Positions 1-64,000 of a stretch of DNA of 64,000 bases are shown piece after piece. The translations under genes were made by a program, and so were the position numbers. Numbering within the stretch: position 1 is the stretch's first letter; every line of letters starts with the position of its first letter. The stretch spans positions 1-64,000 of the forward strand of contig JACIXC010000016.1 of NCBI GenBank assembly GCA_014360655.1, written 5' to 3'. The notes below the pieces were generated by a model that had not been told where the DNA came from, did no database searches, and was given only the letters and a program-made list of their open reading frames with translations. Source of the stretch: Actinomycetota bacterium (GTDB lineage: Bacteria; Actinomycetota; Geothermincolia; Geothermincolales; RBG-13-55-18).

Positions 1-142
1 GCTCAACGAGATCCTTTGCAGATGGAATTACGTGTACAATTACGTGAGACCACACCAGAGCCTGGGTTATCTCACCCCCATGGAGTTCCTGAAGGCGTGG
101 ATGGAGGAGAGCAAGGATAGGGATGATGTGTTCACCATGTAG
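1..142 (+). pseudogene. Transposase C-terminal end, cut by window edge
   Basis: The reading frame starting at base 2 is open to a TAG at 140-142 and gives 46 residues that look like the tail of a DDE integrase-core transposase of the IS3/IS481 type. It contains the typical YVRPHQSLGYLTP motif, which in this superfamily lies just after the catalytic Glu. The catalytic residues themselves lie outside the window, so it cannot be told whether the complete gene is intact. Bases 143-308 hold no gene I can support. Confidence 0.75.
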
Positions 143-308
143 TGAACCAGCACAGGGACTTGCGCGAGAGGCCGGTTCTCGCGCAATATGTATGCGACGC
201 TGTCGATGCCTTTGCGATAAACCGGCTGCATGCTGTGGGCTCGCGTCCACCGGCGCGCAATCATGATGTTGCTGCGTGAAGCCGGGCATGACATGAAAGA
301 GTACGGGG

Positions 309-1982
309 ATGGGGATGAAAATGGCGGGGGAAAAAGCGCAGATGGCGCTGCGCATGGTCGTCACGACCGCGTTGATGGCCATCTTGGCGACGGTGGGTTG
401 CGGCGGAGGGAAGCCGGTTCTCACGGAGACCATGTACTGCGGCGAGCCCTCGGCTCTTATCTATGATGCCGGCCTGGTGAGCGTAAGCGCGAACGGCGAT
501 CCCCTCCTGGAGCTCGCGGAGCTGCCCGATGCGTACTGGACGGCCACCTACAAGGATCCCCGCTACCTCGCCGGCCCCGAGTACCACGTGCTCGACTTCT
601 GCCCCGATGGGAATATCGTGGTGGTGGGCGATTGCGCGCACTTCTCCGACTGGTCCTCCGAGGTGATAGTGGGGAAGTATGACGGCAACGGAGCGCCGCT
701 TCCCGGCTGGCCCAAGTTCTACAAGGGTCCGCAGCGGTCCTGGAACGAGGGGCAGGACGTCACGGTGGATGACGCGGGGAATATCATTGTCACGGGATAT
801 GCCGTCCTGTGGAGGCTCGACGCGGAGGGAAACGTGCTCCCCGGCTGGCCCCAGTACTTCATGGGGGACAGCTCCATCAGCACGGCCGTGATCCTCGATA
901 CCGCGGGCGACATAATAGCCTGCGGGACCACCGCCTGGGAGGGGGGCCAGAGGTTCGTATTGAAGAAATACAGGGCGGACGGGAGCGTCGTCGAGGGCTG
1001 GCCGAAGAGCTACGGGATCGACGGCAGCGAGGAGAATTTCGCCTACGATCTCCTGCAGGATACCGACGGGAACCTGGTGGTATGCGGCTATACCCAGACG
1101 GCGGGCGTCCGGGCCGCGTTGCTGTACAAGCTGGACGCCGGGGGGAATGTCCTGCCCGGGTGGCCGAAGACCTGGAGTTCGGGATCCGGGGGCTACGACG
1201 AGTATTTCAAGGTCGCGCAGGATTCCAACGGCAACTATTGCCTGGTGGGAATAACCGGCGCCAGCGAAAGCTCCGGGAGACTGCTGGTCACGCGGTACAG
1301 CGCGGGGGGCGAGCAGTTGACCGACTCGGGCTGGCCCCAGGTCTATGATCACAACGGGTTGCGCGATGCCAGCCCACCCGACGCCTGGGGAGGCGGCGTG
1401 GACAGACTGGGAAACATCGCCGCCGCGGCTACCTGCCAATCGGACACCAATATAAGCACGGTGAAATACACGGACAAGGCGGCCATGGCAAGCGGCTTCC
1501 CCAAGGTGATGCAGCACCCCGGCTATTACGAGGTGACGCGCTCCTGCAGTGTTGACGAACAGGGCAATATCTATACCGTGGGATACTGGGAGGTCGACGA
1601 CGGCAGCCACGCCGACTACACCACCTTCATTGTGAAGTACCCGCCGGGCAGGTATTCCGACACCCGTCCTTCCGCCGTCTTCAAGGAGGGAATCTGCTAC
1701 ACGGGCCTGGCAGGCTTCAGCGAGACGCTGGGACCGGAGAATCAAGGAAGCGTGCTTTACCAGCTCTCGCCGGATAGAGAAAACTGGTACTATAACGATG
1801 GCTCGGAATGGAGGATGGCTACGACGAGCCGTGAGGCAAACACCGCGGAGGAGATAAACGCCTCCATCGTTGATTACGCGGAAAAGATCGGGCCCGGAAC
1901 GCTCTACCTGAGGGTATTCCTGGTAAGCGACGGCACGCAGAGGGTTCAGCTCGAGTCGATAACCGTAAGCTATAAGAGTTAG
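309..1982 (+). CDS. Secreted lipoprotein with beta-propeller repeats
   Basis: A 557-residue protein with a lipoprotein signal: a hydrophobic stretch after a Lys/Arg start and a lipobox-like LATVGC near residue 31, so it is probably exported and lipid-anchored. The body is made of six or more repeats of the form 'D-x-x-G-N-[IV]-x-V-x-G ... LPGWP', the pattern of SBBP/NHL-like beta-propeller blades. The last ~110 residues, after 'YSDTRPS', are a separate beta-rich domain. ATG 309 was chosen; ATG 315 and ATG 321 are close alternatives. No enzymatic motif is visible; a binding or structural role at the cell surface is an inference. It stands alone, followed by about 90 nt before the next gene. 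Confidence 0.7.
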   Translation: MGMKMAGEKAQMALRMVVTTALMAILATVGCGGGKPVLTETMYCGEPSALIYDAGLVSVSANGDPLLELAELPDAYWTATYKDPRYLAGPEYHVLDFCPDGNIVVVGDCAHFSDWSSEVIVGKYDGNGAPLPGWPKFYKGPQRSWNEGQDVTVDDAGNIIVTGYAVLWRLDAEGNVLPGWPQYFMGDSSISTAVILDTAGDIIACGTTAWEGGQRFVLKKYRADGSVVEGWPKSYGIDGSEENFAYDLLQDTDGNLVVCGYTQTAGVRAALLYKLDAGGNVLPGWPKTWSSGSGGYDEYFKVAQDSNGNYCLVGITGASESSGRLLVTRYSAGGEQLTDSGWPQVYDHNGLRDASPPDAWGGGVDRLGNIAAAATCQSDTNISTVKYTDKAAMASGFPKVMQHPGYYEVTRSCSVDEQGNIYTVGYWEVDDGSHADYTTFIVKYPPGRYSDTRPSAVFKEGICYTGLAGFSETLGPENQGSVLYQLSPDRENWYYNDGSEWRMATTSREANTAEEINASIVDYAEKIGPGTLYLRVFLVSDGTQRVQLESITVSYKS

Positions 1983-2075
1983 CGACGAGGTTGCTACACC
2001 CACGGGGAGGGTATCCCCCGTCACGGGAGGGTTTATAGTAATAGGGTAGTATTTAAACCGAGTATTTGGGAGGGG

Positions 2076-3506
2076 ATGGCCATGATACGCAACGGCGCCG
2101 AATACCGCGAGAGCCTCAAGTCCATGAAACCCAACATCTACATGGGCGGGGAGATCCTTGGACGCGACAACCTTCCTGGGACGGAGATCCTGGAGCTCAC
2201 CTGCGAGCTGGCCCACAACAAGGACCTGCAGCACCTGACCACCGCCAAGTCCCACCTCACCGGGGAGACCATCAACAGGTTTTGTCACATCCACCAGAGC
2301 CAGGAAGACCTGCTCATAAAGCAGGAGATGACCAGGGTGGCGTCCCGCATGGTAGGGGGCTGTATCGCCCGCTGCATGGGCATCGACGCCATGAACGCCC
2401 TCTCGGTGATCACCTACCAGTGCGACCAGGTCCACGGTACCGAGTACCACCAGCGCTGGCTGGAGTACCTCAAGTACTGGCAGGAGAACGACATCGTGGG
2501 CTGCTGCGCGCAGTCCGACGTCAAGGGCCACCGCAAGCGCCGCCCCCACGAGCAGACCGACCCCGATCTTTACCTGCGGGTGGTGGAGAAGAAGAAGGAT
2601 GGAATCGTGGTGCGGGGCGCCAAGGCCCACAACTCCTTCGCTCCCCTGGCCCACGAGATAATCGCCATCCCCACCCGTTTCCTGACACCGGAGGAAGGAC
2701 CCTGGGCGGTGGCCATCGCCGTCCCGGGAGACCATCCCGGCGTGAAGCTGGTCTGCCGCGGCGCCCGTTACCGGGACCGCGTCCCCTCCGTGGCCTCGCC
2801 GCTTTCCGGCAAGGGGGAGATCGAGTCCCTCACCATCTTCGACGACGTCTTCGTGCCCTGGGAGAGGGTCTTCCTCTGCGGGGAGACGGAGTTCGGCGGC
2901 CAGCTCGCCCTGCTCTTCAGCCTCTACCACCGCCATTCCTACACCGGGTGTAAGCCGGCCATGTCCGACGTGATCATGGGATCCACCGCCCTGGTTGCGG
3001 AATACAACGGCATCGAGAGGGAAGGCCACATAAGGCATGCCCTGGCGGAGCTCATATGCGTGGCCGAGCTGGTGTACGGGTGCGGCATCGCCGCGGCGGT
3101 GAAGTCGAGCAAAGCTCCCTCCGGCACCCAGATACCGGACGTCGTCTTCTGCAACGTGGCCCGCAAGCACGCCGGCGTGAACCTCTACCACGAGTACGAC
3201 ATCCTGGCGGAGGTGGCGGGCGGGCTCCCGGCCACCCTGCCCTACAGCGAGGAGTTCGAAAGCCCCGAGGTGGGGGAGCTGGTTAAGAAATACCTGGCGC
3301 GCAAGGACGGGGTGAGCCCGGAGAACATGTACAAGTGCTTCGCCTGGATAAGCGACCTTTCCTGCTCCTCCATGGCCGGCGTCATGCAGTACGCCGGGGT
3401 GCACGGCGGCGGTTCCCCCATCATGGAAGATATTGCCATTCTGGGCACCTACGACATCGAGGAGAAGAAGAACATCGCCAAGTTCCTGGCCGGCATACAG
3501 GATTAA
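2076..3506 (+). CDS. 4-hydroxybutyryl-CoA dehydratase / vinylacetyl-CoA isomerase-like (HpaB superfamily)
   Basis: A 476-residue protein of the 4-hydroxyphenylacetate 3-hydroxylase (HpaB) superfamily. All four ligands of the [4Fe-4S] cluster of Clostridium 4-hydroxybutyryl-CoA dehydratase (known as Cys99, Cys103, His292, Cys299) have counterparts: Cys96 and Cys100 in GGCIARC, and His285 and Cys292 in YHRHSYTGC with the correct spacing of 7. This favours the oxygen-sensitive FAD/[4Fe-4S] dehydratase branch over the aerobic monooxygenases, which lack these ligands. In that branch the enzyme converts 4-hydroxybutyryl-CoA to crotonyl-CoA. A GGGAGGGG ribosome site sits just before ATG 2076. No CoA transferase or 4-hydroxybutyrate dehydrogenase lies beside it, so the pathway cannot be fixed and a related substrate is possible. 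Confidence 0.82.
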   Translation: MAMIRNGAEYRESLKSMKPNIYMGGEILGRDNLPGTEILELTCELAHNKDLQHLTTAKSHLTGETINRFCHIHQSQEDLLIKQEMTRVASRMVGGCIARCMGIDAMNALSVITYQCDQVHGTEYHQRWLEYLKYWQENDIVGCCAQSDVKGHRKRRPHEQTDPDLYLRVVEKKKDGIVVRGAKAHNSFAPLAHEIIAIPTRFLTPEEGPWAVAIAVPGDHPGVKLVCRGARYRDRVPSVASPLSGKGEIESLTIFDDVFVPWERVFLCGETEFGGQLALLFSLYHRHSYTGCKPAMSDVIMGSTALVAEYNGIEREGHIRHALAELICVAELVYGCGIAAAVKSSKAPSGTQIPDVVFCNVARKHAGVNLYHEYDILAEVAGGLPATLPYSEEFESPEVGELVKKYLARKDGVSPENMYKCFAWISDLSCSSMAGVMQYAGVHGGGSPIMEDIAILGTYDIEEKKNIAKFLAGIQD

Positions 3507-3542
3507 GCGAAGACTTCATCTCAGCGCTGTCCTTTCTCGCGC

Positions 3543-3572
3543 AGCCCCGGGCGCCGGCCCCCGGGGCTTTTT
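3543..3572 (+). terminator. Rho-independent terminator after the dehydratase gene
   Basis: A perfect 9-bp stem, AGCCCCGGG at 3543-3551 and CCCGGGGCT at 3560-3568, with an 8-nt loop, runs directly into five T (3568-3572). It lies 36 nt after the dehydratase stop and fits a single-gene transcript. Confidence 0.85.
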
Positions 3573-3864
3573 ACGCCTCCGCTCTTTGTCGCGAGGTGGC
3601 AGGCCCGGGGTGCGAGGATAACCGGTGATCGTCCATGGCGGCGGCCACGGCACGGCGACGGGCGTGGCTCGCGGAAAAAGCGCCTTACCGGTCATGAAGG
3701 CCATTCATCACCGCGTTCCCGCTCGCGTTTCCTTTCGTCTGTCGTGATGCGAAAAAACATCCCCTCGCAAACTCGCCGCAGCGGTCGCTGCGGAAAAAAG
3801 GACTTTCGGCGCGACCGTGGAAGAAAGTAAACGAGGCAGGCCCGAAGGGAGGGAGAGGCCGAGA

Positions 3865-4014
3865 TTGTGTAATATCCAGCCGCACAAGAAGTGCAGCGAG
3901 TGCCCTTTCGTGACCTGTGATCATCATCCGCAGTTCTACCTCGCCCTGCAGTGCATCCAGCGCTGGTACGAGCTACACGAGTTCTACGGGATGGGGCCTT
4001 CCGGCTGCCGTTAG
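3865..4014 (+). CDS. Small Cys-rich protein, unknown function
   Basis: A 49-residue ORF beginning at TTG 3865 with a purine-rich ribosome site (GGGAGGGAGAGG, 3849-3859 or so) about 6 nt upstream. The same frame could also begin at GTG 3817 (65 residues), but that start has no good ribosome site. The peptide has six Cys (2, 10, 13, 18, 30, 48), three of them in a C-x2-C-x4-C cluster followed by His-His, suggesting metal binding. I recognise no family. About 190 nt of intergenic DNA separate it from sufC. Its small size makes the call tentative. Confidence 0.4.
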   Translation: MCNIQPHKKCSECPFVTCDHHPQFYLALQCIQRWYELHEFYGMGPSGCR

Positions 4015-4189
4015 CCGGGCGGCAAGCCCCCGGGAACCCGCGAGGCAGACGGTTGCAGGACGGCGCTACCCAAGTTTTCTTCTGCAGCGAGGCCTTGTGC
4101 CTGGTAAACTCACACGGCTAAAAACCGCAGGACGGCGAGTCCATGGTTCTCACTAGGGCGGTTTGCGGGTAATCCCCTTGCGGAAAGGG

Positions 4190-4240
4190 TAGAATCTTAT
4201 CATGAGCATCGTGCAGAAAGGGGAAGAAGGAGGTGGCGCC
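4190..4240 (+). promoter_or_regulatory. Putative promoter and leader of sufCB
   Basis: TAGAAT at 4190-4195 fits a sigma-70-type -10 box and would place the transcript start near 4202. No convincing -35 is present at 17 nt. A strong Shine-Dalgarno sequence (GAAGGAGGTGG, about 4225-4236) follows and points to TTG 4241 as the translation start. Confidence 0.45.
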
Positions 4241-4993
4241 TTGCGTGAAAGCGGCGATGAGCGGGAGACAGCCCTGCGGGTTGAGGGCCTGAGCGTGGAG
4301 GTGGACGGCAGGGAGATCCTGCATGACGTCAACCTGTCCGTCAGGTGCGGCGAGACCCACGTCCTCTTCGGTCCCAACGGGTCCGGGAAGACCACGCTGC
4401 TCATGGCCCTCATGGGCTTTCCGCGTTACCGGGTCACCGCTGGACGCGTCTTCTTCGAGGAAGAGGACATAACCGGCCTTCCGCCGTACGAGAGGGCCAG
4501 GCGCGGCTTCGGTATCATGTTCCAGCGGCCGCCGACGGTCAGGGGGGTGACGCTCGAACAGATGGTCGGCCTCTGCGCGGGCGACGGCGTGGACGTGGAG
4601 GCCCTGGCCGGGGACATGAACCTGGAGGAGTTCCTCGCCCGGGACGTCAACCACGGTTTCTCGGGGGGAGAGATCAAGCGCTCGGAGCTCCTGCAGCTCC
4701 TGGCGCAGAACCCGCGCATCATCCTCCTGGACGAACCGGAATCGGGGGTGGATATGGAGAACCTCCAGCTGGTGGGGAAGGCCATCCGCAAGCTGCTCCA
4801 GAAGGATCTGCGGCGCCGCAGGACCAAGTGCGGCCTCATCATCACCCACACCGGGTATATCCTGGACTACGTGGAGGCGGACGTGGGGCACGTCCTCTGC
4901 GACGGCACCATCGTCTGCTCGGGGAACCCCCGGGAGCAGCTGGAAGGAATTAGAAAGTTCGGTTTCGAGGAGTGTGCCAGATGCACGCGATGA
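4241..4993 (+). CDS. sufC: Fe-S cluster assembly ATPase SufC (SmsC-like)
   Basis: An ABC-type ATPase of about 250 residues. It has a Walker A GPNGSGKTT, a Q-loop region (MFQRPPTV), the ABC signature FSGGEIKRSE and a Walker B IILLDEPESGVD followed by an ITHTGYIL switch region. These are the hallmarks of SufC, which powers the SufBC scaffold that builds Fe-S clusters in the cytoplasm. TTG 4241 is preferred because a perfect ribosome site precedes it; ATG 4202 in the same frame adds 13 poorly conserved residues and would be near-leaderless. It overlaps the next gene by 13 nt, so the two are translationally coupled. SufS, SufU and a separate SufD are not nearby. Confidence 0.88.
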   Translation: MRESGDERETALRVEGLSVEVDGREILHDVNLSVRCGETHVLFGPNGSGKTTLLMALMGFPRYRVTAGRVFFEEEDITGLPPYERARRGFGIMFQRPPTVRGVTLEQMVGLCAGDGVDVEALAGDMNLEEFLARDVNHGFSGGEIKRSELLQLLAQNPRIILLDEPESGVDMENLQLVGKAIRKLLQKDLRRRRTKCGLIITHTGYILDYVEADVGHVLCDGTIVCSGNPREQLEGIRKFGFEECARCTR

Positions 4994-6216
4994 AGGGGTT
5001 AAGGGAAGAGCTCAGGGAGAGGGCAAAGGCGGCCGCGGGTAAGCGGGCCGCCTACGGGAGCGACCTGGACCTCCGCGCTTTCGTGGACGAGGCGTCGGAG
5101 GCCTGCTACGTGGACTCCCTGGAGGAGCTGGAGGAACTGAGCGCCGAGGAGCTTGCCCGCGCCGGCGTGGAGAAGAGCGGGCGCGAGAGGTCGGGCTCCT
5201 TCGTGCAGATCGACGGGACGGTGGTGCACCGCAAGGCCATGGAGAAGGGGCTGGAGATCCTGAGCACGCAGGAGGCCCTGGGAAAATATGACTGGCTGTG
5301 GGATTACTACTGGAAGGCGGTTGCGGTGGACGCCGACAAGTACACCGCGGCGGTGGAGCTCTCTCCCTGCGAGGGTTACTTCATGCGCGCACTGCCCGGC
5401 TCGCGCACCATATATCCCCTGCAGGCGTGCCTCTACATCCGCGAGCCGCGCTTCGTGCAGAGGGTGCACAACATCGTCATCGCCGAGGAGGGCTCGGAGC
5501 TGCATATCATCACCGGCTGCGCCAGCAGGCACGAGATCGAGGCGGGACTGCACCTCGGCGTCTCCGAGTTCTACGTGAAGAAGAACGCCAGGGTGACCTT
5601 CACCATGGTGCACAACTGGGCGGAGGGGATGGACGTCAGGCCGCGCAGCGGGGTGGTGGTAGAGGAGGGAGGGCTCTTCATGTCCAACTACGTGGTCATG
5701 GAGCCGGTACGCACCCTGCAGCTCTATCCCACCGCGAGGCTGGTGGGCGAGGGAGCGGTGGCGCGTTTCCACTCCATCCTGGTCGCCCAGCCCGGCAGCG
5801 AGCTGGACGTAGGCTCGCGGGTCATCCTCTCCGCCCCCCGTTGTAACGCGGAGATAATCTCCCGCGCCATCACCAGGGGCGGCTACATCGCGGCGCGTGG
5901 GCACATCCGCGGCGAGGTGGGGGGAGTGAAGGCACACCTGGAATGCCGCGGGCTCATCCTCGACGAAGGCGGGGTGATACACGCCGTGCCCGAGCTGGAG
6001 GGGCTTGCGCCGGACGTGGACATGTCCCACGAGGCGGCGGTGGGAAAGATCGCCCAGGAAGAGGTGGAATATCTCATGGCCCGCGGCTTGAGCGAGGAGG
6101 AGGCGACCTCCACCATCGTGCGCGGCTTCCTCAACGTGAAGATCGAGGGCCTGCCTCCCCTGCTCGAGAGGGAGATGCGGCGCATGATGGAGCTCTCCGA
6201 GCAGAAGGCCCTGTAG
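4981..6216 (+). CDS. sufB: SufB/SufD-family Fe-S scaffold (SmsB-like)
   Basis: A protein of about 411 residues of the SufBD family. It has a long right-handed beta-helix core (residues ~110-350) and a C-terminal segment with SHEAAVGKI and LMARGLSEEEA, the motif SufB/SufD uses to contact SufC. It should be the scaffold on which SufC drives cluster assembly. ATG 4981 is preferred over GTG 4972 because a GAGGAG site lies 8 nt upstream. With SufC directly ahead and nothing else of the pathway present, the pair matches the minimal two-gene SmsCB arrangement known from archaea and anaerobic bacteria. Whether it is a B- or D-type protein cannot be settled by eye. Confidence 0.85.
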   Translation: MHAMKGLREELRERAKAAAGKRAAYGSDLDLRAFVDEASEACYVDSLEELEELSAEELARAGVEKSGRERSGSFVQIDGTVVHRKAMEKGLEILSTQEALGKYDWLWDYYWKAVAVDADKYTAAVELSPCEGYFMRALPGSRTIYPLQACLYIREPRFVQRVHNIVIAEEGSELHIITGCASRHEIEAGLHLGVSEFYVKKNARVTFTMVHNWAEGMDVRPRSGVVVEEGGLFMSNYVVMEPVRTLQLYPTARLVGEGAVARFHSILVAQPGSELDVGSRVILSAPRCNAEIISRAITRGGYIAARGHIRGEVGGVKAHLECRGLILDEGGVIHAVPELEGLAPDVDMSHEAAVGKIAQEEVEYLMARGLSEEEATSTIVRGFLNVKIEGLPPLLEREMRRMMELSEQKAL

Positions 6217-6254
6217 ACATAAACGGGGTCGAGGCTCGTCTCGTGCGTGGTTGG

Positions 6255-6740
6255 GTGTGTGTTGGGAGGCCGGGCCGTGGGCTCATGCGCGCTCCACAAC
6301 GTGCGTATTTCCTTCTTCCGGCGGCCGGGCCGCCGGGTAACGGTCTCGCTCGCAGGCTCGCTGCGACCGACCCTGTAGTTCCCGGCCTCGGTGTGTGTTG
6401 GGAGGCCGGGCCGTGGGCTCATGCGCGCTCCACAACGTGCGTATTTCCTTCTTCCGGCGGCCGGGCCGCCGGGTAACGGTCTCGCTCGCAGGCTCGCTGC
6501 GACCGACCCGGTCGTTCCCGGCCTTGGTGTGTGTTGGGAGGCCGGGCCGTGAGCTCATGCGCGCTCCACAACGTGCGTATTTCCTTCTTCCGGCGGCCGG
6601 GCCGCCGGGTAACGGTCTCGCTCGCAGGCTCGCTGCGACCGACCCGGTCGTTCCCCGGGCAAGTTGTGTGCGGGTAAGAAGGCCGGGCCGGGGGATCGTG
6701 CTCGCTCCACGACGCGCGGCCTCGCGATGGTTCTCATCTT
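6255..6740. repeat. 136-bp tandem repeat, three copies plus a degenerate fourth
   Basis: A unit beginning GTGTGTGTTGGGAGGCCGGG recurs at 6255, 6391 and 6527 (period exactly 136 bp, nearly identical). A diverged fourth copy starts near 6663. Each unit includes an inverted-repeat-rich core (GGCGGCCGGGCCGCCGG) and a GCTCGCAGGCTCGCTGCGACCG segment. Open frames across it are periodic by-products of the repeat, not genes. A related core recurs at 13,976-14,051. Bases 6741-7065 are increasingly AT-rich, hold no gene, and probably contain the promoter of the next lipoprotein gene. Confidence 0.9.
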
Positions 6741-7074
6741 CACGCAAAGGCTCCATCCATGCAAGGGTTTACCACCTACCTTCCTTGTCCAGAGGCCGCT
6801 TGCGATGTCGCTCGCCCGACCCCCGGACCCGGCCTGCCGAACGCGGAGACAGCATGCGTGTAAAAATCTGATAAAAAGGGTGCCATGTTACGACGATTGA
6901 TAACTACTGTAAATAAATGTAAAATGTAGTTAAGTTAAGGTGAGAGGCGGCGTGACCGAAAATGGAAGGGATGCGTAAGGTCGCGCTGATTTTCGGAAGG
7001 GAGCTGGGAAGAACGGGATCATTCTTCCATGTGCCGGATGGCTGGAGGAGAGCAATATACGGGAGGTGGGGAGA

Positions 7075-7500
7075 TTGAGGTCAAGGCTCATGGTGATGTT
7101 GTGCTTCACATTAACGGGTCTATTCCTTGCCGGCTTTGTCCTGGTGGGGGTTTCCGGGTGCGGAGGTGGCGGTGAGGAGAAGGGCGATGAGTACCAGAAG
7201 GGCTACGAGGACGGCGTGAGGGCCGAGCGGGCGAAATGGAGCGATGCCAAGCTGCAGCTTGCCAGGACGATGATCGAGGAGCAGGAAGCGAGCCAGGAGA
7301 CCCTGCAGAGGCTCCTCAAGGGGGAGATCACCGAGATCAAGGTGGGCGAGATAACCGTTTCCGGAAGCGCGGCGAAGGTCAACATCCAGGCGGTCTTCAC
7401 CGATGGGACGGTGATCAACGGTTTCGTGGACCTCGTGCAGCTGGACAACAAGTGGTATATGCAGAAGGTGACGGCGGAGAGGGGAAGCACCCCGAGTTGA
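7075..7500 (+). CDS. Small lipoprotein with coiled-coil segment
   Basis: About 141 residues with a hydrophobic signal ending in a lipobox-like VGVSGC, then a Gly-rich linker. A charged helix follows (EYQKGYEDGVRAERAKW ... EEQEASQ, likely coiled coil) and then a C-terminal ~60-residue beta-rich domain (ITVSGSAAKV...DNKWYMQKV). TTG 7075 follows a good GGGAGGTGGGG site; GTG 7066 is in frame but overlaps that site. The 'KGYxxG' helix recurs in the protein at 7813-8277, suggesting the two are diverged relatives. Position at the head of the BY-kinase/surface-protein cassette suggests an envelope role. I recognise no family. Confidence 0.65.
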   Translation: MRSRLMVMLCFTLTGLFLAGFVLVGVSGCGGGGEEKGDEYQKGYEDGVRAERAKWSDAKLQLARTMIEEQEASQETLQRLLKGEITEIKVGEITVSGSAAKVNIQAVFTDGTVINGFVDLVQLDNKWYMQKVTAERGSTPS

Positions 7501-7812
7501 CGGGAAAGGCCTTCATCGACTCCAGCGGTTCCCCTGCCCTTGTCCTTGCGCGCGTTAAGCGGCGCTCTCAGGAAATGGGTACCGAAAGGCGATGGCGTGA
7601 CCCCGGTGAGGCTCCTCACGGAGGGCAGGGGATGAGACAGAAGCGGAACGGCCGAAAGGCCCCAGCAAGGCCATGACGCCGGGGAGGCGGGTACGAGGGA
7701 GCCGTGGGACAGGCAAAGCGGCGCAAAGAGGTCGATGCGGGAAGGGTGTGAAGAGGTCGACGCGAAGAGCGTGCAAAGAGGTAGACGTGAAGAGGGCGCA
7801 AGAGAGAGGCGC

Positions 7813-8277
7813 ATGAAAGGGATGGAGAGAGCCGGGATGAGAGCCACCCGGGAAAGCCGCGGAGAGCGGCTTCTCCCACCAGCCGCACTCGCGGCCTCTG
7901 TGCTGGCGCTTCTCCTGCTGTTTGCCTGCTTTGCCTTTGCCGGTTGCTGGCTGCGGGACGACAGGATGGAGGAAGAGTTCCGCAAGGGATACCAGGCGGG
8001 GCAGGCGGCTGCCGAGGCGGCTTCCCTCGAGAGCCGGAACGGCATGGAAGGAGAAGAGGCACAGGCGCTCCTCTCCCAGATAGGAGAGGGCAAGGGATCG
8101 AACCTCGAGTTCCGGGAGTACTCCCTCCAGGAGGACAGGTGCCAGGTCTACGGGCTGCTGCACCTGGCCGACGGGAGCGCCCTCGACGTCTACCTGGTGC
8201 TGGAGAAAAAGGACGGGATTTGGAAGATAGTGGAATTAAGGAACCTGGGCCAGGGGAACGGCGCCGGGGCCCAGTGA
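7813..8277 (+). CDS. Membrane-anchored protein related to the preceding lipoprotein
   Basis: About 154 residues. A basic N-terminus is followed by a strong hydrophobic segment (LAASVLALLLLFACFAFAGC), which may be a lipoprotein signal because a Cys closes it. Then comes a charged helix with EEFRKGYQAGQAAAEA, echoing the EYQKGYEDG of the upstream protein, and a C-terminal beta domain ending in KKDGIWKIVEL. ATG 7813 has a modest AGAGAGGC site; GC-rich low-complexity sequence upstream argues against the longer in-frame start at 7735. It ends 63 nt before the BY-kinase gene, so the two probably share a transcript. Function unknown; a partner or sensor of the kinase is a guess. Confidence 0.6.
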   Translation: MKGMERAGMRATRESRGERLLPPAALAASVLALLLLFACFAFAGCWLRDDRMEEEFRKGYQAGQAAAEAASLESRNGMEGEEAQALLSQIGEGKGSNLEFREYSLQEDRCQVYGLLHLADGSALDVYLVLEKKDGIWKIVELRNLGQGNGAGAQ

Positions 8278-8340
8278 GACGGGAGAGCATGAGCCGGGTG
8301 AGCTCGGCAGAGGGAAGAGGCAGGAAACGGGGCGTGTCGG

Positions 8341-9900
8341 TTGGAGCTTAGGGACTACATCCAGGTCATCAAGCGCAGGAGGTGGTGGATCGTGGCTGCC
8401 GTGCTCCTGGTGACGGCGGCTGCGCTCCTCTACTCGTTCCTCCTGCAGAGCAGGCTTTACCAGGCCTCCTCGTGGGTGGTGGTCAAGGAGAAGCCCCTGG
8501 AGAGCTCCGTCCTGGAGCAGACCATAAGCGAGCTCAGCTCGCAGCCGGAGAGGTCCCTGCAGACCCACGTGGAGCTCCTCAGGACCAAGGAGATGGCCAA
8601 GAAGGTCGTCGAGGCCCTGCAGATGGAAATGGGCACCTCCGAGCTCATGGAGAAGATCGACGTACAGCCGGTGAGCAACACCAACATCATCGAGATAAAG
8701 GCCACCGACCGCTACCCGGAGAGGGCCCGGGACATCGCCAACATCTACGCCCGGGTCTACCAGGAATGGAGGCGCTCGGAGAACGTGCGCGAGATATCCA
8801 AGGCCCGCAGCGAGGTATGGTCGGTGCTGCAGTCGACCAAGGACGAGGCCATCGACCTCTCGCGCCAGATCGAGCAGCGTTTCGGTAACCAGCCCATCCC
8901 GGAGGAGCTGAAGGTGGAGCAGCAGATAGCCTACAACTACTACGTGGACCTGCAGCGTATTTACCGGGAGCTTTCCATCTCCGAGGACCTCATGTCCGGG
9001 GGCCTGGAGGTCATCGCGGACGAGGACGTCCCCGGGTCGCCGGTGAGCCCGCGCCCGGTGCGCAACGGGGTGCTGGCCTTCTTCCTGGGGTCCATCCTGG
9101 GGCTGGGGCTCGCCTTCCTCGTCGATTACCTCGACGACACCATCGAGTCCCGCGAGGAGGTGACCAGGCTCTACGAGATACCGGTGCTGGGAGAGATCCC
9201 GCGCTACCGGGAGCTGGAAAACCAGCAGCGCCGCTCCTCACTGGTTATGGTGACCGAGCCCAAGTCGCCCATCGCGGAGGCCTTTCGCGCCCTGCGCACC
9301 AACATCCAGTACGTGAATTACGAGAGGAAGCTGAAGACGCTGGCGGTGACAAGCGCCGGCCCCTCGGAGGGGAAGACCTTCGTGGTGGCGAACCTGGCGG
9401 TGTCGCTGGCCGAGGCCGGCCACCGCGTGCTGGTCATCTGCTCCGACATGCGCCGCCCCGCCATCCACGAGTTCTTCCACCTCCGCAACCAGGAGGGGCT
9501 TTCCACGGTGCTCGTGGGCGGCAAGACCCTCGAGGAATGCATAAAGGATGCCGGGAAGAGGAACCTGCGCGTCCTCACCTCGGGACCGCTGCCCCCCAAC
9601 CCATCCGAACTCGTCGGCTCCCGCCGCATGAACGAGGTGCTGGCCAGGTCCAAGGCCCTGGCCGACCTGGTGCTCATCGACACTCCGCCCACCCTTGCGG
9701 TGTCGGACACGGCCGTCCTCGCCCCCCGCGCGGACGGCGTGCTGATAGTTGTGGGCCTTGGGACAGCAAAGCGGGATGACGCGCGCAAGGCAAGGGACCT
9801 GCTCCTCCAGGTGAACAGCAACCTGGTGGGCGCGGTACTCAACAACGTGGAAGAGGCGTGGAGCTACGGCTATTACCATTACTACCACCCCCAGACATAA
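8341..9900 (+). CDS. Wzz/BY-kinase: polysaccharide chain-length and tyrosine autokinase (copy 1)
   Basis: A 519-residue all-in-one bacterial tyrosine kinase. Residues 1-270 are a Wzz domain with two membrane helices (about 16-36 and 243-262) around an extracellular coiled-coil region. The cytoplasmic kinase follows: Walker A SAGPSEGKT (338-346), Walker A' VLVICSDMR (363-371) and Walker B LVLIDTPP (443-450). It ends in a Tyr-rich tail (YGYYHYY), the usual autophosphorylation cluster. Such proteins control polymerisation and export of surface polysaccharide. The usual first Asp of Walker A' is Cys367 here, which is odd because this Asp normally takes part in catalysis. TTG 8341 is the start because the conserved MELRDYI opening is shared with the two other copies. 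Confidence 0.85.
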   Translation: MELRDYIQVIKRRRWWIVAAVLLVTAAALLYSFLLQSRLYQASSWVVVKEKPLESSVLEQTISELSSQPERSLQTHVELLRTKEMAKKVVEALQMEMGTSELMEKIDVQPVSNTNIIEIKATDRYPERARDIANIYARVYQEWRRSENVREISKARSEVWSVLQSTKDEAIDLSRQIEQRFGNQPIPEELKVEQQIAYNYYVDLQRIYRELSISEDLMSGGLEVIADEDVPGSPVSPRPVRNGVLAFFLGSILGLGLAFLVDYLDDTIESREEVTRLYEIPVLGEIPRYRELENQQRRSSLVMVTEPKSPIAEAFRALRTNIQYVNYERKLKTLAVTSAGPSEGKTFVVANLAVSLAEAGHRVLVICSDMRRPAIHEFFHLRNQEGLSTVLVGGKTLEECIKDAGKRNLRVLTSGPLPPNPSELVGSRRMNEVLARSKALADLVLIDTPPTLAVSDTAVLAPRADGVLIVVGLGTAKRDDARKARDLLLQVNSNLVGAVLNNVEEAWSYGYYHYYHPQT

Positions 9901-9919
9901 CGCAACACCTCACAGACGT

Positions 9920-10330
9920 AAGAACATGGTCCCCAGATCGAACATTTGGGAGATCGCTCCTTTCATCCTGTCGAATTTGCTTGTTTTGTCAGGATGAAAG
10001 GGCGGTCCCCCGACCTTTTCAACCCGGGAATCGCCTCCAGAAACGATACGGCATCCACCTCGGTGTCGGCCCTTGTTCGTTGCCTCTGGCGACACCCCGG
10101 TGCCTGACCTCCTGTTGGCCTCAGGGCGGGATTGTTTCGTCGGCGCTTCGCGCCTCCTCGCAGTGACATTCCCAAGACGCGCCTCCTCGCAATGACAGGG
10201 GCCCGGAAACGTCATCGCGAGGGATTCCCGGAAACGTCATCGCGAGGGACCCCCTGAAACGTCATCGCAAGGGACCCCCGGAAACGTCATCGCGAGGAGC
10301 GGAGCGACGAAGCGATCTCACACGTATTGC
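9920..10330. repeat. Intergenic REP-like repeats with a 25-bp tandem array
   Basis: This 600-bp gap between the kinase and the next gene holds no gene. It carries variants of the dispersed 'GTCATTGCGAGGAG...GCGACGAAGC' element. A 25-bp unit, GAAACGTCATCGCGAGGGA plus a short C-rich end, repeats at 10206, 10231, 10256 and 10281, and the last runs into a full GAGCGGAGCGACGAAGCGATCTC copy. There are no unique spacers, so it is not a CRISPR array. Bases 10331-10509 are AT-richer and contain TATATT at 10468-10473, a possible -10 box for the next gene. Confidence 0.8.
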
Positions 10331-10509
10331 ATCACCTCGTGCACATACCGAGACCCTTTCATGTCGGCCTTAACATGTGGAGCCCAGGATATGTTCAAGG
10401 GCATAGAAGCTCATGGCGTGAATGACGAATGTCGATATATTTCATTATGATGAACTGATGGTTGTGTTATATTGCGCTCGAGGACTCTTTTATCACGGGA
10501 GTGCCGGAG

Positions 10510-11292
10510 ATGTGGCGTAAGACATTTATTGTCGGATTGGTGATCCTGGTCCTGGGAGGCGGCGTAGCCGCGGCCGCCTGGAGGTTCGTCGGCGGGGGCG
10601 ACCGGTCAGCCGTCGAGGAAGTGCGGGAGGAAGGTGGCAGTTTCCAGGAGGAGCTGCAGGAAACGACGGCGGCACAGGAGGGGACCACGGCGGAAGGTGA
10701 GGATGCCGGCACGCAGGAATATTCCGGAGCCGGCGCCGCTTCGCCGGGCGTCACCAGCGGCGAGGACTTTTCCTACACCTCGCCCGAGCAGAGATACGTG
10801 ACGGAGACCCAGAGGCACCAGAACTTCTTCCGCGCCGTGGCCGAGGGGAGGGTGCGCCGCCTGGACGTGGTGAGCACGGATGTCCGCCCGGTAGGCGACC
10901 CAGACACATCATACGTCTACTTCACCCTGACCACCACGGACGGGGGCACGAGCAACGGCACCATGGTCATGAAATACGAGGGCGGCATGTGGAGGATCGC
11001 CGCCATCGGCCAGTTGCAGGGGAGCCTGGGAGGGGGGACCAACTACAAGGTCCCGGCGAGCTTCGAGTCGGACCTGGCGAGAGAGGTCGCCGAGCTGCAG
11101 CCATTCCTCACCAAGGTAGCCGAGGGGAGGCTGGATTACATGGCGGTCTTTTCCGCTTCTCGCCCCTCGGAGAACGAGGCGGTCCTGAACGGGGAAGTGG
11201 CCGGGGTGGGCGGCAGGGTGGTCCCGGCCGAGATGCGCCTGCGGTGCGATTACGGCATATGGCATCTCACCTACGTGACCAACCCCCCTTGA
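10510..11292 (+). CDS. Membrane-anchored accessory protein of the surface-protein cassette (copy 1)
   Basis: About 260 residues. One N-terminal hydrophobic helix (FIVGLVILVLGGGVAAAAW) is followed by an acidic, Glu/Gly/Thr-rich linker (~residues 35-85) and a folded extracytoplasmic domain. ATG 10510 fits the signal anchor; the 16-residue longer frame from 10462 lacks a ribosome site. The C-terminal domain is clearly paralogous to the protein at 33,483-34,259, sharing for example RYVTETQRHQNFF and an EGG[ML]WRIAA motif. Both copies stand immediately beside a large repeat-bearing surface protein of the same type (here 39 nt upstream), so they form a conserved two-gene unit. I recognise no family; assembly, anchoring or secretion of the partner is an inference. 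Confidence 0.65.
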   Translation: MWRKTFIVGLVILVLGGGVAAAAWRFVGGGDRSAVEEVREEGGSFQEELQETTAAQEGTTAEGEDAGTQEYSGAGAASPGVTSGEDFSYTSPEQRYVTETQRHQNFFRAVAEGRVRRLDVVSTDVRPVGDPDTSYVYFTLTTTDGGTSNGTMVMKYEGGMWRIAAIGQLQGSLGGGTNYKVPASFESDLAREVAELQPFLTKVAEGRLDYMAVFSASRPSENEAVLNGEVAGVGGRVVPAEMRLRCDYGIWHLTYVTNPP

Positions 11293-11331
11293 TGGCAGAG
11301 GTTCGCTAGAGGGACATATGAGGATTACCGG

Positions 11332-13953
11332 ATGGTGGGCGCAGAGATGCCGCAGGTAGCAGATCCCAGGAAAGGAAAGAACCACCGTATCCCTCTCGCC
11401 TTGCTCCTGACGGTTGCGATGCTGGCATTCCCCACAGCCCCGCTCCTGCCCCCCGCGGGTCGCGCGCTTGCCGCCGCGACGGCGGAGGCGGCGAGAGACT
11501 CGGAACTCCCCCACGACCCCCTGGGAAGGTTGCCTTCCACCCCGGAAGAAGCCCACGCACGTCTCCGGGGCCGTGGTTTCGACTGGCCTGGGGTGGATGG
11601 CGGGGAGGGCGCTTTGCGGACGTACGGCGGCATGGCCGCAAGCGACAATGGCGGTGCCGCCAATGACGCAGGTGACGCCAGCGACGGCGAAGATGCCTTC
11701 CACGCGGCGAGCGTGCAGTCCGGGATCTTCGTCTCCCTCCCCTTCGAGACGGTGGAGGGAAAGATAACGCACGCGGGCGGCGGCGTGAGGGTGGAGCGCA
11801 TCCGCGGCTCCGACACCCGGACCATAGACGACACCGCCAACGCGCAGGGATGGTTCTCGGTCGATTTCACCTCCATAGGCCAGGACATCCAGTCCGGGGA
11901 CACGGTCAGGGTCACGGACCTCTCGGATTCGCAGACCGCGACGGTGGACTGCACCCTCACCGCGACCGTGAACGTCTCGGCGGAAACCGTTTCCGGAAGC
12001 GCCGCTTCAGGCAACCGGGTGGACGTGTACCTGAAGACGCCCTCCACCTATTACGGGGACATGCCGCCGGGCGCGGCGCATCGCCAGGTCTCGGCGGGCG
12101 GCGGCGTCTACAGCGCCGCCTTCGCAGGCACCAACATCCGCGACGGAGATGCCGCCTACGTCTACTCCACCGACGCCTCCGGCCATGTGGTGATGGAAAT
12201 CGCCAGGACCGGAAGCACCCTGGTGGTCTATCCCCAGTACGACGAGGTGATGGGGTTCCACCAGCCCGGCGTCTCGGTCACGGTGGCGGTGGGCAGCGAT
12301 TCGCGCACGGTGGGCAGCAGTGCAGCAGGGTTTTTCGACGCCGTTTTCACCACACATGACATCGTTCCCACGGATGTGGTCTCCGCGAACCTGGGCGGCG
12401 CGCACAGCATCACCGTTGCGGATGTTTCCGCCACCGCGGACCCCCTCACCGACCTTGTGCAGGGTAACGCGCCACCCAACCGCCCCATCCGCATAACCCT
12501 TAACACCTACCGGCAGCCTCTCATGGTGGAGACCGCCAGCGGCCCGGACGGCTCCTTCTCCTATGATTTCACTGGGAAATACACCGTCTCGGGCATCGAG
12601 GTGTTCAACGTGGCCTGGTACGACGACGACGGTGACTGCGTGGTCTACGAGTTCCAGACCTACAGCTGGTTCCTGCCCGAGGGTTACACGGGGCGCGGCT
12701 TCGACGAGTGGGTGCTGATCATGAACCCTAGCCAGGATGCAGCCTGGGTGAGGGTGCTTTTCCAGACCCTGGTAGGGCAGGTGGAGGGCCCCCTAATCCA
12801 CGCCATGCCGCTGACCCGCGTCACGGTGCACGTGAACGACTGGGTCCCCGGCCACCACGTCGCGACCATGGTCACCGCCATCGACAGCGGGGAGATCATG
12901 GCCGAGCGCGCCATGTACATCAACGCCCCCTCGGAGGGGAGGTGGGGCTCCCACGACTCCATCGGCATCGTCACCCCCAGCCCGACCTGGTACCTTCCGG
13001 AAGGGGCCACCTATCCCGGCTTCGACGAGTGGGTGGTATTGCAGAACCCCAACGACGCGCAGGTGCTGGTGAAGGTGCAGTTCCTCGCGAAAGGCGGCGT
13101 GGCCAAGGAGCTGTACGTGAGCATCGAGAAGCGCAGCCGCTTCACCATCCACGCCAACGACCACGTCCCCAACGCGGAGTTCGCCACCCGCGTGGAGTGC
13201 CTCACGTCCGTGGGCGGGGAACCCCTGCCAGTCTTCTGCGAGCGCCCCATGTACATAAGCACCAGGGACGGCAGGCGGGGTGCCACCTGCTCTATCGGCT
13301 CGTCCACGCCGGCTCCGGAGTGGTACCTCCCCGAGGGCACCACGCGGCCCGGCTTCGACGAGTGGGTGACGGTGATGAACCCCAACAGCGTGGGCATCAA
13401 CGTGCGGGCGGCCTTCCACACTCCCGCGGGAGTGGCGGGGAGCGTCACTTTCTACATGGTTCCCCATTCCAGGGGGACCGTCCACGTCAACGACCACGTC
13501 CCCAACCAGGACGTAGCGACGATGGTGACGTGCCTGGAAGGGTATGGCATTCTGGCAGAACGGCCCATGTACATAAACACCAGGGACGGCAAACGGGGCG
13601 CCCACGACTCCATAGGCGCCTTTGCCACCGCCGCCCGCTGGTACCTCCCCGAGGGCACCACCCGCCCCGGGTTCGACGAGTGGGTGGTGGTGCAGAACCC
13701 CAATGACGCGCCCGCCCAGGTGAGGGTCACCCTCCTGGGCCCGCGGGGGCCGGTGGCCCAGGCGACCTTCACCATGGGCCCTCGCAGCAGGGCGAGCGTG
13801 CACGCGAACGAGATGGTGGCGAACACGGACGTGTCCGCCCTGGTGGAGTCGGTGGGGGCAGTGCCGGTGGGGATACTGGCCGAGCGCGCCATGTACATGT
13901 GGGCGGCGGACAAGCAGGGCGCGCACTGTTCCATCGGCATCTCCCCCCTCTAG
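11332..13953 (+). CDS. Large exported surface protein with four C-terminal repeats (copy 1)
   Basis: An 873-residue protein with a long N-terminal signal peptide (hydrophobic core PLALLLTVAMLAF, cleavage near ALAAA). It then has a short DPLGRLPSTPEEAH motif, several beta-sandwich-like domains (residues ~120-440) and four repeats of about 105-110 residues. Each repeat opens with W[FY]LPEGxTxxGFDEW, has a central NPN or NPS, a VHVND-type turn and an ERxMYI segment. The four begin near bases 12667, 12991, 13321 and 13639. Its N-terminal region is homologous to the protein at 30,905-33,463, where the same DPLxRLPSTPEEAH motif occurs. No catalytic motif, sortase signal or C-terminal anchor is visible. 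Likely a cell-surface or extracellular matrix protein. Confidence 0.7.
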   Translation: MVGAEMPQVADPRKGKNHRIPLALLLTVAMLAFPTAPLLPPAGRALAAATAEAARDSELPHDPLGRLPSTPEEAHARLRGRGFDWPGVDGGEGALRTYGGMAASDNGGAANDAGDASDGEDAFHAASVQSGIFVSLPFETVEGKITHAGGGVRVERIRGSDTRTIDDTANAQGWFSVDFTSIGQDIQSGDTVRVTDLSDSQTATVDCTLTATVNVSAETVSGSAASGNRVDVYLKTPSTYYGDMPPGAAHRQVSAGGGVYSAAFAGTNIRDGDAAYVYSTDASGHVVMEIARTGSTLVVYPQYDEVMGFHQPGVSVTVAVGSDSRTVGSSAAGFFDAVFTTHDIVPTDVVSANLGGAHSITVADVSATADPLTDLVQGNAPPNRPIRITLNTYRQPLMVETASGPDGSFSYDFTGKYTVSGIEVFNVAWYDDDGDCVVYEFQTYSWFLPEGYTGRGFDEWVLIMNPSQDAAWVRVLFQTLVGQVEGPLIHAMPLTRVTVHVNDWVPGHHVATMVTAIDSGEIMAERAMYINAPSEGRWGSHDSIGIVTPSPTWYLPEGATYPGFDEWVVLQNPNDAQVLVKVQFLAKGGVAKELYVSIEKRSRFTIHANDHVPNAEFATRVECLTSVGGEPLPVFCERPMYISTRDGRRGATCSIGSSTPAPEWYLPEGTTRPGFDEWVTVMNPNSVGINVRAAFHTPAGVAGSVTFYMVPHSRGTVHVNDHVPNQDVATMVTCLEGYGILAERPMYINTRDGKRGAHDSIGAFATAARWYLPEGTTRPGFDEWVVVQNPNDAPAQVRVTLLGPRGPVAQATFTMGPRSRASVHANEMVANTDVSALVESVGAVPVGILAERAMYMWAADKQGAHCSIGISPL

Positions 13954-13975
13954 AGACATCACCCGGTGCAAGGCG

Positions 13976-14051
13976 TTGCGCGGCCGGGCCGCCGGGTAAA
14001 ATTCTCGCTCGCAGGATCGCTGCGACCGACCCGATCGTTCCCGGCCTTGGT
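13976..14051. repeat. Dispersed copy of the 136-bp repeat core
   Basis: The stretch GGCCGGGCCGCCGGGTAA through GCTCGCAGGATCGCTGCGACC to TTCCCGGCCTTGG matches the second half of the 136-bp units at 6255-6660 with a few substitutions. It lies in the convergent gap between the surface-protein gene and the minus-strand nucleotidyltransferase gene, a typical place for a REP-type element or bidirectional terminator. Confidence 0.8.
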
Positions 14052-14107
14052 CGGGCGCATAACCGCATGGAAGGGAACCGCCCGGTATGGCTGGTCCGGT
14101 ATGGACA

Positions 14108-15286
14108 TCAGGCGGGGCGTCGGCCGCGCATGAGGTGATGAGGGATGTGCAGGAGGCCGCGCAGGCGCTCTGGCGGAGTATCGGCGAGGAGGAAGAAGAT
14201 GAGGTTGGGGAGGGAGAAGGAACGCGCGCGGTGGGAGGGAAGGTGGCCGAGCGGGAGGGTGCGCAGGAAGCGCCGCATGAGTGGATAGGAGGGAAGGACG
14301 GACGCGGGGGCGTGGTCGGGGACGCGGCGCGCGCTGTCGAGCTCCCGCAGGTACCATAGGCCCGGCCCCACGTAACTCGCGACCATCCAGTCACGGCAGC
14401 AGCGGACGAGCTCTTCCCAGCTCGGCTGTGATTTCCCAATGATTTCCAGGACATCGCGGAACTTGACGAGGCGCGCGAAGCGGTGGTTCACCGCCAGGTC
14501 GAGCAGGGTGGTGGCCACGAGGTGCTCCGGCCGCAGGGCCCAGACGGGCAAACCGTCAAGGGTTTCGGGGAATGCGTCCCTCCAGAGGTCCGCAGCTCGG
14601 AAGCGCGTGCGCCTTTCGTACTCAGCCGGCCAGTGCATTCCCACGTGCACGTCCAGCTCCACCACGGTCTCGCCGTCCTCCAGGGCGAGGAAATAGACGG
14701 TGTGGGCGGGAGCGGGGACGAAGGACGGCCTTTCCGGCCGGGGGCGGAAACCCATGGACGAGAGGGCGCGGTCGAGGTCCCCCAGGGCCTCCTCCTCCAC
14801 CAGGATGTCGAGGTCCCGGAAACCCCGCGCGCTCTTGCGCTCGTAGTAGCGCGCGGAGAGGTAATAACCCTTGAGGGGGACGACGCGCAGGCCAGCGCAG
14901 GCCAGGGCGGACAGGGTCTTCGCGGCGACGTGATGTATGAGGGTGGCGCGCACCGTCTCGCGCGCATGCGCGGACCTCCATGCCTCCATGACGGGTCGCG
15001 GGAGGGAGAGGTCCACTCCGAGTGACGCGCAGTCCTCGCATACCAGGTGCAAAAGCGGCTCGAGTTCATGGTAGGAGGCGTTCTCTTCCAGCGCCTCCAC
15101 CTCCACCCGGGATATACCGCGGCTTATCTCATGCAGGCTTCCGGCATCGTCCTCGTTCCCGAAGCGGTAGGCGAGCGCCGCGAGCAGAAAGACGTCGCCC
15201 GCGCCGCCGCGCGGAGCGGCTGAACGGCGCGTTCCTCGGGGCGCGGCGGCCCCGTTCCCGGTCATCCAGGCTGGGGACCCCGCCAT
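14108..15286 (-). CDS. NTP_transf_5 nucleotidyltransferase of the RiPP cluster
   Basis: About 392 residues, resembling the uncharacterised nucleotidyltransferase family (Pfam NTP_transf_5, PF14907). This family is found repeatedly beside lasso-peptide and related RiPP genes. The diagnostic LKGYYL ... RGFRDLDILV block carries Lys139 and the Asp158/Asp160 metal-binding pair. The family probably transfers a nucleotide or uses an NTP, but its substrate is not established. ATG 15286 was chosen over the longer 15403 frame because a strong purine-rich site (AGGAGAGGGGGG) precedes it. It is divergent from the next four genes, with the long GC-rich gap 15,287-15,838 between them. Confidence 0.78.
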   Translation of the reverse strand: MAGSPAWMTGNGAAAPRGTRRSAAPRGGAGDVFLLAALAYRFGNEDDAGSLHEISRGISRVEVEALEENASYHELEPLLHLVCEDCASLGVDLSLPRPVMEAWRSAHARETVRATLIHHVAAKTLSALACAGLRVVPLKGYYLSARYYERKSARGFRDLDILVEEEALGDLDRALSSMGFRPRPERPSFVPAPAHTVYFLALEDGETVVELDVHVGMHWPAEYERRTRFRAADLWRDAFPETLDGLPVWALRPEHLVATTLLDLAVNHRFARLVKFRDVLEIIGKSQPSWEELVRCCRDWMVASYVGPGLWYLRELDSARRVPDHAPASVLPSYPLMRRFLRTLPLGHLPSHRARSFSLPNLIFFLLADTPPERLRGLLHIPHHLMRGRRPA

Positions 15287-15669
15287 CGCAAACCCCCCCT
15301 CTCCTCTTCCCGGGATGAGCGCCCGGTCCATGGCGTTATGGTCGGAAAGGAAGAAAACGGGCCGCAAACCTTCCTGTCCTGCCCCCTCTCCCCGTCTGCG
15401 CATGAGTGCCCCCGCGGGCCGGGCCCTCTTGCCGTTCGCCCCCCGGGCCTTTCCTCCGGGCCGGTCGCCGCCCGTTCCGCGTTGTCGCCGCGCCGGTGCC
15501 GGACGCGGAATCGCGCTCCCCCTTCCTCCTCACCCGGCTCCCGTTCCGGGTTCTCACTTCCCCCGCGCTTTCCCGAGGCGGGAGCTCCCGTTCCGGGACT
15601 CTCGGTGCCGTCCCTCCGCGCCGCGGTCCTCCCTTCCGGGGTCCGGGATAAGGGGGATTTCAGGCGCTT

Positions 15670-15832
15670 CCTGTATTCTACTTTCCTACATTCTACAGGT
15701 TGCCCGCTCCCACATGTAACACCGCCTCGCGTTCACCGCACGCCGCGCGGCTGTGCGCGATCAACGCGACTACCGCACGCCGCGCGGCGTTGCGACGGCG
15801 CAAGGCGGACCTGCCGTGACTTGCTATATACT
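15670..15832 (+). promoter_or_regulatory. Putative control region of the RiPP operon
   Basis: Three elements stand in order. An inverted repeat CCTGTA ... TACAGG spans 15670-15699 and encloses two ATTCTAC copies. A 17-bp direct repeat, ACCGCACGCCGCGCGGC, occurs at 15735-15751 and 15772-15788 (spacing 37 bp), each ending in a palindrome. A TATACT -10 box lies at 15827-15832, about 7 nt before ATG 15839, which would make the transcript leaderless. No good -35 is visible, which would fit an activator binding the repeats. The upstream part, 15,287-15,669, is GC-rich with no gene I can support. Confidence 0.45.
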
Positions 15833-15838
15833 GTTGCC

Positions 15839-16273
15839 ATGGAGAGAGGACACCGTTTCATGCATCCCTGGAAGATAAAGGCAGTAAGGCTGGCGGAGGA
15901 GCTCAGGCTGAGCGCGCTCGCTGCCGCGGCTTTGCCGCGGGCGGTCCTTTTCCCGGGGAGGGAGCTGAAGAGGCTGCAATGGCTACCGGTAAGGGCAGGG
16001 AAGGGGAGGGGCGCGGGCGAGGAGACGGTGCTGCGCTGCGCAGGCAGGTGGTTCGCCCTCCTCGACCGCATGCGGCTGCGCACCTCCTGCCTGACCCGTT
16101 CACTGGTGCTCGCGCGCCTGCTGCGCCGCGAGGGGCACGACGCACGCCTGGTCTTCGGCGTGCGCAGCGACAACGGCCGCAGGGAGGGACACTGCTGGGT
16201 CTCCGTCCGGGGCAGGGAGGTCGCCGGGAAGGTCCCTGGCTTCGAGGAGCTGCATTATGACGAGCGAAGGTGA
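15839..16273 (+). CDS. Lasso B2-type leader peptidase (McjB C-terminal, transglutaminase fold)
   Basis: A 144-residue protein matching the stand-alone B2 form of the McjB protease (Transglutaminase_core3). The catalytic Cys84 sits in RTSCLTRSLVLARLL and the catalytic His118 in EGHCWVSV. The Asp usual about 12 residues after His is not evident (Gly130), so the third catalytic residue may be missing or shifted. In lasso pathways this protein cuts the leader from the precursor, guided by the PqqD-like B1 protein. ATG 15839 fits a leaderless transcript; ATG 15860 has a GGAGAGAGGA site and is the alternative. It overlaps the PqqD-like gene by 17 nt. Confidence 0.85.
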   Translation: MERGHRFMHPWKIKAVRLAEELRLSALAAAALPRAVLFPGRELKRLQWLPVRAGKGRGAGEETVLRCAGRWFALLDRMRLRTSCLTRSLVLARLLRREGHDARLVFGVRSDNGRREGHCWVSVRGREVAGKVPGFEELHYDERR

Positions 16274-16574
16274 GCGCCCGGGCGCTGCGCCGGGACCCCG
16301 CGCGAGGCTGCGGCGCGTGGAAGGCATCGCCTGGCGCGTCATAGAAGGAGAGGCGGTGCTGGTCAACGTGCGCAGGGACGAGGTCCTCCACCTCAATCCC
16401 ACCGCATCCTTTCTCTGGTCGGGACTGGACGGCGGCAAGACGCTCGCCGTGATCGCCGCGGAGATGGCCGGGGAGTTCGAGGTCACGGAGGAGGAGGCCC
16501 TCGCCGATATCCTGGAGTTCGCCGGACTTCTCCTGCAGCAAGGGGTGGCCGAACTTGTCGACCTGGGAGAATAG
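16257..16574 (+). CDS. PqqD-family RiPP recognition protein (lasso B1-like)
   Basis: A 105-residue protein with the winged-helix PqqD/RRE fold signature: WRVIEGEAVLVN, then DEVLHLNPTASFLWSGLDGG and a C-terminal helix region (TEEEALADILEFAGLLLQQG). The family binds the leader of RiPP precursors and delivers them to the modifying enzymes. In lasso systems B1 recognises a YxxPx(L) leader motif, and the candidate precursor at 18,795-18,947 carries YEKPRM. The first ~25 residues are a basic, Gly/Pro-rich extension. The gene overlaps its neighbours on both sides (17 and 20 nt), so all are translated from one message. Confidence 0.88.
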   Translation: MTSEGERPGAAPGPRARLRRVEGIAWRVIEGEAVLVNVRRDEVLHLNPTASFLWSGLDGGKTLAVIAAEMAGEFEVTEEEALADILEFAGLLLQQGVAELVDLGE

Positions 16575-17433
16575 CTATCTACTGGCAGGATATTCCATAA
16601 GAATCCGCTCCACGGCCGGTGACCCCACCGCCTTCCTCCCCGAGACCATGCCGCTCTTCCTCCTTCCCGAGGGGACCGGGATGCCCGACGACCTCGTGCT
16701 GCGCCTCGTGAAGGACGAGAGGGCGGAGGGAGACCCCCTGAAGCGCTTCTTCCCGCCCTCCTTCCGCCTGCGTCGTGGCGCGGAAGGGATGCGGTTCGAG
16801 CGGGTCGACGGCCACGGGGGACCCCTGGGGGGCATAGAGCACGACATGCACCGCGCCTTCCTGGGCCTCCCGGACCTGGCGCGCGGCTGGCGCCTGCCCG
16901 AGGAGGAGGAGGCGGTGCGCGAGACGCTGCAGGTCTTCCTCAAGGGCTGCCTACAGTGGCTCCTTCTGCGGGACGGCGGCACGCTGCTGCACGCCGCCGG
17001 GGTGGCACTGCGGGGAAGCGGCCTCGCCTTCGCCGGCCACACCCGTGCGGGCAAGACCACCCTGGCGAGGAACTTCCCCCCCGAGGTGGTGCTGGGCGAC
17101 GACCTGGTGGCGCTGCGGCGCGAGGGGCGGGGATTCACGCTCTACGGCACGCCGTGGCCGGGACGCGAGGGGGGGAAGGTGGCCTACGGGGGCGTGCCGC
17201 TGGCGGCTATCCTGAGCCTGCATCCCGAGCTCCCGCCCGGGCTCCATGCCGTCACTCCCGCCGAGGCGGCGGCCGAGCTCATGGCCAATGCGCCCCGCAC
17301 CGGGGATCCCCTCGAGGAGAGCAAGCTTCTGGAAATTCTTTCAAGTTTGACCACCGGCATTTCGATATTTAGGTTGAGCGTGAGGCTGGGAGAGGACGTG
17401 ATGCGATATCTCGAGGATCTCCTCGCTCCCTGA
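16555..17433 (+). CDS. HPr-kinase-like protein of the RiPP cluster
   Basis: A 292-residue protein with an HprK-type P-loop, GHTRAGKTT at 161-169. The typical LLHAAGV segment precedes it and GDD follows at 181-183, as in HprK/P-type kinases that phosphorylate Ser or an acidic partner. Relatives sit in lasso clusters, where some phosphorylate the C-terminal Ser of the precursor; the candidate precursor here ends in Arg, so another acceptor must be used. The N-terminal ~130 residues are less conserved. TTG 16555 is preceded by AGGGG about 9 nt upstream and overlaps the pqqD-like gene. The 244-nt gap after it (17,434-17,677) is GA-rich and I see no gene there. Confidence 0.8.
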   Translation: MSTWENSYLLAGYSIRIRSTAGDPTAFLPETMPLFLLPEGTGMPDDLVLRLVKDERAEGDPLKRFFPPSFRLRRGAEGMRFERVDGHGGPLGGIEHDMHRAFLGLPDLARGWRLPEEEEAVRETLQVFLKGCLQWLLLRDGGTLLHAAGVALRGSGLAFAGHTRAGKTTLARNFPPEVVLGDDLVALRREGRGFTLYGTPWPGREGGKVAYGGVPLAAILSLHPELPPGLHAVTPAEAAAELMANAPRTGDPLEESKLLEILSSLTTGISIFRLSVRLGEDVMRYLEDLLAP

Positions 17434-17677
17434 AGACGTTTCCCGCGGACCGAGGGTGTGCGATAAAGGCGCGTCGGCGGGGAAGGGCGTCGGCCGGAAG
17501 GCCGGACCCGTGCTGCCGCACGTGGGACCGACGGGACGGCGCCAGGGGCAGGGCGCCAGGGGCAGGGCCCCCCGGGGCGGAGCCTGAAGGAGGGACGGCA
17601 GCAGGGAAGGTGAGCAGCGGACGGGAAAGCATGGGGCGGTAAGAGTAAAGGGACGGGAAAGCAGCGGACGGGAGGCG

Positions 17678-18802
17678 ATGAAAGGTTTGGAAACCCTGGG
17701 CGACATGGACGCCGAGTTTATCGACAGGATCTTCCGGGCGCACGTGCCCTACTCGGGGAGCCTGGAGCTCACCCACCGCTGCAACCTCGCCTGCCGCCAC
17801 TGCTACCAGTTCCCAGCGCGCGACGGCGAGCTTGACGGCGGCGCCTGGAAGGACATCCTGCGTCAGCTCGCGCAATGCGGCTGCCTCTTCCTCTCCTTCA
17901 CGGGAGGGGAGCCCCTGCTGCGGGACGACCTCCTCGCGCTGGTGGCGCATGCGGCCGAGCTGGACTTCGTCGTCACCCTCCAGACCAACGCCACCCTCAT
18001 GACGAGGGAGCACGTGCGCTTCCTGGCGGATATCCCCAATTTTCGCGCCGACGTGAGCCTGTACGGCGACAATCCCGCGACCCACGACGCCTTCACGGGG
18101 GTCGGCGGCTCCTTCGCTTCCACCAGGAGGGCGCTGGAGATGATGCTGGAGGAGGGTATCCCCGTCCTGCTCAAGGTGACCGTCGGCGACTTCAACTTCC
18201 ACGAGCTCGAGGGTATCGCCGCCCTCGCCGACGCCATGGGCGTCAAGGCGGTCTTCTCGGCCCTCATCTTTCCCCGCAACGACCGCGATACCGCCCCCGC
18301 GGCTCTGCGCCTGGACGACTCCCGCCTGGAGGACTTCTTCCGCTTCGAAACCGCGTACATGCTCGACAGGCTGGGGGAGATGCTGGGCACGGAGAGGGAA
18401 GCGCTCACCTACGAGGACCTCGCCGCTTACGCGTCCCGCTGCGTGCTCAACCCCGACGAGGCCAGCGGCGGCAGGCGCAGGTACTGCGGGGGCGCGAGCA
18501 CCGTGTTCGCCGTGAACCCCTACGGTGATGTATATCCTTGTGTCGCTTTCCCCCTTGTGGTAGGTAATCTGCGGGAGGATGATTTCACCTCCCTGTGGAA
18601 GAATTCCCCGTTACTTGACAAGTTGCGCGGGGGCGAGGGGATGTTGCCGCCGCCCTGCGGGGGATGTAAACTGCTCCAGGTCTGCTCGCCCTGCATGGCC
18701 CTCCACTACCTGGAGGAATGGGAGGGTTCCCACGTGGAAGGCGAGAGATGCCGGCATACGCGGGCACTCATGAGAGCGATAGAGGCATTGCGAAGTGGAT
18801 GA
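17678..18802 (+). CDS. Radical SAM/SPASM peptide maturase
   Basis: A 374-residue radical SAM enzyme. The SAM-binding [4Fe-4S] motif is CNLACRHC (Cys35, Cys39, Cys42) and the GGEP motif is at 76-79. The C-terminal SPASM domain has Cys270, Gly283, Cys288, then Cys327, Cys330, Cys336, Cys339 and a final Cys358, matching the pattern that binds two auxiliary clusters. SPASM enzymes of this length modify peptides (thioether, C-C or C-O cross-links, epimerisation), usually with a PqqD-type helper such as the one encoded upstream. A GGGAGG site precedes ATG 17678. The last 8 nt overlap the candidate precursor gene. Which bond it forms cannot be read from sequence. Confidence 0.9.
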   Translation: MKGLETLGDMDAEFIDRIFRAHVPYSGSLELTHRCNLACRHCYQFPARDGELDGGAWKDILRQLAQCGCLFLSFTGGEPLLRDDLLALVAHAAELDFVVTLQTNATLMTREHVRFLADIPNFRADVSLYGDNPATHDAFTGVGGSFASTRRALEMMLEEGIPVLLKVTVGDFNFHELEGIAALADAMGVKAVFSALIFPRNDRDTAPAALRLDDSRLEDFFRFETAYMLDRLGEMLGTEREALTYEDLAAYASRCVLNPDEASGGRRRYCGGASTVFAVNPYGDVYPCVAFPLVVGNLREDDFTSLWKNSPLLDKLRGGEGMLPPPCGGCKLLQVCSPCMALHYLEEWEGSHVEGERCRHTRALMRAIEALRSG

Positions 18803-18947
18803 GCGAACAAAAGCGAGGAAAGAGTACGAAAAACCGCGCATGTCGGTGATGCGCATCAACCGCTTCTTCTTCGGAGGTTGCCAGAACTCCTGGCCCAACT
18901 GCTACACCTTCTACATGTTCATTCCCGGCGCGGCTCGCTGCCGTTGA
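18795..18947 (+). CDS. Candidate RiPP precursor peptide
   Basis: A 50-residue ORF starting at GTG 18795, with an AGAGG site (18781-18785) 9 nt upstream, inside the end of the radical SAM gene. The frame is closed by TAG just upstream, so the start is well bounded. Residues 1-28 look like a leader: charged, with YEKPRM (Tyr11, Pro14, Met16), the YxxPx[LM] motif read by lasso B1 proteins, then FFFGG with Gly27-Gly28. Residues 29-50 look like a core: Cys29, Cys36 and Cys49, a WPN triplet at 33-35, and Tyr37, Phe39, Tyr40 and Phe42. Its size, place and composition are those of a precursor; function is inferred. ATG 18840 is a shorter start but would remove the YxxP motif. Bases 18,948-19,188 hold no further gene. 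Confidence 0.7.
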   Translation: MDERTKARKEYEKPRMSVMRINRFFFGGCQNSWPNCYTFYMFIPGAARCR

Positions 18948-19188
18948 AGCGCGGCGCGGTAGAACCATACAGAAAGCCGGGAAACATACGTTAAGCAGGT
19001 AAAATACCGCCTTTCCGTTCGCCGTCCGTGTGTTCCGTTCACGCCCCGGATGCTGCCGTTTCCCAGATTTTTCGCGACTGGAGAAAAAAACCGTCCGTTA
19101 ATAGAAGCGAGGAGACAAAAACAGCCCGCAAAAGTCCGGTAAGAGAGGAGCAAGAGAAGAAGAAGGACCTGGGACGGGTGAGGAAGAT

Positions 19189-20500
19189 GAAGGGTTACGG
19201 GAAGCACCTGGTGGCGAGCGTGACGGTCGTCGCCCTTTTCGCTTTCTGCGCCCTGGCGATGGGGTTCGCGGGGGCTCCCGTGCAGGAAGTGCAGGGAAAG
19301 AGCTACGGGGATGCTCCGGGTGCGAAGGGCGTTACAGAGGCGCCCCTTCCGGACAAGGTGACCCTGGCGGGTAGGAATGTGGAGGTCGCGGAAGCCGATG
19401 TCGCCGTGGCACCGGCACCGGCGGCGGACGCCGCGTTGACCGCGGCCGCGCGGACGAGGGACACGGCCTCCGCCGTGAAGGGCGAGACGCATGAGGCGCC
19501 GCAGGTCGAGGTCGCCGCGCCCGCCGTGCCCGATGCGCCCAGCGTCCAGGTCAACCCGCCCACCGGGCTGACCGCGGCATTCATGCCGAAAACCCCGCCC
19601 TACGTCCTGCTGGAGTGGAATGCGAACAACCCGAAGAAGGGCCTCAAGGGGTTCATGGTCTACCGCTCGGTGGTGGGGGAGGATGGAGAGGAGCAGATCT
19701 TTGTCCCCGTCGGGGAGACCAAGAAGGATACCTACAACGATAGCCGCATCGAGCCGGGCCTCACCTACCGCTACCGCGTGACGGCGCTCTCCAAGGGCGG
19801 CGAGGAGAGCGAGCCCACGGAGCCGGTGGAGGTCGCGACCTACAAGGACGTGCCGCCCATGGCTCCCGAGGGAGTGCTGGCGGGCACCATGGAAACGGGA
19901 GTGGGGATCGACTGGTCGCCCAACACAGAGCCCTACCTCCTCGGGTACAACGTTTACAGGCGTAACGCCCTGGGCGGCTACGACAGGCTGACCAGAACCC
20001 CCATCACCGCCAATAACTACTACGACAGGACGGGAGTGGCGGGAAGCGTCTACGCGGTGGCCGCGGTCAACGGGTACGGCACCGAGTCGCCGTACGCCGA
20101 GGTGACCGCACAGGGGGTGGCGCCGGTGCGCTACGATGACGGCGACCCCAACTCCACCGTCGAGGGGCTCTGGGTTTACGAAGGCCATCCCAGCGCCTCC
20201 GGCGGCAAGATAAAGGTGGCGGGTAGCAAGGGTGACAGGTTGCACTTCTCCTTCACCGGACGACAGGTGAAGATGATATCCGCGAAGTACTGGACGTGCG
20301 GGGCTGCCAACGTCTACGTCGACGGGAAGCTCGTGGGCACGGTGAACCTCTACAACTACGACCTGGTTTTCGGGAACGTGGTGCTGAACGTGCCCGGCCT
20401 GCCGTACGGAAGGCACGTGCTCACGGTGGAGCTGCTCGGCAGCGGCAACCCGGAGGGGAGCTTCAACTTCGTGAACGTGGACGCCTTCGATGTCTGGTAA
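19189..20500 (+). CDS. Exported fibronectin-type-III protein with C-terminal beta-sandwich
   Basis: About 436 residues from ATG 19189, which has a GTGAGGAAG-type site. A signal peptide (LVASVTVVALFAFCALAMGFAGA) is followed by an Ala/Val-rich linker to about residue 125. Two fibronectin type III-like domains follow (VLLEWNANNPKKGLKGFMVYR..., then GIDWSPNTEPYLLGYNVYRR...). The last ~110 residues form a carbohydrate-binding-module-like beta-sandwich (FTGRQVKMISAKYW ... VYVDGKLVGTVNLY). The same C-terminal domain is in the next protein, so the pair is related. The longer in-frame start at 19028 has no ribosome site. Probably an extracellular adhesion or carbohydrate-binding protein. Confidence 0.7.
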
Positions 20501-20622
20501 GGTTTTTCAGGCGGATGGGCCGCGGAGTCCCGGCCCTTGAAAAGGAAGTTTGAGGCAACGGGGAGGCAAAGAAAGGAGCGGCAAAAGGAGCTTACAAAGG
20601 GAGGCAAAAACGTTGCCGACAA

Positions 20623-20646
20623 TGGGCCGCCCGTCAGGGCGGCCCA
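20623..20646. other. Strong intergenic hairpin
   Basis: A perfect 10-bp stem, TGGGCCGCCC (20623-20632) and GGGCGGCCCA (20637-20646), with a GTCA loop. CAAT and ATTG flank it loosely. No T-run follows, so it is not a classical terminator; it may be an RNA stabiliser or Rho-linked structure. The remaining sequence from 20,501 to 20,957 holds no gene I can support. Confidence 0.6.
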
Positions 20647-20957
20647 GCCATTGAAAGAACGATGCGGCGCCGGGCGGGGACAGGCGGGACATGACCGGGC
20701 GCGTGTCCCGGGCAGGACGGAGCCGGTATAATGCAGGCAGGAACGCCTGTGGAGGTCAGGAACGCCCGTGGAGGTGCGGATGCCGTCGCGGGCCCCCCGC
20801 GCGGCGCGGGAGGCACACGAGAAGGGGACGCGTGGCGCGCCGTGGGCAGGAACGGTGCGACGTGCCGGCTCCCGTGTCCCGGAAGCAGGGGCATGGCGGC
20901 CGGGAGCGAGGTGACCCGGAGGGACGCGTTCCGTTTGGGAAGGAGGCTCACGAGGAC

Positions 20958-21935
20958 GTGAGGCGGTTCACGGGAAGGCGCAATCCCGCTCGTGGAGCGG
21001 GTTCCTTGGGTTCCGCGGGCTCCGCGGGTTCCGCGAGGAGATGGGCAGTGACCGTGTCCGTTCTCCTCGGTCTGCTCCTCCTGGCCTCCTTCGCCTTCTA
21101 CCTGGCACGGGTGAGCGGCGTGGACGGCGGCCTTGAGGAGAGCGACGGTGGGGAGGGATTCACCTCATGGGCGAACCCCGACCTTCCGCGGCCGACGAAC
21201 GTGAAGGTGGTGGCGGAGAGGGGGACCACCATCACCTGGGAAGGCCTGGACGACATACGCGTAATCGGCTACAACATCTACCGCTACAAGGGCGCCGGCG
21301 ACACCGGCTCCAGGATAAACGCCGCCATCGTATCGGACACCGTGTACCACGATGACGAGGGCACCATGTTCGACAGCTACGTCGTGGTCCCCGTGGACAC
21401 CATGGGCAGGGAAGGAGGGGCGTCCGCGCCCGTGGCGGCCACCGAGAAGCCGCGGTCCATAGCGACCCTCGACCCCGTGCGGGAGCCGGAAAAGCTCACC
21501 GACCACACCTTCGAGGGCGGTTCGCAGGGGGAGGAGGAGCAATTACCACGGCAATCCCCGCAGTTGCTGGACTGCACCGCCCCCGGCATGGTCTATTCCG
21601 GGGACTGGTACCTGGAGCATTATGACGAGGTGTTCGGGGGCACCCTCATGGTGACGCCCTACGCGGGCGACTACTTCACCTACACCTTCGCGGGAGACGG
21701 CGTGACCGTCATCTCCGCCCGCCACTGGAACTACGGCATCATGGAGGTCTACCTGGACGGGGAACTGCGCGCCCAGGTCGATCTCTACTCGGATACCGTG
21801 CAAACGGGCCAGAGGGTCTTCACCGCCTCCGGCCTGGGCCCGGGCGCTCACACCATCAAGCTGGTCTGCACCGGCCGCAGCAATCCCTCCGCCTACTTCA
21901 CCTTCATCGACCTGGAGGCCCTGGAGGTAGAGTAG
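20958..21935 (+). CDS. Membrane-anchored FnIII/beta-sandwich protein
   Basis: About 325 residues from GTG 20958, which follows AGGAGG and GAGGA. The in-frame extension back to 20691 reads as Arg/Gly-rich low complexity and is probably not translated. A basic, Gly/Ser-rich N-terminus precedes one membrane helix (VTVSVLLGLLLLASFAFYLA). A single fibronectin type III-like domain follows (TITWEGLDDIRVIGYNIYR...). The C-terminal ~110 residues form a beta-sandwich (FAGDGVTVISARHWNYGIMEVYLDGEL) homologous to the end of the preceding protein. It likely displays a binding domain outside the membrane. The gap to the next gene (21,936-22,182) is GC-rich with no gene I can support. Confidence 0.65.
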   Translation: MRRFTGRRNPARGAGSLGSAGSAGSARRWAVTVSVLLGLLLLASFAFYLARVSGVDGGLEESDGGEGFTSWANPDLPRPTNVKVVAERGTTITWEGLDDIRVIGYNIYRYKGAGDTGSRINAAIVSDTVYHDDEGTMFDSYVVVPVDTMGREGGASAPVAATEKPRSIATLDPVREPEKLTDHTFEGGSQGEEEQLPRQSPQLLDCTAPGMVYSGDWYLEHYDEVFGGTLMVTPYAGDYFTYTFAGDGVTVISARHWNYGIMEVYLDGELRAQVDLYSDTVQTGQRVFTASGLGPGAHTIKLVCTGRSNPSAYFTFIDLEALEVE

Positions 21936-22182
21936 GCTACGGACAGGTGCCGCAACGGCCGGGCGGCGCGGCCGGTCTTCCGTCGGCCCGCAAACCGTGG
22001 AGATGGGAGAGGTGCCGGAGCAAGTCGTTTCCCTCCCCGTGAAAAACGAGCCTTAGATTTCACGGAAGCCGCCATGGGACCGTGGCCGGGGATCAGCCGT
22101 GCGTGGCCGGGGATGATCCGTGCGTGGACGCTGACGGCAGCAAGTCCATTGCCCGGGGGAAGAGGTCACGGCATGGGCGCCG

Positions 22183-23793
22183 TTATTTCGGCGGGTTGTA
22201 ATAGTAATAGTGGTAGTACCCGTAGCGGGTGGCGGGGGCGATGTTGTTGATGACCAGGCCCAGGATACGCGCCTCCACGCGGCGCAGCAGCTCCGTGGCG
22301 CGGCGGGCGCTGTCGCGGGTGGAGCTGCCGTAGCGCGCCACCAGGATCACCCCGTCCACCACGGAAGCCAGGGTCATGGCGTCCGAGGCCACCAGGGCGG
22401 GAGGGGAGTCCACCAGCAGGAAGTCCGCGACCTCCCTCAGGCCGGCGAAGACCGCCTTCAGGGCCTCGGAGGCCACCAGCTCCCCGGGGTTGGGCGGCTT
22501 GATCCCCGCGGGGAGGACCATGAGGTTGCGGTTTCCGGTCTCCTGCACCGCCTCCGCCAGGGGCATGCCGCCGGCGAGCACGTTGCTCAGGCCGCGCTCC
22601 CCGTTTACCTGGAAATACTTGTCAAGCACGGGCTTCCTCAGGTCGGCCTCCACCAGGATGACCCGCTTCCCCAGCTCCGCCAGCGCCGCCCCCAGGTTAA
22701 CCATCACCGTGGACTTGCCCTCCTCCGGCTCGGCCGAGGTGAAGAGGATGACGTGGCACTTCCCCTGCAGGCCGAGGAACTGCAGGTTGGTGCGCAGGGT
22801 GCGGTACCCCTCCACCGCGGGGTGGCGGGGGCGTTCGCTGTAGATGATGTGGTGCGCGGGGAGCTCCTCGGCTGGGATGAAGGGTATCTCGCCTATGATG
22901 GGCACCCCGTAGTGCTGCTCGAAGTCCTCCCGGGTGTGCAGGGTGTCGTCGAGGTACTCCACCAGGAAGGCCAGGCCCACCCCCAGGATGAGGCCCAGGA
23001 AGAGGGCGAGGATGCCGTTACGCAGCGGGCGGGGGCCGGTCCTGGTGCCCGCGCGGGCTGGCTGGATTATCTCCAGCCCCCGCTGCTCCAGCGACTCGGC
23101 GATGCGCAGGGTCATGTACTTCTCGTAGAGGGAGGCCCACAGGCTCACCACGCGCTGCGCCTCCGCCTGGAGCTCGGCGGGCATGTTCCCCGCCGTGTAC
23201 TGCTTGGCCCTCTCCGCCACCTCGCGGATCTGTTCCTCCACCTCGTTGATGCGGTTCCAGACCTCCTTGCGCGCCTCGCTGATCTGGCGGATGGCGGCGA
23301 GCTGGCGGCTGGCGATGTATTCCTCGGCGTAGGCCTGGGCGACGTCCCGCGCCAGCAGGGGGCTGCCGGTGTGCACGAGGATGTCGAAGATGTTGGTGCG
23401 CTGCACCTGCTCCACGCTGACCATGGATGCCAGTTCCTGGAAGGAAGGCACCTCCTCCGGGATGTACGCCTCCTCGCCGGCCTCCCGCTCGCGGGCGCGC
23501 TGCTCGTAGAGGAGCTTCAGGTGGGATTCCACCGCCTGGGCCATGGTCTCCGTCTTGATGATCTCCGTCTGCGTCTGTATGTAGCGGTCGGGGTCGAAGA
23601 GGGCGGAGGTGAAGAAACTCCCGAGCACCGACTCGCTCGCCGAGCTCACCTCGCTCAGGATGCGCACCCGCGACTCGTACACCGGGGACTGCAGGAAGGT
23701 GAGGATGAGGGTCACGGCCACGATGACCGCCACCGCACCCAGGATTATCCACCTGCGGTTGACGAGTACGTTCAGGTAGTCCCTGAGCTCCAT
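22183..23793 (-). CDS. Wzz/BY-kinase (copy 2)
   Basis: About 536 residues, intact. The Wzz part has membrane helices near the N-terminus (WIILGAVAVIVAVTLILTF) and before the kinase (NGILALFLGLILGVGLAFLVEYL), flanking a long coiled-coil region. The kinase has Walker A EPEEGKST, Walker A' VILVEADLRKP (with Glu in place of the first Asp), Walker B FLLVDSPP and a Tyr-rich tail (YGYYHYYYYN). It should set chain length and drive export of a surface polysaccharide through autophosphorylation cycles. ATG 23793 gives the MELRDYL opening shared with the two other copies and has a GGTGGTGAAGG site; the 23841 frame is a longer alternative. It lies downstream of the FG-GAP surface protein gene on the same strand. 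Confidence 0.88.
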   Translation of the reverse strand: MELRDYLNVLVNRRWIILGAVAVIVAVTLILTFLQSPVYESRVRILSEVSSASESVLGSFFTSALFDPDRYIQTQTEIIKTETMAQAVESHLKLLYEQRAREREAGEEAYIPEEVPSFQELASMVSVEQVQRTNIFDILVHTGSPLLARDVAQAYAEEYIASRQLAAIRQISEARKEVWNRINEVEEQIREVAERAKQYTAGNMPAELQAEAQRVVSLWASLYEKYMTLRIAESLEQRGLEIIQPARAGTRTGPRPLRNGILALFLGLILGVGLAFLVEYLDDTLHTREDFEQHYGVPIIGEIPFIPAEELPAHHIIYSERPRHPAVEGYRTLRTNLQFLGLQGKCHVILFTSAEPEEGKSTVMVNLGAALAELGKRVILVEADLRKPVLDKYFQVNGERGLSNVLAGGMPLAEAVQETGNRNLMVLPAGIKPPNPGELVASEALKAVFAGLREVADFLLVDSPPALVASDAMTLASVVDGVILVARYGSSTRDSARRATELLRRVEARILGLVINNIAPATRYGYYHYYYYNPPK

Positions 23794-24050
23794 GCCTTCA
23801 CCACCCGGCGCGCGTTGCGCCCTCGCATGCCTTCCGGACACCGGCGCGCCTTCGCATCCATGCCTCCTCGCGTATCGCCCTGGCTGGCGCTCGCGGCTCC
23901 TTCCGTGGTCTTTTAAGCGGTCGTTTCTATGGTAAATGTTTTACCTTGCGCGCACAACGAAACGCGCGAGGAGGCCGCCGCGTGCCGGCCGCGTGCCCGC
24001 TTCATATCCGCCGCGTGCCCGCTTCGTGCCGGCCACGTGCCCGGCCGCTC

Positions 24051-27000
24051 CTACTCCCCGCGCACCCCGATGCTCACGTGCCCGCCGTCACGGTTCCTCC
24101 AGTACATCACCCGCTCGCATATCACCGGCAGCGAGGAGAGCACGGAAGTGGAGATATCGCTGGACGGCACCACGTCGTTCGCCTTCAGGGTGAAGCGCGA
24201 CCTGGCCGCCACCGGCACGGAGAGGAAGACGGTCTCGCCCTTGGGTTTCATGAAGGTGAAGGAGACAACCGCCCCGGCGGCGTTGGGGTTCTGCACCATG
24301 ATGTACTCCTCGAACCCCCAGGCGGTTGTTCCCTCCGCCAGGTACCAGCGGGTGGAGGGCATGGGGGTGCCGATGGTGTCGTGGCCTCCCCGCGAGGTGG
24401 CCCCGCTCCAGTACATGGGCCGCTCGCAGATGATGGGGACGTTGGAGGAGAGGTGGGCGGAGAGGTCGCTGTTCCCCAGGCCCGGCAGCGAGTCAACGCC
24501 GATGGTCTGGCGCGCATTCCCGGGCACCACCAGGCCGAAGGGCCTTACCGTCCCGTCGGGGAGCATGAACTCCACGTTGACCACCGCCGGCTGGGGATTC
24601 GGGTTCTGCACCGTGATGTACTCCTCGAACCCCCAGGCGGTGGTCCCCTCCGCCAGGTACCAGTCCCGGCTTGCGGAGGGAGTCCCGATGGTCACGTGTC
24701 CCAGGTCCCGTCCGTAGCGGTACATGGCGCGCTCGCAGATCACCGGCGCCTTCGCCTCCACCCTGGTGGAGACGTCGCTCTCCTGCACCAGGGCGTTGAC
24801 GGAGACCGTCTGGCGCGCGTACCCGGCGACGGGCAGGGTGACGGTCTGGGTGATGCCCCCCGGCTTCATGAAGGTGATGATAACGTCGGTCGCGGTGGGG
24901 TTGGGGTTCTGGATGGAGAGCCAGGTCTCGAACCCCCAGGCGGTGGTCCCCTCCGCCAGGAACCAGGTGGGAGAGGGGGCGGCGACGCCGATGGTGTCGT
25001 GTCCCCCGGCGCGGTTGTTCCAGTACATGGCGCGCTCGCATATCACCGGCGCCGTGGCCTCCACCCTGGTGGAGACGTCGCTCTCCGGCACCAGGGCGTT
25101 GACGTTGATGGTGAAGCGTGAGTTGCCGTCGACGGGCACGGAGAGGGATTGCGTGGCGCCCCCCGGCTTCATGAAGGTGACGTTCGCGGTTACCTGGAAG
25201 GGATTGGGATTCTGGACGAGCACCCAGGTCTCGAACCCCCAGGCGGTGGTGCCCTCCGCCAGGTACCATATCCTGGAAAGTGGCGGTACGGTGTTGTTGA
25301 CGCTCACCGTGCGCGAGTCGGAGGCGTTGTTGCCGTTTACGTCGTAGGCGCGCGCCTCCAGGGAGTAACCCGGGGCGTCGGTGTCCTGCCGCGTGTCCCA
25401 GTCCCACCGGTAGGGCGCCGTCGTGTCCTCGGCGCGCTTCACCCCGTTCACCCAGAACTCCACGCGGTCGATGCCGTGGTGGTCGTAGGCGCTCACCTCA
25501 ACCCCCACCGTTCCGGCCAGGACGGAGCCGTCCGCGACGTTGGTGATGGCGCAGGTGGGGGGGACGATGTCGTACCCGAGGAAGACGAAGTGCTCGCCGC
25601 AGGCCGGGCGGGCGTTGCCCGGACCGTCGCCCATGGATGCGCTCACCACCAGGTCCTCGTGGCCCGTGGCGTCGCCGTCCAGGTTGGCGGAGGCGAGGCA
25701 GGCCCCGAAGACGTCCCCGGTCTCCGCCCCGTAGATGATCATCCCCGCCCCGCCGGCCAGGTCCACCTGGGAAGGCCACGGGGAAACCCCGTTGACCAGC
25801 CAGGCCGCCCCGCAACTCTGCCTGCCCGTCCCCTTGCCGAAGCCGGTGCTGCCCACCGCAATGTCCCGCACCGGGTCCGCGTTGAAGTACAGGGCGTCCA
25901 CGCTGTAGCCCGCGCCGGCGTTGTAGTCCGGCCCGTAGATGGTGATGTCCGCCGGGGTGGAGGCGAGGTCCACCACGTGGGTGAGGTCGCCGCCGTAGAC
26001 GACCACCACCTCCCCGCAGCCGCCGCGGCTCTCCCCCGGGCCGTCCGCCCACATGACGCCGAAAAGCAGGTCGTCGAAGCGGTCGTCGTTTATCTTCTTC
26101 AGGGGCTGGCACATGGAGGTGGGGAGGCCGTCCATGGGGCTCGCCCCGTAGATGGTGCAGTCGCTGTTGGAGGCGAGGTCGATGAAGTAGGGGTAGGCGC
26201 CCTTGTTGCGGCCGTAGACGACGTAGGCTTCCCCGCAACCGTCGCGGGCGTCGTCGGGCCCGTCCGCGTCGAAGGCCCCGATGACCATGTCCAGCTTGGT
26301 GTCGCCGTTGAGATCGCCCAGGCTCACCGGGTAGCCGGCCGAGTCCAGGGGTGTTATGCCGTTGATGACCTTGTTGGGCTTGATGGGGTTGTTGTAATCC
26401 CAGGCGGGCCAGGTGTCACGGCCCCACACGATGTAGGCGCGGCCGGTGGCCGCTTCCCCGCAGGTCCAGGCGCGGTTCGCGTCGACGGCGTCCACCGCGT
26501 TCTGGTCCTGCGAGAAGAGGACAAGCTCCTGTGACCAGTTCGCCCCGCCGTCTATGGTCTTGAGGATGGTGCCGCCCTCTCCCACGGCCCAGGCGGCGGT
26601 GGCGCTACCGGCGGCCACCCCGCGCAGGTCGGTGGTGGTGCCGCCGGACTGTGCGGACCAGCCGCTCCCGTCATACTTGAGGATGGTCCCCCCGTCGCCC
26701 ACCGCCCACACGCACGAGGCGGACGCCGCGCTCACCGCGCGCAGGTCATGCGCGGTGGGGCTGGGGTCCACCGGGGACCACGAGCTCCCGTCGTAATGGA
26801 GGATGGTCCCCCCGTCGCCCACCGCCCACACGTCGCTCGCGCTGACGGCGGCGATGCCGTGCAGGTCGGCGGTGGTGCCGCTGGACTGGGCGGACCAAGA
26901 GCTCCCGTCGTGATGGAGGATGGTCCCCCCGTCGCCCACCGCCCACACGTCGCTCGCGCTCACCGCGGCCGCGTCGCGCAGGTCGGCGGTGGTGCCGCTC

Positions 27001-27974
27001 GCCTGGGCCGTCCAGCCCTTGCTGTTGCTGTAGTTCCCGTTGAAGATGATGGTGCCGCCTTCCCCAACCGCCCAGGCGTGGGAGGTGTCGTAGGCGGCCA
27101 CCCCGTGGAGATCCACCTTGAACTGGTGGAAGAGGGTGTCCGCCTGCCAGGAATTGCCATCGTAGCGGTAGATGGTGTCGTATGCGCTGATGTACTTGCC
27201 CACCGCCCAGCCGTGGGTGGCGTCGATCATGGAGAGGTCGTGGATGAAATCCTGGTTGGCCCGCCCCTGCGCCGACCACCCCGCGCCGGATGCCGCGTCG
27301 TAGTGATGCATGCCGCCGTTTCCCAGGTGGGCGCCGAAGAGGGCGTCGTCGAAGCCGTCGCCGTCGATGTCCCCGGCGATGACGCTCATGCCGCACATCT
27401 CGCCGCCGTTGGCGCTCGAGAGGTAGAGGTCGGGGGGCTTGGCGTTGAAGTCCCAGGGGGATTCGTCCTCGAGGTCCGCGCGTCCGAAGACCACCGCCAC
27501 CGCGCCCGCGAACAGGCCTCCCCCGGGGCTGTCCCAGATGGCCCCCATGAGGATGTCGTCGATGCCGTCGCCGTTGAGGTCGCCGCAGGCCACGGAGTTG
27601 CCCAGGAAGCTGCCGTAGTACCCGTTGATGACGACGTCGGCTTCCGTTCCCAGGTCCACCTCCGGGTCCAGGGTGGAGCGCCCGTAATAGACGTAGACCT
27701 TGCCCGTGTAAAAATATGGGAAGTCGTCGCCGCCCTGGTCGTGGCCGATGACGAGGTCAGGCAAACCGTCGTCGTTGACGTCGCCGGTGGCGGTGTCCGC
27801 GAACATGAGGACCTCGCCGGGATCGCCCCCGTAAATGTAGACGTCCTCGTCCCCGTCCGCGACGTCCTTCTGCACGGTTGCTCCCGGGGCGGGCAGGGTG
27901 GTAAGGATGATCAAGGCAAGGGCAAGGGACAGGACGAGCGGCACGCGGCATCTTGACGGCTTCCTTTTCGCCAT
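24051..27974 (-). CDS. Giant surface protein: FG-GAP and YCF48 propellers, Ig-like domain, four C-terminal repeats
   Basis: About 1,307 residues from ATG 27974, with a signal peptide ending near LPAPGA. In order it has integrin-like FG-GAP repeats with calcium-binding DxNxDGxxD loops (GDVNDDGLPDLVIG, GDLNGDGIDDILMG) and about five YCF48/BNR-like blades (VSASDVWAVGDGGTIL). More FG-GAP repeats follow, then an Ig-like domain (ITNVADGSVLAG...YDVNGN). Last come four ~105-residue repeats opening with W[YF]LAEGTTAWGFE. The last block is the same repeat family as in the proteins at 11,332 and 30,905. A TTG at 28028 could add 18 residues. Likely a calcium-binding adhesin or matrix protein; the BY-kinase copy 2 follows it. 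Confidence 0.75.
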   Translation of the reverse strand: MAKRKPSRCRVPLVLSLALALIILTTLPAPGATVQKDVADGDEDVYIYGGDPGEVLMFADTATGDVNDDGLPDLVIGHDQGGDDFPYFYTGKVYVYYGRSTLDPEVDLGTEADVVINGYYGSFLGNSVACGDLNGDGIDDILMGAIWDSPGGGLFAGAVAVVFGRADLEDESPWDFNAKPPDLYLSSANGGEMCGMSVIAGDIDGDGFDDALFGAHLGNGGMHHYDAASGAGWSAQGRANQDFIHDLSMIDATHGWAVGKYISAYDTIYRYDGNSWQADTLFHQFKVDLHGVAAYDTSHAWAVGEGGTIIFNGNYSNSKGWTAQASGTTADLRDAAAVSASDVWAVGDGGTILHHDGSSWSAQSSGTTADLHGIAAVSASDVWAVGDGGTILHYDGSSWSPVDPSPTAHDLRAVSAASASCVWAVGDGGTILKYDGSGWSAQSGGTTTDLRGVAAGSATAAWAVGEGGTILKTIDGGANWSQELVLFSQDQNAVDAVDANRAWTCGEAATGRAYIVWGRDTWPAWDYNNPIKPNKVINGITPLDSAGYPVSLGDLNGDTKLDMVIGAFDADGPDDARDGCGEAYVVYGRNKGAYPYFIDLASNSDCTIYGASPMDGLPTSMCQPLKKINDDRFDDLLFGVMWADGPGESRGGCGEVVVVYGGDLTHVVDLASTPADITIYGPDYNAGAGYSVDALYFNADPVRDIAVGSTGFGKGTGRQSCGAAWLVNGVSPWPSQVDLAGGAGMIIYGAETGDVFGACLASANLDGDATGHEDLVVSASMGDGPGNARPACGEHFVFLGYDIVPPTCAITNVADGSVLAGTVGVEVSAYDHHGIDRVEFWVNGVKRAEDTTAPYRWDWDTRQDTDAPGYSLEARAYDVNGNNASDSRTVSVNNTVPPLSRIWYLAEGTTAWGFETWVLVQNPNPFQVTANVTFMKPGGATQSLSVPVDGNSRFTINVNALVPESDVSTRVEATAPVICERAMYWNNRAGGHDTIGVAAPSPTWFLAEGTTAWGFETWLSIQNPNPTATDVIITFMKPGGITQTVTLPVAGYARQTVSVNALVQESDVSTRVEAKAPVICERAMYRYGRDLGHVTIGTPSASRDWYLAEGTTAWGFEEYITVQNPNPQPAVVNVEFMLPDGTVRPFGLVVPGNARQTIGVDSLPGLGNSDLSAHLSSNVPIICERPMYWSGATSRGGHDTIGTPMPSTRWYLAEGTTAWGFEEYIMVQNPNAAGAVVSFTFMKPKGETVFLSVPVAARSRFTLKANDVVPSSDISTSVLSSLPVICERVMYWRNRDGGHVSIGVRGE

Positions 27975-28192
27975 GAGACGGCCTTTCGTCTCCTTTTCCC
28001 TTCCTTCCCCGAAAGAGCTCTTTTCCAATATTTTTAAGGTCGGTTCTCCCTGGCGTCAAATAAAACAGCGCAGAAAAGCTTTATCAAGGCGGTTCTTCCC
28101 GCCCGGCTCTTCAATTATATATCGGATGGCAACGGTCCCCACATAAGATAGCGTGTGTCAACTACCGACATTAAGACGGCCTCGCGTTCTCC

Positions 28193-28930
28193 ACAAACGC
28201 CGCATCCCGGAGGCGCGTCCTACAAACGCCACGTCCTGGAGGCACGCTCTACAAACGCCACGTCCCGGAGGAGCGCCAGCGCCCCTTTCCCTGTCATTGC
28301 GAGGAGGCGCGCCAGCGCCCCTTTCCCTGTCATTGCGAGGAGGCGCGAAGCGCCGACGAAGCAATCTCGCCCGGAATAGGAATGAGGCACAGGTACCGGG
28401 AGGGAGAGCGACGTCCGCATGAGATCGCTTCGTCGCTCCGCTCCTCGCGATGACGTTTCCGGGGGGTTCCTCGCGATGCTTCCGTACTCCTGTCATTGCG
28501 AGGAGACGCGCCAGCGCCCCTTTCCCTGTCATTGCGAGGAGGCGCGCCAGCGCCCCTTTCCCTGTCATTGCGAGGAGGCGCGAAGCGCCGACGAAGCAAT
28601 CTCGCCCGGAATAGGAATGAGGCACAGGTACCGGGAGGGAGAGCGACGTCCGCATGAGATCGCTTCGTCGCTCCGCTCCTCGCGATGACGTTTCCGGGGG
28701 GTTCCTCGCGATGCTTCCGTACTCCTGTCATTGCGAGGAGACGCGCCAGCGCCCCTTTCCCTGTCATTGCGAGGAGGCGCGAAGCGCCCCTTTCCCTGTC
28801 ATTGCGAGGAGACGCGAAGCCGACGAAGCAATCTCGCCCGGAATAGGAATGAGGCACAGGTACCGGGAGGGAGAGCGACGTCCGCATGAGATCGCTTCGT
28901 CGCTCCGCTCCTCGCGATGACGTTAAAAGC
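28193..28930. repeat. REP-rich intergenic region with 29-bp and 234-bp tandem repeats
   Basis: A 29-bp unit starting ACAAACGCC occurs at 28193, 28222 and 28251. It is followed by many copies of GTCATTGCGAGGAGRCGCG and of its partner, GACGAAGCAATCTC or GAGATCGCTTCGTCG. A longer unit containing GAATAGGAATGAGGCACAGG recurs at 28373, 28607 and 28841, period exactly 234 bp. Open frames here on both strands repeat with the DNA and are not genes. The whole 28,029-29,043 gap separates the BY-kinase copy 3 gene from the FG-GAP protein gene. An ATTATA at 28114-28119 (TATAAT on the minus strand) may serve the latter. Confidence 0.9.
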
Positions 28931-29043
28931 CGCTCCTCGCGATGACAGGAATAACGCTAGCGATGACGTTTAAACGGGTGGGCCCTTTCCAAGAACGTCA
29001 TTGCGAGCGGATACTCGGTAACGGGAGATCAAGGTGAGAAGTG

Positions 29044-30735
29044 TTAGCGGCGGTTCTTGCTCCTCCTGAATATCCCCGGGAAGGCACGCCGCCCCCTCGT
29101 GCCCTCTTCTCCCGAGTAATAGTGGTAGGGCGAATAATAGTGGTAACCGTAACCGTAGCGTCCGGCGATCTCCACGTTGTTGATGACCACGCCCAGGATG
29201 CGCGTGTCCACCTTGGAGAGCAGTTCAACGGTGTGACGGGCCCCCTCGCGGTTTGCGATACCGTGGCTGGCCACCAGCAGCACCCCGTCCATCATGGGCG
29301 CCATGGCGATGGCGTCGGAAACGGCCAGCACGGGCGGGGCGTCGACGATGACGTAGTCGTATTCCTCCCGCAGCCGCCGCAGCAGTTCCTGCATGGCCTG
29401 TGAGGAGACCAGCTCGGCGGGGTTGGGCGGCTTCACCCCGGACAGGAGGAAGAAGAGGTTGCCGTTCTCCGACCCTATCGTCGCCTCCTCCAGGCCCGCC
29501 GTGCCCATGAGTATATCGGTCAGCCCTTTCCGCGCGCTTTGCGCGAGCTCGCCCAGGTAGCCTTCCAGCACCGGCCGGCGCAGGTCCGCTTCCACCACCA
29601 GGACCCTCTTCCCCATCTCCGAGAGCGCCGCCGCGAGGTTCACGGCCACGGACGTCTTGCCCTCGTCCGGATTGGAAGAAGTTACCATGAGCAACCTGCG
29701 GTCCCCCTCCAGGTTGAGGAACTGGATATTGGTGCGCAGGTTGCGGAAGCCCTCCGCGGTGGCGCTGTCGGGGCGGGAGAAATAGACGATCTCCATGGCT
29801 TCCGCCCCCAGCCCTTCCGCCCGGGCTATCTCGCCGATGATGGTGGTGCCGTAATAGCGCTCGAAGTCCTCGCGCGTCTTCAACGTGACGTCGAGGTAAT
29901 CCACGAGGAAGGCCAGGCCCACGCCGAGGATGAGGCCCAGGAAGAGGGCGAGCACGCCGTTGCGCGTGGTGCGCGGGCTCACCTTCTCGCCCGCCTCGGC
30001 GGGCTCGATGACCTCCAGCCCGCGTTGCTCCAGGGCCTCGGCGATGCGCAGGCTCATGTACTTCTCGTAGAGGGTGGCCCAGAGGTTGACCGCCTGGCTG
30101 GCCTCGGCCTCCAGCTCGGGCGGGATGTTCTCCTTGGTGTACTGCTTGACGCGCTGGGCGATGTCCTGGATCTGGGACTCCAGCTCGGTGATGCGGTTCC
30201 AGACCTCCTTGCGCGCCTCGCTTATCTGCTTGATGGAGGAGAGCTGGCGATCCAGGATGTATTCTTCCGCGTAGGCCTGGGCGATGTCCCGCGCCAGCAG
30301 GGGGTCGTGGTCGGTGACCGCGATCTGGAAGACGTTGGTGTTCTGGGAACGATCCACCTTCACCCTTTTCATGAGCTCCTCGGGAGCAGGTACCGAGGCG
30401 GGGATGAAGACGTCCTCGCCCTCCTCGCGCGCGTAGCGCGCCTCCTCGTAATCGTACTGCAGGCGGTCGTACACGGCCCTGGCCATGGTGCGCGTCTAGA
30501 TGATCTCGGCCTGCGTCTGGATGAAGGTGTTGGGGTCCCCGAAGGCCAGGCTGTAGAGGGCGTCGGTCGCGGATTCCCCCGCCTTGTTGATGTCCGCGAG
30601 GATCATCACCCGCGACTCGTACAGGGGGTCCTGCAAGAGGGAAAGGACCAGCGCCGCCGCGATCACCAGCACCGTGACGCCGATGATCACCCACTTCCGC
30701 GCCAAGACGACGTTGATGTAATCCCTCAGCTCCAT
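29044..30735 (-). pseudogene. Wzz/BY-kinase (copy 3), interrupted by an in-frame amber codon
   Basis: The frame from ATG 30735 (GGAG site just upstream, MELRDYI opening) gives 79 residues. It is then stopped by TAG at 30496-30498 and continues in the same frame to 29044, 564 codons in all. The intact copy 2 has IIKTETMAQ at this point against II-stop-TRTMAR here, so one AAG to TAG change explains it. The rest looks fully constrained: coiled-coil Wzz region, second membrane helix, Walker A NPDEGKT, VLVVEADLRRP, and a long Tyr-rich tail (YGYGYHYYSPYHYY). Translation could restart at ATG 30486 but would lack the first membrane helix. A TATAAT at 30745-30750 (minus) may be its promoter. Confidence 0.85.
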
Positions 30736-30793
30736 GGCTCCACCATTATATCCCAAGTGTCCCACCAGGTAGGGGACCCATCCCCACCAGGAA

Positions 30794-30843
30794 GGGAGCC
30801 AGGACTCGTGTCATGCCCGAGGCATTAACGAGGCCTGGCTCCC
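30794..30843 (-). other. Long hairpin between surface-protein and BY-kinase genes
   Basis: GGGAGCCAGG (30794-30803) pairs perfectly with CCTGGCTCCC (30834-30843). The stem continues after one mismatch with CTCG/CGAG, and an inner ATGCC/GGCAT hairpin fills the loop. No T-run follows on either strand. Placed between two same-strand genes, it may act as an attenuator or mRNA-end stabiliser that lowers expression of the downstream kinase. Confidence 0.55.
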
Positions 30844-30904
30844 AGTGGTGCCTACGGCATATTACCCGGACATATCCGCGGCTCGACCCCCGGACCTGCC
30901 CGCC

Positions 30905-33463
30905 TTATTCCATCAGGCCGGGGACGGCGATGGAGGAGTGGCCTCCCGCCAGCCCCTGGTAGCGGAAGTACTCCGCGCGCTCCACCACCACCGGCACCCC
31001 GTTGGTCGAGGTCACCTTGGTGGCCACCTCGGCGTTGGAGAGCCCCGGCAGCGCGTCCAGCCACACGGACTCCCTCTTCCCCGCGCCCACGGGCAGGGTG
31101 ACGGGGGCCGCCGTCCCGCCTCCCGCGAGCTGGAAGGAGAGGGTCACCACGGCGTCCGTGGTGCCCGGGTTCTGGATGACCACCCAGGTGTCGAAGTCGC
31201 CGCCGGTGTAGCCCTCCGCCAGGTACCAGGTGGTGGAGGGGTTGTCCGTCGCTATGGAGCAGTGGCCGCCGGCTATGCCCTTGTAGTTGAAGTACACGAT
31301 GCGCTCCACCACTACCGGCACCCCGTTGGTCGAGGTCACCTTGGTGGCCACCTCGGCGTTGGAGAGCCCCGGCAGCGCGTCCAGCCACACGGACTCCCTC
31401 TTCCCCGCGCCCACGGGCAGGGTGACGGGGGCCGCCGTCCCACCGCCCTTGAGCTGGAAGGAGAGGGTCACCACGGCGTCCGTGGTGCCCGGGTTCTGGA
31501 TGACCACCCAGGTGTCGAAATCGCCGCCGGTGTAACCCTCGGCTATGTACCACGTGGTGGAGGGGTTGTCCGTCGCTATGGAGCAGTGGCCGCCGGCTAT
31601 GCCCTTGTAGCTGAAGTACACGGCGCGCTCGGCCACTACCGGCACCCCGTTGGTCGAGGTCACCTTGGTGGCCACCTCGGCGTTGGAGAGCCCCGGCAGC
31701 GCGTCCAGCCACACGGACTCCCTCTTCCCCGCGCCCACGGGCAGGGTGACGGGAGCCGCCGTCCCACCGCCCTTGAGCTGGAAGGAGAGGGTCACCACGG
31801 CGTCCGTGGTGCCCGGGTTCTGGATCACCACCCATGTGTCGAAATCGGTCCCCCTGGTATACCCCTCGGCCAGGTACCAGGTGGTGGAGGGGGTCAGGGT
31901 ACCGATGGAGTTGTGGCCTCCCCTCTTTCCGCCATAGTTGAAGTACATGGCGCGCTCGGCCATTATCCAGTTGCCCGAGATCGAGGTCACCTTGGTGGAC
32001 ACCTCGGCGTTGGAGAGACCCGTGAGGGAATCCACCAGGACGGAGGCCCTCTTGCCGGCGCCCACGGTCATGGGCAGGGAGGGAGCCGTCCCGCCGCCCT
32101 TGAGCTGGAAGGTGAGGACCACGCTGGCGTCATCGGCCCCCGGGTTCTGGATCACCACCCAGGTGTCGAAACCTCCCCCGGTGTAGCCCTCGGCCAGGTA
32201 CCAGGAGAAGGTCTGGAACTCGTAGACCACGGCGTCTTCCTCGTCGTCGTACCAGCAGACGTTGAAGACCTCGGTGCCCGTGGCCGTGAACCTGGACCCC
32301 AAATTGACGCTGAAGTTCCCCGAGGCGTCGCTGGTGGTCTCGTAGATGACGGGACCGGGGCCATAGCTGTAGGGGTCCATGGTGATCCTCAATTTCCGGT
32401 TGGCGGGTGCGGTCCCGCTCACGGTGTTGGTGGAGGGGTCGCACCTGGCGGTGACGTCCCGCACGGTGATGGAACGCGCTGTGCCCATGTTGCAGGACAC
32501 GGTGTCGCCGTCCTTGATGTTATAGTCCGAGAACCAGGCCTCGAAGAAACCGTCACCCAGGGTGCCCACGGTGCGCGACTGCGCTCCGCCGTTGATGTTA
32601 ACCGTGAGCGACGTCCCCGCAACGTGGTAGCCCAGCACGTCATCGAACTGTGGATAGACGACCAGGCCGGTCCCGGAGCCGTAGGCCACGTTCATCACCT
32701 TGTGTCCGTTGGCGTCGGTGGAGAAGATCAGCGCGGCGTCGCCTGCTTTCAAGTCGAGGCCCGAGATGTTGGCCGTGTAGTTACCGCTGCCGTCGGCCGT
32801 GGTCTGCACGTGGGCTGCCCCCGGAGGCACGTCGGCGTAGTAGGTGGATGGGGCGACGATATAGACGTCCACGGTGTTATTCGCAATCGTGCCGCCGGTC
32901 ACCCTGTCGTGGGCGAAGTCCATGGTTCCGGTGAGGGTGCAGAAGATGGCGACGGTGTCGTTGTCTTTAAGGTCCGTGACGTACACCCTGTCGCCGCTTG
33001 CGATGTCACCGGCCGACATGTCGGCCTTGAACCAGCCCCCGTCGTCGCTCGCCACCGTCGTGGTCTGCTTTAGTCCCCAAGTGCTGTCGTACAGATCCAC
33101 CTGCACGTTTTCGCCGGGATTGGAGATGAAACCCTCCACGGTGTCGTAGGGGATGGAAACCCGCACGGTATTGTTCACCACCGACGCGGCGGAGAAATCC
33201 CCGCCCCCCGTGGCCTCGGGCCAGGAGACGGACCTCTCCTCCAGCCTCCGGTGCGCCTCCTCCGGGGTCGAGGGAAGACGGTGCAGGGGGTCTTGCGTGA
33301 TCTCCGCACCGGGCGTCTCCGCGCCGGGCGCGCCCGCCCCCGCTCCCTCTCCCCGCGCAGCGGCGATGAAGATGGAGAGCACCAGGAACGCGGCTATCAA
33401 GAGGGAGAGGCAGAGATGTATCAACAGGTTCCTTTTCGTCGTTCTCATCATCATGGTTCTCAC
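30905..33463 (-). CDS. Large exported surface protein with four C-terminal repeats (copy 2)
   Basis: An 852-residue protein with a signal peptide (LCLSLLIAAFLVLSIFIAAARG), a DPLHRLPSTPEEAH motif and a series of beta-sandwich-like domains up to about residue 415. Four repeats follow, opening with WYLAEGYTGG-like motifs and containing DTWVVIQNPG and GAGKR. It is a paralogue of the 873-residue protein at 11,332 (same N-terminal motif and domain order). Three of its repeats are nearly identical in DNA, with a period of exactly 324 bp (108 codons), so they were amplified recently. The paralogous anchored accessory gene lies 19 nt upstream and the BY-kinase follows. No catalytic motif seen; an exported envelope or matrix role is inferred. 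Confidence 0.72.
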   Translation of the reverse strand: MRTMMMRTTKRNLLIHLCLSLLIAAFLVLSIFIAAARGEGAGAGAPGAETPGAEITQDPLHRLPSTPEEAHRRLEERSVSWPEATGGGDFSAASVVNNTVRVSIPYDTVEGFISNPGENVQVDLYDSTWGLKQTTTVASDDGGWFKADMSAGDIASGDRVYVTDLKDNDTVAIFCTLTGTMDFAHDRVTGGTIANNTVDVYIVAPSTYYADVPPGAAHVQTTADGSGNYTANISGLDLKAGDAALIFSTDANGHKVMNVAYGSGTGLVVYPQFDDVLGYHVAGTSLTVNINGGAQSRTVGTLGDGFFEAWFSDYNIKDGDTVSCNMGTARSITVRDVTARCDPSTNTVSGTAPANRKLRITMDPYSYGPGPVIYETTSDASGNFSVNLGSRFTATGTEVFNVCWYDDEEDAVVYEFQTFSWYLAEGYTGGGFDTWVVIQNPGADDASVVLTFQLKGGGTAPSLPMTVGAGKRASVLVDSLTGLSNAEVSTKVTSISGNWIMAERAMYFNYGGKRGGHNSIGTLTPSTTWYLAEGYTRGTDFDTWVVIQNPGTTDAVVTLSFQLKGGGTAAPVTLPVGAGKRESVWLDALPGLSNAEVATKVTSTNGVPVVAERAVYFSYKGIAGGHCSIATDNPSTTWYIAEGYTGGDFDTWVVIQNPGTTDAVVTLSFQLKGGGTAAPVTLPVGAGKRESVWLDALPGLSNAEVATKVTSTNGVPVVVERIVYFNYKGIAGGHCSIATDNPSTTWYLAEGYTGGDFDTWVVIQNPGTTDAVVTLSFQLAGGGTAAPVTLPVGAGKRESVWLDALPGLSNAEVATKVTSTNGVPVVVERAEYFRYQGLAGGHSSIAVPGLME
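30991..31965. repeat. 324-bp in-frame tandem repeats within the surface-protein gene
   Basis: The 20-mer CCGGCACCCCGTTGGTCGAG marks successive units at 30991, 31315 and 31639, exactly 324 bp apart, with near identity through each unit. A diverged fourth unit lies further along, toward 32,210. Because 324 is divisible by 3, copy number can change without breaking the frame. Confidence 0.9.
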
Positions 33464-33482
33464 CCCTGACGTCTTCCCGGCG

Positions 33483-34259
33483 TTATTTCACGCTCTCGAT
33501 GTTGGTCAGGTGCCAGACGTTGTAGTCCTTGCGCAGGGTCATGCGCGTGTACTCCACGCGCCCCCCGATTCCCACCACGCGGCCGGTGAGGATGGTCAGG
33601 GTGTCGGTGGGCCGGCTCACGTTGTCCACCACCATGTAGTCCAGCCTCCCCTGCGCCACCTTGGTGAGGAACTCCTGCAGCTCCGTGAGCTCCCGCGCCA
33701 GGTCGGCCTCGAAGCTGGAGGGGACCACGTACTCGGTGCCGCCCCCCAGCTCCCCGGTGAGCTCGCGCACGGCCGCGATGCGCCACAGGCCCCCCTCGTA
33801 CTTCAGCACCATGGTCCCGTCATGCTTCTTGCCGTCGGTGGTGGTGAGGGTGAAGTAGAGGTAAGAGGAATTGGCGTCTCCCGCGGGCTGGTAGTCGGTG
33901 GCGATGGCGTCCAGCCTCTTCACCCGCCCCTCGGCCAGCGCGATGAAGAAGTTCTGGTGGCGCTGGGTCTCGGTCACGTAACGCTGGGTGGGCGTGTCCT
34001 GTGAGAAGTCCTCGCCCGAGGGGAGTCCCGACGCCTGGTAATCGGCGGCCTCCACCCCGTCCGTGCCCGCCTGCGCCTCGCCCCCGATTTCATTGCCTCC
34101 CGGGGGCGCGGAGGTCTCGGATCCGCCCAGCGCCCCTTCCCCGCTGCCGGTCGCGGCTCCTTCCCCTCCCTTGACCAGGTCCACCACCTTCCAGGTGGCG
34201 AGGGCCAGGCTCGCGGAAGCGAATACCGCGACCAAGGCGATGATCACTGCCCTCCGCAT
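33483..34259 (-). CDS. Membrane-anchored accessory protein of the surface-protein cassette (copy 2)
   Basis: About 258 residues: an N-terminal hydrophobic helix (RRAVIIALVAVFASASLALATW), a Gly/Glu-rich linker (~residues 30-75) and an extracytoplasmic domain paralogous to the protein at 10,510. RYVTETQRHQNFF, EGRVKRLD and the closing DYNVWHLT are shared or nearly so. ATG 34259 has AAGGGG 8 nt upstream; ATG 34265 and GTG 34268 are alternatives. It is the first gene of a minus-strand group with the surface protein (19 nt gap) and BY-kinase copy 3. As in copy 1, it precedes the repeat protein, so a role in export, folding or anchoring of that protein is a reasonable inference. Confidence 0.65.
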   Translation of the reverse strand: MRRAVIIALVAVFASASLALATWKVVDLVKGGEGAATGSGEGALGGSETSAPPGGNEIGGEAQAGTDGVEAADYQASGLPSGEDFSQDTPTQRYVTETQRHQNFFIALAEGRVKRLDAIATDYQPAGDANSSYLYFTLTTTDGKKHDGTMVLKYEGGLWRIAAVRELTGELGGGTEYVVPSSFEADLARELTELQEFLTKVAQGRLDYMVVDNVSRPTDTLTILTGRVVGIGGRVEYTRMTLRKDYNVWHLTNIESVK

Positions 34260-34525
34260 ATGCATCACCCCTTCTCGATACTCGGACCTGTCTCGACCCT
34301 GCCGCGGCCCTTGCCGGCCGCCTTTTCAAAAGCCCCACGCCCCCGTCGGCGAAGGCGGGTGGTCCTTGCCCCGCCGGCTCGACGCGTTACCCGGTCAGAA
34401 GAGATCTCATTCTCGAGAATCTCCCCATCTCGTTCGATTCTCCCGAGCTTGTATGGACAGACGAACGCTGAAACCTAACAAAACAGCCAATTTTAACTTA
34501 TATCACGAAATCCAATCCAAGTAAA

Positions 34526-34559
34526 ACTTTCCCGGGAAATTAAGACTTCCCCGGGAAAT
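34526..34559. promoter_or_regulatory. Paired 15-bp operator-like repeats in a divergent promoter region
   Basis: ACTTTCCCGGGAAAT at 34526-34540 and ACTTCCCCGGGAAAT at 34545-34559 are direct repeats 19 bp apart, each centred on a CCCGGG palindrome. They lie in the 700-bp, AT-rich gap (34,260-34,966) between two divergently transcribed gene groups, where no gene is evident. The layout suits a dimeric regulator binding two sites on nearly the same face of the DNA. A TATAAT at 34972-34977 lies next to the start of the following gene. Confidence 0.4.
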
Positions 34560-34966
34560 CCCTTGCTCGCGCTATCCCAGGCCCGTTTCTGCTCATGATT
34601 TTTCTACTCTTTTCTACTTTTATACTCATAATATTTATACGTTTATACGCCTAATGGGATTTATTCCCTCTCATGTTCATAATTTTCATGCGCTTAATGG
34701 TATTTGTTCCCCGTTAACCTCCGGGTCAAACCCGCGCCCTGGCTCCCGAAAACCGTTCACCCGGGCACACCCCGAAAAGCGCCACCCCCATGGGCCACCC
34801 CCATGGCCGTGAATCCCCCATGCACCGCCATGCGGGACCGCGCTGCCCAGTACGTCTCCACGCGCGCAGTAGAGTTCCAGGGACCGCCCCTCGCGTTTCT
34901 ACCCGGGAAACCGAGGGCTATTAAGGAACTATTAAGGACGTACATATAAATCGAGGACCATGATGA

Positions 34967-37900
34967 ATGTATATAATAGGGATGGACCGACGGGAGAAGG
35001 ACGCGGCGATGGAAGCAAGGAACAGCCTCATCCGTAAGGGACGCGTGCCGGCGTGCCGCCCGGCGGGAAAGGCTGGCATGGCCGGCCGGGAACTGACGGG
35101 CAAGAGGTGCCGGGATGCCGCGGGGCGCACGCTCCGCCCCGTGGGCTTTCTCCCTGACCGGTTCCCTGCGCAGGCCAGGGCACGGCGCCGCGACGCGAGG
35201 GACGCGAGGGGCACGGCGGGCTCCGGGGGAGCTAAGGCGTCCGGGACCCGCAGGACCGGGGCCCCCAGGACCGGGGCTCCCAGGGCCGGGGCTCCCGGGC
35301 GACATCCCCTCCGGCGCTTCCCGGCCCTCTTCTCATCGCATGCAGTCCCCGCCTCGCTTGCAGCACCCGCCCAGCGCGCTGCCCTTTTCGCTCCACGCAC
35401 GGCCTTTTTCGCTTCGCGCAAGGCTCCCGCATCGCGCGTGGCCCTACTCGCCTCGCGCGCGGCCCTCCTCTCCGTGACGCTCCTCTTCATGCTCGTGACC
35501 TGCGCCCTCCCCTGCCTCGGCGGAGCCCCGTCCCGTCCTCAGGTGGGAGGAGGCGAGGAAGCCGCGAAAGCCGCCCCCGCCAACGTCAACGACATCTCCG
35601 GCTCAGACGCCGACCACGCCTTCCTGGTGGGGAGCGGCGGAGCCGTCTACCGCACTAACGACGGAGGCGCCACCTGGATACCGCAGGACTCCGGCACCGG
35701 CGAGGAGCTGCTGGCGGTTTCCGTGCCCCCCGCGTGGGAGGCGAGCGGGAACGCCCCACCGGCCGGCGTGGCCTGGGCCTGCGGCCGCCGGGGCACCGTC
35801 CTGCGCACCACCGACGGCGGGGCCACCTGGGAGAGGCTGGAAGCGGGCACCGCCCGGGACGTACACGACATCTCCTCCCCGGACGCGGACACCGCCTGGG
35901 CGGTGGCTGGGGGGCCGGACGAAAAACCACTGGTGCTGCGCACCACCGACGGCGGCGCCACCTGGGAGCACCTGGACCCGGGCAACCTCAACCCCCTGCG
36001 GTGCATAGCGGCCCTGGACCGGGACACCGCCCTCGCCGCGGGGGAGAACGGCACCGCCCTCCTCACCACCGACGGAGGCGCCACCTGGGCCCTGCAGGAC
36101 ACGGGCACCGCCGATCACCTGGTATCCCTTTCCATGGCAGGGGATGGAAACACGGCTTTCCTCTACGCCGTGGGGGACGCGGGCATGCTGGTTAAGGCGG
36201 CATGGGGAGGCGAAGGTGCAGCCCAGGAAGGCGAAGGAGCAGCCGGGGCAAGCGAGGGAGCTACCGAAACAAGCGAAGGCGCAGCCCAGGCAAGCGAAGA
36301 AGCAGCCGGGACAAGCGGAGGTTCGGCCCACGAACGCCCCTCCCTCCTCGCCTGGTCCGCGGTGAACACGGGAGCGAGGTCAACCCCCTGCGCCGTGTGC
36401 GCCCTGGACGCCGCCTGCGCGTGGGTCGCCGGCAGCGGCGGCTTCCTCCGCCGCACCACGGACGGTGGCGCCACCTGGGAGCAGCGCGATACCGGGAGGG
36501 GCGAGGACATCCTGGCCCTCTTCGCCCCCGACCGCGAGAACCTGTGGGCGGCGGGCGCCAACGGCCTGGTGCTGCGCAGCTACGACGGCGGCGCCACCTG
36601 GGTCCCCCAGTACGTGGGGGACGGGCGCACCCTCCTCGACGTGCACGCCCCGGATGCGAACACCGCCTGGGCGGCGGGGGAAGGAGGGGCCGCCCTGGTC
36701 ACCGTGGACGGCGGCTTCACCTGGACGCCGGCTTACCCGGGGACGGCGAAGGACCTTTACGGCGTGGCCGCGGCGGACGCGGCGAACGCCTGGCTGGCGG
36801 GCAAGGACGGCGTCATCCTGCGCACCAGGGACGGCGGCAGGAGCTGGGAGGAGCAGCCCTCGCGCACCGCCTATGACCTGCGTGACGTATCCTGCGTGGA
36901 CGCCTCCGTCGCCTGGGCCGTGGGCCGGCGCGGGGTTATCGTGCGCACCTTCGACGAGGGCTACACCTGGTACCGGCAGGACCGCGAGGAGGGGCCGGAC
37001 CTCCTCTCGGTGTGCGCCGTGGACGCCTCCGTGGCCTGGGCCGTGGGCCGCGAGGGCACCGCCCTGCGCACCACCGACGGCGGCGAGACCTGGCAGGGGC
37101 TGGAAACGGGCACGGACCGGGACCTCCTCTCGGTGTGCGCCGTGGACGCTTCCGTGGCCTGGGCCGTGGGCCGCGAGGGCACCGCCCTGCGCACCACCGA
37201 CGGCGGCGCCACCTGGGAGGAGCTGGATACCGGCGCCCCCGCCGGCGCGCACCTCACAGCCGTCTCCGCAAGCGACCCCGACCACGCCTGGGTATGCGGC
37301 GAGGGCGGCTTCCTGGCCCGCACCACCGACGGCGGCGCCACCTGGGAAAGGCTGGAAACGGGCACCGCGCGCGACCTCCACGGCGTGACCTCCCCGGGCG
37401 GGGACACCGCCTGGGCGGTGGGTTGGCGGGGCACCATCCTCCACTACCGCTCGACCCCCCGCCTGGACGCCCTGGGCCCCGCCACCGCGGAGGCCGGGGG
37501 CGTGGTCACCCTGGTGGGCCTGGCCTTCGGCGCGGGCGGCGAGGGCTCCTCGGTGTCCTTCGGGAAGGCGAAGGCCGTGGACTACCGGGCCTGGGGCGAC
37601 CGCCTCATCAAGGTGGCCATCCCCCCCGCCGCGGGGACCCGCGAGGAGGTCTCGGTGACCACTCCCCTCGGGACCTCCGCGTCCCGTCCCCTGGTTATCC
37701 TCCCCAGGCTGAGGGGGGTGAGCCCCCGCTACTGTTTCGCGGGAGGGCACCTCACCCTGGCGGGGGCTTCCTTCGGCGAGGAACAGGGGGATTCCTACGT
37801 GACCATGGGAAAGGCCAGGGTGGGCGAGTACGTCTACTGGTCCAACAACTACGTCAAGTTCAAGGTGCCCGGCGGCCTGCCCTCCCAGGTTGAGGTCACC

Positions 37901-39304
37901 GTGACCACCCCCTCGGGGACCTCCAACGCCCTGCGGGTGTCGGTGGTGCCCGGGCCCCAGCCTCCCGGGGCGGCCGCCCGCCCCCGCGTCGATTTCCTGG
38001 ACCCCCCCTCCGCCCTGCGGGGAGCGGAGGTGAGGATACTGGGCTCCGGCTTCGGCGCCGAGCGCGGCTCGTCCTACGTCTCCTTCGGGGACGCGAGGGC
38101 CGAGGAGTACCTCTCCTGGGGGGACGGCGTGGTGGTGGCGCGCGTGCCCGCGGGTGCCAAGGGCCCCCTCAAGGTCAGGGTGACCACCCCCGCGGGAACC
38201 TCCAACGCCGTGGACTTCACCGCCCTGGTGCTCCCATCCATCCAGTCCCTCTCCCCCTCCTCGGGGCCGCAGGGGACCCTGGTGGAGATAAGGGGTGAGG
38301 GCTTCGGCCCCCACGAGGGGCCCCGTAACTACGTCTCCTTCGGGGACGTCAAGCCCTCCGTCTACGAGTACTGGTCGGAGGGACGCGTGGTGGTCAAGGT
38401 CCCCTCCGGGATCGCCGTGGGCACCACGGTGGCGGTGACGGTGACCACCCCCCTGGGGACCTCGGCACCGGCCGCCTTTTACCTGCGCCGGCCGCACCTG
38501 CGGGGGGTGACCGCCGCGGGCGGGACCGCCTACGCCTGCGGGGAGCGCGGCACGGCGCTCAGGTCCTCCGACGGGGGAGCTTCCTGGGAGGGACTGGAAA
38601 CGGGCACCACGGCGTGGCTCCACGGCATAAGCGCCTCCTCGCCCACACTGGCCTGGGCCGTGGGCGAGGGGGGCGTCATCCTCAAGACGAACGACGGCGG
38701 GGCCACCTGGGTCCCCCAGGTCTCGGGGACCGGCGGCACCCTGCACGCGGTCGCCGCCGTGGACGCCTCCACCGCCTGGGCGGTTGGGGAGGGGGGAGTC
38801 ATCCTGAGGACGGACGACGGAGGGGCCACCTGGACCCCCCAGGCCTCCGGCACCGGGGCCACCCTGCGCTCCGTGTGCGCGGTGAGCGGAAGCGTCGCCT
38901 GGGCAGTGGGCTCGGGCGGGGTGATCCTCAGGACCGCGGACGGCGGCGCCACCTGGACCCCCCAGAACTCCCGCACCACCGCCGCCCTTTACGGCGTGAG
39001 CGCCGTGGACGCATCCGTGGCCTGGGCCGTGGGCGAGGGGGGCGTCATCCTGAGGACGGACGACGGCGGCGCCACCTGGACCACCCAGGCCTCCGGCACG
39101 GGGGCCACCCTGCGCGCCGTGGCCGCCGCCAACCCCTTCCAGGCCTGGGCCGTGGGTTCGGGCGGGGTGATCCTCAGGACCGCGGACGGCGGGGCCACCT
39201 GGACCCCCGCGGGAAGCGCGCCGGCCGACCTCCACGGCGTGACCGCCGTGGGCGCCTGCGCCCTGGCGGTGGGCGACAACGGCACCACCAAAACCCTCCC
39301 CTAA
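34967..39304 (+). CDS. Giant exported YCF48/BNR beta-propeller protein with IPT/TIG domains
   Basis: A 1,445-codon frame. Residues ~205-825 are YCF48/BNR-type blades carrying the repeated [TN]DGGATWE motif and AWAVG. About residues 830-1175 hold four IPT/TIG-like Ig domains (ending V[TS]VTTPLGTS or similar), and another set of YCF48 blades fills the rest. A Gly/Ala/Glu-rich linker (about bases 36200-36330) interrupts one propeller. The first ~150 residues are Arg/Ala/Pro-rich low complexity ahead of a hydrophobic segment (LLSVTLLFMLVTCALP). The true start may therefore be internal, for example GTG 35438; ATG 34982 is another option. The closest look-alike blades in this window are in the FG-GAP protein. 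Likely a cell-surface binding protein; no enzyme motif seen. Confidence 0.72.
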   Translation: MYIIGMDRREKDAAMEARNSLIRKGRVPACRPAGKAGMAGRELTGKRCRDAAGRTLRPVGFLPDRFPAQARARRRDARDARGTAGSGGAKASGTRRTGAPRTGAPRAGAPGRHPLRRFPALFSSHAVPASLAAPAQRAALFAPRTAFFASRKAPASRVALLASRAALLSVTLLFMLVTCALPCLGGAPSRPQVGGGEEAAKAAPANVNDISGSDADHAFLVGSGGAVYRTNDGGATWIPQDSGTGEELLAVSVPPAWEASGNAPPAGVAWACGRRGTVLRTTDGGATWERLEAGTARDVHDISSPDADTAWAVAGGPDEKPLVLRTTDGGATWEHLDPGNLNPLRCIAALDRDTALAAGENGTALLTTDGGATWALQDTGTADHLVSLSMAGDGNTAFLYAVGDAGMLVKAAWGGEGAAQEGEGAAGASEGATETSEGAAQASEEAAGTSGGSAHERPSLLAWSAVNTGARSTPCAVCALDAACAWVAGSGGFLRRTTDGGATWEQRDTGRGEDILALFAPDRENLWAAGANGLVLRSYDGGATWVPQYVGDGRTLLDVHAPDANTAWAAGEGGAALVTVDGGFTWTPAYPGTAKDLYGVAAADAANAWLAGKDGVILRTRDGGRSWEEQPSRTAYDLRDVSCVDASVAWAVGRRGVIVRTFDEGYTWYRQDREEGPDLLSVCAVDASVAWAVGREGTALRTTDGGETWQGLETGTDRDLLSVCAVDASVAWAVGREGTALRTTDGGATWEELDTGAPAGAHLTAVSASDPDHAWVCGEGGFLARTTDGGATWERLETGTARDLHGVTSPGGDTAWAVGWRGTILHYRSTPRLDALGPATAEAGGVVTLVGLAFGAGGEGSSVSFGKAKAVDYRAWGDRLIKVAIPPAAGTREEVSVTTPLGTSASRPLVILPRLRGVSPRYCFAGGHLTLAGASFGEEQGDSYVTMGKARVGEYVYWSNNYVKFKVPGGLPSQVEVTVTTPSGTSNALRVSVVPGPQPPGAAARPRVDFLDPPSALRGAEVRILGSGFGAERGSSYVSFGDARAEEYLSWGDGVVVARVPAGAKGPLKVRVTTPAGTSNAVDFTALVLPSIQSLSPSSGPQGTLVEIRGEGFGPHEGPRNYVSFGDVKPSVYEYWSEGRVVVKVPSGIAVGTTVAVTVTTPLGTSAPAAFYLRRPHLRGVTAAGGTAYACGERGTALRSSDGGASWEGLETGTTAWLHGISASSPTLAWAVGEGGVILKTNDGGATWVPQVSGTGGTLHAVAAVDASTAWAVGEGGVILRTDDGGATWTPQASGTGATLRSVCAVSGSVAWAVGSGGVILRTADGGATWTPQNSRTTAALYGVSAVDASVAWAVGEGGVILRTDDGGATWTTQASGTGATLRAVAAANPFQAWAVGSGGVILRTADGGATWTPAGSAPADLHGVTAVGACALAVGDNGTTKTLP

Positions 39305-39370
39305 CCCCAACCCCCCCTCCTCAAACATCATCGCGTTCACTCATAAATGTCATTGCGAGCACTCATAAAT

Positions 39371-39656
39371 GTCATTGCGAGGAGCGTAAGCGACGAAGCA
39401 ATCTCAATCGCAAAAAACGTCATCGCGAGCGTTCTCTATTTGTCATTGCGAGCACCTTCTTTAACGTCATTGCGAGGAGCGTAAGCGACGAAGCAATCTC
39501 CCCCCGATCCCCGACCCCACCCGTTGACACCGGGAAACGTCATTGCGAGGAGCGTAAGCGACGAAGCAATCTCCCCCGCAAAACCCACCATCGCTAACGT
39601 CCTTGCGAGCGTTCTTTATTTGTCATTGCGAGGAGCGTAAGCGACGAAGCAATCTC
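39371..39656. repeat. Four 35-bp REP-like repeats
   Basis: A 35-bp element, GTCATTGCGAGGAGCGTAAG followed by CGACGAAGCAATCTC, occurs identically at 39371-39405, 39466-39500, 39539-39573 and 39622-39656. Partial copies (GTCATTGCGAGC) lie between them. Its two ends form an imperfect inverted repeat (ATTGCGAGG against CGACGAAGCAAT). It is the same family as the elements at 10.1-10.3 kb and 28.3-28.9 kb. The gap is not coding. Confidence 0.92.
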
Positions 39657-39683
39657 CTCCGCAAAACCCGCCAATCATTGGGG

Positions 39684-39749
39684 TATAATTCGTTCATGTA
39701 TGGAATTGGAGGAGACGCTCAACAAACCCACGTAAGGAGAAGCGCATGA
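39684..39749 (+). promoter_or_regulatory. Promoter and 17-codon leaderless leader ORF coupled to the epimerase
   Basis: A perfect TATAAT at 39684-39689 places the transcript start at about 39696, exactly on an ATG. That ATG opens a 17-codon ORF (39696-39749) whose TGA overlaps the epimerase ATG as ATGA. The epimerase ribosome site (AAGGAGA) lies inside this ORF, so leader translation would directly affect epimerase initiation. Confidence 0.5.
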
Positions 39750-40699
39750 CATCCGACTTCAAGGACATGGCCGTGCTGGTCACCGGGGGAGCCGGCTTCA
39801 TCGGCTCCAACTTGGCCCTGCGCCTGCTGGAGGAAGGGGCCCGGGTGAAGGTGCTCGACGACCTGAGCACCGGGAGGATGGAGAACCTCGAAGAGGCGAA
39901 GGACGACATCGAGTTCATCCGGGGAGACATACGCGACGAGGGGCTCCTCGAGAGAACCCTCAAGGGCGTGGAGGTCGTCTTCCACCAGGCAGCCCTCCCC
40001 TCCGTGCCACGATCCATCGAGGACCCCCTCACCACCCACCAGGTGAACACCACCGGCACCCTGACCCTTCTCCTTGCCGCCCGGGAAGCGGGGGTGAGGA
40101 GGGTGGTCTACGCCTCGTCCTCATCGGTGTACGGCGATTCCCCCACCCTGCCCAAGGTGGAGGACATGCCGCCCGACCCCAAGTCTCCCTACGCCCTCTC
40201 CAAGTACGCAGGGGAGCGCTACTGCCAGCTCTTCACCCGCATCTATGGCCTGGAGACGGTCTCCCTCCGCTATTTCAACGTCTTCGGCCCCCGCCAGGAC
40301 CCCACCTCCCAGTACGCGGCGGTCATCCCCCGCTTCATCACCGGCATCCTCTCCGGGAAGGGGATCACCATCTACGGGGACGGCAAGCAGACCCGGGACT
40401 TCACCTACGTGGAGAACGCCGTGCAGGCCAACCTCAAGGCCGCCCTGGCGGAAGGGGCTGCGGGAGAGGTCTTCAACGTCGCCTGCGGCAAGAGCATCAC
40501 CGTCCACGAACTGGCCCTCTTCCTCATGGACGAGCTGGGCAGGGAAGTTCCCATCGAATGGGCTCCCCCCCGCCCCGGCGAGGTCCGCGACTCCCTCGCC
40601 TCCATCACCAAAGCTTTAAATGGCCTGGCCTACACCCCAGCATTCGATGTCAGGCAAGGACTTAAGAAAGCCGTCGCTTGGTACGGGAACAGGGATTAA
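39746..40699 (+). CDS. NAD-dependent UDP-sugar 4-epimerase/dehydratase
   Basis: A 317-residue extended SDR. It has the NAD-binding GGAGFIGSN at 14-22, the DD that binds the adenine ribose (VLDDLSTG), the catalytic SSSSVYG and YALSK (Tyr-x3-Lys) motifs, and the substrate-binding RYFNVFGPRQDP. This set is typical of UDP-GlcNAc/UDP-Glc 4-epimerases of the WbpP/GalE-like group, which supply galacto-configured sugars for surface polysaccharide. AAGGAG precedes ATG 39746. It opens the polysaccharide island but still has the GC-rich style of the left part of the window, unlike the AT-rich genes after 41 kb. The exact substrate cannot be fixed by eye. Confidence 0.85.
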   Translation: MTSDFKDMAVLVTGGAGFIGSNLALRLLEEGARVKVLDDLSTGRMENLEEAKDDIEFIRGDIRDEGLLERTLKGVEVVFHQAALPSVPRSIEDPLTTHQVNTTGTLTLLLAAREAGVRRVVYASSSSVYGDSPTLPKVEDMPPDPKSPYALSKYAGERYCQLFTRIYGLETVSLRYFNVFGPRQDPTSQYAAVIPRFITGILSGKGITIYGDGKQTRDFTYVENAVQANLKAALAEGAAGEVFNVACGKSITVHELALFLMDELGREVPIEWAPPRPGEVRDSLASITKALNGLAYTPAFDVRQGLKKAVAWYGNRD

Positions 40700-40713
40700 C
40701 GCCAACTCAGCAC

Positions 40714-41060
40714 TCACCGCCTCCAGGCCCTCAGCCTGCTCTTCACCGCTCGGTAAACCATTAGATCTTCCTCCGAATAGCTCCTGGTTAACAACGTTAT
40801 GATTACTCCTACAATCAGAAGGATGGGATAACATGCCAGCACCAGCCACTTGGAGTGCGCTACCATGGAGCGCAGGGGAAGGTAAAGCCCTCCGCTTGTC
40901 GCAGGAAACCATATCATCAACCCTAAAATGGAGAAGATTAAGAAGAATGAGCTCAAGGTGAACGGTGCCCCCCTTTTTTGCTATAAAAGAAGGAGGATGG
41001 GGGAAAAAGCGACCCAAGCGGTCATGGTCCCATACGAAGGAAGGCAAGAAGAGGCCCGGA
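40714..41060 (-). pseudogene. Remnant of a membrane protein, perhaps a flippase C-terminus
   Basis: The minus frame ending at 40714 encodes hydrophobic helices (SSFFLIFSILGLMIWFPA and WLVLACYPILLIVGVIITLL) and a charged tail ending SRLRAWRR, the look of the last helices of a Wzx-type or other multi-spanning protein. Upstream in the same frame more hydrophobic sequence (TAWVAFSPILLLL) is cut by a TAG, and homology-like sequence fades by about 41,060. It sits exactly where GC-rich DNA gives way to AT-rich DNA. Bases 41,061-41,256 are AT-rich with no gene. Identity is uncertain. Confidence 0.4.
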
Positions 41061-41256
41061 GACATGGCTTGATAAGAATTAAGCCCCTACTCGAGTCAAT
41101 GTGTAATAACCCTATGTGTAAGATGTCCTTATAGGCCTATCCGGTTAGACAAAGATAGCGTGTTAAGAGTTTATCGGGATGAGATGCCAATTTTGTGAAA
41201 AGCATCCCTATTCAGGTTGAGTTTGAAAGATTAAGACTTATCATTAAAATATTACT

Positions 41257-42039
41257 ATGATCTATTTTGGGAGAGCTGCTTTTCTGTTAAGCAAGCCGGG
41301 CATTAAGAGCCAACTTCTATCTTTCTATAAGAGGTTGTTTGGAGAAATCGATCCGCATTCTCTCATACGCTGGAGAGCGATCTGGCCTATGATTGAGAAG
41401 GCGGAGAAAACCCTAGATGTAGGGTGTGGTAACGGAATTTTCACCTTCGACCTAGCAAAAAAGGCAAACGGCAATGTGATAGGATTAACCTACATTAAGA
41501 AAGAACTAGAATATTCGACGAGATTAAAAGAGGCATATGAATTAAGATACAACAAATGTAATGTGGACTTTTTAATAGGGGACATCCTTGAACTGGAAAA
41601 GCTTGATACGCTTTTTGGACAAGTGCTGTGTGTTGATGTAATAGAACATATCGAGAATGACAAGGAGGCATTTTCCCAGATGTATAGAGTGTTGAAGCCA
41701 GGCGGTTGCCTTGTTCTTTCTACCATAACAAAGGAATATCCCAAGTATTTTGGGTACAAGTTCCATAGGGCAATTGGTCATGTCAGGGAGGGATATTCTC
41801 TGAGAGATTTGCGGCAATTATTGGAGGCAGTTGGCTTTGAGGTTGAAGAAACTATATACCATAGTAAGTCAATAGCTAAGCCAATAGGCATTCTTTTTTA
41901 TAAACGGGAGATTTTGCGAGCTCACCCATTGGTGATGTATGTAATTCATCCCCTCCTTTCCGTATTAAGTTTGCTGGACCCCGTTTTTCCAAATAAGAAC
42001 CCTCTGGGAATTGCAGTAAAAGCAAGAAAGGTTACTTGA
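41257..42039 (+). CDS. SAM-dependent class I methyltransferase
   Basis: A 260-residue protein with the SAM-binding motif I LDVGCGNGIF, an acidic loop (VIGLTY... and FLIGDILE), motif IV-like VLCVDVIEHIEN and post-motif LKPGGCLVLST. These match Methyltransf_11/UbiE-like small-molecule methylases common in polysaccharide islands. The C-terminal ~60 residues (HPLVMYVIHPLLSVLSLLD) are hydrophobic and may touch the membrane. The likely role is methylation of a sugar or lipid-linked intermediate, but the acceptor is unknown. It is the first gene with the AT-rich style of the island; a Wzx gene follows after 40 nt. Confidence 0.75.
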   Translation: MIYFGRAAFLLSKPGIKSQLLSFYKRLFGEIDPHSLIRWRAIWPMIEKAEKTLDVGCGNGIFTFDLAKKANGNVIGLTYIKKELEYSTRLKEAYELRYNKCNVDFLIGDILELEKLDTLFGQVLCVDVIEHIENDKEAFSQMYRVLKPGGCLVLSTITKEYPKYFGYKFHRAIGHVREGYSLRDLRQLLEAVGFEVEETIYHSKSIAKPIGILFYKREILRAHPLVMYVIHPLLSVLSLLDPVFPNKNPLGIAVKARKVT

Positions 42040-42079
42040 CAGTATGCGTGAGAAGCCACGTAGTGGTATATATTAACTC

Positions 42080-43510
42080 ATGAAAACGACTGGTGCTCGG
42101 GCGCTAAGTAATATAACCTCTTTGGTGGCATCAACTATAATAGCCGAGGCAATCGGCTTTGTTACCGTCGCTTTCTTGGCAAGAAAGCTAACCGCGGTTG
42201 GGTTTGGGCGTTTGGCTTTCGCGCAGGCAATTCTCGCCTATTTTGTGCTGTTGGGTGACTTTGGTCTCAATCTATTCGGTACCCGCGAAGTCGCAAGGGA
42301 CAGAGGTAATATACGGAAAATCGTAAACGGGGTGGTGACTCTCCAAGGTACTCTATCAATCATTGCTGCGGCGTTAATGTTGTTATTCGCCATTCTTATA
42401 CATAGACCCTCAGAGGATAAGTCCATCATTATGCTTTACGCAATCACCATTATCCTCACAGGCATCTCTATTGACTGGGCGTTCAGGGGCTTGGAGCGCA
42501 TGGTGATTGTAGCCTATTCGCGGATTTTCAGGGCTCTGCTTTACGCAGGCCTTGTCTTTCTGCTTGTAAAGGACCAGTCGGATATCCTGAATGTTCCGCT
42601 TAATGCTATAATCAGCGCTGCTCTATCTGTAGCGGTCATGGCGGTAATATATATACGGAAATACGGTTGGATAAAGCCTTATTTCAATCTGAAGTTCTCT
42701 AAATATGCTTTAATGACAGGGATTCCTTTTTTCTTTTCCATAGTATTGATACGAATATATTACAATCTAGACACGGTGATGCTTGGTTTTATGAAGTCCG
42801 ACGAGATGGTAGGTCTATATAACGCAGCCTATAAGATAATCCTCGTAATCTTAGGGTTGGGAAGCCTTCTGCAGGAGGCATTCTTTCCCCTGTACTCGCG
42901 ATATTATAAAGAATCGAGAGAGAAACTTCAAATATTGTTGAATATCTCAGAGAAGGTATATGCAACCATTGCTCTTCCGATTGGAGTTGGTGGAACTCTG
43001 TTGGCTAAGCCTTTGCTTATACTTATATATGGAAATAACTATGAAGGTGCAACTATACCTTTCCAGATTCTCATATGGACAGTTGTCGTAATTCTCTTCT
43101 CCTTAACGTTCGGGTTTACACTTATGTCTTGTGATATGGAAAGGGCTTATATGTTGGGCGTTGGTTGTGGGGCCCTGGCAAACATCATCCTGAATTCTTT
43201 ACTTATACCTCCGTTTGGAATGACCGGGGCTGCCGTAGCCACGCTTGCTGCGGAAGTGGTTGTAATAATATATATGATTGTAAAGTCAAGGAGAATAGCT
43301 CGAATCCATGTTGAGAAATATATTTTCAGGCCGGCTATTTCTTCCACCGTAATGGGGTTAGCGATTGCATGGTCCGGTCTCCATGTGCTTATAAACATAC
43401 TCATCGGTGCCGTAGTCTATAGCATAGCTTTCGTATTATTGAAGGGGATAACGAGAGATGATGTTATGTTGTTCAAGAGATATGTATTAGGCAGGAGTAT
43501 TAATGGATAA
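42080..43510 (+). CDS. Wzx-type oligosaccharide flippase
   Basis: A 476-residue integral membrane protein with 12-14 predicted helices. It has the typical opening of the polysaccharide-export MATE/MVF superfamily (NITSLVASTIIAEAIGFVTVAFLARKLTAVGFGRLAFAQ region) and the GLYNAAYKI motif in its middle. It should move lipid-linked repeat units from the inner to the outer face of the membrane for Wzy polymerisation. The gene overlaps the next one by 8 nt (stop at 43508-43510, ATG at 43503), so the two are coupled. Family membership is clear; substrate is not readable. Confidence 0.85.
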   Translation: MKTTGARALSNITSLVASTIIAEAIGFVTVAFLARKLTAVGFGRLAFAQAILAYFVLLGDFGLNLFGTREVARDRGNIRKIVNGVVTLQGTLSIIAAALMLLFAILIHRPSEDKSIIMLYAITIILTGISIDWAFRGLERMVIVAYSRIFRALLYAGLVFLLVKDQSDILNVPLNAIISAALSVAVMAVIYIRKYGWIKPYFNLKFSKYALMTGIPFFFSIVLIRIYYNLDTVMLGFMKSDEMVGLYNAAYKIILVILGLGSLLQEAFFPLYSRYYKESREKLQILLNISEKVYATIALPIGVGGTLLAKPLLILIYGNNYEGATIPFQILIWTVVVILFSLTFGFTLMSCDMERAYMLGVGCGALANIILNSLLIPPFGMTGAAVATLAAEVVVIIYMIVKSRRIARIHVEKYIFRPAISSTVMGLAIAWSGLHVLINILIGAVVYSIAFVLLKGITRDDVMLFKRYVLGRSING

Positions 43511-44831
43511 GAGGATACTAATAATAGGTGCTGGGCCTGCAGGCTTGGGCGCAGGTTTAGCACTACATGATCTCGGCTATGAGAATTGGAAGATATACGA
43601 GAAAGAGGATTATGTCGGCGGGCTTTCTGCGTCCTTCAAGGATGAGAAGGGTTTCACATGGGACCTTGGCGGTCATGTCCTCTTCTCCAATAATGAGGCA
43701 TTCAACACCATCTTCGAGAGAATTATGGATGGTGAGTACATAGAGCACGAGAGGGAGGCATGGATAAGATACAAGGGGAGTTGGGTTCCATATCCTTTCC
43801 AAAATAATTTGAAATACCTCCCCTTACGAGAGCAGCTATCGTGTCTTACGGGTTTGGTTAGAGCGCGGTTCAGGTCAGGGCGAAGACTATCGGCTAACTT
43901 CGAAGAATGGTTGATTAATACATTTGGCAAGGGTATATGTAGCGCTTTCATGCTTCCTTATAATCGTAAGATCTGGTGTTATCCACTGGATAAAATGGGG
44001 TACCAATGGATTACCCAAAGAGTAAGCGTACCGAGTTCATGGCGGCTGGCGAAAAACCTTGCGCTAAGAAAAGACGATATAGATTGGGGGCCTAATAATA
44101 CATTTAAGTTTCCGCTTAAGGAAGGAACGGGTAATATTTTTAAGCGCATGGCAGAAAAGATAATGGTGAATATTGAATTCAGAAAAGAAGTGATTGCTAT
44201 CAGAGCAGGACAAAAGGAGATAACAATTTCAGGAGGCAAGGAGGATAGATACGACCTACTTGTAAATACTATGCCCCTGGATGAGCTTATCTGCGCGCTT
44301 GATGAAAAATCTGCAGCGCTGAGCAATGCGGCAAAAGGTCTCAAGAGTAATCAGGTGACAGTGGTGGGAGTGGGGATCGAAAAGCCAAACCCCGCCACAA
44401 GATGCTGGATGTATTTTCCGGACCCTGCTGTTCCTTTTTACCGCGTGACCAACTTTTCGCATTATTCCCCATTCAACGTGCCTGGAGGCAAAGTTCACAA
44501 ATTCAGTTCGCTCATATGTGAAACATCTCATATGGGTGACAGAAGAGAAGACGAGATAGCGGAAATGACTCTTGCGTCATTACTCTCAGAAGGATTTCTC
44601 GAAAAAGGAGAAGAGCCGCTTTCAATATTTATTAAGACCCTTCCCAAAGCGTACCCAATCCCAACTAAGGACCGCGACTCGAGGCTATCTTCTATTCAAA
44701 CGTATCTCATTAATAACGATATCTATTCAATTGGTAGATTTGGTACCTGGAAATATGAAATAGGGAATATGGACCATGCGGTAACGATGGGTTACATGCT
44801 ATGCAAGAAACTGGTAAACGAGCTAGGGTGA
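43503..44831 (+). CDS. UDP-galactopyranose-mutase-like FAD oxidoreductase
   Basis: A 442-residue flavoprotein with the N-terminal dinucleotide-binding motif IIGAGPAGLGAGLAL, then YEKEDYVGGLSASF and the DLGGHVLF segment seen in Glf-like and amine-oxidase-like enzymes. WVPYPFQNN is characteristic of the UDP-galactopyranose mutase-like group used in sugar ring contraction or related sugar oxidation. Overall length (442) exceeds classical Glf (~380-400), and Glf identity is not proven; a 'protoporphyrinogen oxidase-like' sugar enzyme is the alternative. Context between Wzx and a glycosyltransferase supports a role in making a special sugar for the surface polymer. Confidence 0.7.
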   Translation: MDKRILIIGAGPAGLGAGLALHDLGYENWKIYEKEDYVGGLSASFKDEKGFTWDLGGHVLFSNNEAFNTIFERIMDGEYIEHEREAWIRYKGSWVPYPFQNNLKYLPLREQLSCLTGLVRARFRSGRRLSANFEEWLINTFGKGICSAFMLPYNRKIWCYPLDKMGYQWITQRVSVPSSWRLAKNLALRKDDIDWGPNNTFKFPLKEGTGNIFKRMAEKIMVNIEFRKEVIAIRAGQKEITISGGKEDRYDLLVNTMPLDELICALDEKSAALSNAAKGLKSNQVTVVGVGIEKPNPATRCWMYFPDPAVPFYRVTNFSHYSPFNVPGGKVHKFSSLICETSHMGDRREDEIAEMTLASLLSEGFLEKGEEPLSIFIKTLPKAYPIPTKDRDSRLSSIQTYLINNDIYSIGRFGTWKYEIGNMDHAVTMGYMLCKKLVNELG

Positions 44832-44837
44832 TGGAAC

Positions 44838-45782
44838 ATGGCGTTTCCGCTTGTAAGCATCATCATTCCAAATTGGAATGGAGCCGATCATCTTAAAGGT
44901 TTATTAAAATCATTATCAGAACTAAATTATCCAAAGGAATCAATGGAAATAATTATTGTCGATAATGGTTCTTGTGATAGATCTCAGGAGATAATAAAGA
45001 ATGAATATCAAATTATGCAACCACAAGGATGGCATGCACTGAAATTGATAGAAAATAAGAGAAATCAAGGTGCCCCAGCAGCTTACAACCAAGCAATAAA
45101 TGCAAGCGCACCGTATTGTGAGTTCTTTCTAAAATTAGATAATGACATATTGATTGAAAGAAATTGCTTAAGGGCTATGGTAAATGAGATGGCATTAGAC
45201 GAAAGGATAGGTGCTATCGGGCCAAAGATATACTATTTCAATGATAGAATTCGACTAAATTTTGCAGGAGGGAAATTAAACAAGTTGACATGCAATACCA
45301 AACATATTGGATGTGGCGAAATCGACAGGGGTCAATATGATGAGAAGTGTGAAGTAGATTTTTTAACAGGGTGTGTAACCCTGATATCAAGATTATGCGT
45401 GGAAGATGTAGGTATGTTCGACGAAAAATATTATTGGTACTATGACGAATTGGATTTTCTATATAGAGCAAAGAGAAGAGGTTGGAAATTATTGTATTTA
45501 CCAATCAAGGGGGCTTGGCATAAAATTGAGAACAGAAAGAAGCAAGTATCGCTGCTTGGTTCATACTATTTTACTAGGAACAGGCTTTACTTTGCGTGGA
45601 AAAACTGTCGCCCCTTTTTCATCGCGGTGTTTGTTACATCTTTTCGATATGCTATATTGCCACATTTATTAAAAATGAGATGGGATTACTTGAGAATGAA
45701 CATCATTGGATATAGTGACTTTTTCAAAGGAAGGATGGGGGAAAAGTTAGAGCTGGCCCGGAAAAACTGGACAGCCCCTTAA
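44838..45782 (+). CDS. Family 2 glycosyltransferase, 3' end replaced by an IS
   Basis: A 314-residue GT2 enzyme. VSIIIPNWNGADHLKGLLKSL opens the nucleotide-binding half, VDNGSCDRS follows, and the metal-binding DxD is seen as LDNDI at ~98-102. EVDFLTGCVTLISR and WYYDELDFLYRAKRRGW are typical of rhamnosyltransferase-like GT2 proteins, so it probably adds a sugar to the lipid-linked repeat. The IS3-type element starting near 45,754 lies inside the coding end, so about the last 9 codons (ARKNWTAP) come from IS DNA. The gene is likely still functional because the catalytic region is complete. GAGGTGATGGAAC-like sequence precedes ATG 44838. Confidence 0.8.
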   Translation: MAFPLVSIIIPNWNGADHLKGLLKSLSELNYPKESMEIIIVDNGSCDRSQEIIKNEYQIMQPQGWHALKLIENKRNQGAPAAYNQAINASAPYCEFFLKLDNDILIERNCLRAMVNEMALDERIGAIGPKIYYFNDRIRLNFAGGKLNKLTCNTKHIGCGEIDRGQYDEKCEVDFLTGCVTLISRLCVEDVGMFDEKYYWYYDELDFLYRAKRRGWKLLYLPIKGAWHKIENRKKQVSLLGSYYFTRNRLYFAWKNCRPFFIAVFVTSFRYAILPHLLKMRWDYLRMNIIGYSDFFKGRMGEKLELARKNWTAP

Positions 45783-46396
45783 GTGGTAAACTGCTCCCGA
45801 GAGACGAAAGGAGCAGTGAGATGGCGAAGAGACCGAGGAGGAACCACACACCGGCCTTCAAGGCCAAGGTGGCGCTGGAGGCGGTCAAGGAGGAAAAGAC
45901 CGTAGTGGAGATCGCCGAGATCTACGACGTCCACCCCAACCAGGTCACGAAGTGGAAGAAGCAGCTTTTGGAGAGGGCCTCCGAGGCCTTCGAGAAGGAG
46001 AGGCCCCAGGAGGAGGGCCCCAGCGTGCGTGAGCTAAACGCCAAGATCGGTCAGCTGGTGATGGAGAACGATTTTTTAGCAAGTGCGCTCGGGAAGCTTC
46101 ACGGGACGAGCGCAAAAAGATGATCGCGCCCGAGCATCCCCTGCCACTCGCCCGGCAGTGCCGCCTGCTCGAGCTTGCAAGGTCCACCTTCTACTACAAG
46201 AAGAAACCGCTTCCGGAGCGTGACCTCAAGATGATGAGACACATAGACGAGATCCACCTGGCCTGGCCCTTCTACGGCAGCCGCAGGATAATGCACGAAC
46301 TGCGTGGGCGGGGATACAGAGTGGGCCGGGGCCACGTCTCCCGGCTCATGAAGATCATGGGCATACATGCCATCTACCGCCGGTCCCGCACTGGAC
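45754..46396 (+). mobile_element. IS3-family element A, 3' part lost
   Basis: The left end TGGCCCGGAAAAACTGGACA begins at about 45754. orfA (45821-46123) is intact, with 100 residues and a helix-turn-helix (VVEIAEIYDVHPNQVTKWKKQ). orfB starts at ATG 46120, overlapping the orfA stop as ATGA. It is cut at 46396-46397 by element B, after the integrase N-terminal part (YGSRRIMHEL, RLMKIMGIHAIY). The catalytic DDE core is missing, so the element is dead. Confidence 0.85.
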
Positions 46397-46418
46397 TTGC
46401 CCCATTTCTGTTGACACC

Positions 46419-47318
46419 TCAACTTGTGGCAGCGGTCATCTCCGCTGCCTCCTCCGTTTCCCTAAGCATTCTTTCATACTCTGCTGGGCTCTTGTAGCCC
46501 AAGGCTGAATGCCTCCTCTTAGGGTTGTAGAAACCCTCGATGTACCGGAAGACGGCAAGTCTCGCCTCATCCCTGGTTTTGAACCGGTAGCGGTGGATGA
46601 GCTCCGTCTTCAAGGTGGCAATGAAGCTCTCCGCCGCTGCGTTGTCGTACGGGTCACCCCTACTTCCCATGGAGGGGATGATTCCCGATGAGCGCAGCGT
46701 CTTTCCGAAGGCCAGGGACCCGTACTGGCTTCCCCGGTCGGAATGGTGGACGGTGCCCTGAAGGGGCCCTCTCAAGGTCACCGCCATCCCCAGGGCGTCT
46801 ATGACCAGGTTTGAGGAGAGGTCGTTCCTCATCGACCAACCGCAGCACCTGCGCGTACACACATCGACGATCAAGGCCAGGTAGAGCCAGCCCTCCCAGG
46901 TGGGGATGTAGGTGATGTCCGCCACCCAGAGCTCATCCGGGCGAGAGGCGGAAAAGTCCCTCTTCACCAGGTCGGGGGCTGGAGGAAGATCCGAGACTTC
47001 CCTTCCGGCCCTCCCTTTCTTCCTTCGGGACACCCCCTCTATCTGGAGCTCCTTCATCAGGCGGGCCACCCTCTTCCTGCCCACCCGTATGCCGTGGGCC
47101 TGGGCGAGCTCGGCGTGGATACGGGGAGCGCCATAGGTGCCAAAGGAGGAGGCGTGGATCTCCGCAATGAGAGCCATAAGCTCCTCGTCCTCGGTTTTTC
47201 GCCTCGAGGCCTTCCTCTTCTTCGAGGCGTAGTAGCTGGCGCGCGACACACCAAGCACGCTGGCCAGGCGGGAGACCGAATGGTGCGTCTTCTCTTCGTC
47301 GATCAGGGAAAACTTCAT
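46419..47318 (-). CDS. IS3-family transposase orfB (element B)
   Basis: A 299-residue integrase-core transposase with an N-terminal HTH_21-like region ([26 protein letters not shown]) and the DDE residues in order: VADITYIP (Asp), [11 protein letters not shown] (Asp) and [12 protein letters not shown] (Glu). It ends with [19 protein letters not shown], the usual C-terminal signature. Its start overlaps the orfA stop by 4 nt. Intact by eye, so the element may be active. Confidence 0.9.
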
Positions 47319-47608
47319 CGCCGCTGATCCGTCTCCCGGGCGAAGAAAAGCGCGGCCTTTCTCAGGATTTCCTTCTCTTCCTTGAGGATCCTGTTCTCCC
47401 GGCGCAGGCGGTTGAGTTCCTCTCGTTCCTCGGTGGTGAGCCCTTCTGCCTTGCCCTCGTCGATGTCCGCCTGGCGTACCCAGCGGGCCAGGGTCCAGTC
47501 GGATACGCCGATCTCCCGGGCCGTATCGGCGAGGGTCCTTCCGCCCATGCGGTAAAGCCTCACCGCCTCGGCCCGGAACTCCGGTGGGTAGGGTTTTCCT
47601 TGTGCCAT
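47315..47608 (-). CDS. IS3-family transposase orfA (element B)
   Basis: A 97-residue helix-turn-helix protein from ATG 47608, which has a GGAGAG site. [34 protein letters not shown] is the DNA-binding part and a Leu-zipper-like coiled coil ([21 protein letters not shown]) follows. It is the DNA-binding partner of the orfB product and ends in a 4-nt overlap with it. Confidence 0.88.
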
Positions 47609-47673
47609 GCTCTCTCCTTTCTCGAGGGACCCATTATCCCTCAATCCAGGGTGTCAACGAAAGCGGGTCAACT

Positions 47674-47910
47674 CCACAGAGGGTTGTGGGAAGGTGGCGC
47701 TCCCTCCTCCCCGAGGCCTGCTCCGTGCTTTCCTGTGGCCTGGAGGACACGCTGACCTTCTACTCCTATCCCAGGAAGCACTGGCGCCACATCCGTTCCA
47801 ATAATCCCTTGGAGAGGCTCTTCCGCGAGGTGCGCAGGCGCTCCCGGGTGGTGGGGGTCTTTCCCGACCTCACCTCCTGTCTCATGCTCGCAGCGGCCAG
47901 GCTGAAATGA
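47674..47910 (+). pseudogene. IS256-family (mutator) transposase C-terminal fragment
   Basis: An open frame with about 75 residues matching the end of mutator-type transposases: FYSYPRKHWRHIRSNNPLERLFREVRRRSRVVGVFPD followed by LMLAAARLK. The catalytic N-terminal part is missing; DNA to the left belongs to IS3 elements A and B. It is a remnant caught between insertions. Confidence 0.8.
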
Positions 47911-47983
47911 ACCGAGCTGTCAATGGCGGGATAAAATTGTACAGGTTCTGGCGGTTTAATTTTGTACATAGCGAAGCAAGCAT

Positions 47984-48736
47984 TTAGCCTTTCTCGACCC
48001 CCTTGCCCTTTGCTTTGGAACCCTTGACCTTATCCTTCAGGCGGAATGAGTCACCTTTCAGGTTGAGCACGTGGCAATGGTGCAGAAAACGGTCCAGGAG
48101 GGCAGCGGCAAGGGTGACATCTGACAGGTACTCTCCCCATTCCCCGACCCCCTTGTTGGAGGTGATGATGACGGATCCACGCTCGTATCTCGCTGAGATC
48201 ACCTGGAAGAAGAGGTGGGCCTCCGCCGGCCCCATGGGTAGGTAACCCACCTCGTCGATGATGAGCAGCGAACAGCCCACGTAGACCCGCAGGGACTTGG
48301 GAGAGGAGGAGGTGCGGGAAAGGCGCTTGATCATCTCCTCCAAGGTGGTGAAGTAGACCTTGTGGCCGGAGCGCGCCGCCTCCACGCCTATGGCCACCGC
48401 CAGATGCGACTTGCCGATCCCGGGCGGGCCTAAAAGGAGCAGGTTCTCGTGGTTCTTTACGAAGCGCAGGCTGCAGAGCTCCGCCACCACCTTGGGGTCG
48501 AGATCGGGCAGATGGGTGAAGTCGAAACTCTCCAGGGTCTTTACCTGCGGGAAGCGGGCCAGGCGCATGAGCATGGTCTCCCTCTTGGTGGCGCGATCGG
48601 CGAGCTCCAGTTTGAGCATACTGGCCAGGAAATCGACGTAGGAGAGCTTCTTGCGGGTGGCCTCGAGCACCAGTTCGTCTAAGGCCCGGGCGGTGGCATG
48701 CAGGCCGATGGCCTCGAGGTCATCTACTATCTCCAC
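47984..48736 (-). CDS. istB: IS21 helper ATPase IstB
   Basis: A 250-residue AAA+ protein with Walker A GPPGIGKSH, Walker B LLIIDEVGYLP and a sensor region ITSNKGVGEWGEY, the pattern of IstB. It assists IstA in target choice and strand transfer. It overlaps istA by 17 nt. Intact by eye. Confidence 0.93.
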   Translation of the reverse strand: MEIVDDLEAIGLHATARALDELVLEATRKKLSYVDFLASMLKLELADRATKRETMLMRLARFPQVKTLESFDFTHLPDLDPKVVAELCSLRFVKNHENLLLLGPPGIGKSHLAVAIGVEAARSGHKVYFTTLEEMIKRLSRTSSSPKSLRVYVGCSLLIIDEVGYLPMGPAEAHLFFQVISARYERGSVIITSNKGVGEWGEYLSDVTLAAALLDRFLHHCHVLNLKGDSFRLKDKVKGSKAKGKGVEKG

Positions 48737-49958
48737 TGGCCACCTCCTCGTAGACGGAGAGGTCGCGTTTCTCCACCACGTAGGGAGAGAGCCCCATCTC
48801 CTCGAGCCGTACCAGCGTCTCTAGGGCCTGCTCGGCCCCGGGCACTCCCTGCCAGTGGTCCGGGTTGAGGAGCCGGGCGCCCTCGCCCTTGGGCCTCCTC
48901 GCATAGGAGGCTAGAAGGGCTCCCCGGGTCGAGTAGATGATCACTTCCTGTGGGGTTGCGCGCAGCCTCACCTCCCTTCCGGCGAAGGCCGCCGGGGCCG
49001 AGTAGAGATTGCCTTCGAAGGAGACGAAACAGTCCCGGGAGACGCATCTGCGGTGGCTTACCGCGTAGGCGAAGGGCTCCGAGGGGAGCGGCAGCAGATA
49101 GGGGCGCTCAAGCTCCAGGCGCTCCGCCGGCGCCATGCCGGTGGTGGCATGGGTGCGGGCGTTGTAGGAGGCGTCGAAGCAGGAGAGCTCGTGCTCCAGG
49201 TGCTCGAGGTCCAGGAAGGTATGGGCGTAGAGGAAGGTCTTAACCCCGCCAATGGGCCGCTCCACCTTGCCCTTGGTCTGGGCTCGGTAGGGCCAGCAAG
49301 CCCGGGTGCTGGTGCCGTAGTGGGCGCAGAAGCGCAGCCACTCGTCGGCGATCACCGCATCCTCGCCAGGGCGACGCGGCTTCACCACCACCGGCTTCTG
49401 GTTATCTAGGAGAACTTCCTGGGGTATGCCGTCCGCGGAGGAGAAGGCGTCGGCGAGCCCCGCTATGAGCGACTGCCTGGTCTCATCGGGGGTCACCAGC
49501 GTCTTGCGCCAGCGGGAGAAGCCGAGCAGGTAAACCAGCAGGATCACGGGGGATCTGCCGGAGAGGAAGGATACCTTGGCCTCACCGAAATCGACCTGGG
49601 CCTGGTAGCCGGGCAGGGTCTCGAAGCGGACGGTGGCTATCCGGGCCAGCTCCTCCCGCCGGAAGCGCACGTAGTCCTTGACGATGGTGTAGCCGCCCTC
49701 GTAGCCCAGGGGCTTGAGCCGCTCGTAGATGATGGTGGATCTCATCTTGGGCCGCATCTCCAGCCAGCTGTCTATGACCATCTTGAAGGCATCCAGCTTG
49801 GAGCCTCGTTCTCTTCCCTTTGCCTGGGGAGGCTCCTCTTCCTCGCAGAGCCTCTTGGCGGTCCTTCTGTCTATCCCCAGAAGCTCCCCTATCTCCACGT
49901 AGCTCATCCCTTGAGCGCGCAGACTCTTGGCGTCCATCCAGGTCTTCTCCCGGTACAT
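48720..49958 (-). CDS. istA: IS21 transposase IstA
   Basis: About 412 residues from ATG 49958, preceded by AGGAGGGG. The N-terminal helix-turn-helix (MSYVEIGELLGIDRRTAKRL) is followed by the integrase core with YQAQVDFGEAKV (first Asp) and LLDNQKPVV (second Asp). The THATTGMAPAERLELE region comes next, with a beta-rich C-terminal domain last. The frame could be extended to 50036, but the extension reads through the IS end. Confidence 0.92.
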   Translation of the reverse strand: MYREKTWMDAKSLRAQGMSYVEIGELLGIDRRTAKRLCEEEEPPQAKGRERGSKLDAFKMVIDSWLEMRPKMRSTIIYERLKPLGYEGGYTIVKDYVRFRREELARIATVRFETLPGYQAQVDFGEAKVSFLSGRSPVILLVYLLGFSRWRKTLVTPDETRQSLIAGLADAFSSADGIPQEVLLDNQKPVVVKPRRPGEDAVIADEWLRFCAHYGTSTRACWPYRAQTKGKVERPIGGVKTFLYAHTFLDLEHLEHELSCFDASYNARTHATTGMAPAERLELERPYLLPLPSEPFAYAVSHRRCVSRDCFVSFEGNLYSAPAAFAGREVRLRATPQEVIIYSTRGALLASYARRPKGEGARLLNPDHWQGVPGAEQALETLVRLEEMGLSPYVVEKRDLSVYEEVASGDSR

Positions 49959-50080
49959 AGAACCCCTCCTTTCTTTTAAAAGAGGGATTCTTCCTGTCTC
50001 TGTCGTTGTCCTACTGGCTTGGATTGCTATGTACATTTTTATTCCGCCATAACGTGTACATTTTTACACCGCCGTGGACA

Positions 50081-50302
50081 CAAGCAGAGGCGCTGGGAGA
50101 AGAAGCGTTACATGGACATAGACCTTCTGCTCGAGGACCTCGTACAGAAATCGAAGGGGGTGAAAACGACAGGAGCATGAACCACGTGAGGGAGCCATGG
50201 CATATTATGGATTTACACACTTTTGGTTGCACTAACCACTGGCAAGAGAGTACCACGGGAGGCTGCTTATCATGGAATCAATCTTTTATACGCTACCGGT
50301 CG
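50081..50302. other. IS-flanking remnant DNA without a recognisable gene
   Basis: From 50082 a plus-strand frame reads KQRRWEKKRYMDIDLLLEDL and ends at a TGA near 50180, possibly the tail of a lost gene or transposase. I cannot assign it. The rest of the interval holds nothing I can support. Confidence 0.35.
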
Positions 50303-51538
50303 TTATCCAGTTTCTTCTTGCATTTTACAGATAGCTTCATTTATTAATCTTGTCCATTTCTTAAATACATCATTTTCATTGAAAAAAGATCTCACTAGTT
50401 TTTGGGCCTCATTTCCAATATTTTGCCTATAATCATCATTTTTCATTAGATTAATAATTGAATGCAAGAATTCCTTCTTATTATTAGCAATAACGCAATG
50501 CTTTCCATTTATAATTGGTAACGAGTCAAACACTGCATTTCTTCCAATAGTTGCCTTTCCTAATGTCATTGCAGCAATAACTCTATTTTGTATTCCCGTT
50601 GCTGTGTAATCTGGAATTACAACAATATCAGAATTCGAAATCGATTTAAGATAATCTTCTACCCATGGATAGTAGAAAATGCTATTACTTGAAGCTACCT
50701 TATTTTCGATATATCGATTTATCGATCGCTTGCCTGGTTTTCCTATTATTATCAATTTTACATTTGGGTTAATATTTTTAATTTTTTCATAAATTTTGCT
50801 AATAAACCATCTAGTTCCCTTTGCAATACTTTCTATTCCTAAATTCCCTAAAAGGTATATAAAGAAACAATTTGTCTCTCGTTTAGATGGTGTATCGAAA
50901 TTTGTTATATGAGATGGTGCGGCAATCGGTATAACTCTTAGATGTAAATTTTCATCAAGCACGAAATAATACTTCGCGTCTTTTTCTGAAACAACATGAA
51001 TATATGATGCGAGTCTTAAATATTGTTTTTCAAAAGATCTTATACGGTTTGAATTATAATAATAAATTAGTTTTCTAATGATATTTTTAGTAGTGCTTCC
51101 TTTTAATTTATAAGAGAGAGATATTGCATCCTTTGTTGATAGTATTACCGGAGCTTTTATGGTTTTAAGATATATAGCCACAGGAAGTCCGTCTAGAAAT
51201 ACAAGGTCATATTTATATTTATCTATGATGTCTTCTATGTGTTTAATATAATTGCTATTATGCCATCTTGCTAGAAATAGAGGTTTTCCCTTTAATATGC
51301 ATATGATTCGATGGAAATTAAGCTTGAAGCCCGAATTCTTTCCTAATATTGCTATGGTAAAGACATTTGGTATGCTCGAAAGGTAGTTTTTCGTATTTTC
51401 AACAATTTCCCTGTTAGTAAATCCTATTATGTGACATTCATAATACTGTGATAAATATCTCAATAACCTATCCATCTGGTAATTCGGGCCATTATTTAAT
51501 GGAAAAGGTAGATCTGAAAGAATCATCAGAATTCTCAT
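50303..51538 (-). CDS. Family 4 glycosyltransferase
   Basis: About 411 residues from ATG 51538, with GAGG upstream; the longer 51607 frame reaches into foreign flanking DNA. The N-terminal half starts MRILMILSDLPFPLNNGPNYQ, a GT-B opening. The C-terminal half holds the second nucleotide-binding fold: FIYLLGNLGIESIAKGTRWFISK, KLIIIGKPG and VVIPDYTATGIQNRVIAAMTLGKATIG, matching the GT4 donor-binding EX7E-type region with Thr/Gly in place of the usual acidic residue. It should transfer a sugar in repeat-unit synthesis; donor unknown. Strongly AT-rich coding, oriented against its neighbours, and bounded by IS DNA on both sides. Confidence 0.72.
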   Translation of the reverse strand: MRILMILSDLPFPLNNGPNYQMDRLLRYLSQYYECHIIGFTNREIVENTKNYLSSIPNVFTIAILGKNSGFKLNFHRIICILKGKPLFLARWHNSNYIKHIEDIIDKYKYDLVFLDGLPVAIYLKTIKAPVILSTKDAISLSYKLKGSTTKNIIRKLIYYYNSNRIRSFEKQYLRLASYIHVVSEKDAKYYFVLDENLHLRVIPIAAPSHITNFDTPSKRETNCFFIYLLGNLGIESIAKGTRWFISKIYEKIKNINPNVKLIIIGKPGKRSINRYIENKVASSNSIFYYPWVEDYLKSISNSDIVVIPDYTATGIQNRVIAAMTLGKATIGRNAVFDSLPIINGKHCVIANNKKEFLHSIINLMKNDDYRQNIGNEAQKLVRSFFNENDVFKKWTRLINEAICKMQEETG

Positions 51539-51655
51539 AGATGGCCTCAAATCTGACCAAGCTCCGTCAAGTGGTGCATTAAGCCCCATCATGCCATCCC
51601 CCTTCATGATGACAACCTAGATAGCATAGTCGGCTGCTGGCGTGAGTGTCTACAC

Positions 51656-52875
51656 CTACTTCTCTGCTATCTCGATAGCGTTCCAGTCGATCCTCTTCAT
51701 CCTAGCTTTGGCGAACAATTCCAGGCTCATGTACCTACAGCAGACCGGCCACTTTTCGTGCTGCTCGGCCAGGAAGGCTCCGACCAAGCGCATCACCAAC
51801 GCCCGGTTGGGGAAGATGCCCAACACATCTGTGCGTCTACGCACATCGCGGTTGAGACGCTTACGCGGGCCTGTGGACCAGATATTAAGCCAGTGTGCCC
51901 TGGGATAGGTGGCGAAGGCAAGGTTATCGTCGCGGGCCTCGGCGAGCATCTCCGCCGCCTCTGGGGAGCGGGTCTCGAGATGCTCCACCGCCGCGGCGTG
52001 CTGGCCGAAAACACTCTTTTTATCGGGCGGGGCGAAGATAGTGCGCACGCAGGTGGCCACCAGGTCATGGGAGGCCTTAGGGATTCTGCAAAGGAGGTTG
52101 CGGGCAAAGTGGGTGCGGCACCTCTTTAAGGAAGCGCTCGGCAGGCAAGATGCGATGGCGTACTTGAGGCCGGGGTGGGCGTCAGAGATGACCAAAGACA
52201 CCCCGGAGAGCTCGCGGGACAGGAGACCCCTGAGGAACGCCGTCCAGCCCGCTCCGTCCTCTGTGGTTATGGAATCTACCCCACACACCTCGCGGCGGCC
52301 GTCCGAGTTGACGCAGGTGGCGATAACACAGGATACGTTCATCACCCTGCTGCCTTCTTTAACCTTATGAGTGAACGCATCGAGCCAGAGATAGGTGTAG
52401 GGTCCGCCGTCGAGGGAGGGGAGCGGAAGGAGGCCACCATCTCGTCTAAGCTCTTGGTCATGCGGAAGATCTGGGAGCGGGAGATGCCCTCGATCACTAG
52501 GGCCTTTGTGAGCACCTCCGCCCTACGGGTGGAGACCCCGGTTAGGTAGGAGTCGGCCACCACGTTCGCCAGTGTCTGCTCCGCCCGCCTTCCGGGCTCA
52601 AGCAGCCAAGCGGGGTAGTAGGAGCCTTGCCTGAGTTCAGGGATTTCAAGGTCGATGGACTCCACCCTCATGTTCCAGGGCCGCTGGCGGTGTCCGTTCC
52701 TGGAATTCACACGCTCCTCCGAGCTCTCCCGGTACACCATCCCGCAGATGGCGGCTACTTCAGCGCTCATGAGCATGCCTGCCATCGACCTCATAATCTC
52801 TCGCAGAAGATCCACGTCTGCCTCCTCCAACTGCTTGCGCAACCACTCTACAGGGTCCATGGTAGGGTTGGCCAT
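51656..52875 (-). pseudogene. IS256-family transposase, frameshifted
   Basis: Two overlapping frames (52,342-52,875 and 51,656-52,345) together make one mutator-type transposase of about 400 residues. The N-terminal part has VNSRNGHRQRPW and IPELRQGSYYP; the C-terminal part has VISDAHPGLKYAI and RTDVLGIFPN. The first catalytic Asp (LWLDAFT) is in the second frame upstream of its first ATG, so the shift lies near 52,430. The position of the usual catalytic Glu reads Asp (LNRDVRRRT). Inactive in all likelihood. The interval 52,876-53,095 holds no gene. Confidence 0.85.
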
Positions 52876-53095
52876 CGTTCTTCTCCTTTTTCTCGGTTAC
52901 TCCTTTGAGAAAAGAATGGCACGGTGGTCGCTCTGTCTCCAGGGAGTTTCCGTGAGGGCGCGGCCGGGTAATTCCGTTCCGCCTCGGCTCCACTCCATTC
53001 CCTGGCCTTCCTTCCCTTTCTTCATACACCACTAGAAGGGACTCTAACCCCAAATCTTTCAATAATTATTGTGTGCCGAGTTTCTACGTAATGAT

Positions 53096-54586
53096 TCATA
53101 TACATGAATTATGCCTGTATTCATCAAATGCTAGAAAACATATTAATAATGAAAAAATAATAAAACCATGTATACTGACATTTGCCGGGCCAAGCAGGCT
53201 TTGTGCTATGATAGATATACAAAAAGAAAAAATGGTACAAGAAGATATAATTGTGAGACCAATGTTAGGTTCCTCTTCTTTTATTATAAAAGGCTTACGC
53301 CTTCCTCTCCATGCAAGCAATATAATTTTAAACCATAATGTATAAAATACGATGAAACCTATTATCCCCAATTTATAAAGAATGTATAGTGGCGTGATAT
53401 GGGGCAGCCAGTGTTCGTAACTCGATATTTTGAATAATGGATTATAAAATGTATATGCCGCTCCTGCACCAGCTCCTATAAAATTATCTTCAATAATCGA
53501 TTTTATAAGCCCCCTTGCTTCCTCTAGGCGATATGTATCTTCATTAATTCTTTCAATATTAAATAGATCCTTGATAGTAAAATTCTCATTTGAAGATGTT
53601 TTAGGGATATTAATTGTTAAATTAATCAAAATAGTTGCTATCATAAGAAGTATAAATATAATAGTCGCACTACGGACTAAATTAATCTTCTTTTCTACTA
53701 AGTAAATCATGGAGGATAGAATTGAAATTAAGAAACCGATAATGCTTGCTCTTGTCTGTGATAAACCAATGATGATACAAGCTATTAACAAATAAACAAT
53801 AAAAATTAATCTATGATTCTCTCTAGTTTTTATTTTGGATTGCGATCTTTGTTTCTGTAAATATGGCGTCCTTCTTAGTAAAATATTTATAAAGCCATAT
53901 ATGCCAAAAATATTGGCAAAAATCATAGCTCCATATGAGATACGCCATGTTCTCCATGTCGGAGGGAATATCCTGCCAGCAGCAATCGGATCAAGCCATC
54001 CAAGATAAATGTTCTTACCTGTTAGTATACCGAAAATACCAAATGAAAATAATATAACGTTTGCCATAAAACAATACTTTATTATAGATATAAAAATATC
54101 ATCTAACATATGCTTTTCAATCATTCTAAAGTCCATGTAAAATAACGGGAAAAGGATAATGAAGTAACTCCAATTATTTAGTTCCTTGAGATAAAAGTCA
54201 TAATTAGTATTAAGAAAAAATCCAGAAATCGCTGCGATAAGAAATATAAACCATAATATAATGGTCAATTTCATTAATGGTTTATTTTGATTTTTATATC
54301 TGAATTCTTCAAAAGGATATCTCAATAGCTTGCACAACAAAGCAATAAATAAAAGAACATTTCCTATACTAATCTTTCCTAAGGTAGTTGCATAGCCTGG
54401 TGTTTCACCAAGTATAGAAAAGGGAGAAATAGTAATGAGGATATAGAAGAACAAAGGCACTCGGCGAACAGGGGGTAAAAGCAATAGAACAAAAGCAGTA
54501 ATGGATATTATTATTGAAGTTGTTAACACACCTGGTAATATTATACATAATATTAATGATATCGTTATTATTATATCGATTAACAT
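53096..54586 (-). CDS. O-antigen ligase/polymerase-like membrane protein (Wzy)
   Basis: A 496-residue, extremely hydrophobic protein with about 11-12 helices. A large extracellular loop in the second half contains a GLSQTRASIIGFLISILSSM segment, the WaaL/Wzy-like region. YEHWLPHITPLYILYKLGIIG fits the C-terminal part of Wzy_C/O-antigen ligase proteins. In a Wzx/Wzy pathway it would polymerise the flipped repeat units outside the membrane. Coding is very AT-rich, suggesting transfer. Sequence conservation in this family is low, so the call rests mostly on topology and context. Confidence 0.72.
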   Translation of the reverse strand: MLIDIIITISLILCIILPGVLTTSIIISITAFVLLLLPPVRRVPLFFYILITISPFSILGETPGYATTLGKISIGNVLLFIALLCKLLRYPFEEFRYKNQNKPLMKLTIILWFIFLIAAISGFFLNTNYDFYLKELNNWSYFIILFPLFYMDFRMIEKHMLDDIFISIIKYCFMANVILFSFGIFGILTGKNIYLGWLDPIAAGRIFPPTWRTWRISYGAMIFANIFGIYGFINILLRRTPYLQKQRSQSKIKTRENHRLIFIVYLLIACIIIGLSQTRASIIGFLISILSSMIYLVEKKINLVRSATIIFILLMIATILINLTINIPKTSSNENFTIKDLFNIERINEDTYRLEEARGLIKSIIEDNFIGAGAGAAYTFYNPLFKISSYEHWLPHITPLYILYKLGIIGFIVFYTLWFKIILLAWRGRRKPFIIKEEEPNIGLTIISSCTIFSFCISIIAQSLLGPANVSIHGFIIFSLLICFLAFDEYRHNSCI

Positions 54587-54714
54587 TTTTCTGATGTTCT
54601 GAGTCTTTAATCGTTTTTAATTCAATTGTTAATAATGGAAATCTATGTTTTTTATTATACCGCACCTGGTTTCCTGGACACAACTCTGGCTAAAATCACG
54701 CCGCCGATTATCGC

Positions 54715-55054
54715 TCATTCCGCTTCGATCTTGTAGTAGGCTCTCCTGGCGACTGCCGGGTTTAGGTAACCGTTCGTTTCGATGAGCCATAGGTTGTTAT
54801 AGAAATCCACGAAATCTTATACCAGCTGCCTTATCTCCTCAAGGTTCTTGAATACTCTGTTTGAGATGACTTATTCTTTTATAGCGCGGAATAACCGCTC
54901 CATTACCCCGCTGGTCTGGGCTGCTTTAAGAAGGCGAAGCTGTGGGCCAGCCCCAAGGTTTTGATCTGCTTATGGAAGTGGCCATAGAGGTACTGGCTAT
55001 GATGGTCGATGCGCATACTGAGCCCGTACGCCACACCACCTCCGCTGATGAAGT
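54715..55054 (-). pseudogene. Degenerate integrase-core transposase (IS481/IS3-like)
   Basis: On the minus strand the sequence reads GLSMRIDHHSQYLYGHFHKQ, then GLAHSFAFLKQP and, after a frameshift, VMERLFRAIKE; later comes a YNNLWLIETNGYLNP-like end with in-frame stops. These match the second Asp, Glu and tail of an IS481-like transposase. Its upstream half is missing because the element B relative begins at 55055. Confidence 0.75.
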
Positions 55055-56327
55055 TGGCCTTCCTTGTTGACACCTTGGTTTGGGGGATAATGGGACCCTC
55101 GAGAAAGGAGAGGGCATGGCACAAGGGAAACCCTACCCACCAGAGCACCAAAACGAGGCGATGATGCTTTACCGCGTGGGCGGAAGGACCCTCGCCTGAA
55201 CGGCACGAGAGATCGTGTATCCTTCCGGAACTTGGCCCGTTTCCCAAGCCAGGCGGACACTTGGGAGGGCAAGGCAGAAAGGCTCACCACCGAGGAACGA
55301 GAAGAACTCAACCGACTGAGCCGGGAGAACAAAATCCCCAAGGAAGAAAAAGGAATCCTTAGAAAGGCCGGGCTTTTCTTCGCCCGGGAGCAGGACCTGT
55401 GGCGATGAAGATCGCCCTGACCCGAGAAGAGAAGGCGCACCATTCGGTTTCCCGCCTGGCCAGCGTGCTTGTTGTGTCGCACACCGGGTACTACGCATAA
55501 AGGGGAAGGGGTTTCTCGAAAAGGTTGGCGAAGGATGAGGGGCTGAGATCCTCATAGCGGAGATTCATACCGCCTCCTTCGGTACCTATGGCGCTCCCCG
55601 CACCTGCGCCGAGCTCGGGAAGGTTCACGGAAACCGGGTGGATAAAGGGTAGGGTCGCCCGGACGGTGAAGGAGCTCCGGGGAGAGGGAGTGGGAAGGAG
55701 GAGGAAGAAAAGGAGGGCCGGAAGGCAAGCATCGGATCTCCCCCCGGCCCCCGACCTAGTGAAGCGGGTCTTTTCCGGCTACCTTCCGGATGAGCTCTTC
55801 CTGGCGGTCATCACTTACATCCCCACCTTCAAGGGCTGGCTCTACCTGGTTTTGATCATCTATGTGTGTACGCGCAGGTGCTGCGGCTGTTTAATGAGGA
55901 ACGACCTTTCCGCGAATTTGGTCATAGACGCTCTGGGGATAACGGTGACCTTGATAAAGCCGCTGCGGGGCACCATTCACCATTCCGACCGGGGAAGTCA
56001 GTACGGGTCCTTGGCCTTCGGAAAGACGCTGCGCGAGTCGGGAGTCATCCCCGCCATGGGGAGTAAGGGTGTTCCGCAGGCAATGCAGCGGCGGAGAGCC
56101 TGATGGCAACCTTGAAGACGGAGCTCATCCACCGCAGCCGGTTCAAAACCAGTGATGAGGCGAGGTCTTTCGTCTTCCGCTACATCAAGGGTTTCTATAA
56201 CCCTAAAAGAAAGCACTCAGCTCTGGACTACAAGTGCCCGGCGGAGTATGAAAGAATGCTTACGGAAACGGAGGAGGCAGCGGAGATGACCGCTGCCACA
56301 AGTTGAGGTGTCAACAGAAATGGGGCA
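55055..56327 (+). mobile_element. Degenerate IS3 element, relative of element B
   Basis: Exactly 1,273 bp, like element B, with ends TGGCCTTCCTTGTTGACACC and, on the minus strand, TGCCCCATTTCTGTTGACACC. It is in the opposite orientation. The orfA region (~55,110-55,408) has stops and frameshifts. orfB is broken into pieces: the part at 55,588-56,103 keeps [11 protein letters not shown] and 56,103-56,306 keeps the [10 protein letters not shown]...YNPKRKHSAL tail. Not functional. Bases 56,328-56,601 hold no gene I can support. Confidence 0.88.
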
Positions 56328-56601
56328 ATTCCAGGCTTCTAAGAAGTACCCTCGATGGCATCGCCGGCAAGGTTTTCAAGGCCGTAGGGGTAGCTGCGCC
56401 GCCAACGGCGAGGATGGCACAACTGTAGTGCCAGCCCCTTTCTTCAATGCCTAAAATGCCTATCTACCTGGTATTATAAAAACGCAACCGTAGTAAATGA
56501 GTTAAGATATTTATTATATTTGCTATTTCTTGCGCTATTTGAAAGGAAATATACTATAGTATTAGAAATTTAATATAGTTATATGCTCTAGAGAGGTAAA
56601 A

Positions 56602-57765
56602 TTGAAGGTTCTTATAAATGCTTTGGCTTCAAAAGCTGGTGGTGGTATAACATATTTAAAAAATCTTTTAGAATATATTAGCAATAATGAGATAGGTCTT
56701 GATATTACAGTTCTCTTATCCTCTGTTTACCAAGGGCAGTTTGTTAGTAAAGAGTATAGGAATGTCAAGAAATGGGTTGTTCGGATGCCAAGATCAGCCG
56801 CTCTGATGGTTCTCTGGGAACAAACTATATTGCCATTATTATTATGGAAAGGACACTACGATGTCATCTTTAATCCTTGTAATTTCACACAGTTATTAAC
56901 GCCAATAAAAGACGTTATAGTGGTTAGTAACCTTAATATTCACTCGATTGGGAAAATGAAGGCAAATAATCGGCTGCCGATAACATTCAAGCTATTTTGC
57001 CAATATATTCTTGCTAATTTATCTTTGTTAAAAGCGAAATGGGTAATATATCCTACTCGTACCGCATATAAGGAAGTCGAAGAATCTGTGCTAGGTAAAT
57101 TAGGGGACAATTATTCAATTATTCCATACGGGGTAAATAAGGAAGTTTTTTCCAATGCTGATAACATTAAGGATAATAGTAAAGGTAAAGAAAAATTTAC
57201 TATTATCTATGTCTCTAATTTTGCAGAGCATAAGAATCATGCAAAGCTAATAGATGCCTTTTTATTAATCAGCCAAAAAGGAATAAAGTCCCAACTAATC
57301 TTAATTGGTGATATCAATGCAAATAAAGCAAAGAAAAAATGGTGTAGGAATAAAATATATAGAGATTACAGCAGTGAGCTTTTTCGAATAGCAACGGAAG
57401 AAGATATTATTCTTACAGGCCATGTTGAAAATGATGGATTGCCTAAATATTATAAGATGGCTGACATGTTTGCATTCCCTTCACTTAGAGAAAGTTTTGG
57501 CCACCCAATAGTGGAAGCGATGTCTTGCGGCCTACCAATTGCAATATCAGACTTGCCTTATGCTCATGAAATCTGTGGAGATGCAGCAGTTTACTTCGAT
57601 CCTTTAAATCCTAAGGATATTGCTGATAAAATTATTGAGGTGTTGCTAAACGATGAACTAAGAGAATCACTAATTAGAAAGAGTTTAGAAAGAGCAAAAT
57701 TATTTAGCTGGGAGAGATGTTTTTCAGAGACATTGAGGGTTATTGAGAGCGTTGCAGCAAAATGA
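56602..57765 (+). CDS. Family 4 glycosyltransferase
   Basis: A 387-residue GT-B enzyme starting at TTG 56602, with GAGAGG 9 nt upstream. The opening KVLINALASKAGGGITYLKNLL is typical of mannosyl/rhamnosyl-type GT4 proteins. KFTIIYVSNFAEHKNHAKLIDAF and LILIGD mark the donor domain. FAFPSLRESFGHPIVEAMSCGLPIA is the classic EX7E donor-binding motif (Glu, Glu 8 apart). It likely transfers a hexose to the repeat unit. The gene is AT-rich and directly follows IS debris; the next gene begins 59 nt later. Confidence 0.85.
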   Translation: MKVLINALASKAGGGITYLKNLLEYISNNEIGLDITVLLSSVYQGQFVSKEYRNVKKWVVRMPRSAALMVLWEQTILPLLLWKGHYDVIFNPCNFTQLLTPIKDVIVVSNLNIHSIGKMKANNRLPITFKLFCQYILANLSLLKAKWVIYPTRTAYKEVEESVLGKLGDNYSIIPYGVNKEVFSNADNIKDNSKGKEKFTIIYVSNFAEHKNHAKLIDAFLLISQKGIKSQLILIGDINANKAKKKWCRNKIYRDYSSELFRIATEEDIILTGHVENDGLPKYYKMADMFAFPSLRESFGHPIVEAMSCGLPIAISDLPYAHEICGDAAVYFDPLNPKDIADKIIEVLLNDELRESLIRKSLERAKLFSWERCFSETLRVIESVAAK

Positions 57766-57824
57766 AAAACTAGTTCTTATAGACAAAACAATATTATTGA
57801 TTTTTCTGTAGGAGAACCAGAGAA

Positions 57825-58889
57825 ATGATGAATGGCGGGAAAATAGTATTAATAACAGGTGGTACAGGATCTTTAGGGAGGGTAATAGTTTCAAGATTGT
57901 TAAAGGGGGAAAAACCGCCGAAAAAAATAATCGTCTTTTCGCGCGACGAAGCCAAGCAACACGAAATGAGATTGCATTATCTCAATACTGTTGCGGCAAC
58001 CGATGAAGTTATATACAGCAACTTTAAACAATTGGTCGAATTCAGAATCGGTGATGTCAGGAACTACGCAGACGTGTGTTCGGCCTTGAAGGATGTAGAT
58101 ATCGTCATAAACGCCGCCGCATTAAAGCAAGTCCCCGTGTGTGAGTACTTTCCCATGCAGGCAATATTAACCAATTGCATGGGCGCCAACAACATAGTAC
58201 GGGCAATAAGCGAGAACGATCTCCCAGTAGAGGTTGTCGTGGGGGTTAGCACGGATAAAGCAACCAAGCCCGTGAACGCGATGGGTATGAGCAAGGCGCT
58301 GCAAGAGAGGATATTCATCTCCGCGAATATCCTGAACCCAAAGACGCGCTTCGTATGCGTACGATATGGGAACGTGTTGGCTTCACGCGGTTCAGTCATA
58401 CCCCTATTCCATTATCAGATCAAGAATGGTGGGCCTGTCACATTAACGGATCCCGAGATGACGCGATTCCTACTCAGCCTGGACCAAGCGGTCGATACTG
58501 TCTTTGCCGCTATCGAAAGCGCCTTACCTGGTGAGATATACGTGCCTGATGTTCCTTCGGTGAAAATCGAGAATGTGGCAAAGGCATTGATAGGGGATAG
58601 AAGAATTGATTTGCAATACATAGGGATAAGGCCTGGAGAGAAGATGCACGAGATCCTTATCTCGGAAGAGGAGATCCATCATACCATCAAGCGCGGAGAC
58701 TTTTATGTTATAAGGCCGATGCTTCCCGAGTTGAGGGGCGAGGAAGAACCGTTCACCGGAGTGCTGGATAAAGAATTCAGTAGTGCAGATAATCTCCTGG
58801 ATTACGAGGGGACCGTGGAGCTGCTTCGACGGAATAGGCTCATGATAGAGGACATCGACTTCTCGCAGGGCAGCGAGATCCTTCGTTAA
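57825..58889 (+). CDS. capE: UDP-GlcNAc 4,6-dehydratase/5-epimerase (CapE/WbjB-like)
   Basis: A 354-residue SDR of the polysaccharide biosynthesis (Polysacc_synt_2) family: NAD motif ITGGTGSLG at 10-18, FSRDEAKQHEMR, and ALKQVPVCEYFP near 100. The usual Tyr of the active site is Met here (MGMSK), which is the known CapE/WbjB pattern (MxxxK), and it supports this assignment over FlaA1/PseB. CapE starts UDP-L-FucNAc synthesis by converting UDP-GlcNAc to the 4-keto-6-deoxy-L-arabino sugar. CapF and CapG homologues follow immediately, completing the pathway. GGAG-type sites precede ATG 57825. Confidence 0.92.
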   Translation: MMNGGKIVLITGGTGSLGRVIVSRLLKGEKPPKKIIVFSRDEAKQHEMRLHYLNTVAATDEVIYSNFKQLVEFRIGDVRNYADVCSALKDVDIVINAAALKQVPVCEYFPMQAILTNCMGANNIVRAISENDLPVEVVVGVSTDKATKPVNAMGMSKALQERIFISANILNPKTRFVCVRYGNVLASRGSVIPLFHYQIKNGGPVTLTDPEMTRFLLSLDQAVDTVFAAIESALPGEIYVPDVPSVKIENVAKALIGDRRIDLQYIGIRPGEKMHEILISEEEIHHTIKRGDFYVIRPMLPELRGEEEPFTGVLDKEFSSADNLLDYEGTVELLRRNRLMIEDIDFSQGSEILR

Positions 58890-58906
58890 AATAGAGGACC
58901 ACCAAG

Positions 58907-60004
58907 TTGAGACTGGGAATCACCGGAGGCAGTGGGTTTATCGGCTGGCATCTGAGATGCCTCTTGCTGGAGAGGCCTGACCTGGAAGTCACGATTGCGA
59001 ACGAAGGCGAATTCGCTTCCGTGGATAGCCTCATAGATTTCGTGAGACATTGCGACGCGATCATTCATCTTGCCGGCATGAACCGGGGAAACGAGGATGT
59101 AATTTATAGGACCAACGTAGAGCTGGCCCAAGCCCTAACAGATGCTTGCAGGAAAGCATCATCTTGCCCGCGAATCGTGTTCGCCAACTCTATCCAATCA
59201 GATTTAGACAACGCATATGGAAGATCGAAGAGAGATGCTTGGGAGGTGATCTCGCGATGGTCCTCAGAGTCTGGCTCTTCGTGCGTGAACGCTGTACTCC
59301 CAAACGTATTCGGGGAGCACGGGCGGCCTTTCTATAACTCCGTTGTGGCAACTTTCTGCTTTCAGCTTGCCAATGGCCAGGAACCAGAGATCATCGAGGA
59401 TAGGGTCGTGCCGCTTATCCACGTCAGGGAGGTGGTTGAGCTACTCCTAAATGCCGCACTATGCGGAAATGCGGTTGAGCTAAGGCCCTGCGGCAGGGAA
59501 ATCCGCGTAAGCGAACTTCTCGCAATGATTAAGGACCTCGATACCAATTATCGTATGGCTGTGATCCCGGACCTTTCGGACAGCTTCGTAAGGGATCTTT
59601 TCAACACCTACCGTTCCTTCTTGTTTCCAACCTTTTACCCCGTTTATCCCAAGATGAACAAGGACGATCGGGGCGAGCTCTTCGAGGCAGTGGTCACGCG
59701 TTCTGGAGGGCAGGCCTTTTTAAGCACCACCAAACCTGGCATCACCAGGGGCAACCACTACCATGTAAAAAAGTTTGAGCGCTTCCTGGTGGTGAAAGGG
59801 AAAGCGAGGATAAAGGTAAGAAGGCTGCTGTTCGAAGATGTTCATGAGTTCGTCCTTGATGGCGAGGTGCCCGGGTATGTGGACATCCCGACGCTGCACA
59901 CTCACAATATAACCAACATAGGGGACGGCGAACTGATAACATTGTTCTGGGCAGATGAGATATTCGATTCAAGGGCTCCGGACACGTACGCGGAACAGGT
60001 ATAG
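58907..60004 (+). CDS. capF: UDP-4-keto-sugar C4 reductase/C3 epimerase (CapF/WbjC-like)
   Basis: A 365-residue two-domain enzyme. The N-terminal SDR opens with LGITGGSGFIGWHL, has AGMNRG and NPYGRSK-like YGRSKRDAWE (Tyr-x3-Lys). The C-terminal ~110 residues are a cupin domain (ITRGNHYHVKKFERFLVV, DIPTLHTHNITN) with the His and Glu residues that bind zinc in CapF. This pairing of SDR with cupin is specific to CapF, the second enzyme of UDP-L-FucNAc synthesis. TTG 58907 was chosen because it opens the conserved nucleotide-binding strand. It lies 17 nt after capE and 6 nt before capG. Confidence 0.92.
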   Translation: MRLGITGGSGFIGWHLRCLLLERPDLEVTIANEGEFASVDSLIDFVRHCDAIIHLAGMNRGNEDVIYRTNVELAQALTDACRKASSCPRIVFANSIQSDLDNAYGRSKRDAWEVISRWSSESGSSCVNAVLPNVFGEHGRPFYNSVVATFCFQLANGQEPEIIEDRVVPLIHVREVVELLLNAALCGNAVELRPCGREIRVSELLAMIKDLDTNYRMAVIPDLSDSFVRDLFNTYRSFLFPTFYPVYPKMNKDDRGELFEAVVTRSGGQAFLSTTKPGITRGNHYHVKKFERFLVVKGKARIKVRRLLFEDVHEFVLDGEVPGYVDIPTLHTHNITNIGDGELITLFWADEIFDSRAPDTYAEQV

Positions 60005-60010
60005 AGGAAA

Positions 60011-61132
60011 ATGGGCAAGATTAAGGTCATGACCGTTGTGGGGACCAGGCCGGAGATAATCCGGCTCTCAAGGGTGATTTCCAAGCTGGAGGAGGAAACG
60101 GACCACGTGTTGGTCCACACCGGGCAGAATTATGCCTATGAGCTCAGCGGCGTCTTTTTCGAGGAACTGGGGATAAAACAACCAGATTACTACCTGGACG
60201 CAGCCGGAGAAACGGCGGCGCAAACGATTGGAGAGATCATCAAAAAGATTGACCCTGTACTGGAGAAGGAAGCACCTGAGGCATTTTTGGTCTTAGGGGA
60301 CACCAACAGTTGCCTTTCGGTCATCCCGGCCAAGAGGAGGCATATCCCCATCTTCCACATGGAAGCTGGTAATCGCTGCTTCGACGAACGTGTTCCGGAA
60401 GAGATAAACCGCAAGATAGTTGACCACGTTGCCGATATTAACCTCCCTTACAGCGATATCGCGAGGGAATACCTATTAAGGGAAGGCTTGCCGCCCGACA
60501 GGATAATCAAGACGGGAAGCCCCATGCGTGAGGTGCTTGAATATTACGCCCCGAAGATCGAGGCTTCCGATATCCTTACAACGTTAGGGCTGGTTCCGTA
60601 CGAATACTACTTGGTCAGCTCCCACAGGGAAGAAAACGTGGATTCCAGCGATAACCTGCAGAAGTTGTTGGAGATACTGTCAAGCCTGAGCAAACAATTC
60701 AATAAGAGGGTTATAGTTAGCACGCACCCCAGGACACGAAAGCGCTTGGAGGAATTCGGTGTATCTAGGATCGAAGGAATTGAATTCATGGAGCCCTTCG
60801 GCTATTTCGATTATGTGAAACTTCAACAGAACGCCATAGCCGTTCTTTCTGACAGTGGCACTATAACAGAGGAATCAGCCATTCTTAACTTTCCTGCTTT
60901 GAACATCCGTGAAGCGCATGAACGACCTGAAGGAATGGAAGAGGGTGCTGTGATGATGGTCGGGCTGGAAACTAAGAGGGTTATCCAAGCTCTCGAGATA
61001 CTAAGCAAGCAGGGCAGAGGTGAAACGCGGACACTTCGCGAGGTGCCCGATTATCTCGCCGACAACGTCTCCGATAAGGTCTTGCGCATAATTGTAAGCT
61101 ATACGGATTATATAGGACGCCGCTTAAGATAA
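60011..61132 (+). CDS. capG: UDP-HexNAc 2-epimerase (CapG/WbjD-like)
   Basis: A 373-residue non-hydrolysing 2-epimerase of the WecB/CapG family. VMTVVGTRPEIIRLSRV opens the protein. VLGDTNSCL and FHMEAGNRCFDERVPEEINRKIVDH hold the conserved Asp, Glu and Arg residues, SSHREENVD follows, and LSDSGTITEESAIL is the typical UDP-binding stretch. As the third gene after CapE and CapF homologues it should produce UDP-L-FucNAc by C2 epimerisation, rather than UDP-ManNAc. Ribosome site GAGGAAA before ATG 60011. Confidence 0.92.
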   Translation: MGKIKVMTVVGTRPEIIRLSRVISKLEEETDHVLVHTGQNYAYELSGVFFEELGIKQPDYYLDAAGETAAQTIGEIIKKIDPVLEKEAPEAFLVLGDTNSCLSVIPAKRRHIPIFHMEAGNRCFDERVPEEINRKIVDHVADINLPYSDIAREYLLREGLPPDRIIKTGSPMREVLEYYAPKIEASDILTTLGLVPYEYYLVSSHREENVDSSDNLQKLLEILSSLSKQFNKRVIVSTHPRTRKRLEEFGVSRIEGIEFMEPFGYFDYVKLQQNAIAVLSDSGTITEESAILNFPALNIREAHERPEGMEEGAVMMVGLETKRVIQALEILSKQGRGETRTLREVPDYLADNVSDKVLRIIVSYTDYIGRRLR

Positions 61133-61155
61133 GTATTAGAATATGATGCTAAGAA

Positions 61156-62391
61156 ATGCGTGTACTTATACTCAGCCAGTGGTTTGATCCAGAGCCCTTT
61201 TTCAAAGGGCTTCCCTTTGCCAAGGCACTAAGGGATCTGGGCCATGATGTGCAGGTGCTCACGGGCTTTCCTAATTATCCAGGAGGGAAGGTCTATCCTC
61301 CCTATAAGATAAGACTATTTCAAAGGGAAGTAATGGAAGGGATACCTGTCACCAGGGTAGCCCTTTATCCAAGCCATGACAGATCTAGCCTGAAAAGAAT
61401 TCTAAACTATACGAGCTTTGCCGTTTCCGCGGCATTGCTAGGCCCCTTGCTTATAAGGGATATTGATATCATTTACACCTACCATCCACCCGGGACGATA
61501 GGCTTGCCGGCATTAGTAATGAAGGCAGCGAAAAGAGCCCCTGTCGTATATGATATTCAGGATCTTTGGCCTGATTCCGTTAGGGCTTCGGGGATGTTGG
61601 ATAATAAAGTAGCTTTATGGGTATTATCCAAATTGTGTGGCGTCGTTTATAGGTTTGTTGACAGAATCGTTGTATTGTCTCCAGGTTTCAAGGAAGAGCT
61701 CACGAAAAGGGGGGTAGCCCGCGAGAAGATAGAAATTATATACAACTGGTGTGACGAGCAAGCACTAGCCTCGGGTGACGAAGCAATTGACGAGGATACC
61801 AAAGAGATCTTCCGTGACAAATTCAACGTACTCTTTGCAGGGAACATGGGGAAAGGGCAAGGACTGGAGGCAGTGGTGGATGCAGCTGAGATATTAAGGG
61901 AAAGGCAGCCAAAGGTTCAGATCGTTCTTGTTGGGGATGGCACAGAGGCCGAGAAACTAAAAGAAAGGGCCCGGCAAAAGAAACTGGATAATATCGTGTT
62001 CCTTGGCAGAAAACCAGTTGATGAAATAGGTGGAATGTTAAGGCATGCCGATGTCCTACTTGTACACCTCAAGGATGACCCCCTATTTCGAATCACCATC
62101 CCGTCAAAGACTCAGGCTTATATGGCTATCGGGAAGCCGATACTCATGGGGGTTAAAGGTGATGCGTCAAGGTTGGTTCTTGATGCAGGTGCGGGAATAG
62201 TATGTGCACCAGGCGATTCTAGGTCGATTGCAGAAGGAATATCGTCCATGTACTTGATGGAAGAGCAAGACCTTAAGAATATGGGGGAAAGGGCAAGAGT
62301 ATATTATTATGAGAACCTTTCCATATTTGCGGGTACAAGAAGCTTTGATAGATTATTTGCTAGTTTGCTTCAACAATATTGTGGGCATTAA
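61156..62391 (+). CDS. Glycosyltransferase WbuB-like (L-FucNAc transferase)
   Basis: A 411-residue GT4 enzyme with the WbuB/CapM-type opening MRVLILSQWFDPEPFFKGLPFAKAL and the segment VLTGFPNYPGGKVYPPYK, characteristic of proteins that follow FnlABC/CapEFG. It also has TYHPPGTIGLPALVMK, YDIQDLWPDSVRASG and the donor-binding half with ITIPSKTQAYMAIGKPILMGVKGDASRLV. WbuB homologues attach L-FucNAc to the lipid-linked sugar, and the three upstream genes make just that donor, so the substrate inference is reasonable. It lies 23 nt after capG. Confidence 0.85.
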   Translation: MRVLILSQWFDPEPFFKGLPFAKALRDLGHDVQVLTGFPNYPGGKVYPPYKIRLFQREVMEGIPVTRVALYPSHDRSSLKRILNYTSFAVSAALLGPLLIRDIDIIYTYHPPGTIGLPALVMKAAKRAPVVYDIQDLWPDSVRASGMLDNKVALWVLSKLCGVVYRFVDRIVVLSPGFKEELTKRGVAREKIEIIYNWCDEQALASGDEAIDEDTKEIFRDKFNVLFAGNMGKGQGLEAVVDAAEILRERQPKVQIVLVGDGTEAEKLKERARQKKLDNIVFLGRKPVDEIGGMLRHADVLLVHLKDDPLFRITIPSKTQAYMAIGKPILMGVKGDASRLVLDAGAGIVCAPGDSRSIAEGISSMYLMEEQDLKNMGERARVYYYENLSIFAGTRSFDRLFASLLQQYCGH

Positions 62392-62441
62392 TAATACCAG
62401 CTCTTGTTGATACTAGGATGTAAGATGGCAGGTCTTTAATT

Positions 62442-63422
62442 ATGGTGGTTCAGGAATATTCACATGGAGAAGAACTTCAAATACTAAATTTATTTAGAAG
62501 TGTATATAAGAAGGAAATGGGAATAGAATTTTGGAGATGGCGCTATGTTAACAATCCCTTCGGCAAAGGTATTATCCGGTTAATGTATGATAATGACTTT
62601 CTTGTTGGACATTATGGAGTAGTTCCCTTGCAATTGAGAATATCAGGGTCAGAAGTCAAGGCTGCGTTATCAATGACTACAATGGTGCATCCTGACTATC
62701 AAGGGAGAGGGATTTTCCCAAAATTAGCACTAGAAACTTATGAACAGTGTGAAAGAGAGGGTGTCAAAGTAGTTTTTGGCTTTCCAAACGAAAATAGTTA
62801 TTCGGGATTTATAAGAAAGCTTGGATGGTTTGGTTTCGGCAAGATAAAAGCATGGCAGTTAAGCTACTCTGCAGAAACAGCTTATGCTGGATCAACTACA
62901 GCTTATAATGGATCCACTTATATTGTTGAGGAGATTGCGGATTTCGACAGCAGTTTCGACCAACTATGGGAAAAGGCAAGCCAAGATTACGAGTTTATCG
63001 TTCCTAGAACTTCAGGCTACTTAAACTGGCGGTATTTCCAGAAGCCAGGCAATGAATATCATGTAGTTGCGTTTAAGGGTTCATCAGGGGAATTAGATGG
63101 CTATGGGGTGTATAAGATATATCAAGACAAGGAAGAGAAGAAAGGTCACATAATCGACTTACTCTTTGCTAATGAGCAAGGAATCCCTGAGGCTATAGTC
63201 GATTACGGGTTAAGCTATTTTGCCAAAGGCAAAGTCGATACGGTAAGTTGCTGGATTCCGGAAATCTGCGGCATGGAAGATATTATGCTTAAAAAGGGAT
63301 TTAAAAGAATAGAATGGAATTGTTATTTTGGGCTTAAATATTTTGACGATAATATGAACCAAAGGGCGATTACTGATTATAGGGATCTTTATATAACCAT
63401 GGGGGATTCAGATGTTTTTTAA
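62442..63422 (+). CDS. GNAT-family N-acetyltransferase
   Basis: A 326-residue protein. Residues ~1-130 form a GNAT fold: WRWRYVNNPFG, the substrate strand, then MTTMVHPDYQGRGIFPKLALETYEQ, where QGRGIF is the acetyl-CoA pyrophosphate loop, and VVFGFPNENSY. The second half (WRYFQKPGNEYHVVAFKG ...) looks like a second degenerate GNAT or Eis/FemAB-like domain. It probably acetylates a sugar amine or hydroxyl in this pathway. Its last 11 nt overlap the deacetylase gene, which suggests linked deacetylation and re-acylation of a sugar. Confidence 0.75.
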   Translation: MVVQEYSHGEELQILNLFRSVYKKEMGIEFWRWRYVNNPFGKGIIRLMYDNDFLVGHYGVVPLQLRISGSEVKAALSMTTMVHPDYQGRGIFPKLALETYEQCEREGVKVVFGFPNENSYSGFIRKLGWFGFGKIKAWQLSYSAETAYAGSTTAYNGSTYIVEEIADFDSSFDQLWEKASQDYEFIVPRTSGYLNWRYFQKPGNEYHVVAFKGSSGELDGYGVYKIYQDKEEKKGHIIDLLFANEQGIPEAIVDYGLSYFAKGKVDTVSCWIPEICGMEDIMLKKGFKRIEWNCYFGLKYFDDNMNQRAITDYRDLYITMGDSDVF

Positions 63423-64000
63423 TGAAAGAAGCGAAAAATGGAAAGTCGCTGTGGTTTCGGCGCATCCAGATGACGAAACGCTGGGAGCGGGTGGTACGCT
63501 GGCAAGACACGTTGCCTTTGGTGATGAAGTGCATTCATGTATCGTAACAGCGGGATATACGCCTGATTGGACAGAAACAGAAATAAAGAATGCGCGGCTT
63601 CAAGCAGAGAAAGCCATGAAGACACTCGGAGTGGCGAGCGTGAGGTTCCTAGGCTTTCCCACCGTCAAGCTGAATGCGGTGCCAGGGAAGGAACTCTGTG
63701 ACAAGCTGCGAGAATTTATCGTAGATATTGAACCGGATATCATCTACGCCCCATTTCATGGTGATTTGAACAACGATCATCATATTGTGGCAAGAGCAAC
63801 GGCAACGGCTGCGAGACCTGGCTCCCAAAAAAGAATAACAATGCTTTATTTTGAAACACTTTCCTCAACGGAATGGGGAAGGATGTTCCTGAATACAAGC
63901 TTTGTGCCGAATATATATGTTGATATAGGAATGACTATTGAAAAAAAGTTAGAGGCAGCAAGTTGTTACAGTTTGGAGATGAGAGAATACCCGCACCCCA
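63412..64000 (+). CDS. PIG-L/LmbE-family deacetylase, cut by window end
   Basis: The first 196 residues are present and the gene continues past 64000. It has the zinc-binding AHPDDETLGAGG near residue 17 and the later HGDLNNDHHIVARA with the second His ligand, the signature of PIG-L/LmbE N-deacetylases. These remove acetyl groups from GlcNAc-like substrates or nucleotide-linked sugars. ATG 63412 overlaps the GNAT stop. Together they may swap the acyl group on a sugar. Confidence 0.9.
   Translation, partial: MFFNERSEKWKVAVVSAHPDDETLGAGGTLARHVAFGDEVHSCIVTAGYTPDWTETEIKNARLQAEKAMKTLGVASVRFLGFPTVKLNAVPGKELCDKLREFIVDIEPDIIYAPFHGDLNNDHHIVARATATAARPGSQKRITMLYFETLSSTEWGRMFLNTSFVPNIYVDIGMTIEKKLEAASCYSLEMREYPHP

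Follow-up and report, generated by a model that had tools for sequence, protein, structure and literature searches.

Gene content of the locus

The window, the whole 64,000-nucleotide stretch of DNA analyzed here, belongs to a member of the class Candidatus Geothermincolia (Actinomycetota), a group from hot springs and sediments, and encodes an NTP_transf_5 protein, a B2-type protease, a PqqD-type RRE, an HprK-fold kinase, a SPASM radical SAM enzyme, and a 50-aa precursor peptide. These six features had been claimed in a sequence-only reading of the window, and all are present according to profile matches, motifs, and an AF2 model. The gene row described there holds for the plus-strand set and its overlaps (B2/PqqD, PqqD/HprK, and rSAM/precursor), but the NTP_transf_5 gene is divergent from the operon. 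Likewise, the span given to the cluster, 14108–18947, contains the core genes but leaves out a secreted FN3 protein (19187–20500) that probably belongs to the system. The features are as follows.

14108..15403, minus strand: NTP_transf_5 nucleotidyltransferase (PF14907, E 1.4e-31)
15839..16273, plus strand: B2-type transglutaminase-fold leader peptidase (NF033537, 56.2 bits vs. cut-off 33)
16257..16574, plus strand: PqqD-family RRE, B1-like, predicted leader-binding (PF05402, 61 bits, E 1e-16)
16555..17433, plus strand: predicted HprK/PEPCK-fold kinase, TTG start (Walker A, Asp-Asp, AF2 fold)
17678..18802, plus strand: radical SAM/SPASM enzyme (PF04055, 1.5e-20; PF13186, 5.8e-10)
18795..18947, plus strand: precursor VDERTKARKEYEKPRMSVMRINRFFFGGCQNSWPNCYTFYMFIPGAARCR, 50 aa, GTG start, overlapping the radical SAM stop by 8 nt; follows the radical SAM gene in 13 genomes
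18825..18842, plus strand: YEKPRM, putative RRE-binding leader motif (Y11, P14, and M16 invariant)
18873..18944, plus strand: predicted core GGCQNSWPNCYTFYMFIPGAARCR, with a cut proposed after Phe26
19187..20500, plus strand: FN3 protein with an apparent signal peptide and an RGI-lyase-type beta domain; probable partner by co-occurrence
20691..21935, plus strand: CE2_N-like protein, similar to the FN3 protein in its C-terminal domain; may also be a partner, with a weaker link

The NTP_transf_5 gene probably starts near 15286 or 15265, with homology beginning at about 15208; the extension of the window ORF upstream of it lacks conservation and was rejected as protein. The ORF containing B2 spans 15338–16273 on the plus strand, with homology restricted to about 15821/15839–16273, and its upstream part was dismissed as a spurious GC-rich extension without conservation. 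The B2 start is the ATG at 15839 or, judging by relatives, the TTG at 15821. Residues Cys84 and His118 of B2 are invariant (n = 13), whereas the third acid (H+12) is replaced by Gly in the window, and only around half of the relatives have an acid there. The RRE is the only PqqD of the genome, and its nearest solved structure is LppB (9X8Z, E 7.8e-10), which includes a bound leader, followed by TfuB1 of a lasso system. The HprK-like protein has no Pfam match and reaches only 25 bits against TIGR04355. Among 17 homologs, its Walker A (GHTRAGKT) and DD motifs are invariant or nearly so, with the Walker A Gly/Lys and the Asp-Asp pair invariant, and its AF2 model (pLDDT 93) matched PEPCK (6.6e-8) and HprK (1.7e-4) in a Foldseek search of the PDB. 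The HprK and radical SAM genes are separated by 244 nt in the window and overlap, or nearly so, in most relatives; no gene is proposed for this stretch (17434–17677), where the frame read contains two stops.

The CxxxCxxC motif and seven SPASM Cys of the radical SAM enzyme are invariant. No NCBIfam cut-off was reached among the matches listed for this enzyme, and its nearest solved structures are the sactisynthase SkfB (1.7e-30) and PqqE (1.5e-26), with SuiB also among the matches. In the radical SAM tree, the Geothermincolia enzyme forms its own clade. It is the one SPASM protein of the cluster, and the only other SPASM-domain match in the genome is on another contig. Profile scans identified no signal-peptidase-like protein in the cluster, and the reported lack of a nearby exporter agrees with Pfam scans of selected window ORFs, which found no exporter gene in the cluster.

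Conservation of the precursor and its neighborhood

All genomes compared represent uncultured organisms. An ortholog of the radical SAM enzyme is accompanied by the precursor in 13 of the 31 genomes of the class; thus the short ORF that follows the radical SAM gene, whose conservation the sequence-only reading had proposed as a check, is present in every radical SAM-positive genome. Every locus that is not truncated at the edge of a contig keeps the order B2-PqqD-HprK-rSAM-precursor. The recurrence of the radical SAM enzyme and precursor in 13 genomes puts the gene set far beyond chance. The claimed absence of an Asn-synthetase-like cyclase also extends to the relatives, none of which has one beside the cluster. 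The core of the claimed gene set is kept as well, but searches of both Geothermincola species (L025 and L026) found no NTP_transf_5 near the cluster. It lies by the cluster in those Solincola-type loci that are not truncated at the edge of a contig, is incomplete in L018, and is absent from the contig in L027. A precursor HMM matched the 13 genomes with E-values of 1e-22 to 1e-32 and otherwise gave nothing better than 9e-5 across 396 Actinomycetota genomes; matches of 1e-4 to 1e-2 in seven other genomes, most with internal stops, were attributed to chance.

The conserved features of the precursor are YxxPxM, FF, three Cys, and CY[S/T]. The YEKPRM motif fits the lasso/LPP pattern [Y/W]xxPx[L/V/I/F/A] except for Met in the last place (PMC13381572), and the cut after Phe26 is proposed because LPP cleavage occurs 12 residues past the leader Pro. 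Cys29, Cys36, and Cys49 never vary in the alignment of 13 genomes, and the only hydroxyl positions kept in all precursors are Tyr37 and Ser/Thr38, the latter being Thr in the window and Ser in relatives. The core Phe, Trp, and Tyr are conserved. A check for the aromatic-X-X motif of triceptides (three-residue cyclophane peptides) showed W33-P34-N35 in most cores, although each of these residues is lost in some orthologs. Pairwise dN/dS is mostly well below 1 (most dN about 0.02–0.4, dS about 0.2–2.4), and by this measure the precursor is mostly under purifying selection. A match to the sea anemone toxin family PF00706 (16.7 bits vs. cut-off 27) was set aside as a chance match of a short Cys peptide.

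The FN3 protein occurs in 12 of the 13 cluster-positive and 0 of the 18 cluster-negative genomes of the class, lies near the cluster in nearly all, and stays beside it where other synteny is lost (L025 and L026). Wzz/ParA-type proteins are encoded on both flanks, with polysaccharide genes further on. The nearby exopolysaccharide genes and the co-occurring secreted FN3 protein make the cell surface the probable site of action of the product.

Related cassettes and a cysteine spacing rule

Our analysis found PqqD-rSAM-precursor-HprK cassettes in Verrucomicrobiota, which share with the cluster the four gene kinds, a YxxP leader, and a precursor adjoining the radical SAM gene. They differ in that most have HprK after the precursor, no B2 was found, the radical SAM enzymes fall in neighboring but separate branches, and the precursors end mostly in Ser, whereas the window precursor has no C-terminal Ser. 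One of these loci (L041) has an SpI-like ORF. The SynChlorMet (SCM) system (TIGR04248–TIGR04251) also combines PqqD-like, HprK-like, and SPASM proteins, with NTPt5 in some loci, and short YxxP precursors with Cys were found in nine SCM loci (Desulfobacterota), although in SCM cores Cys recurs at intervals of about 10 residues. The NCBI model text for SynChlorMet is not known to name a precursor. No report of such a gene set was found in the open-access literature on SynChlorMet or on radical SAM enzymes with HprK. The earlier interpretation is supported overall: neither of the refuting conditions set with it, a cyclase gene beside relatives of the cluster or a short ORF lacking conservation, came true. 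Its suggestion of a new RiPP class is not established. These related YxxP-precursor RRE + HprK + rSAM cassettes exist, and a cyclase-less RRE + HprK + NTP-transferase family, the Linear Polyphosphorylated Peptides (LPP), has been described (Popov et al., 2026; PMC13381572).

All 34 peptides (34/34) from the Geothermincolia, Verrucomicrobiota, and SynChlorMet groups have their first Cys 15–18 residues past the leader Pro: 15 in the window precursor (Cys29), 15–17 in the nine SCM loci, and 15–18 in Verrucomicrobiota. After removal of similar peptides, the rule held in 22/22, compared with a mean of 2.4 and a maximum of 9 in 20,000 shuffling trials. This place approximately matches the phospho-Ser of LPP, in which the cut follows position 12 after the Pro and Ser3 is at position 15. 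We tentatively suggest, with some reserve, that the three groups may be branches of one undescribed RiPP superclass, in which the first Cys would be modified by the SPASM enzyme and the peptide phosphorylated by the HprK-fold protein and then glycosylated by the NTP transferase, giving a radical-crosslinked phospho- or phosphosugar product for the cell surface.

Proposed pathway and alternatives

The helpers known from lasso peptides stand here with a radical SAM enzyme in the place of the ring-closing enzyme. Under the best reading, the cluster represents a novel form of the RRE + HprK + NTP-transferase peptides, in which B2 serves as leader peptidase and the radical SAM enzyme probably forms a thioether at the leading Cys, a chemistry that we infer. 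On balance, we lean toward the locus being a working RiPP cluster, with each enzymatic step drawn from homology. The RRE would bind YEKPxM in the leader and bring the peptide to its partner enzymes. The radical SAM/SPASM enzyme would take a hydrogen from the core to give a Cys-derived crosslink, most likely a thioether from Cys29; as in sactipeptides and ranthipeptides, a SPASM radical SAM enzyme, an RRE, and a Cys-containing core are all present. The HprK-fold kinase would phosphorylate a core hydroxyl, Tyr37 and Ser/Thr38 being the only such positions kept throughout. A sugar or nucleotide may be attached to this phosphate by the NTP transferase, and B2 would remove the leader, plausibly at ...RFFF/GGC. 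Precedents include LppK and PadeK, which act as kinases on precursors, and PsmN, which hexosylates. Several observations weigh against this pathway. The thioether is argued from conserved Cys and distant similarity, the third acid expected in B2 is missing, and the scans turned up no exporter gene. The window precursor has no C-terminal Ser and has Thr38, whereas LppK did not act when its site was changed to Thr or Tyr (PMC13381572).

The Trp33-Pro-Asn35 segment could also suit a cyclophane, in which case the radical SAM enzyme of the same cluster would join aromatic residues and side chains by a C-C bond (e.g., Trp33 to Asn35) instead of forming a Cys thioether. SPASM enzymes also form C-C and C-O bonds, SuiB being an example of the former. 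This alternative, supported by the frequency of W33-P34-N35 and the conserved core aromatics, is the strongest of the four but unlikely. Against it, Asn35 is replaced by Y, Q, and L in L022, L024, and L025 and Trp-Pro is lost in L026, whereas the three Cys are invariant and the three-group positional rule concerns Cys.

Somewhat less likely is an LPP-like pathway with HprK-fold (poly)phosphorylation as the main modification and the radical SAM enzyme as an accessory or acting on another substrate. The cluster resembles LPP in its discrete RRE, nearest to LppB among solved chains, and in its YxxP leader, HprK-like kinase, NTP transferase, lack of a macrolactam cyclase, and polysaccharide setting. 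However, the radical SAM and precursor genes overlap in the window and adjoin each other in relatives, and no precursor occurs without the radical SAM gene. The words radical, rSAM, and SPASM are absent from the main text of the LPP paper (PMC13381572). LPP use an SpI-type peptidase and an MsbA exporter, in contrast to B2 here, and relative to the LPP motif YxxPxVLxHQxIxFETxxS (Ser at position 15), the cluster precursor keeps YxxP but has Cys at the phospho-Ser position (core position 3).

Membership in the NCBI-defined SynChlorMet system as a divergent cassette is improbable despite the shared HprK-like ScmC, PqqD-like ScmD, SPASM enzyme, NTPt5, and YxxP-Cys precursors. It was rejected on the curated cut-offs (ScmD 33/100 bits, ScmE 111/400, ScmF 90/400; ScmC not among the matches listed) and on the tree, in which the radical SAM proteins of SCM branch separately (SH-aLRT 100); in addition, SCM has two radical SAM/SPASM proteins and the cluster one, and no scanned SCM locus yielded a B2.

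A lasso peptide with a cyclase encoded elsewhere is close to refuted: paeninodin/pseudomycoidin-type clusters do contain B1, B2, an HprK-like kinase (PadeK), and an NTP transferase (PsmN), and an Asn-synthetase-like protein without Cys2 is on another contig (L069), but that protein scores 98 against a lasso cyclase cut-off of 525 and fits best as an XrtA-type amidotransferase or AsnB (155 and 143 bits, far below cut-off), similar proteins do not track the cluster, 7/13 precursors including that of the window have no Asp/Glu past the leader motif, and there is no conserved ring acid (in lasso peptides an Asp/Glu acceptor at core position 7–9), C-terminal Ser, or Thr at the penultimate leader position.

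Precursors are proposed here for a SynChlorMet-type cassette and two relatives, and the Cys positional rule tells experimenters which residue to examine, with the cluster yielding minimal three-gene constructs for direct expression. If this reading is right, radical SAM crosslinking and HprK-type phosphorylation would occur in one pathway, a pair not found in the open-access papers searched. The cluster also hints at a reason for finding lasso-type helper genes where a lasso cyclase is lacking.

A cluster of the Geothermincolia and its precursor

The genome holding the window comprises 2.97 Mb in 35 contigs, and its named relatives are MAGs of Candidatus Solincola and Candidatus Geothermincola (Actinomycetota), after which the class is referred to here as Geothermincolia. 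All genes named in the sequence-only reading are present in the window, as supported by profile matches or, for the HprK-like protein, by motifs and a structural model:

14108-15403, minus strand, NTP transferase, NTP_transf_5 (PF14907, 1.4e-31)
15839-16273, plus strand, leader peptidase B2 (NF033537, 56 bits against a cut-off of 33)
16257-16574, plus strand, PqqD-type leader-binding protein, RRE (PF05402, 1e-16)
16555-17433, plus strand, HprK-like protein
17678-18802, plus strand, radical SAM protein, rSAM (PF04055, 1.5e-20), with a SPASM domain (PF13186, 5.8e-10)
18795-18947, plus strand, precursor peptide

Overlaps join B2 to PqqD, PqqD to HprK and rSAM to the precursor, and the 244-nt GC-rich gap upstream of rSAM is closed or almost closed in most relatives. 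The rSAM ortholog is carried by 13 of the 31 genomes of the class. Profile scores then break cleanly, dropping from 272 bits, for the lower-scoring of two halves cut by a contig end, to 193 bits, so the group is limited to this order within the genomes sampled. B2, PqqD, HprK, rSAM and precursor were found together in every locus uncut by a contig end. NTP_transf_5 is divergent and adjoins B2 in Solincola-type loci; in the two Geothermincola genomes no copy turned up near the cluster, and an FN3 gene holds the divergent place.

The proposed precursor proved to be conserved, with an ORF of 50-54 aa directly 3' of rSAM in 13/13 rSAM-positive genomes. Y11, P14, M16, V18, I21, R23, F24, F25, C29, C36, Y37 and C49 are invariant, and position 38 is Ser or Thr in every sequence. 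Among equal-length copies, dN (~0.02-0.4) was well under dS (~0.2-2.4) in most pairs; for some pairs, dS was undefined or saturated. Searches with a profile built from the 13 precursors gave 1e-22 to 1e-32 in these genomes and no value better than 9e-5 elsewhere among 396 Actinomycetota genomes. Judged from these comparisons, the precursor gene is real, and it is nearly certain that this is a RiPP cluster with 18795-18947 as its precursor gene.

Enzymes and the lasso alternative

Because the HprK-like protein had no Pfam match and matched TIGR04355 at only 25 bits, it was examined in more detail. Across 17 homologs, the Walker A Gly/Lys and an Asp-Asp pair do not vary, and the AlphaFold2 model of the protein (mean pLDDT 93) matches PEPCK (6.6e-8) and HprK (1.7e-4), which form a known fold group. 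In B2, Cys84 and His118 are kept in 13/13 orthologs; 12 residues past the His, where an acid is expected, the window protein has Gly, and only about half of the relatives have an acidic residue. The nearest solved proteins to rSAM by sequence are the sactisynthase SkfB and PqqE.

A lasso cluster is very unlikely. The reported absence of a lasso-type cyclase held in a PF00733 search of all 31 genomes, with no match beside any cluster, and the precursor core has no conserved Asp/Glu. The genome's own PF00733 homolog (locus L069, 7240-9141, minus strand) begins MAGL, without Cys2, has an SGGLDS motif, and scores below cut-off as XrtA-type amidotransferase (155 bits, best), AsnB (143) and lasso cyclase (98 of 525). 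Similar asparagine-synthetase-like proteins lacking the N-terminal Cys occur in several genomes of the class.

Cysteine spacing and related cassettes

The nearest distant locus is L041 (Spartobacteria), ordered HprK, PqqD, rSAM, a short ORF with YEKP, an SpI-like signal peptidase and NTP_transf_5. A search of 289 genomes accessed by way of its phylum, Verrucomicrobiota, yielded about ten more PqqD-rSAM-precursor-HprK cassettes (L081, L082, L085, L086, L091, L093, L095, L099, L100 and L102). Their precursors, e.g., RRPYEAPELKRVDLALAETLSQGCKLESDSGCVGPPVTAYEGGS, mostly end in Ser, as do kinase-modified lasso precursors. Genes for very large proteins adjoin several of these cassettes. At L096, a short ORF (2956-3141, minus strand; end MKKQYRKPKLIAKNQPKGAFVAGCPSQGTSNKSYCVSCYRAN) with Cys 16 residues past the YxxP proline adjoins the gene for a radical SAM protein (497 aa) that belongs to a different branch.

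A search for ScmC, the HprK-like protein of the SynChlorMet cassette, in 395 genomes of the phylum of a Deltaproteobacteria locus found true SynChlorMet loci above cut-off. Nine in Desulfobacterota have a YxxP short ORF whose core repeats Cys about every ten residues; those beside ScmC at L122-L137 are candidate precursors of that cassette. In a tree of 69 rSAM proteins (short search), the Geothermincolia form a single clade (SH-aLRT 99), separate from the SynChlorMet branch (100) and most of the Verrucomicrobiota branch (99). Elsewhere, at locus L077 (genome G397), genes for B2 and PqqD accompany a tandem array of three short YxxP ORFs whose cores contain Cys, and no radical SAM gene was seen within the 2.3 kb examined; in a Bathyarchaeota (archaeal) genome (G398, L079), a PqqD-family gene adjoins a radical SAM gene.

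The first Cys past the YxxP motif lies at position 15-18 after the Pro in 34/34 collected precursors (15 in all Geothermincolia, 15-18 in Verrucomicrobiota, 15-17 in the Desulfobacterota set of ten peptides, one of which, L140, is under the ScmC cut-off); because the distant precursors were chosen by eye from match lists (YxxP, strand and adjacency, Cys being no criterion), some selection is possible. With similar sequences removed, the rule held in 22/22, against a mean of 2.4 and maximum of 9 for shuffled tails (20,000 trials). The Linear Polyphosphorylated Peptides (LPP), with consensus YxxPxVLxHQxIxFETxxS, are cut after position 12 and phosphorylated at Ser3, i.e., position 15 (PMC13381572), where the Geothermincolia peptide has Cys. 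The LPP RRE itself, LppB (9X8Z), is the nearest solved protein to the window PqqD.

Proposed maturation and surroundings

The leader YEKPxM would be bound by the RRE, and rSAM would modify the core, most likely at Cys29. It is highly likely that rSAM acts on the precursor; a Cys thioether in the core is slightly favored. Phosphorylation of a core hydroxyl by the HprK-like kinase is moderately probable; Tyr37 and Ser/Thr38 are the only hydroxyl positions kept in all. The NTP transferase would then add to the phosphate, on the model of PsmN of the pseudomycoidin-type cluster, for which such addition is reported (PMC9266682), and B2 would remove the leader, plausibly after Phe26.

An FN3 protein (19187-20500) occurs in 12/13 cluster-positive vs. 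0/18 cluster-negative genomes, the latter including G026, a 98% complete genome congeneric with two positives. With few exceptions, the positive genomes carry it close to the cluster. This association is strong, but it is not proof of function because the genomes are related to one another. The cluster is flanked by Wzz/ParA-type genes, with polysaccharide genes farther out; capsule loci are also a frequent setting of lasso paeninodins and LPP (PMC13381572). The window has three DUF5719 proteins (11332-13953, 24051-28028 and 30905-33463), the first of which adjoins the cluster in almost every Solincola-type relative, and two integrase/transposase genes (rve, Mu-type; 46419-47318 and 48720-50036) downstream of the polysaccharide genes.

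The cluster parts are of known kinds, the nearest systems being LPP, paeninodin lasso peptides and SynChlorMet. In the open-access papers searched, no mention turned up of this gene combination, of the Cys rule or of the precursors from any of the three groups. A role of the product at the cell surface is possible, if tentative, and there is a fair chance that the cluster marks a new RiPP class.
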